Positions 1-27,884 of a stretch of DNA of 27,884 nt are shown here, one piece after another. Position numbers and translations under genes: made by a program. This DNA comes from a virus. The notes beneath the pieces are model-generated. The model saw only the letters and a program-made list of their open reading frames with translations. It was not told the DNA's origin and did no database searches. Numbering within the stretch: the stretch's first letter is position 1; every line of letters begins with the position of its first letter. Location: the IMG/VR virus record IMGVR_UViG_3300030118_006529, positions 1 to 27,884 of that record. One strand, 5' to 3'.

Positions 1-636
1 ATCTTTCTCAAGAATTTTGTACAGTTATGTTTTGATCTTGTACAGAATGGAAATGGAATACAGATATCACAAGATTATTCCTCAATGGTAAATTTTGCAC
101 GTTGCAAGGTTTTAGGTGCGAATGTATTGAGAGGCCCCAATCAGATACCTTGGGATGGTAAGTTGAAGTATGACTATCAGTTATGGATTGACTCTGATAT
201 TGTTTTCGACACTCAAAAGTTCTGGCAGTTAATTGATCTTGCAATACCCGAAGAAGGTGAAGAGAAAGAGATCACCGCTGGTTGGTATGCCACAGAGGAT
301 GGACATACAACATCGGTTGCACACTGGTTAAGCGAAGAAGACTTTGCAAAGAATGGTGGAGTGATGAATCACGAAACTGTTGAGTCAATCACCAAGAAGA
401 GAAAACCTTTCACTGTCGATTATACAGGTTTTGGTTGGGTTTTAATTAAACATGGTGTCTTTGAAAGACTTGAGTATCCTTGGTTTGCTCCGAAGATGCA
501 AGTGTTTGATAGTGGTAAGGTACAGGATATGTGTGGTGAGGATGTCTCATTCTGTTTAGATGCAAAGAAAAAAGGCATCGTGACTTGGTGCGATCCTCGA
601 ATTCGTGTTGGTCATGAGAAGACGAGGGTAATATGA
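1..636 (+). CDS. Glycosyltransferase-like protein (GT-A type), 5' end outside window
   Basis: The reading frame is open from base 1, so the gene starts upstream; about 211 codons are visible. The first internal ATG, at 85, lies inside the conserved region and is unlikely to be the true start. Seen: a hydrophobic strand followed by Asp-Ser-Asp (LWIDSDIVF, bases 181-207), the arrangement of a metal-binding DXD motif in GT-A nucleotide-sugar transferases. Further on are VDYTGFGWVLI, then CGEDVSFC (a Glu-Asp pair typical of the acceptor site), and a C-terminal GH-x-K. Known: this pattern is common in glycosyltransferases of T4-like marine phages. Inferred: it modifies a sugar on phage DNA, a virion protein or a host surface; the sequence does not reveal the donor or acceptor. 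Its stop overlaps the start of the next ORF (ATGA at 633-636), so translation is probably coupled. Sure of the fold class, unsure of the substrate. Confidence 0.7.
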   Translation: MFLKNFVQLCFDLVQNGNGIQISQDYSSMVNFARCKVLGANVLRGPNQIPWDGKLKYDYQLWIDSDIVFDTQKFWQLIDLAIPEEGEEKEITAGWYATEDGHTTSVAHWLSEEDFAKNGGVMNHETVESITKKRKPFTVDYTGFGWVLIKHGVFERLEYPWFAPKMQVFDSGKVQDMCGEDVSFCLDAKKKGIVTWCDPRIRVGHEKTRVI

Positions 637-707
637 TCGGTTTGACACTCATTGTGATTGTTTTAATACTGATCACAATGTTATATTATTACAATCCACA
701 TCACTAA
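633..707 (+). CDS. 24-aa single-pass membrane micro-protein
   Basis: This very short ORF starts in an ATGA overlap with the preceding glycosyltransferase stop. It encodes a peptide that is almost wholly hydrophobic over residues 2-18 (MIGLTLIVIVLILITMLYYY) and ends in a short polar Asn-Pro-His-His tail. It could span a membrane once. The stop is immediately followed by the Shine-Dalgarno sequence of the next gene. The evidence for a real gene is the start-stop coupling, the coherent transmembrane composition and the lack of other coding in the interval. No function can be assigned. A 9-bp inverted repeat (650-658 and 672-680) lies inside it. Confidence 0.5.
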   Translation: MIGLTLIVIVLILITMLYYYNPHH

Positions 708-715
708 GGAGAATT

Positions 716-907
716 ATGGTAAAAGGAAAATTAGAAAGAAGGTACAGATTGGTTCATAACGGCCGCGAACTCTCCCAAGGTTTGTTGAGTGAAGCAGGCA
801 AGTATGATGCATTTCAGATATTAGTTCAACGATTTGATGAAGGTGTGCCTGGCGCAATTGATCCAGATGAAGTTGAAGTGATTGATATGAAGGAGGAGAA
901 GGAATGA
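716..907 (+). CDS. Small phage protein of unknown function (63 aa)
   Basis: A strong Shine-Dalgarno sequence, AAGGAG at 706-711, sits four bases before the ATG and decides the start. The protein has a basic N-terminal third (KGKLERRYRLVHNGRE) and a strongly acidic C-terminal third rich in Asp and Glu. It has no membrane segment and no recognisable catalytic motif. The acidic tail overlaps, at the DNA level, a purine-rich ribosome-binding site (AGGAGG, 891-896) for the next gene, whose ATG lies in the ATGA overlap with this stop codon. I do not recognise the family. It looks like one of the many small accessory proteins of T4-like marine phages. Confidence 0.75.
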   Translation: MVKGKLERRYRLVHNGRELSQGLLSEAGKYDAFQILVQRFDEGVPGAIDPDEVEVIDMKEEKE

Positions 908-1023
908 TTGAAATACTCATCGGTGCAGCGTGTTTCTCCGCTCTTGGTTATTATGGATATCTGATGATGAAGTTGGTGAATTTACGTCAGGAAGAAAAAG
1001 AAAACAAAAGGAGATTTGATTAA
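904..1023 (+). CDS. 39-aa membrane micro-protein with charged tail
   Basis: The ORF begins in an ATGA overlap with the upstream stop and has an excellent ribosome-binding site, AGGAGG at 891-896, seven bases before the start. Residues 2-22 form one hydrophobic helix (IEILIGAACFSALGYYGYLM). The remainder is highly charged (QEEKENKRRFD), so a type of N-out or N-in single-pass membrane protein with a cytoplasmic charged tail is likely. It ends in a TAATG overlap with the next gene. Function unknown; small membrane peptides of this kind in lytic phages are sometimes lysis or superinfection-exclusion factors, but nothing here shows that. Confidence 0.6.
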   Translation: MIEILIGAACFSALGYYGYLMMKLVNLRQEEKENKRRFD

Positions 1024-1160
1024 TGGCAGTTCGTTTTAATACAGGTAATAGTATTGAGGGTCGTCCAAAGAAAACAAGACAGGGACGATCTGAACGTACA
1101 AAACTTGCAGCAACCAGTCGAAATGGTCGTAAAAAGAAATATCGCGGTCAAGGTCGATAA
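1023..1160 (+). CDS. 45-aa highly basic protein
   Basis: The start overlaps the previous stop (TAATG), and AAAGGAG at 1007-1013 serves as ribosome-binding site nine bases upstream. Fifteen of 45 residues are Arg or Lys, with no acidic cluster, and Gly, Ser, Thr, Gln and Asn make up much of the rest (GRPKKTRQGRSERTK, then NGRKKKYRGQGR). The composition is that of an unstructured nucleic-acid-binding tail, similar in feel to small ribosomal proteins. It may bind DNA or RNA or fill space in a virion; neither is shown. Its stop overlaps the start of the next gene (TAATG at 1158-1162), so it belongs to the same coupled cluster. Confidence 0.65.
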   Translation: MAVRFNTGNSIEGRPKKTRQGRSERTKLAATSRNGRKKKYRGQGR

Positions 1161-1645
1161 TGTTGAATGAAATGGAACATGATTGTCGGATTCGATTAAA
1201 AGATACTCATTATAAGGAATATTCAAATTATTCCTTACTTGGTTCTGAATCTTATGAAGCATGTGCTAAAATTTACATTCAATACTGTGAGCATAAACAA
1301 TTCGGTGATATGATACCACTCTTCAAGGAGGAGTTCTGTACTGATATCGCTGAAAGAATTGGATACTATGATAAGAGCAATCAACTTTGTGCTTTTACGG
1401 TATCCTTTTTATTTCCGAGTGCAAATTGTGCATATGCGACATATTTTGCATGGGATTATCAGAATCCGAAACTTGGAATGGGTAATATTGCAAATAAAAA
1501 TGAAATTGCCAGATATAAAAGATTAGGTTATGATTACTATTATCTTGGCCCTGCAATGTCATACAAAGAAAAACTTCAAGGATATGAGATTGCAGATGTG
1601 AGTAAGACATATAAATTTGTAAATAATCATATTATTTGGCACTAA
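1160..1645 (+). CDS. GNAT-like protein resembling the C-terminal domain of arginyl/leucyl-tRNA-protein transferase
   Basis: A 161-aa protein whose start overlaps the upstream stop (TAATG). Seen: the C-terminal half reads FAWDYQNPKLGMGN, EIARYKRLGYDYYYLG and MSYKEKLQGYEI. Known: ATE/Bpt aminoacyl-tRNA-protein transferases end with a GNAT-type fold carrying the same order of elements: a strand, 'LG', an Ile-Glu helix, then 'LGx-YYYLG' and 'YK-x-F-x-P-x-E'. The match is in pattern only, because the N-terminal Cys-rich part of canonical ATE enzymes is absent and the protein is shorter than the family's roughly 230 residues. It may transfer an amino acid or acyl group to a protein N-terminus, or simply share the fold. 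It is followed with no gap by the next gene (ATG at 1646). Confidence 0.5.
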   Translation: MLNEMEHDCRIRLKDTHYKEYSNYSLLGSESYEACAKIYIQYCEHKQFGDMIPLFKEEFCTDIAERIGYYDKSNQLCAFTVSFLFPSANCAYATYFAWDYQNPKLGMGNIANKNEIARYKRLGYDYYYLGPAMSYKEKLQGYEIADVSKTYKFVNNHIIWH

Positions 1646-2329
1646 ATGGCATATTTAAATCATAGCTTACCTGATTGGTCAGTATATATCCGAAACGAAT
1701 TCCTCTATAATCATAAAAAGGGTCATGGAGAGGTAACAAAGTGTGATATTCACTCTGTTGCAAGCATGGAAAAGAGAACTTTACTGTTTGAAGCATTTCT
1801 AGAGAATGGTGTAAATTGGACAAGAAGACCTTTACACGCATTTTGTTGGAAACCAGACGCTGAAATTGAACCTTTGGAGGACATCATGTACTGGGATTGT
1901 TTCTCTCCATACATCGATGTTCAGAGAAGAAATCGTTTAGCTGGTTTAGATGCAGAATTAATACGTCCAGATGGCAAAAAAGTCATTGGAACATATCTAT
2001 GGACATTTGATTGGGCATGGGAAAATAAAGGAATTCTCGATTTGAACTTTTCTGAGACTCCAGAACATAAATGTGCTCATTTATTTAAGGTCGAAACAGG
2101 AAATTTTTATGCATATCCAAATAATCGCATCATTTGGTATGATAATGCATGGGTTTTTGACCGAATTGAGCAAAATCCAGGCTATGAAATTGATTTAACA
2201 CTGTACTCCGTTGAAAATAAACGAAAAATTGAGACATCAGATCATTATATGTACGAGGTGAAGGATATAAGTCGTGAAAATGAGCAAAAAAAGCCTGTTG
2301 AAATCAATATTGAACCAGAATTAGGATGA
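1646..2329 (+). CDS. Conserved-looking phage protein of unknown function (227 aa)
   Basis: The ATG follows the preceding stop directly, without a recognisable Shine-Dalgarno sequence, so it probably relies on reinitiation. The protein is rich in aromatic residues: WSVYIRNEFLYNH at the N-terminus, then NWTRRPLHAFCWKP, YWDCFSPYIDVQ, TYLWTFDWAWENKG and NNRIIWYDNAWVF. This composition suggests a compact soluble beta-rich fold. The last 25 residues are charged and likely disordered. There is no signal peptide, membrane segment or clear catalytic motif. I do not recognise the family. It ends in an ATGA overlap with a 35-aa ORF. Its position between the ATE-like gene and speD suggests an accessory rather than a virion role, but this is weak. 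Confidence 0.8.
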   Translation: MAYLNHSLPDWSVYIRNEFLYNHKKGHGEVTKCDIHSVASMEKRTLLFEAFLENGVNWTRRPLHAFCWKPDAEIEPLEDIMYWDCFSPYIDVQRRNRLAGLDAELIRPDGKKVIGTYLWTFDWAWENKGILDLNFSETPEHKCAHLFKVETGNFYAYPNNRIIWYDNAWVFDRIEQNPGYEIDLTLYSVENKRKIETSDHYMYEVKDISRENEQKKPVEINIEPELG

Positions 2330-2433
2330 AAACTGACACATTATTACGCATTTATCTAGCTGTGAAGAGAAAAGCTCGTAAATTAAAGTATCCACCTGTT
2401 CGGAAACATCATAATATACACACATTCGGATGA
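2326..2433 (+). CDS. 35-aa basic peptide
   Basis: A tiny ORF starting in an ATGA overlap with the upstream stop and ending in an ATGA overlap with the start of speD, so it bridges the two genes exactly. About a third of the residues are Lys, Arg or His (LRIYLAVKRKARKLKY, VRKHHN). An amphipathic basic helix is plausible over residues 5-22. It may be a true peptide or may serve mainly to couple translation into speD, which lacks its own ribosome-binding site. No function can be assigned. Confidence 0.5.
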   Translation: MKTDTLLRIYLAVKRKARKLKYPPVRKHHNIHTFG

Positions 2434-2771
2434 AAAAATTTGAAATGGGACAACATTTGCTTCTTGAGGTCTATGATTGTACCTTTGAGCAGCTAAATTC
2501 GACTCATTTTTTACGTTCAATCTTTACAAAAGCAATTTTACGTTCAGAAATGATAATTTTGAACGAATATACTCATAAATTTAATCCTTGTGGTGTGACA
2601 TTGATGTTTGCACTCGCTGAAAGTCATGTTTCTTGCCATACTTGGCCTGAAGAGGGTTGTTTGAGCGCTGATTTTTACACTTGTGGAGAAAAAGATCCAA
2701 AAATAGCTGCTAAATACATCATTGAGAACTTATATTCGATAGATTATCAAATTCGGACAGTAAAACGGTAA
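2430..2771 (+). CDS. speD: S-adenosylmethionine decarboxylase proenzyme
   Basis: SpeD decarboxylates S-adenosylmethionine to give the aminopropyl donor for spermidine synthesis. Seen: a 113-aa protein with AESHVSCHTWPEEG (residues 63-76) followed by FYTCG (82-86). Known: bacterial class 1b AdoMetDC cleaves itself between Glu and Ser of the ESH motif, and the Ser becomes the pyruvoyl cofactor. Here that is Glu64/Ser65; the processing His is His70 and the catalytic Cys is Cys85, with the same S-(5)-H-(15)-C spacing as the Thermotoga enzyme. The length is slightly short of typical members (about 125-130), but no key residue is missing, so it should be active. speD is a known auxiliary metabolic gene of T4-like cyanophages. 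The start overlaps the upstream stop (ATGA) and has no Shine-Dalgarno sequence. The late promoter of the baseplate genes follows directly. Confidence 0.93.
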   Translation: MKKFEMGQHLLLEVYDCTFEQLNSTHFLRSIFTKAILRSEMIILNEYTHKFNPCGVTLMFALAESHVSCHTWPEEGCLSADFYTCGEKDPKIAAKYIIENLYSIDYQIRTVKR

Positions 2772-2779
2772 AAAATAGG

Positions 2780-2787
2780 TATAAATA
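2780..2787 (+). promoter_or_regulatory. T4-type late promoter upstream of gp25
   Basis: TATAAATA, the exact T4 late -10-like box read by a gp55-type sigma factor, lies in the 41-base gap between speD and gp25, 25 bases before the GTG start. It marks the start of the baseplate operon and separates the upstream accessory genes from the late structural block. Confidence 0.8.
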
Positions 2788-2812
2788 AAACAGGAAACTT
2801 TTTGTGTAAATA

Positions 2813-3205
2813 GTGGCGTCTCGAGCATTCAAAGATATCAACTTATCCTTCAAACGTCATCCTGTGACGAATGATGTATTGACGATCAATGATGAGGATG
2901 CAATTAAAAGATCTGTAAAAAACATAATTTTTACAATTTTAGGTGAAAAACCATTTGAGCCTTTTTTTGGATCAGAGATTAATAATTCTTTATTTGAATT
3001 AAACACATCTTTGAATGAAATAAGAATTCAAGATGAAATTCAATCATCTTTATTGAATTATGAACCAAGAATCGCAAATATTATTGCAACTGTGACAATC
3101 GCACCAGATTCAAATGAAATGAACTGTACGATTCAATATGACATTGTTGGTCTTCCCACACCACCACAACAAGTTGATGTTCTCCTTTTCCCAGCTAGAG
3201 TATAA
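2813..3205 (+). CDS. 25: Baseplate wedge protein gp25
   Basis: Homologue of T4 gp25, the small wedge protein that, together with gp6 and gp53, contacts the sheath and initiates its polymerisation. It is 130 aa against 132 in T4. Seen: SRAFKDINLSFKRHPVTNDV at the N-terminus, then DEDAIKRSVKNIIFTILGEK with the Gly-Glu-Lys-Pro-Phe turn and FGSEINNSLFEL, the hallmark pattern of the gp25/GPW family. The start is GTG: an in-frame TAA at 2807-2809 rules out anything upstream, and GTG gives the usual M-A-S-R beginning. An AGGAAA at 2792-2797 is the only Shine-Dalgarno-like sequence and is rather distant. The stop overlaps the start of gp6 (TAATG), so the two are coupled. It is transcribed from the late promoter at 2780. 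Confidence 0.93.
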   Translation: MASRAFKDINLSFKRHPVTNDVLTINDEDAIKRSVKNIIFTILGEKPFEPFFGSEINNSLFELNTSLNEIRIQDEIQSSLLNYEPRIANIIATVTIAPDSNEMNCTIQYDIVGLPTPPQQVDVLLFPARV

Positions 3206-5265
3206 TGTCTTTCGGTCAATATGTAAATCTAGATTTTGATCAAATCAAAGTGTCTATCAGAGATTATCTGAAGGCAAACACAAATTTTACTGATTATGAC
3301 TTTGAAGGGTCAAACCTTTCAATAATTATTGATGCGTTAGCGTATAATACATATACAACTGCCTACAACACCAATATGGCGGCAAATGAATGTTTTCTTG
3401 ACTCCGCTACACTTCGAGAAAACGTTGTCGCACTTGCTCGAAACATTGGTTACGTTCCAAGATCTCGTAGAGCTTCTCGTGCAAGAATATCTTTTAATGT
3501 AAGTGGTCTGACAGAGACCTCAACACTGACATTAAACTCTGGTATCGTTTGTAATGGTGCTGGTTCAAATACAAACTTCATATTTTGCATTCCAGAGGAT
3601 ATTACAGTTCCTGTTGTTAATGGAGTTGCTCAATTTAATAATATTGAAATTTTTGAAGGTAACTTTGTATCTCAAAGCTTCATTGTAGATACAACTCTAT
3701 TCAATCAAAAATTTATTCTTGATAATTCATTCATTGATACATCAACTATCAAAGTTAAGGTCAAGGCATCAACGACATCGACCTCAACAGTCACTTATAA
3801 ACAAATTGATAATATTGTAGGTATCACTTCAACATCTTCATCATACTTATTACAGGAAGTTGAGGATGAAAGATATGAATTAATCTTTGGTGATAATGTT
3901 ATCGGTAAAAAATTATCAAATAATAATGAAATCACAGTTTCCTATATTGTAACTGAGGGAAGAGATGGAAACGGTGCGTCTGAATTTAGTTTTGTTGGAA
4001 ATATCACAAATCAAGATGGTGCAGTCATTGATGCAAATCTAATATCCCTTGTCACAACAGATGAAAAATCAAGAGATGGTGATGAGATTGAATCAATTTC
4101 TTCAATTAAGTATTATGCACCGAGAATCTATTCTTCACAGTATCGTGCAGTTACTTCATCGGATTACGAATCTGTTTTAGGATTTATCTATCCAAACGTT
4201 GAATCTGTTACTGCTTTTGGTGGTGAAGAGATGAGTCCGCCTCGTTTTGGTAAAGTCTTTATCTCAGTCAAACCTCGAAATGGTGATTTTCTATCTGATG
4301 AGACAAAAAGAGAGCTTGTCCAACGATTAAAGAGTTATGCAGTTGCTGGTATTGTACCAGAGTTTATTGATTTAAAATATCTATATGTTGAACTTCAAGT
4401 TAATGCATATTATAATCCAAGTTTGAATGATGACCCAGAAAATCTCAAAACTTCCGTTTCAAACGCTTTGACTCAGTATTCAAGATCAATTGATATTAAT
4501 AAATTTGGTGGCCGATTCAAATACAGTAAAGCAGTTTCATTAATTGATGGAGTTGATTCATCAATCACATCAAATATTACCTTAGTTACAATTCGACGTA
4601 ATTTAAAAGCAGTCATCGGTCAATTTGCTCAATATGAAATTTGTTATGGTAATCATATTCATAGTCAAGAATCTGCATACAATGTAGTATCAACTGGATT
4701 CACAATTGAAGGTGTAACAGGAACTGTTTATATGGCTGATGAAGTCGTAAATCGTGAAACAGGTCGTATGTTCTTCTTTACATATGATGAAGGAGGAACT
4801 CCAAATATTGTAAAGAAAAATGCTGGAACAGTTAAATATTTGATCGGTGAAGTTCTTATAGATACTTGTAATATCACCTCAACAGTGATTGCGAATGATG
4901 TGATTGAAATTCAAGCAATTCCTCATTCAAATGACGTTGTTGGTCTTCGAGATTTATATGTCAAATTTGATATGTCAAATACAACAATCAATATGGTTCA
5001 AGATTTAATCTCATCTGGTGAGAACACATCTGGATCTCAGTTTGTTCATATTCACAGTTATTATACTCCAACTTTCACAAGGAAATCAAACTCTCCAGTT
5101 GCAACTGGCACCACTTTACTTCCATCAACAGCGACTGGAACTTCAACAACTAGAGCGACTGGTGCAACATACACAACTCCAACTACAACATCAAGTACAA
5201 CCACAAGCAGCACACCTTCATCATCTGGTGGCGGCGGTGGATCTAGCTATGGCGGCGGATATTAA
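3205..5265 (+). CDS. 6: Baseplate wedge protein gp6
   Basis: Homologue of T4 gp6 (660 aa), which dimerises to form the inner ring of the baseplate and joins wedges together. It is 686 aa. Seen: the N-terminus YVNLDFDQIKVSIRDYLKAN followed by FEGSNLSIIIDALAYNTY and LRENVVALARNIGYVPRSRR, the conserved gp6 helical region. A baseplate-J-like core follows, with SSQYRAVTSSDYESVLGFIYP, PPRFGKVFISVKP, and RLKSYAVAGIVPEFIDLKYL. Residues from about 626 to the end are an unusual Ser/Thr-rich, Ala-poor stretch ending in a Gly5 run and SSYGGGY, which is not part of the T4 fold and looks disordered. The gene overlaps gp25 upstream and the giant gp7-like gene downstream by TAATG, giving a tightly coupled 25-6-7 set as in T4 baseplate order. 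Confidence 0.93.
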   Translation: MSFGQYVNLDFDQIKVSIRDYLKANTNFTDYDFEGSNLSIIIDALAYNTYTTAYNTNMAANECFLDSATLRENVVALARNIGYVPRSRRASRARISFNVSGLTETSTLTLNSGIVCNGAGSNTNFIFCIPEDITVPVVNGVAQFNNIEIFEGNFVSQSFIVDTTLFNQKFILDNSFIDTSTIKVKVKASTTSTSTVTYKQIDNIVGITSTSSSYLLQEVEDERYELIFGDNVIGKKLSNNNEITVSYIVTEGRDGNGASEFSFVGNITNQDGAVIDANLISLVTTDEKSRDGDEIESISSIKYYAPRIYSSQYRAVTSSDYESVLGFIYPNVESVTAFGGEEMSPPRFGKVFISVKPRNGDFLSDETKRELVQRLKSYAVAGIVPEFIDLKYLYVELQVNAYYNPSLNDDPENLKTSVSNALTQYSRSIDINKFGGRFKYSKAVSLIDGVDSSITSNITLVTIRRNLKAVIGQFAQYEICYGNHIHSQESAYNVVSTGFTIEGVTGTVYMADEVVNRETGRMFFFTYDEGGTPNIVKKNAGTVKYLIGEVLIDTCNITSTVIANDVIEIQAIPHSNDVVGLRDLYVKFDMSNTTINMVQDLISSGENTSGSQFVHIHSYYTPTFTRKSNSPVATGTTLLPSTATGTSTTRATGATYTTPTTTSSTTTSSTPSSSGGGGGSSYGGGY
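5083..5262 (+). repeat. Low-complexity Ser/Thr/Gly tail of gp6
   Basis: The last 60 codons of gp6 encode a simple-sequence tail dominated by Thr, Ser and Ala, then GGGGGSS and YGGGY. The DNA is a run of ACA/ACT/TCA codons followed by GGC/GGT codons, locally less AT-rich than its surroundings. It is likely a flexible appendage. Confidence 0.75.
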
Positions 5266-5960
5266 TGATTGATACCTCAATACAAAGAGTCGAGATAAAT
5301 CAGGTAATTGAAAATCAGTTACCTGAATTTGTGCAAACAGAAAGCCCACTTTTTGTGGATTTCATGAAGCAATACTATATTTCACAAGAATTTCAAGGTG
5401 GATCCATAAATGTTGCTGAAAATTTAGACAGATATACTAAACTTCAAACCTTTGTTGGTGCTGCGCTGACAGAATTTACTGGATTATCAACAGATACTCA
5501 GTCTTTTTCAAGCACAATTTTCGTTGATAGTACAAAAGGTTATCCAAATAAGTATGGATTACTTAAAATTGATGATGAAATCATTACATATACAGGAATT
5601 GGTACGACTTCATTCACAGGTTGTGTCCGTGGATTTAGTGGAGTTAATGCATTAAGACAACCAACAAAACCAGACGTTTTAGATTTTAAAACTTCAGTTG
5701 GTGCTGCACATACTGGTGGAACTAAAGTTCATAATTTATCAAATATCTTCATTCGTGAATTTTTTAGAAAACTAAAAACTACTTTTGCAAGCGGATTTGA
5801 AAATCGTAAATTAGATAGTGATCTAGATCAAATTAAATTTATTCGACAAATTAAAGATTTTTATCGAACAAAAGGAACAGAGGAATCATATAAAATTTTA
5901 TTCAGAGCATTATATGGTGAAGAAGTTAATATTATCAAACCATCAGAGTTTTTAATCAAA
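5265..5960 (+). other. gp7 core region within the giant protein
   Basis: The first ~230 codons carry the part recognisable as T4 gp7. It is split by a small inserted unit at about residues 81-136 (KIDDEIITYTGIGTT, then GCVRGFSG), a module that recurs in other forms at about 14635-14815 and, in the DUF4815 protein, near 25440-25590. After TKGTEESYKILFRALYGEEV the similarity to T4 fades. In T4 this sequence is near the C-terminus of gp7, so the order is inverted: core first, extension after. Confidence 0.65.
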
Positions 5961-8900
5961 CCATCTGACGCAGATTATGGATTCGCACAAGATTTTGTAG
6001 TTAAACCAATTACAGGAGATCCACGAAATTTAAAAGGATCAACACTTTTTCAAGATAAAGATGAAGATGATATCAACATTCAAGGTGCTTCAGGTGCGAT
6101 ATCAGATGTAAAAGACTTTTTATATGGCGGAGAGCATTACTATCAGATTAGTGTATCACAAGATTCAATTGATGGTAATTTTATACTTCCAGGCAGAACT
6201 CGTGTGGTAAATCAAGTTACTATTGGTTCGACTGTAATGACAGTTGATACAACAGTTGGATTCCCTACAAGTGGTTCTTTATCTTTACCAAGTGCAACCA
6301 CAGCGGGTATTGTAACTTATACTAGTAAAACATCAAATCAGTTTGTGGGATTACCAACAGCTGTTGATGTTTTAAATGTTGGTGATGATGTCAGATATAA
6401 TAATGTCGCTTACGGATATTCATTTGCAAATAATACTAAAAAGATTGAGGTATTAATTACAGGTGTTTTAAAAGATTTTCCAATACCAGACGAAACTTTT
6501 TACTTTAATAAGGGAGATAAAGTCAAAGTTGGTACATTTGGTATTAACAAGAGTTCTGAAGATGCTAACTTTGGATCATGGGTCTATAATACAACAGTCA
6601 AATTTACACCAAAAACTGTTACAAGACAATCAAGTAGTAGTTTTAGAATTGTAACACCATCAGATCATGGTCTTTTAGAGGAAGATACTGTTGAAGTTTT
6701 AGATGGTCAATCATTACTATCTGGAGTTGGTCGTGTTCTGAGTGTTATTAGTGGTTCAACTTTCATTGTAGGTGATTTGCCTGGCGTTGGTGTAAATAAT
6801 TTTGCATTTATAAGAAGAAGACTTAAAAGAGGAAACAGTTCATTACACGATAATATCACAAAATATACAACTGATGTTCAAAACGTGTATGATCATGAAA
6901 GTGATAATGCATTTGCACTACCTCCACATCCTCACGCATACGTCACATCACCCTCTTTACCAAGTTTAGCTAACGAACCCATCGTTGCACCAGATCGGTC
7001 TGTAACATGGACTGGCGCGACTGGCGGCGACGTTATACAGTTAATACAGGTTACAGAAGGTGCATCAGATCATGGATTCTACTCTGGAGAAGTTGTTACT
7101 TATAACGTCGTTAGTGGATTCTTAGGGCAACTGATTGATGGTAAAAATTATTATGTAAGTCGTGTAAGTTCTAATAATATTCGTCTTGCAAACTCATTAC
7201 CTGATTTAATTAATGGTGATTTTGTAGATGCAACTGGAAACGGAACATTTAAAATTTCTGTTCCAGAACTTGCAAATAAAAAACTAGAACATCAAAAATT
7301 ATTAAAAAGAATATCTCTCAATCCACTCTTTGATGGGGCAAAGCGTGAGACAACGCCAGGCACCACTGGCATCCTCGTAAATGGTACAGAGATATCAAAC
7401 TATAAGTCTGGTGATGTTATTCAATTTGGTGGTATTGAATCAGTAGATGTATTGGAAGGTGGATCACAATTTGATGTGATTACACCACCAACAGTGTCTA
7501 TTGAAAGTTTAACTGGTGCTGGTGTAAGTGCAACAGCAAACGTAAAAGGTTCTCTAGAAAGAATTGATATCATAGATCCAGGCTTTGATTATGTTGAACC
7601 ACCAACTATCGAAATTACTGGTGGAAATGGTGTAAATGCTATTGCAAGATCAAGATTAAAACAGGTTGATCATTTTATTGATTTTGATGCATCATCAACA
7701 GGTAATGCAATTAATATTGCTGACGATACGATTGGTTTTGGAACATTTCATAAGTTTCGTGATGGAGAGGCTGTAGTCTATAAAACCTTCAATACTGGTG
7801 CAATTGGTATTGCAAGCGCTGGTATTACCACAACTGCAATTCAACTTAATCCAGATCAAAGACTTGTTGATGAATCAATTTATTTTGTATCCAAAGTTAA
7901 TAATACAACTATTAGACTTGCAAATAACGAAAATGATGCTATCACAAAATCAAATTTACTTAATCTTACTGGATTTGCAGATGGATCACAAAGATTTCAA
8001 AGCTTAAGAAAGAAATTTATTTTAGGTCAGATTATTATCGATAATCCTGGCGAAGGATATGAAAATAAAAGAAGATTAGTCGCCACATCTGGTATTAATA
8101 CATATTCTGATTTTATTGAATATAAAGATCATGGATTTAAAGATGGTGAGATAGTTAGATATTCACACTCAGGAATCGGACTTACAATCGGAGGACTTGA
8201 TACAGATCAAGATTATTATGTTTTAAAAATAAGTGATGATAGATTCCGACTTGCCTCTGCTGGAATTGGAACTACTTTATCTAATGCAAATTATTTAACT
8301 AAACAATTTGTTGGATTAACATCAGTTGGTTCTGGAGAACATATATTTAATTATCCTCCAATAGTTGTTAATGTTAAAGGAAAGATTGGAATTAATACAG
8401 TTCATCCAGAAAATTATCATGCAAAAGTCAATCCAATTGTAAGAGGTTCAATCACATCAATTAATGTTGAGAAGCCTGGAATTGGATATGGTAATGATTC
8501 AACATTTAATTTTAGTATTCCTCCTCAAGTTCGTGTTTCCTCTGGATCATCATCAGAATACAAAGCTATTGTTACAAACGGAAGAATACAATCTGTAATT
8601 GTGACTCGTTCTGGTGGTGAATACACATCTGCTCCTGATTTGAAAATTTTAGGTGATGGTGTTGGTGCAAAAATAATATCATCAATTAGTAATGGAAGTG
8701 TTGATCAAGTTACTGTTGATAATGGTGGTGTTGGTTATTCAACAGCTACCGTTGGAGTTGAAGAAATAATTCCTGGCACAGGTGCTGTTTTCTTACCTAA
8801 AATTAGATCTTGGGCAGTTAATAACGTTAAAAGATATGAAGATATATTTTATGATGATGATGGATTTTTATCTAGAGGTGATAATGATGAGGGTATTAAA

Positions 8901-11900
8901 TTCACAGCATTTTATGCACCTAGAGGTTTAAGAAAAGTTTTAAAACAAAAAAATAGTGATGGAACAGTTGATTATACATCAAATGATTTAAATATTCTTA
9001 ACAATGCAGAACAAGTTTCTTTAAATCATTCACCGATTATTGGATGGGCTTATGATGGTAATCCAATTTACGGCCCTTATGGATATGATCGTAAAGATGG
9101 TGGTGTTGTAAGAATTATGAGATCTGGTTATGTTCTTAAAACAAGCAGAGAGAATGGGCCACCAATATCAGAATTTCCTCTTGGATTCTTTGTAGAAGAT
9201 CATGAGTATCTTGGAAATGGTGATCTTGATGAAAATAATGGAAGATATTGCATCACTCCAGATTATCCAAAAGGAACTTATGCTTATTTTGCAACAATTA
9301 ATCCAAATGAAAATGAAACTAGTGGAACATTTAAAAACTTTAGATCTCCAGTTTTTCCATATTTAATCGGTGAAAATTATGCTGCAAAACCTGATGAGTT
9401 TAATTTTATTGAAACAAATAATCAAGATTTAGATTTAAACACTCTCAATTTAAGAAGAAACACAAATCCATATAAGTTAGATGGAGCGGGATCTGAATAT
9501 GAAGGAATACACGATAGTCGAAAGATTGTTGATCAGGAGATTGAGATTAATTATGCATCGCCAGGTAGGATTAATCAATTTGAAATACTAAGTTCTGGAT
9601 CTGGTTATCAAGTTAAAGATCCATTAAGAGTTCAAAATTTAGGAAAAGGAAATGGTTTTTCTGGTGAAATTTCTAGAGTTGAAGGAAAGGAAATTGTATC
9701 CATAGCCTCAACTGTGGTTAAAATTGAAAATCTAGTATTTTCATATAATAATTCAAATGGACAAATTACAGGACTCTCATCTCAACCACACGATTTGGTT
9801 GTTGGTGATGTTGTAACCATTTCAGGATTATCAACTGACTCTTTGAGAAAATTAGATGGCAGACATCAAATTGGATTTAATACATCATTCTTACTTTTAA
9901 ATACAGGAATTGGAACAACTGGATCTACAGGTATAGTCACAAGCTTGTCAGTCACAGGTGACTTATCTAGAAATGCAATTGCACCGAATGATGTTTTAGG
10001 TATTAATACTGAAAGATTTTTAGTTCTTAATGTTGATGATGTTAATGATAAAGTTAGGGTCAAAAGAGAATTTGATGGTGTTTTAGGAACTGCTCATACA
10101 AGTACATCTCTAATTACATCTTTAAATCGTAGCATTACTTTTAATTTAGGTATTAATACTGATATTCAAACAAGAGTTAATATACCATACTTTTTCAATC
10201 CAATCGAGAGTGTTTCATTAGGAGAATCAGCTGGCGTTGGTATTGGATCAACAATTAGATATTCATTTAAAGTTGTGGGTGGTGCATCTACAGAAAGGTT
10301 CATTCCAACTCAAAATATTTTCTTACAGAATCATGGATTTGAAACTGGCGAAAAGCTTCTATATTCTAGTGGTGAAGGAACTTCACTTTTAGTTTCAAAT
10401 GGCATATCTACATTTAATCTAACTAATAATTCCCCTGTATTTGCAATTAATTTAGGTAAAGATTTACTTGGCATATCAACAAATCCATTAGGTATCGGAT
10501 CAACAGGATCTATTACAGGTATAGGATCAACTGCATATCAATTATTCTTTAAAGGTCACGGAACTGGACAGATTCATAGCTTAAAACCACAAAAAACTGA
10601 AATCACTGGTTTTGCTGAAAAAGTTGTTGGAACTGTTGTTTGTAAAGAAGCACACCAATTGATAGCAAATGATCGTGTTAGATTAAATGTAACGCCAGGT
10701 ATTACAACCACATTTAATGTTCAGTTTGATGATACCACTCGCAGAACATTTATTAATCCAATTAATTTTGGTGCTTCTTCTGTTGATATAACTAAAGATC
10801 AAATTACAATTCCAAATCACGGATATAAAACAGGCGATAAAGTTCTTTATAAATCATCGAATCCAGCAAATCCACTTTTTAATAACTTCACTTATTTTAT
10901 TGTTAGAATTGATAAAAATACAATTAAATTATCTGAAACTAACTTTAAATCTAAAAAATTAATACCTGATTGTATTTCACTTACATCTACAGGATCTGGT
11001 CATACAATTGCTTTAATTAATCCACCTCTATCACTTACTCGTGGATATAAAGTTGGATTTGCTGTATCTGACACATCTCTTACACAAGTCGTATCAGGAA
11101 AAAGAACACAGGTATTTGATTTTGAATTATTCAGAGATACAAACTTTACAAATCCATATTTTAATAATAAAGAGGATGGAGGATTTCAAGTTGTAGGTGT
11201 TGGAACTGTTGGTGTTACAACAACTGCAAGAGTAGATCTTTCTGTTACAGAAAATACTCCAATAGATCTTTTTTATAAATTAACACCTGTCAATTTAAAT
11301 ATTAATGCTCCATTTAAGAGAGATCCAATTGTTGATACTGATGTTATTAATTACAGTAGTTTAAAAATATCAGACAGTGTTTATAATGGTGATTTTGCAA
11401 TCACAGGAATTGGAAGCACAACATTCTCATTTGTTTTACCATCACAACCAGAAAAAGATGGCTATACTAAGGAGGAAGCTACTAAACTATCTTATTCAAC
11501 ATCTTCTGTAAGTGCAATAGGTGCCATTAATAATATTAGAATTATATCAAAAGGAAGAAATTATAAAACAATTCCTGTTGTTACTTCAATCGGATCAACA
11601 CTTGGAGTTGGTGGTGTTATTAGATTGAATAGTAATGAAACTGGTAAATTAAGAAGATATACAATTAAAAATCTTGGATTTGATTATTCAGCAGATAAAA
11701 CAATACAACCATCTGTTCAATTACCACAAATTTTGAGATTGGATCGATTATCCAAAATTGCAAACATTGGAATTAGTTCTGGTGGTAAAAATTATCTTGA
11801 ACCACCAAATGTTTTAGTGATTGATCGTGTAACTGGATTGATCAAAAATGAAGTTATAACAGCTGTTGATGTGCAAGGAACATCTGTTTCCGAAGTTAGA

Positions 11901-14900
11901 CTTTTAAGAAATACGAACTCCTTATATGATACAAATCCAAGAATTATTGCTACAAATAATAATAACGGAATTAAAGTTAAAAATCTATCATTTACAGGTG
12001 GAACAAATTTAGTTACTTTGACTCTTGAGGGTGCATATGATTCAACAACATATCCATTTACTCTTGGTGAAAAATTATATGTAGAAAATATTGGTATCGG
12101 ATCCACTGGAAGTGGATTTAATTCATCAGATTACAACTATGAACCTTTCGTAATTACTGGTGTTAATACAAATCCAGGCGGAGGAAATGCGACTGTTTCA
12201 TATAATTTAGATTCATCAGTCACAAGCCCAGGCATCTTTAGTGGCCCCTCATCATCAGGACAAGCAATACCTTTTGAAAATATAGCGCAGTTTAATATTG
12301 ATGTTGATACAAATCAATTTAGTGTTGGTGAAACTGTAAGCACAGGTGATAAAATTGGAACTGTTGTTGCTTGGAATGAGAATAATAAGTATCTTAAAGT
12401 ATTATCAAATGATACCTTTAATGTTGGTGAATCAATTAATGGTTCATCATCAAAATCTATCGCATTGATTGAACAGACAACTAAATTTAACTCAGTATTT
12501 AATATTGATTCTGACTCTGAATTTAGAAGTGGTTTCCGCAAAGAAACTGGAAAATTAAATACAGAATTACAAAAACTTGCAGATAATGATTATTATCAAA
12601 TATTCTCATATTCATTAGGTAGTCCAATTTCATATGATACATGGAAAGATCCAGTCAATAGTTTAGGTCATGTTGTTGGATTTAGAAATTTTGCTGATGT
12701 CAGCGTCGTTTCTACAGCTTCAACTGATGATAAGAATCGAAGAAATGCATCTGTTGGAGTTTCTTCATCAGTTGCAGTGGTCGTTGCTGATTTAGTGAGT
12801 GAAAAAGAATCATTACATAATTATTACGATTTTGATTTAGTTACAGAAAATTCTAAGAATATTGCTGGATTATTTGCATCTGATGAAATTAGTTTTGGTA
12901 ATCGAATCTTAACTGATTATATTGAATCAAGAACTAACAGAGCAATTACAATCGATAGCGTAAGTTCTGAGTTTAATGATCTACCTCGAGCAACTGCATT
13001 CTCTGATGTATTTGCTATCGATCTAGATGACATTGATGGAATTAAGTTTTATGTTATGGTGTTTGATACTCGATTCTCAGGAGAGAAAGAGATTATTCAA
13101 ATTAATTTACTTCATGATGGATCTCTTGGATACATGATGCCGTTTGGTCGTGTTGAAACTGCGATTGATCTTGGTGAATTTGACTTTAGTGTTTCGGGAA
13201 CTACAGGAAATCTGAGATATCTTCCAGCTAAATCTAAATTTAATAACTATGCATTAAGAATATTTGCGATTGAAACATTTAAGGATTCTCAAACTGGTAT
13301 CAGCACACTATCACTTGGAACAGGATATGACATTATTTCTACCTCATCTGGTATTGGATCTACAGATCCATCTCCAGTTCAAGTTGTGGGATTTGGAACC
13401 ACTGCGATCACAACCTCCAAATTATTCATTCAAACACAGGAACTTGATGGAGATCAAAGAACTCAATTAAATGAGTTGGTCGTTCTTAATGATAGTGAAG
13501 AAGTATATCTTTTAGATTATGCACAGATGATTAATGAGAATACCTCTCAAAGTAATTCTCCAAATGTGGGTCTTGGAACATTCGGTGCAGATGTAAGATC
13601 AGGAATCACAAGTGTATATTTCACACCTACGACTGGTGTTGGTGTTACAATGAGAGTTCATCAGGTAGCAATTGGAGGGACTGCAACTGGAATCGGAAGC
13701 ACAACCATATCACTGACTGAAGTATTAACCACAACTACAGATATCGCAGCAACAGGAACTCCACAACCAACAAGAATCAGTGGAATTAATTCTAATACAT
13801 ACACTGCTTTTGATGCGTTAATTGAAATACATGACACAACAAATGATCGATATGCTGTAACTCAAGTGACTGCAATTCATGACACCATCACTCCTCACTT
13901 TACAGAGTTTGGTTACATGGATAACTTCTCCACTAACGTTACTAGTTTCTCTGGTATTGGAACTGTTGGTGTTGGATATTCATCTGTAACTGGTGGTGAT
14001 ATTGAACTTCGTTTAACTCCTCCAGCAAATACAGCCATTACAACTAAGGTATTCCAGTATAACTTTAATGAGACTGGAACTGGTGGTGTTGGATTAGTCA
14101 CATTCACAGACTCTAGATTAAAATCAGCTGAGGGTAATTACACTGGAACTGAAAATGACGTTAAGTTCTCATTTAATCTTAAGCATACTGGAGACTCAAT
14201 TTTCCATAAAACATTTGATTCTGAAGATGCGTCAGTTGTTGATGTAACAAATAATACATTTATAGTTAATAATCACTTCTTCCAAACTGGTGAAGAATTA
14301 ACATATAATCCAATTGGTTCAGGAACAACCATGAACATTGGAATTGCAGCTACATCAATTAGTGGAATCGGTGTCACAACTAAATTACCACCAACAGTTT
14401 TTGCAGTCAAGATTGCAGAAAATAAATTCAAGGTTGCAAGAACCGCAGCAGAAGCTCTTCAAAATGTTCCTAAAGTTCTTGATCTTACAACTGTTGGTGT
14501 TGGAACCACTCAATCATTTACTGCTAAAAATCTTAATTCTAAGGCTCTTATTACTCTTGACAATAACATTCAAAGTCCTGTTATTCAATCTCCTGTTAAT
14601 ACAAAATTATCTTTTGATGCCTTAACAACAACTGACTTTGTAACATTAACAGGTATCTCATCATTCTTCTCTGGTGATGTAATTAAAGTAAATGATGAGT
14701 TTATGAAGATTGATACAGTCGGTATCGGATCTACAAATCAACTTCTTGTGAAGAGAGCTCAATTAAATTCAGCTCTTGCAAATCATAGTGCTGGTGATAC
14801 TGTCACTAAATTCTTAGGAAATTATCAAATAGTTAAGGATACAATCAACTTTACAGATGCACCAAAAGGTGAAAAAGGCCCATCTGGTTTGACCACAACA

Positions 14901-17438
14901 TCTACTTTCGTTGGTCGTGTATTTACACATACTGGTATTCCTGGCGGAACTCAAGAAACTTATTCAAATAATTTTGTATTTGATACTTTTGAAAATCAAT
15001 TTACAGGAATTGCAACAAACTTTATTTTGAAATCTGGTGGTTCAGATGTAACTGGATTTGCAACAAATACAGGTGTTTTACTTCTAAATGAAATCTTCCA
15101 GAATCCAAATGATGATTATAATATTGTTGAAACTGCTGGTATTACATCTGTGAGTTTTACAGGTGTGGGTGTAACAAACAGTTATGATGTAAATGTCTCA
15201 TCAGTTCCTAGAGGTGGTGTTATTGTATCAGTTGGAGAGAGTGAATCATTTGGTTATCAACCATTAGTTGCAGCTGGTGGAACTGCAATTGTATCTTCAG
15301 CTGGCACAGTAACATCAGTATCAATTGGCAATAGTGGATCTGGGTATCGTGTTGGATTACAAACTAATATTCTTGTGAGAGCCGTTACAAGTTCTGGTGT
15401 TACAACAATTGGTAAAGCAAATGTTAGTGCTGGTTTAGTTACATCTGTCACAATTACAAGTGGTGGATCAGGATTTAATCAATCATTACCACCAACTCTT
15501 GAATTTGAAAAACCACTTAACTATGAAAATATAAGATTAGTGGGTAGTACTACAGGTATTGGTGCATCAGTATCAATTCGTGTTGGAACTGCATCAAGTA
15601 TAATCAGTTTTGATATCACAAACTTTGGATATAATTATAAAATTGGTGATGTTCTAACTGTTGAAAGAGGTGGTCAAGCTGGTATTCCTACCGACGCCTC
15701 TGCTGGATCTACATTTAAATTATTCAATCTAACTGTTATTGATGTCTTTAATGATAGTTTTGCTGGATTTACATTTGGTGAATTAGAGAAGTTGAATACA
15801 TTTGAAGATTTATTTGACGGTACTAGAAGAACTTTCCCACTTACAAAAACAATCGGTGCAGCTGAAACTCCAATTACATTAAGATCTGCATCAGGATCTC
15901 CAATTCGTGTTGAAGATAACTGTTTAGTATTTTTAAACGATATTCTTCAAGTTCCTAGTGAGAGTTATGCCTTTAATGGTGGATCTCAAATTACATTCTC
16001 CGAAGCACCAAAATCTGATGATAAAGTAAGAATTTACTACTATCGTGGATCTGATCATGATGTAATTGATGTTGATATTTTAGAAACAGTTAAAACTGGA
16101 GATAAATTAACGATTAACAAATATCCTGATGTTGGTTTAGATGATGTATTCCAACAGGAACCAAGAACAGTTACAGGTATTACTACATCTGATACCGTAA
16201 CAACTAACACCTACATCGATGCTGGTATCACAACAGTTAGAACACTTCAAAGACCAGTTACATGGAAGAAACAAATACAAGATGTAGTTGTTAATAATAT
16301 TGGAATTGGTAAAGATAGAGTTGAATTAGAGCCTGGCATTCGACCAACTGCTTTTATTATTAAGAGTGTATCTGCTGGATCAACCGAAGTATTTACAGAT
16401 ACAGCAGTTCCATTGTTTAATCAAGTTGATGATATTGTTGAAGTTAGACAAGGTGCATTAATCCTTGATCGAACAACTAAAACAGGGGTGGCTGCAACCG
16501 CAGTTGTTTCTGTTGCTGGCACAATATCAAGTGTTGTGATATCTGATGGTGGATCAGGTTACACTGCCGCACCACATGTTTCGATTGGTGTAACTGCTGG
16601 AATTGGAACTGTTCATGCTGGAATTGGAACAACATCTGCAAATGCAACAGCTGTTGCGACTGTATCAGGTGTTGGAACAATATCTGCAATTTCAGTTGTC
16701 AATGCTGGTTCTGGATATACCAGCACAAATCCACCAATTGTGATGATTGAACCAGAATCTATCACTCAAAATACTTTAACAAGTATCAAGTATCAAGGTG
16801 ATTTTGGTGACATAGTTGGAATTGCAACTACAGCAGTGGCTGGAATTGGAACAGCACTGCAACTTGATCTCTATATTCCAGATACATCCATTCTTCGTGA
16901 TACATCAGTTGTCGGAAGTGCCGTAACTGTAAGTGGTATTGCATCTGGATATTACTTTACTGCATTTGATACAAATGTTGGTAACGGAGTGACCTCATAT
17001 GAAAGTGGAATTGGAAATGATAATGGTGTGGTGGGAGCTGGAACAGTTCATATAGATAATATATACAGGGTTCATAGTGTTAAAAACATAGTTGGGCCTG
17101 CCCTCTTATCCACTGGAGTTGGTAACACTGGTCTAACAAGGGTAACTGTGAGTGTTGATAATCTTGAGGGTATTGTCAGACCTGTTGGTGTTGGAACAAC
17201 TCAATCAATAGGTAATGGGTCAGGTATCACAACGACTGTTGTAAATCCATACGTCAGTGATACTGGTGGTAATGGTGTTAGTCCTCTTTATTATGGTAAG
17301 TTCTCTTGGGGTCGTTTGCATGATTTTGTTACAACAAATGAAATTGCATTCACCGCAATTACTGATGATGGAGTCACAGGAATCAAAACTGGCCCTGTGA
17401 TTATTAGAACAAGGGATTTAAAAGAGTCCTTTACATAA
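5265..17438 (+). CDS. 7: Giant gp7-like baseplate wedge protein (4057 aa) with repeat modules
   Basis: It lies exactly where T4 gene 7 lies, between 6 and 8. Residues 10-60 (ESPLFVDFMKQYYISQEF) and about 157-229 (FIREFFRKL, then DFYRTKGTEESYKILFRALY and GEEVNI) match what I recall of the C-terminal part of T4 gp7 (1032 aa). T4 gp7 is the wedge initiator that binds gp10 and gp8. The rest, about 3,800 residues, is an extension. It holds eight or more 'HGF-TGE-V-Y / YYV / RLA' modules, about 14 GGSGY modules, at least 15 G-[IVF]-G-[ST]-T motifs, and a YHYH-type domain (about 1255-1376). Further modules are a 'YYQIFSYSLGSP' unit (about 2437-2482), an 'ILTDYIESRTNRAI' unit (about 2550-2680) and an 'FDGTRRTFPLT' unit (about 3515-3598). 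The C-terminus carries YYGKFSWGRL. I see only about five Cys. No signal peptide or membrane helix. It probably forms a long peripheral arm of the baseplate. The start overlaps the gp6 stop (TAATG). Confidence 0.85.
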   Translation: MIDTSIQRVEINQVIENQLPEFVQTESPLFVDFMKQYYISQEFQGGSINVAENLDRYTKLQTFVGAALTEFTGLSTDTQSFSSTIFVDSTKGYPNKYGLLKIDDEIITYTGIGTTSFTGCVRGFSGVNALRQPTKPDVLDFKTSVGAAHTGGTKVHNLSNIFIREFFRKLKTTFASGFENRKLDSDLDQIKFIRQIKDFYRTKGTEESYKILFRALYGEEVNIIKPSEFLIKPSDADYGFAQDFVVKPITGDPRNLKGSTLFQDKDEDDINIQGASGAISDVKDFLYGGEHYYQISVSQDSIDGNFILPGRTRVVNQVTIGSTVMTVDTTVGFPTSGSLSLPSATTAGIVTYTSKTSNQFVGLPTAVDVLNVGDDVRYNNVAYGYSFANNTKKIEVLITGVLKDFPIPDETFYFNKGDKVKVGTFGINKSSEDANFGSWVYNTTVKFTPKTVTRQSSSSFRIVTPSDHGLLEEDTVEVLDGQSLLSGVGRVLSVISGSTFIVGDLPGVGVNNFAFIRRRLKRGNSSLHDNITKYTTDVQNVYDHESDNAFALPPHPHAYVTSPSLPSLANEPIVAPDRSVTWTGATGGDVIQLIQVTEGASDHGFYSGEVVTYNVVSGFLGQLIDGKNYYVSRVSSNNIRLANSLPDLINGDFVDATGNGTFKISVPELANKKLEHQKLLKRISLNPLFDGAKRETTPGTTGILVNGTEISNYKSGDVIQFGGIESVDVLEGGSQFDVITPPTVSIESLTGAGVSATANVKGSLERIDIIDPGFDYVEPPTIEITGGNGVNAIARSRLKQVDHFIDFDASSTGNAINIADDTIGFGTFHKFRDGEAVVYKTFNTGAIGIASAGITTTAIQLNPDQRLVDESIYFVSKVNNTTIRLANNENDAITKSNLLNLTGFADGSQRFQSLRKKFILGQIIIDNPGEGYENKRRLVATSGINTYSDFIEYKDHGFKDGEIVRYSHSGIGLTIGGLDTDQDYYVLKISDDRFRLASAGIGTTLSNANYLTKQFVGLTSVGSGEHIFNYPPIVVNVKGKIGINTVHPENYHAKVNPIVRGSITSINVEKPGIGYGNDSTFNFSIPPQVRVSSGSSSEYKAIVTNGRIQSVIVTRSGGEYTSAPDLKILGDGVGAKIISSISNGSVDQVTVDNGGVGYSTATVGVEEIIPGTGAVFLPKIRSWAVNNVKRYEDIFYDDDGFLSRGDNDEGIKFTAFYAPRGLRKVLKQKNSDGTVDYTSNDLNILNNAEQVSLNHSPIIGWAYDGNPIYGPYGYDRKDGGVVRIMRSGYVLKTSRENGPPISEFPLGFFVEDHEYLGNGDLDENNGRYCITPDYPKGTYAYFATINPNENETSGTFKNFRSPVFPYLIGENYAAKPDEFNFIETNNQDLDLNTLNLRRNTNPYKLDGAGSEYEGIHDSRKIVDQEIEINYASPGRINQFEILSSGSGYQVKDPLRVQNLGKGNGFSGEISRVEGKEIVSIASTVVKIENLVFSYNNSNGQITGLSSQPHDLVVGDVVTISGLSTDSLRKLDGRHQIGFNTSFLLLNTGIGTTGSTGIVTSLSVTGDLSRNAIAPNDVLGINTERFLVLNVDDVNDKVRVKREFDGVLGTAHTSTSLITSLNRSITFNLGINTDIQTRVNIPYFFNPIESVSLGESAGVGIGSTIRYSFKVVGGASTERFIPTQNIFLQNHGFETGEKLLYSSGEGTSLLVSNGISTFNLTNNSPVFAINLGKDLLGISTNPLGIGSTGSITGIGSTAYQLFFKGHGTGQIHSLKPQKTEITGFAEKVVGTVVCKEAHQLIANDRVRLNVTPGITTTFNVQFDDTTRRTFINPINFGASSVDITKDQITIPNHGYKTGDKVLYKSSNPANPLFNNFTYFIVRIDKNTIKLSETNFKSKKLIPDCISLTSTGSGHTIALINPPLSLTRGYKVGFAVSDTSLTQVVSGKRTQVFDFELFRDTNFTNPYFNNKEDGGFQVVGVGTVGVTTTARVDLSVTENTPIDLFYKLTPVNLNINAPFKRDPIVDTDVINYSSLKISDSVYNGDFAITGIGSTTFSFVLPSQPEKDGYTKEEATKLSYSTSSVSAIGAINNIRIISKGRNYKTIPVVTSIGSTLGVGGVIRLNSNETGKLRRYTIKNLGFDYSADKTIQPSVQLPQILRLDRLSKIANIGISSGGKNYLEPPNVLVIDRVTGLIKNEVITAVDVQGTSVSEVRLLRNTNSLYDTNPRIIATNNNNGIKVKNLSFTGGTNLVTLTLEGAYDSTTYPFTLGEKLYVENIGIGSTGSGFNSSDYNYEPFVITGVNTNPGGGNATVSYNLDSSVTSPGIFSGPSSSGQAIPFENIAQFNIDVDTNQFSVGETVSTGDKIGTVVAWNENNKYLKVLSNDTFNVGESINGSSSKSIALIEQTTKFNSVFNIDSDSEFRSGFRKETGKLNTELQKLADNDYYQIFSYSLGSPISYDTWKDPVNSLGHVVGFRNFADVSVVSTASTDDKNRRNASVGVSSSVAVVVADLVSEKESLHNYYDFDLVTENSKNIAGLFASDEISFGNRILTDYIESRTNRAITIDSVSSEFNDLPRATAFSDVFAIDLDDIDGIKFYVMVFDTRFSGEKEIIQINLLHDGSLGYMMPFGRVETAIDLGEFDFSVSGTTGNLRYLPAKSKFNNYALRIFAIETFKDSQTGISTLSLGTGYDIISTSSGIGSTDPSPVQVVGFGTTAITTSKLFIQTQELDGDQRTQLNELVVLNDSEEVYLLDYAQMINENTSQSNSPNVGLGTFGADVRSGITSVYFTPTTGVGVTMRVHQVAIGGTATGIGSTTISLTEVLTTTTDIAATGTPQPTRISGINSNTYTAFDALIEIHDTTNDRYAVTQVTAIHDTITPHFTEFGYMDNFSTNVTSFSGIGTVGVGYSSVTGGDIELRLTPPANTAITTKVFQYNFNETGTGGVGLVTFTDSRLKSAEGNYTGTENDVKFSFNLKHTGDSIFHKTFDSEDASVVDVTNNTFIVNNHFFQTGEELTYNPIGSGTTMNIGIAATSISGIGVTTKLPPTVFAVKIAENKFKVARTAAEALQNVPKVLDLTTVGVGTTQSFTAKNLNSKALITLDNNIQSPVIQSPVNTKLSFDALTTTDFVTLTGISSFFSGDVIKVNDEFMKIDTVGIGSTNQLLVKRAQLNSALANHSAGDTVTKFLGNYQIVKDTINFTDAPKGEKGPSGLTTTSTFVGRVFTHTGIPGGTQETYSNNFVFDTFENQFTGIATNFILKSGGSDVTGFATNTGVLLLNEIFQNPNDDYNIVETAGITSVSFTGVGVTNSYDVNVSSVPRGGVIVSVGESESFGYQPLVAAGGTAIVSSAGTVTSVSIGNSGSGYRVGLQTNILVRAVTSSGVTTIGKANVSAGLVTSVTITSGGSGFNQSLPPTLEFEKPLNYENIRLVGSTTGIGASVSIRVGTASSIISFDITNFGYNYKIGDVLTVERGGQAGIPTDASAGSTFKLFNLTVIDVFNDSFAGFTFGELEKLNTFEDLFDGTRRTFPLTKTIGAAETPITLRSASGSPIRVEDNCLVFLNDILQVPSESYAFNGGSQITFSEAPKSDDKVRIYYYRGSDHDVIDVDILETVKTGDKLTINKYPDVGLDDVFQQEPRTVTGITTSDTVTTNTYIDAGITTVRTLQRPVTWKKQIQDVVVNNIGIGKDRVELEPGIRPTAFIIKSVSAGSTEVFTDTAVPLFNQVDDIVEVRQGALILDRTTKTGVAATAVVSVAGTISSVVISDGGSGYTAAPHVSIGVTAGIGTVHAGIGTTSANATAVATVSGVGTISAISVVNAGSGYTSTNPPIVMIEPESITQNTLTSIKYQGDFGDIVGIATTAVAGIGTALQLDLYIPDTSILRDTSVVGSAVTVSGIASGYYFTAFDTNVGNGVTSYESGIGNDNGVVGAGTVHIDNIYRVHSVKNIVGPALLSTGVGNTGLTRVTVSVDNLEGIVRPVGVGTTQSIGNGSGITTTVVNPYVSDTGGNGVSPLYYGKFSWGRLHDFVTTNEIAFTAITDDGVTGIKTGPVIIRTRDLKESFT
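7432..7655 (+). repeat. GGSGY modules 1-2 (giant gp7-like protein)
   Basis: Two consecutive units: IESVDVLEGGSQFD with PPTVSIESLTGAG, and LERIDIIDPGFDYVEPPTIE with TGGNGVNAIA. The unit consensus is Ile-x-Ser-Val-x-Ile-x-x-Gly-Gly-x-x-Tyr, a Pro-Pro, a Val-x-Ile strand and a Gly-Ala-rich end, about 35-40 residues. Confidence 0.7.
8448..8800 (+). repeat. GGSGY modules 3-5 (giant gp7-like protein)
   Basis: Three units in a row: ITSINVEKPGIGYGND, IQSVIVTRSGGEYTSAPDLK and VDQVTVDNGGVGYSTATVGV, each ending in a Gly/Ala segment. They directly precede the YHYH-type domain. Confidence 0.7.
9020..9395 (+). other. YHYH-type domain embedded in the giant gp7-like protein
   Basis: Seen, in order: SPIIGWAYDGNPIYGPYGY, then LGNGDLDENNGRYCITPDYP, GTYAYFAT and VFPYLIGENY. 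Known: the YHYH family (named for a C-terminal Tyr-His-Tyr-His) has the same order of DG-x-PIYGP, D-x-x-NG, P-x-G-x-Y-x-Y and a final FPY-x-x-G. The namesake histidines are replaced here (YAYFAT). Function of the family is unclear; in phage virions it is probably a binding or display domain. Confidence 0.7.
11525..11830 (+). repeat. GGSGY-family modules, divergent set (giant gp7-like protein)
   Basis: Three diverged units: INNIRIISKGRNYKTIPVVT, LRRYTIKNLGFDYSADKTIQ and IANIGISSGGKNYLEPPNVL. A single similar unit occurs earlier at about 9568-9675 (INQFEILSSGSGYQVKDPLR). Confidence 0.6.
15308..15685 (+). repeat. GGSGY modules, third cluster (giant gp7-like protein)
   Basis: Units VTSVSIGNSGSGYRVG, VTSVTITSGGSGFNQSLPPT and a weaker IISFDITNFGYNYKIGDVLT. 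The first two are among the cleanest copies, nearly identical over their first seven residues. Confidence 0.7.
15806..16060 (+). other. 'FDGTRRTFPLT' structural module of the giant protein
   Basis: Seen: FDGTRRTFPLTKTIG, then NCLVFLNDILQVPSESYAFN and GSQITFSEAPKSDD followed by VRIYYYRGSD. This order is a recurring unit of large tail and baseplate proteins of marine phages, probably a beta-sandwich. One copy is seen here. Confidence 0.55.
16527..16760 (+). repeat. GGSGY modules, fourth cluster (giant gp7-like protein)
   Basis: Two clean copies, ISSVVISDGGSGYTAAPHVS and ISAISVVNAGSGYTSTNPPI, separated by a Gly/Ala/Thr-rich linker with AGIGTVHAGIGTT. Confidence 0.7.
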
Positions 17439-17446
17439 CATAAATA
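17439..17446 (+). promoter_or_regulatory. Probable T4-type late promoter upstream of gp8
   Basis: CATAAATA, one base off the TATAAATA late box, starts the 30-base gap after the giant gene and lies 22 bases before the gp8 ATG. The sequence around it (ATAAATAAAA followed by CA) matches that around the exact box at 2780, and box-to-start spacing is similar (25 bases there). It would let gp8 and downstream genes be transcribed without crossing 14 kb. Confidence 0.6.
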
Positions 17447-17468
17447 AAAACAAAAAGTCTTTGATAAA

Positions 17469-19028
17469 ATGTCAGCTATTATAACTGATCAACTGCGTAT
17501 ATTAAACTCGGAAAATTTTGTAGCGGGTATAGCATCAACTACGAACAGTTATTATGCGTGGATTGGTCTCCCTAACCCAGAAGATTTTCAGTCTGATTGG
17601 AGTGAAAATCCACCAGCTCCAAAAGATTCTTTCAGTGAAGAGAATGATTATTGGGATACAATGATCGCTCTGAAAAAGTTGAATTCAGATGATATAGCAA
17701 GAGTTGTTAGAAAGATAACTTGGTCATCAGGTACAACGTATGAGATGTATCGTGATGATTATTCACGATCAAATCTATCACCACAAACTAGTTCAACTAA
17801 TTTGTATGATACGAATTATTATGTAATGAATAGAGACTTCAGAGTTTATATTTGTTTGCAGAACGGAACTAACCCAGAAAACACAACTGGAAGACCATCT
17901 CTTGATGAACCTCTATTCACTGACTTAGAACCAAGATCTGCTGGTGCGTCTGGAGATGGATATATTTGGAAGTATCTTTTTACAATTGATCCGAATAGCA
18001 TCATTAAATTTGATTCAACAAGTTTCATACCCTTACCACAAAACTGGAGCACAAATAATAATGTTGCTGCAGTGAGAAATAACGCATCAACAAGTGGTCA
18101 ATTAAAAATAGTAACCATCACAAATCGTGGTGTTGGTTACGGAACCGCTGCAACTTATAATAATGTTCCTATCAAAGGTGATGGAAGTGGTGGTAGATGT
18201 TCAGTGGTTGTAAATGCTGCTGGTAAAATCGACTCAGTTGAAATTACTAATGGTGGATCCAATTATACTTTTGGTTCAGTTGGATTGAGTGATGTTGGAT
18301 TAACAAATCCATCAGGATCAACTGATGCCAACTTTAACGTGATCATTCCACCTCAAGATGGTCATGGTGCTGATGTATATCGAGAACTTGGTGCAAATCG
18401 TGTCTTAATATACTCTAGATTAGAAAATGATGTATCTAATCCAGATTTTATTACAGGAAACCAATTTTCTCGTGTCGGTCTTTGTCGTGATCCATTAGCA
18501 TTTGGATCTGAAAATAAATTGACACTCTCAAAAGCGAGTGCTGTTTATGCATTGAAACTCACTGGTGCTGGATCAACAACCACAACATTCACAGCTGATT
18601 CTGAGGTCACTCAGGAAATTGGTATTGGATCAACAGCTGTTGGTCGTGTGATTAATTATGATGCAACAACAGGTGTTCTTAAATATTGGCAAGATCGAAG
18701 ACTTGCAATATCTACAGATGGCTCTGCACCTACATATGGATTTGAACTGTTCAGATTTAGTGCTGATCCTGCCACTGGTGCTGGAACAACTGTATTTGGC
18801 GGAACAAGTAATCTAAATATAGATACTAATTTCGGAACTTCTTTAGAGCCTGGTCTCTCTACCTCAATAAATAGTAGGACTTTTAATTTAGGAATGAGTT
18901 TTGTGAAAGGTGTTGCAAATCCCGAAGTTGAAAAATATAGTGGTGACATTATATACGTTGATAATAGAGCTGCTGTAACTCGTAGTTCTCAGCAGAAAGA
19001 AGACATCAAGATCGTACTGGAATTTTAA
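17469..19028 (+). CDS. 8: Baseplate wedge protein gp8 with an insertion
   Basis: Homologue of T4 gp8 (334 aa), which binds gp7 and gp10 in the baseplate wedge. It is 519 aa here. Seen: YYAWIGLPNPEDFQSDWSEN and DSFSEENDYWDTMIALKKLN near the start, then the diagnostic GDGYIWKYLFTIDP (residues about 160-173), as in T4 gp8 GDGYVWEYLFEIPP. The C-terminus, SGDIIYVDNRAAVTRSSQQK followed by an acidic-hydrophobic end, again follows T4 (SGEMIYMENRPP). Between these lie about 200 extra residues. The extra region includes two GGSGY modules (about 212-275) and GAGST/GIGST motifs like those in the giant neighbour. The ATG has no clear Shine-Dalgarno sequence. It is preceded by a late-promoter-like box and followed after six bases by the next gene. 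Confidence 0.88.
   Translation: MSAIITDQLRILNSENFVAGIASTTNSYYAWIGLPNPEDFQSDWSENPPAPKDSFSEENDYWDTMIALKKLNSDDIARVVRKITWSSGTTYEMYRDDYSRSNLSPQTSSTNLYDTNYYVMNRDFRVYICLQNGTNPENTTGRPSLDEPLFTDLEPRSAGASGDGYIWKYLFTIDPNSIIKFDSTSFIPLPQNWSTNNNVAAVRNNASTSGQLKIVTITNRGVGYGTAATYNNVPIKGDGSGGRCSVVVNAAGKIDSVEITNGGSNYTFGSVGLSDVGLTNPSGSTDANFNVIIPPQDGHGADVYRELGANRVLIYSRLENDVSNPDFITGNQFSRVGLCRDPLAFGSENKLTLSKASAVYALKLTGAGSTTTTFTADSEVTQEIGIGSTAVGRVINYDATTGVLKYWQDRRLAISTDGSAPTYGFELFRFSADPATGAGTTVFGGTSNLNIDTNFGTSLEPGLSTSINSRTFNLGMSFVKGVANPEVEKYSGDIIYVDNRAAVTRSSQQKEDIKIVLEF
18103..18290 (+). repeat. GGSGY modules inserted in gp8
   Basis: Two units, LKIVTITNRGVGYGTAATYN and IDSVEITNGGSNYTFGSVGL, each about 40 residues, belong to the family repeated in the giant gp7-like protein. 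T4 gp8 has none. Confidence 0.7.
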
Positions 19029-19034
19029 AGAATC

Positions 19035-22000
19035 ATGCCACAGGAAACCAATCTTAACGTCAGCCCATATTTTGACGATTTTGATAAAAATAAAAATTTT
19101 TATAGAGTTCTTTTTAAGCCTGGATCTCCAGTTCAAGCAAGAGAACTAAGCACTCTACAATCGATTTTACAAAATCAGATTGAACAATTTGGTACTCATT
19201 TTTTCAAAGAGGGCTCAAAGGTAATTCCAGGCAACTTAAGTTATGATAATAATTTTACATGTGTTCAAATTGAAGATGCATTCTTAGGTATTCCAGTTTC
19301 TTTATATTTTGATCAATTAATTGGACGGAGAATCACAGGCGCAAGATCTGGTGTAACTGCAACAATTAAAAAAATATTATCAAAAGAAGATTCTGATAGA
19401 GGAAATATAACTCTCTATATTAAATATGAAAAATCTGGTGATGATTTTGCAACTGAAAAATTTGAGGATGGAGAAAGTTTATCTGCAAATACAGATATAG
19501 TTTTTGGTGCGAGTGTTATTTCTGCAAATGAACCTTTTGCAAATACGTTGGCATTCGGTGCAACTGCAACTGGATCTGCAATGTCAATCGGAGAAGGTGT
19601 ATATTTCATTCGTGGAACTTTTGCTCAAGTTCAAAGTGAAACTTTAATTCTAGATCAATACAGTGGAACTCCATCATATCGTATTGGATTTGATGTTCAA
19701 GAGGAATTTATTAGTGCTGATGAAGATCCATCATTGAATGATAACGCATCAGGATTTACAAACTTTGCAGCGCCAGGTGCTGATCGTCTTCAAATCAATA
19801 TTAGTTTGATGAAGAAGAATCTTGATGATACAAATGATCAAAACTTTATTGAAATTGCTCGTGTTCAAGCTGGTGAATTACAAACATTTGTAAAAGATAC
19901 ACAATATAATCTTCTTAATGATAGATTGGCGAGAAGAACATATGATGAATCTGGAGATTATTATGTAAGACCTTTTGAAGTTTTTGCAAAAGAATCATTA
20001 AATGATTCAATTGGAAATAAAGGTATATATTCATCAGAACAAAAAACAACCGAGGGTAACATACCTTCAAAAGATTTAATGGTGATGCAGATATCGCCTG
20101 GAAAAGCGTATGTAAAAGGATATTCAATTGAAAAAATTGCGACTGGATTTATTGATGTTCCAAAACCAAGAACAACTAAAACAGTTGAACAAGAAGCTGT
20201 AAGTTATACAACTGGTGATCCATTGTTTGTAAATAATGTATTTGGATCTCCAAGTTTAGGAATCGGAACAACTGCAACAGTATCTTTAATTGATAGAAGA
20301 AGAGGAAATAGTGGATCTGAGATTGGACTTGCAAGATTATATGATTTTAAAGCACAATCTGCAAGTTTTGTAAATGAAACAACTCAATATGAGACTCGTT
20401 TGTTTGACGTTAAAACTTTTACAAATATTCAAGTTGGAACTGCATTTACTTCTTTATTAGCTGGATCTCATATTCAAGGTGCGAGAAGTGGATCAACAGG
20501 ATTTGTAAGAGCTGATCGTACTAATAGCGCTCACTTTGTTTTAAGTGACGTTTCTGGTAAATTTATTAAGGACGAATCTATCATAGTTAATGGTGTTCAG
20601 AATGGAAGAGTAATTATAAAAGTCGATTCTTTTGGATTTAATGATGTTAAGTCAATAAAAAGTGCCGTCGGTGTATCAACATTTGAAGCAGATGTTTTAC
20701 TTGACATGGGATCTAAACTCACTAATTTGATCTCTGGTAATTTAAGATTAAGTAATACTTCAGGAAATACTGGAATCATCACATCATCTGGACAAAATTT
20801 TGTTGGACTTATAACTGCAAATAATATTGTAAGTTATAGTGTGCCTGGCGAAACTGTTCCAAGATTTAATCGCATTACTGGAGTTTCAACTGATGGTACT
20901 CAGATAAATGTTGCTGGTATTACATCAGTAGCTGGTATATGTAATGGTGGTGTTTTAGACGGATTAATTCCTGGCTCACTTGATGTTAATGATCTTTTCC
21001 TTCGTAGAACAAGTTTTGAAATAAGTGAAAATAGTCTTTTAACACCTGTTAGACATAATAATATTGAAAGTTTAGATGTAACTACAACTACAGTTCAACT
21101 TAGAAAACAATTTAGCGATATTACGGTTGCCAATAATTCTTTTACATCTCCGACTGCTGGTGCAGATTTATTCTTCCAACCGTTTGATGAGGAAAGATAT
21201 TTTATATCATATAATGATGGATCTATTGAACCATTAAAAGAGAGTCAAGTAACAATTGCTGCAGATAAAAAAACAGTATCATTTGTTGGATTAAGTAGTG
21301 TTTCAGGAAAAGCAAATTTATTTGCAACGGTGTTAAAGAGTAAAGTTAAAAATAAACTTAAAAAATTAAATGATGCGAATGTAATTAATATTACTAGATC
21401 AAGTTTAGCTGCATCTGGTATTGGCACTAATAGTTTAAATGATGGTTTAACATTTAATCGTGTGTTTGGAACAAGAGTTCAAGATCGTAAAATTTCTCTA
21501 AATGTTCCTGATGCAGTTCAATTACTTGGTGTATTTGAATCAAATGATGCTGGTGATGCTGATCTACCATCATTAACCTTGACTGCGTATTCAGGGCCAA
21601 GTGGAAATAATTCAGATTTAATCGCTGGTGAGAAGATTACAGGGTTAGACAGTAATGCCATTGCAGTTGTTGTTGAAAAACCATCAACAACAACTCTCGG
21701 AGTTGTTTTATTAAATCAAAATCAATTTGCTATTGGTGAAACTGTTAAAACTGAAAGATCAGGTATCACTGCTCTAATAACTGATCAAACTTCTGGTGAT
21801 CGTAATATTACAAATCAATATCTTTTAAATACAAATTATAAACCAACTTATTATGATTTCTCTTTCATAGAAAGAAAAAAAGTTTTTGAAGCACCTACAA
21901 ATCGACTAAAAGTTGTATTTAAAAACTTCTTTGTTACATCAGACGATACTGGTGATTTCTTTAATGCATCCAGTTATCCAACAGATTCTAAAGAATTAAT

Positions 22001-25000
22001 TCCTGTAGATCGTCAATATGGTGAATCGATAAGTGATTTAATTGATATTAGACCAAGAGTTGCTGGATATGATACATCTTCAACACTATCACCATTTGAC
22101 TTTGCATCCAGATCATTTGCATCTCAAGAAAATAATGTTCCCGATCCTTTAGTTCCAGATGAAACATTAGTTGTTACTTATAATTATTATCAAGGAAGAA
22201 AAGATAGATTATTCTTAGATAAGGCTGGTGATTTTATATATCTTCAAGGTGTTCCATCAGATGATCCTAAAGAACCACAAGCGATAGGTGATGCAATTGA
22301 AGTTGCTAAAATTTCAATGCCTCCATTTGTTGATAATATTAATCAAGTTAAAATGATTCGCACGAATCACAAACGTTTTACAATGGCAGATATTGGAAGA
22401 CTTGAAAAGAGACTTGATAGTGTTGAATATTACACCAGATTATCTCTCCTTGAATCTGACACTGCAAACTTAACCATTACAGATGCAAATGGATTAAACA
22501 GATTTAAATCAGGATTTTTTGTTGATAACTTTAAAAAACACGCAGCTCATCAAATTGCACATCCAGATTTTTCTGCAAGTATTGATGCAAAAAATGGTTA
22601 CTTAAGGCCTGGACATTATACAACTTGTCTTGATTTAATTGTTGGTTCTAGATCATTTATTGGTATTGGAACAACTGCAAATCCAACTTTAGATATTAAT
22701 CATGTAACCGATATTGATGGTGAAAATATTAAAAAAACTGGAAGACTTTTAACATTAGACTATACTGAATCAGAAATGTTGAGACAGATATACGCCTCTA
22801 GAGTTGAAAATGTCAATCCATTCTTAATTGTTTATTATCAAGGAGACATGACAATTTCTCCTGATTCAGATATTTGGATGGATACAAAACGTGTTGATGC
22901 AAGTGTTACTGAAGATACATCTCAATTTGATAATACGATTGCTCAACTAGGTATCGATGAACAAACTGGATTTAGTGAAGTTAATTGGGGTGCATGGGAA
23001 ACAAACTGGACATCTGAAGAGGTAGAGAGCACTTGGGAGAGATCAACTACAAAACAATTGGATGTCGTTGATCCAAAAGATTTGCCACCAGGCATAAAAA
23101 TGAATCTTCAACATATTGCTAACTATCGAAAAGTTATAGAGTTGAATGGAAGGTGGCTTCCAAAAGGTGCTGGTAAGATTACTGATGCGACAATAAAAAC
23201 CTCAACTGAATATGAAGATATTTTAAAAACAACAGAACAATCAAGGGAAGGTATTCAATATCAAGTTACTCCAAAAGTTACAGAACAATCTCTTGGAGAT
23301 AGAACTTTAAGTCGTGATATTATTCCTTACATGAGATCTCGAAACATTGAAATCACATGTAATCGAATGAAACCTAGAACTCGCTTCTATGTTTATTTTG
23401 ACAACGTTGATGTAACCGCATTTGTAACACCAAAACTACTTGAAATTAGTATGACAAGTGGCGTATTCCAAACTGGAGAAACAGTGTTCATGCCTGGTAG
23501 TGGTCATGCATTCCAATTTAGACTTGCTGCACCAAATCACAAGGAGGGCCCTTATAATGCACCAACAACAGTTCTTACATTAAATCCTTATGATAATGCT
23601 GCTGGTATTTCAACTGTGTATTCAACTTCATCTAATATTTTAAATATTGATACATTTAGTCTTGCCACACAAGTTCAAGGTTCTTTCTTTGGTCATGTTA
23701 AAACTGGAGTGAAACTCGTTGGTGAAACAAGTAAAGCTCAAGCAACAGTAACAAATGTAAGATTGATTAGTGACACTCTTGGTAACTTAAAATGTTGTTT
23801 CAACATACCAGACCCAAATAAAGATGCAAATCCTAGATTTGAAACTGGTACAAAAACTCTTCGTTTAACCACAAGTCCAACAAATTCCACGGTTGCTGGA
23901 ACTGTAACTGGATCTGCTGAAGCAAACTTCCAAGCTAAGGGTGAGTTAGAGACAGTTCAAGAACAGGTATTAAGTATCAAAACTCCTCAGATTGAAAGAT
24001 TATCAACAGAAGAACAGAGAGTTTTAAATGATAGAATCACAAGAAGAGTTACGGGCCCTGCTGGTGAATCTTTAGACGCTGTAACTGAGATCACTGGTGT
24101 TCAGTATTATGACCCTCTTGCACAAACCTTCCGTGTTGATGAGACATCTGGTGTATTCATAACATCTGTTGATGTATTCATGCAAACAAAAGATGAAGAG
24201 TTACCTTTGACCTTACAGGTCAGAACAGTTGAAACTGGATTACCAACATCTAAGATTCTACCATTTAGTGTTGTAGTCAAAGATCCAAGTGAAGTGAATG
24301 TATCTGAAGATGCATCAATTCCAACAACATTTACTTTTGAATCTCCGATTTATTTGACAGGAGAACAAGAATATGCTTTAGTTCTTGTAACACCAGCAGA
24401 AAACTATAATTGTTGGATATCAAGAATGGGAGAGGTTGATATATCAACTGCAAATCTACCAGATGAACAACAGGTATTAATCAGTCAGCAACCATATCTA
24501 GGATCTTTATTCAAGTCTCAGAACGGTACAACTTGGGATCCAAGTCAATATGAAGATATGAAATTTACAATCAGAAGAGCTGTATTTAACACAGAACCCT
24601 CTGTAGGTAGATTCTTTAATTCAGAATTATCAACTGGTAATGATGAGGTTCCTACTCTACCACCAAATCCAATCACATCTCTGTCTAAGAAGGCTGTTGT
24701 TGGTTTAGGATCAGCAATTCTTGGAACAACTCCAGCTGTCGGATTAGTCCCTGGCGTTACAATTACTCAGTTTGATAATTTGAACGCATCTGCGACTCTT
24801 ATTAACACAGCTGGTGTTGCTAAAATAGGTGATGCAAGTGCTGTTACAATTGTGAATCCTGGCGTTGGATATACACCTTCAAGTGGATCTCTTGCGTATA
24901 ATGATATTCCAATGACCACTGAAACTGGAGAGGGAACTGGTATTATTGGAAATGTTACAGTTCAAAATGGAGAGATAAGTGCAGTTACTTTCACAAATGG

Positions 25001-26594
25001 TGGGCAAAACTATGCAGTCGGTGATACTCTTGGAATTGGAACTTTGGGTCTTGGAAATGGAAGTGGTGCTGTTCTATCTGTAGGAGTTATTACTGCAATA
25101 AACAGTGTTGTTCTTGATAATATTCAAGGATCATTTGTTACAGGAGTTGGAACACTTGGATACAATAATGGATCAACTGTAATTGGAATAGACGGTAAAA
25201 CTGTTGGTAGTGGATCTACAGTCGCAAGTTTTGATGTAAATTCAACTAATGATGGATTACATTTTAAAGTTAATCATCGAGCTCATGGGTTACATGCATT
25301 TAACAATTTAGTTAAAATTGAAGATGTTGAATCAGATGTTCCATCAACAAAACTTACTGCTGATTTTGATATCAATTCTTTATCTGATATATCTGTGGTA
25401 TCCTCTTCTAATTTTGCAACATTTGAAGGAGTTGGTGTTGGATCAACAAACTTCGGATTTGCTCGAATTGGAGATGAAATCATTTCATACACTGGTGTTT
25501 CTGAAGGAGCAATCACTGGAATTACAACAAGAGGAATTGATGACACACCTTCATCTGATCATTCATCTGGAGATCTAATTTCAAAATATGAATTCTCTGG
25601 AGTTTCTCTCCGAAGAATTAATAAAACTCATGATATGAATAGTCCGACTGTGACAGTTCCAAATGACAAGGATCTAGATTTTTATCATATAAAACTTAAT
25701 ATGAATACAGATGGTGAAGATAGAAGTGGTGGAACAAAACCAGATCGTTTCTTCTCATCTACAAAAAGAGGTGGTGGAGTAAATGTGACTGCAACACAAA
25801 ATATACAATTTGAAACCATCACACCAAATGTTACTACAATGACACCACCAGGCACAACTATTGGTGGTCGAATTAGAACTATATCAGCGACAAGTGTTGA
25901 TGGTTCTGAACAGTCATTTGCAGATCAAGGATTTGAACCAATCGCTCTCAATAATCAAACACACTTTGAAACACCAAGAATGGTTGCATCTAAAGTTAAT
26001 GAAGATCGTCAATTATCTGATTTGCCAGGAAATAAATCATTAACATTTGAGGTTTTGATGACAAGTAACAATCCTAACGTTTCACCTGTCATTGATTTAG
26101 ATCGAGTCAGCACAGTTTTAACCACTAACCGTATTAACAGTCCAGTATCAAACTTTGCAACCGATAGTCGTGTGAATGAAACTGGTCAAGATCCTTGTGC
26201 ATCAACATACGTTTCTAATTTAATTCAATTAGACAATCCAGCAACTGATATTACTGTTGAATTTGCTGCGTATCGAAGATCTGGATCTGATATTCGTGTA
26301 TTCTTTAAAACAATTAGTGAAGGGTCATCTGAAAACAGTATGGATAGAGATTTTGAATTATTCCCAGGCTTTGACAATATTGATCAAAATGGTAAAATAA
26401 TTAATCTATCTAATAATAGTGGAAGATCTGATGATCAAATAACTCCTTCAGTTGGTGGAGAATTTAAAGATTATACCTTTAGTTCAAGAGAGTTACCACC
26501 ATTTACTAAGTTCCAAATTAAAATTGATATGGTTGGAACTGATCAAGCTAAACCACCATTCATCAAAGAACTTAGAGCTATCGCAATTGCATAA
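19035..26594 (+). CDS. DUF4815-type giant virion protein (2519 aa)
   Basis: The N-terminus (PYFDDFDKNKNFYRVLFKPG, then ARELSTLQSILQNQIEQFG and FFKEGS) is the signature of the DUF4815 family of phage tail/baseplate proteins. Later landmarks are ISPGKAYVKGYSIEK (about 350) and PTYYDFSFIERKKVFEAPTN (about 937). A block with MADIGRLEKRLDSVEYYTRL (about 1115) follows, then a Trp-rich patch (VNWGAWETNWTSEEVESTW, about 1315). SRDIIPYMRSRNIEITCNRM (about 1427) and YYDPLAQTFRVDE (about 1690), a beta domain common in large tail fibres, come next. Two GGSGY modules lie at about 1933-2002. The C-terminal ~180 residues (VSPVIDLDRVS) look like a terminal beta domain. It takes the T4 position of genes 9-12, but I see no similarity to gp9, gp10, gp11 or gp12. 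It is probably a baseplate or fibre component made late in infection. It ends in a TAATG overlap. Confidence 0.8.
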   Translation: MPQETNLNVSPYFDDFDKNKNFYRVLFKPGSPVQARELSTLQSILQNQIEQFGTHFFKEGSKVIPGNLSYDNNFTCVQIEDAFLGIPVSLYFDQLIGRRITGARSGVTATIKKILSKEDSDRGNITLYIKYEKSGDDFATEKFEDGESLSANTDIVFGASVISANEPFANTLAFGATATGSAMSIGEGVYFIRGTFAQVQSETLILDQYSGTPSYRIGFDVQEEFISADEDPSLNDNASGFTNFAAPGADRLQINISLMKKNLDDTNDQNFIEIARVQAGELQTFVKDTQYNLLNDRLARRTYDESGDYYVRPFEVFAKESLNDSIGNKGIYSSEQKTTEGNIPSKDLMVMQISPGKAYVKGYSIEKIATGFIDVPKPRTTKTVEQEAVSYTTGDPLFVNNVFGSPSLGIGTTATVSLIDRRRGNSGSEIGLARLYDFKAQSASFVNETTQYETRLFDVKTFTNIQVGTAFTSLLAGSHIQGARSGSTGFVRADRTNSAHFVLSDVSGKFIKDESIIVNGVQNGRVIIKVDSFGFNDVKSIKSAVGVSTFEADVLLDMGSKLTNLISGNLRLSNTSGNTGIITSSGQNFVGLITANNIVSYSVPGETVPRFNRITGVSTDGTQINVAGITSVAGICNGGVLDGLIPGSLDVNDLFLRRTSFEISENSLLTPVRHNNIESLDVTTTTVQLRKQFSDITVANNSFTSPTAGADLFFQPFDEERYFISYNDGSIEPLKESQVTIAADKKTVSFVGLSSVSGKANLFATVLKSKVKNKLKKLNDANVINITRSSLAASGIGTNSLNDGLTFNRVFGTRVQDRKISLNVPDAVQLLGVFESNDAGDADLPSLTLTAYSGPSGNNSDLIAGEKITGLDSNAIAVVVEKPSTTTLGVVLLNQNQFAIGETVKTERSGITALITDQTSGDRNITNQYLLNTNYKPTYYDFSFIERKKVFEAPTNRLKVVFKNFFVTSDDTGDFFNASSYPTDSKELIPVDRQYGESISDLIDIRPRVAGYDTSSTLSPFDFASRSFASQENNVPDPLVPDETLVVTYNYYQGRKDRLFLDKAGDFIYLQGVPSDDPKEPQAIGDAIEVAKISMPPFVDNINQVKMIRTNHKRFTMADIGRLEKRLDSVEYYTRLSLLESDTANLTITDANGLNRFKSGFFVDNFKKHAAHQIAHPDFSASIDAKNGYLRPGHYTTCLDLIVGSRSFIGIGTTANPTLDINHVTDIDGENIKKTGRLLTLDYTESEMLRQIYASRVENVNPFLIVYYQGDMTISPDSDIWMDTKRVDASVTEDTSQFDNTIAQLGIDEQTGFSEVNWGAWETNWTSEEVESTWERSTTKQLDVVDPKDLPPGIKMNLQHIANYRKVIELNGRWLPKGAGKITDATIKTSTEYEDILKTTEQSREGIQYQVTPKVTEQSLGDRTLSRDIIPYMRSRNIEITCNRMKPRTRFYVYFDNVDVTAFVTPKLLEISMTSGVFQTGETVFMPGSGHAFQFRLAAPNHKEGPYNAPTTVLTLNPYDNAAGISTVYSTSSNILNIDTFSLATQVQGSFFGHVKTGVKLVGETSKAQATVTNVRLISDTLGNLKCCFNIPDPNKDANPRFETGTKTLRLTTSPTNSTVAGTVTGSAEANFQAKGELETVQEQVLSIKTPQIERLSTEEQRVLNDRITRRVTGPAGESLDAVTEITGVQYYDPLAQTFRVDETSGVFITSVDVFMQTKDEELPLTLQVRTVETGLPTSKILPFSVVVKDPSEVNVSEDASIPTTFTFESPIYLTGEQEYALVLVTPAENYNCWISRMGEVDISTANLPDEQQVLISQQPYLGSLFKSQNGTTWDPSQYEDMKFTIRRAVFNTEPSVGRFFNSELSTGNDEVPTLPPNPITSLSKKAVVGLGSAILGTTPAVGLVPGVTITQFDNLNASATLINTAGVAKIGDASAVTIVNPGVGYTPSSGSLAYNDIPMTTETGEGTGIIGNVTVQNGEISAVTFTNGGQNYAVGDTLGIGTLGLGNGSGAVLSVGVITAINSVVLDNIQGSFVTGVGTLGYNNGSTVIGIDGKTVGSGSTVASFDVNSTNDGLHFKVNHRAHGLHAFNNLVKIEDVESDVPSTKLTADFDINSLSDISVVSSSNFATFEGVGVGSTNFGFARIGDEIISYTGVSEGAITGITTRGIDDTPSSDHSSGDLISKYEFSGVSLRRINKTHDMNSPTVTVPNDKDLDFYHIKLNMNTDGEDRSGGTKPDRFFSSTKRGGGVNVTATQNIQFETITPNVTTMTPPGTTIGGRIRTISATSVDGSEQSFADQGFEPIALNNQTHFETPRMVASKVNEDRQLSDLPGNKSLTFEVLMTSNNPNVSPVIDLDRVSTVLTTNRINSPVSNFATDSRVNETGQDPCASTYVSNLIQLDNPATDITVEFAAYRRSGSDIRVFFKTISEGSSENSMDRDFELFPGFDNIDQNGKIINLSNNSGRSDDQITPSVGGEFKDYTFSSRELPPFTKFQIKIDMVGTDQAKPPFIKELRAIAIA
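24831..25040 (+). repeat. GGSGY modules in the DUF4815 protein
   Basis: Two units, ASAVTIVNPGVGYTPSSGSL and ISAVTFTNGGQNYAVGDTLG, are members of the same repeat family as in gp7-like and gp8, followed by Gly-rich GIGTLGLGNGSGA. Confidence 0.65.
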
Positions 26595-26827
26595 TGAAAA
26601 ATCACGTTCCAGTTGAGGGAAGTTCTGGACTCTATCGAGATTCAGAATCCACAGCAATTATTAATCGAGATAAAAAAGCATATCTTGCATATATGCAAAG
26701 AAAAAAAGATGCTGAAAAGAAAAATAATGAGTTAGATCAAATGAAAGAAGATCTCGATAATGTCAAAGGTGAATTAGGAGAAATAAAAGGTCTTCTATCT
26801 ACTCTTGTACAAAAACTAAATAATTAG
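26594..26827 (+). CDS. Small coiled-coil phage protein (77 aa)
   Basis: The start overlaps the stop of the giant gene (TAATG), so it is coupled to it. Residues 1-30 (VEGSSGLYRDSESTAIINRD, then KKAYLAY) form a short conserved-looking head. Residues about 33-75 are a heptad-like coiled coil, with Lys/Glu/Asp at surface positions and Leu/Met/Val at core positions (ELDQMKEDLDNVKGELGEIK). It probably oligomerises, and its genome place next to baseplate and neck genes suggests a structural or assembly accessory, possibly binding the preceding protein. Function unproven. Only AAAA precedes the next ATG. Confidence 0.8.
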   Translation: MKNHVPVEGSSGLYRDSESTAIINRDKKAYLAYMQRKKDAEKKNNELDQMKEDLDNVKGELGEIKGLLSTLVQKLNN

Positions 26828-26831
26828 AAAA

Positions 26832-27197
26832 ATGGCACAACAACAGGTAATCACTTTTGATCCAGATGTTGCCGTTCCAATGGGTGTAAATCTAACCATA
26901 TTTTCTGGTGCAGATTTTAACACTACATTTACAGTTAAAACTTCTGTTGGTTCAAGTATAAATTTTACTAACTATACTGGACGAAGCAATATAAAGAAGT
27001 CTGTGATTGGAACTGCAAACACTTTTGGTGTAACTCTCGGAACTACAGATGGTAAAGTGACTTTATCAATGGGTTCAACAATTACCAGAAGTTTAGCAGA
27101 AGGTAGATATCTGTATGATGTGAATGTGAGTTCTGGTTCTACTTTCTTTAAAATTGTAGAAGGTAATGTGCTTGTTAGATCAGGTATTTCAACATAG
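26832..27197 (+). CDS. Small beta-rich virion-associated protein (121 aa)
   Basis: The protein begins QVITFDPDVAVPMGVNLTIF and continues with GADFNTTFTVKTS and INFTNYTGRSNIKKSV, then TDGKVTLSMGSTITRSLAEG and RYLYDVNVSSGSTFFKIVEG. The pattern (hydrophobic alternation, 'dl-tgyt-gr-x-i', 'l-gkvtls', 'g-rY-YDV', 'k-ive-G-v-V') is that of a small immunoglobulin-like beta-sandwich found next to neck and tail genes in marine phages. It resembles the N-terminal attachment domains of fibre proteins. No enzyme motif is present. The start four bases after the previous stop has no Shine-Dalgarno sequence. It precedes the neck gene by nine bases. Specific role unknown. Confidence 0.8.
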   Translation: MAQQQVITFDPDVAVPMGVNLTIFSGADFNTTFTVKTSVGSSINFTNYTGRSNIKKSVIGTANTFGVTLGTTDGKVTLSMGSTITRSLAEGRYLYDVNVSSGSTFFKIVEGNVLVRSGIST

Positions 27198-27206
27198 GGG
27201 TGAATA

Positions 27207-27884
27207 ATGGCTCAACCAAGTTCAAGACAAGGTTTAATAGATTACGCAAAAAGACAGCTTGGTTTTCCTGTCTTGGAGATTAATGTTGCAGATGAACAAT
27301 TTCAAGATCTGTTAGATGATGCTATTCAAATATATCAAGAGAGACATTACGATGGTATCGTAAGAATGTATTTGAAATATAAAATTACACAAGAAGATAT
27401 TGATAGGGGACAAGCAAGAGGTGGAGAAAAAAATGCTGGAATTACAACCACAACTGGAACTTCAACAGTAGGGTTATCAACCACTTTTAATTTTGAAGAG
27501 AATCAAAATTATTTACAAATGCCTGCTTCTGTAATCGGAGTTAATCAGATATTTAAAATCAGATCCGATACAGTTTATGATGGATTATTTAATATTCGAT
27601 ATCAATTATTTTTAAATGATTTATATGCCTTTGGATCAGTTGATCTTCTACAATATTCAATGGTTCAAACATATCTTGAAGATATTAGTTTCTTGTTAAA
27701 TCCAGATATGAAATTTAGATTTAATATTCGTCAAGATCGTCTTTACATTGATACTGATTTTCAACATTTGCAAGTCAATGATCATTTTGTAATAGATTGT
27801 TTCCGAATTTTAGATCCAGATGATTTTACTCAAGTTTATAATGATCAGTTCTTAAAAAGATATTTTACAGCGTTATGTAAGAAA
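27207..27884 (+). CDS. 13: Neck protein gp13-like, 3' end outside window
   Basis: The frame stays open to the last base (226 codons); T4 gp13 is 309 aa, so about a quarter is missing. Seen: QGLIDYAKRQLGFPVLEINV followed by ADEQFQDLLDDAIQIYQERH and DGIVRMYLKY, the conserved start of gp13-type neck proteins in T4-like marine phages. Known: gp13 joins gp14 to complete the head neck before tail attachment. Also seen: a linker of Thr, Ser and Gly (GITTTTGTSTVGLSTTF) interrupts the N-terminal part at about residues 75-90. The ribosome-binding site is AGGGG at 27196-27200, seven bases before the ATG. In T4, gene 13 follows wac; here it follows two small genes. The family call rests on the N-terminal pattern and gene order. 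Confidence 0.82.
   Translation, partial: MAQPSSRQGLIDYAKRQLGFPVLEINVADEQFQDLLDDAIQIYQERHYDGIVRMYLKYKITQEDIDRGQARGGEKNAGITTTTGTSTVGLSTTFNFEENQNYLQMPASVIGVNQIFKIRSDTVYDGLFNIRYQLFLNDLYAFGSVDLLQYSMVQTYLEDISFLLNPDMKFRFNIRQDRLYIDTDFQHLQVNDHFVIDCFRILDPDDFTQVYNDQFLKRYFTALCKK

Follow-up and report, generated by a model that had tools for sequence, protein, structure and literature searches.

A putative one-domain protein of the ATE_C branch of GNAT enzymes, encoded directly before a phrog_3704-family gene in a T4-like virus

In aminoacyl-tRNA-protein transferases (ATE/Bpt), the ATE_N domain (PF04376) is the part that binds zinc and substrate. PMC2922099 places ATE, the Fem ligases and MprF in one branch of the GNAT enzymes. 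According to PMC10115844, the tRNA contacts of yeast ATE1 are residues 109–146 (helix f together with the beginning of helix g), 170–178, 257–271 and 299–304, as well as Tyr22, the main contact being helix f (alpha-f), which docks into the tRNA acceptor stem. Among phage proteins, Rac of phiKMV-like phages is described as a predicted Gcn5-related acetyltransferase linked to a change of a host protein (PMC7552054). No paper on a phage ATE was among the hits listed in a literature search that covered few subscription journals.

The window, i.e., the whole analyzed stretch of 27,884 nucleotides of the IMG/VR virus record IMGVR_UViG_3300030118_006529, contains genes gp25 and gp6 of the baseplate wedge (Table 1), by which the locus is assigned to a T4-like phage. 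The product of gp6 is closest to gp6 of Synechococcus phages, with a best identity of about 55% in tblastn, and the virus is therefore related to Kyanoviridae. Two giant ORFs, 5265–17438 (4057 aa) and 19035–26594 (2519 aa), are also located in the baseplate region; the former follows gp6, where a baseplate wedge initiator is named in cyanophage records. No tRNA genes were found in the window or in the seven loci scanned.

Table 1. Positions of the ATE-like gene, its segments and the neighboring genes in the window
Feature	Positions	Strand	Evidence or remark
phrog_516 basic peptide gene, 45 aa	1023..1160	+	E 8.5e-20; recurrent upstream neighbor
ATE_C-like single-domain GNAT (predicted), 161 aa	1160..1645	+	PF04377 E 5.4e-7, AF2 model, fold matches
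N-terminal strand CRIRLKDTHYKE, residues 9–20	1184..1219	+	mostly invariant in the family; alignments A8, A9
Segment YFAWDYQNPKLGMGN, residues 95–109	1442..1486	+	gap-free alignment to yeast ATE1 257–271, a tRNA-contact region according to PMC10115844
E115 codon	1502..1504	+	Glu in 16/16 members of A9
YLGPAMSYK, residues 128–136	1541..1567	+	YLG and YK shared with ATE
Partner gene, phrog_3704 family, 227 aa	1646..2329	+	phrog_3704 E 7e-52
speD, S-adenosylmethionine decarboxylase	2430..2771	+	PF02675 2.5e-30
gp25 and gp6, baseplate wedge genes	2813..5265	+	phrog_261 1.6e-46; tblastn of gp6 to cyanophage gp6

The ORF which a preceding sequence-only reading had placed at 1160–1645 coincides exactly with a frame that begins with ATG and is open throughout. 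The two stretches in which that reading had seen the GNAT half of ATE/Bpt enzymes, LGYDYYYLG and MSYKEKLQGYEI, are residues 122–130 and 133–144, and the match to ATE_C (PF04377) covers residues 38–144 of the window protein and positions 5–120 of the 122 of the profile. This match, with a score of 30.7 bits, is above the cut-off of 25 and is the sole Pfam match up to E 10. Tyrosine accounts for 19 of the 161 residues; since neither the reversed copy nor four shuffled copies (five in all) gave an ATE_C match, composition is not the cause of the match. The NCBIfam arginyltransferase models also matched the protein, with scores far under their cut-offs. In alignment A3, all 18 members matched ATE_C (best 1.1e-7) at a threshold of E≤1, which may admit members under the Pfam cut-off; among the divergent members, L223 is over this cut-off (1.8e-7, 32.2 bits), and L030 (7e-5, 23.9 bits) and L226 (0.001, 20.1 bits) are under it. 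The PDB profile search with the family profile placed five ATE1 sequences first (4.9e-7 to 2.2e-5), followed by avidin at 0.8; nothing except ATE1s was found below E 0.5, and FemX, MprF/L-PGS and Sba18/Sbb17 gave no sequence match. Comparison of the phage family with bacterial ATEs by hhalign gave E-values of 2.3e-5 and 2.7e-5 (probability 75.9 and 74.5), and none of the PHROG families matched the window protein below E 0.36. The relationship to ATE_C to which these profiles point is strong.

The AF2 model based on the phage-only alignment is poor (pLDDT 51.9); acetyl-CoA GNATs lead its PDB matches (PCAF/GCN5, about E 5e-4), and no ATE1 was present among the best 50. With 17 bacterial ATE fragments added, pLDDT was 84.4 and pTM 0.78; these rows may steer the confident model, of which the sequence-profile evidence is independent. 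Foldseek matches of the latter model began with three ATE1s (1.4e-5 to 1.7e-5), after which further ATE1s were interspersed with NMT and other GNATs. The best 50 entries of VIA-align included MprF, L-PGS, FemX and the aminoacyl-tRNA peptide synthases Sba18/Sbb17 (Z 13–15), with many rows of the CoA enzyme NMT or acetyltransferase VipF and no ATE1. A GNAT fold is predicted for the window protein by both models, including the low-confidence phage-only one, and not a different fold. Accordingly, Pfam, the PDB profile search, hhalign and the predicted fold agree with the earlier proposal of a stand-alone, phage-encoded protein like the GNAT half of ATE/Bpt.

The same fold would be expected of an ordinary CoA-dependent GNAT, which would acetylate or acylate a protein or a small molecule and have only ancestry in common with ATE_C. 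The acetyl-CoA enzymes leading the matches of the phage-only model and the high rank of NMT and VipF in VIA-align are in line with this, as are weak matches to Acetyltransf_6 in 5/18 members of A3 (best E 0.033). However, the sequence profiles point to ATE, and the motif [QR]xxGx[GA], the pyrophosphate-binding loop of acetyl-CoA GNATs, from which some CoA GNATs may deviate, is absent from all 11 phage rows in a search run with no CoA enzyme as a positive control. A CoA-dependent enzyme is a possible but minority explanation. Another kind of acyltransferase, the second option of the sequence-only reading, is possible.

The tRNA-acceptor pocket, the inspection of which had been proposed along with the sequence-only reading, has its counterpart in part: the regions corresponding to yeast residues 257–271 and 299–304 are present in HMMER alignments; helix f, Tyr22 and the Cys cluster are absent. 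In ATE rows the tRNA-stem helix comes after the N-terminal strand, where a 12-column gap was found in 11/11 phage rows, its identification with helix f resting on a separate mapping of the yeast helix to bacterial ATE; the model contains no predicted helix at residues 16–28. In ATE, both Tyr22 and the Cys cluster lie in the N-terminal part, which the phage protein is without; one aligned Cys is present instead of the cluster, and C9 of the window protein lies in an ATE Cys column. ATE_N was not matched at E≤1 in any of 13 records, all fragments, the record of the window included. This domain would not fit into the window ORF, and the in-frame open stretch upstream of the ATE-like gene is shorter than 15 codons in 14/16 loci and comprises at least 15 codons in 2/16. 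Between YLG and YK, six residues of the ATE loop are absent.

The 17 bacterial ATEs, which are mostly from Rhizobiales, have 50 invariant columns, some of which may therefore not be general to ATE; 10 of the 50 are kept in 11/11 phage rows, 7 are gapped and 33 are changed or mixed. A wider ATE set (n = 15) has 25 invariant columns, nine of which, matched by hand, are among the ten kept. Residue E115 is aligned with Asp277 of Saccharomyces cerevisiae ATE1 (numbered by counting along the HMMER alignment), with Glu of K. lactis ATE1 and with His in 17/17 bacterial rows of A8. Judged by its sequence, the phage protein is not a canonical ATE/Bpt, and it should not be filed as such because three defining features that were tested were not found.

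In comparison with nine loci (L006–L014), dN of the ATE-like gene of the window is 0.054–0.080 at a near-saturated dS of 1.22–1.59, which corresponds to dN/dS of about 0.04–0.06; dN is 0.036–0.057 for phrog_3704 and 0.38–0.43 for gp6. The ATE-like gene and phrog_3704 of the window are under strong purifying selection, and the ORF 1160–1645 is therefore a real gene. The pair, about 90% identical beside gp6 of about 50% identity, was first taken as a recently transferred, mobile two-gene cassette. Recent transfer was rejected because synonymous sites are near saturation and strong constraint explains most of the identity pattern. The two genes also separate, since their identities diverge in L016, L021 and L022, in which phrog_3704 is 92–93% identical to that of the window and the ATE-like gene 63–65%; this is an apparent allele replacement.

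A non-catalytic relative, i.e., a GNAT scaffold or a binder of tRNA ends regulating the partner or the charged tRNA, would suit the finding that many ATE-invariant residues, as well as the tRNA-docking helix, have been lost. However, 39 positions, many of them polar or aromatic, are invariant across 16 members with identity down to 43%, and the low dN/dS against the nine loci also argues against such a protein, which is quite unlikely.

The family is represented by 104 loci from uncultured ocean phages, all of them in IMG/VR contigs: 23 loci of the window type or near it (L030 included), 79 of the shorter L030 type, and L223 and L226, in which the ATE-like gene occurs in other settings than in the remaining loci. 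In the scan for the L030 type, 80 of 87 confirmed loci were kept, one of which had already been counted, and seven were left out. Over the eight genes that were compared, locus L001 is identical to the window. Three members were searched by tblastn in 50,697 phage records: two, including the window protein, had no match at E≤1, and the third had one chance-level row (E 7). The closest viral relative among the matches listed is A0A6J7WRI5 in BFVD, an uncharacterized protein from an uncultured Caudovirales phage with 37% identity and TM 0.81/0.91; at 143 aa, it corresponds in size to the L030 type.

Among bacteria, the family profile had matches in 2 of 200 Pseudomonadota genomes (E 1.2e-4 and 0.003), and a scan of bacterial genome contigs with phage-family patterns of the N-terminal half gave 41 pattern matches with no relative among them. 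Canonical ATE patterns gave 15 stretches in viral contigs, none of them a relative. A yeast ATE1 fragment matched 76 named-phage records at E≤10; the two significant ones are both contigs named Acinetobacter phage MD-2021a and carrying an annotated arginyltransferase, which we take to be host sequence. A Bernardetia protein annotated as DUF952 (L045:463–1524) contains an ATE_C-like part that lacks the Cys cluster, with an additional part at its C-terminus.

The strongest context signal, absent from the sequence-only reading, is the coupled partner gene, which in the window begins directly after the stop codon of the ATE-like gene. A partner is located directly downstream in 104/104 loci, which are related and do not represent independent events; it is phrog_3704 in 102 loci (spacing of tblastn matches from −10 to +14 nt) and phrog_3577 in two (+7 in L223, −14 in L226). 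Upstream, phrog_516 and a gene weakly similar to glycosyltransferases are recurrent; speD, gp25 and gp6 are often found downstream, speD being frequent but not constant (14/23 loci, some of them incomplete). The phrog_10325 protein follows the pair in L030 (1623–2114) and directly precedes the ATE-like gene in L226 (7616–8068). Small SET-domain proteins are encoded at L223:1407–1820, near the ATE-like gene, and at L033:3639–4013.

The gene phrog_3704 was found in 112 named-phage records, in none of which tblastn gave a credible hit for the ATE-like protein, and the ATE_C profile found no match in 6/6 named-phage records searched. It therefore seems that the enzyme depends on the partner, and not the reverse. 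In public phage records phrog_3704 is annotated as PurM, phosphoribosylaminoimidazole synthetase or ferredoxin, labels perhaps taken from neighboring genes; in Pfam, the window copy has a sub-threshold Ig-like match and the L030 copy a sub-threshold match to CARDS D2 trefoil (E 0.0012). Genes preceding phrog_3704 were viewed in 19 of the 112 records. A swappable modifying enzyme in this place was suggested by SET-domain proteins in Sf-CH1b and S-B05 (a small one, in the place of the ATE-like gene), by a gene annotated as ferredoxin in S-8S56 and by the 2OG oxygenase of P-RSM4; the idea is weak because an RNR subunit, glycine dehydrogenase, peptidase, a TiaS-named gene, DenV and others are found there too. 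For phrog_3577 (L226:8492–9139, L223:2941–3600), the pattern VRPIYN..GMG + NIEF...IEIHLR recalls, in our view, ATP-grasp ligases; this assignment by an eye-level motif was rejected, as Pfam gave no match for phrog_3577 and the PDB none of significance.

Tagging of host proteins for the N-degron pathway had been considered in the sequence-only reading. In a canonical form of it, Arg or Leu would be added to N-termini and the proteins then destroyed by host ClpS and Clp protease. Such tagging is disfavored and very unlikely: it would fit the ATE_C homology and, if the host is cyanobacterial, the control genome of Synechococcus elongatus, which has ClpS and is not among the ATE_C matches listed, but ATE_N and the tRNA-stem helix are missing, 40 of the 50 bacterial-ATE-invariant columns are not kept, no ClpS gene was found in 17 family-bearing records (fragments), and the close linkage to a single phage gene points to a dedicated, not a broad, substrate.

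The best explanation of the locus, about as likely as not, is a putative minimal one-domain GNAT of the ATE/aminoacyl-tRNA-transferase branch that would act together with its coupled partner or upon it; action like that of an aminoacyl-tRNA transferase is perhaps an even matter. The phage protein would bind charged tRNA mainly at the CCA end and transfer its aminoacyl group to the amine of a protein. The role of the partner, which is phrog_3577 in two loci and phrog_3704 in the others, would be that of the substrate or of the missing subunit holding the substrate or tRNA; a fixed neighbor does not prove partnership, and the 104 loci are related. A basic (Arg-like) amino acid may be the one transferred, since the position aligned with yeast ATE1 Asp277 is Glu in every member compared; we infer that this position would read a basic amino acid, for which the literature consulted offers no support. 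Against the minimal-transferase explanation stand the small share of ATE-invariant columns kept, the absence of helix alpha-f, Y22 and the Cys cluster, the bacterial ATE rows in the confident model, the poor phage-only model with acetyl-CoA GNATs at the head of its matches, the lack of ATE1 among the best 50 VIA-align entries, the failure to find a tRNA gene in the window or the seven loci, and an hhalign probability of only about 75%. Its most specific form, a two-gene module in which a minimal ATE_C enzyme with charged tRNA (Arg-like) adds an amino acid to the partner, or in which the partner is a detached acceptor-binding subunit, would represent virus-encoded tRNA-dependent protein modification outside the N-degron pathway and is, in all its details, unlikely.

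If active, the protein would be a very small tRNA-dependent enzyme forming amide bonds, would prove ATE_N dispensable for the function of an ATE_C core, and would allow viruses to modify proteins with amino acids diverted from translation. The family recurs across IMG/VR contigs, yet the window protein has no PHROG family below E 0.36 and no tblastn match among named phages.

Among the known systems, Rac of phiKMV-like phages is similar as a phage-encoded GNAT and is likened here by description only. The aminoacyl-tRNA GNATs FemX, MprF/L-PGS and Sba18/Sbb17 are akin to the phage model in fold and are larger proteins. ATE1/Bpt differs from the phage protein in the presence of ATE_N, the Cys cluster, the tRNA-stem helix and a longer loop, but is similar to it in the significant ATE_C profile match, the GNAT core, the YLG...YK motif and the yeast-like YFxWD segment.
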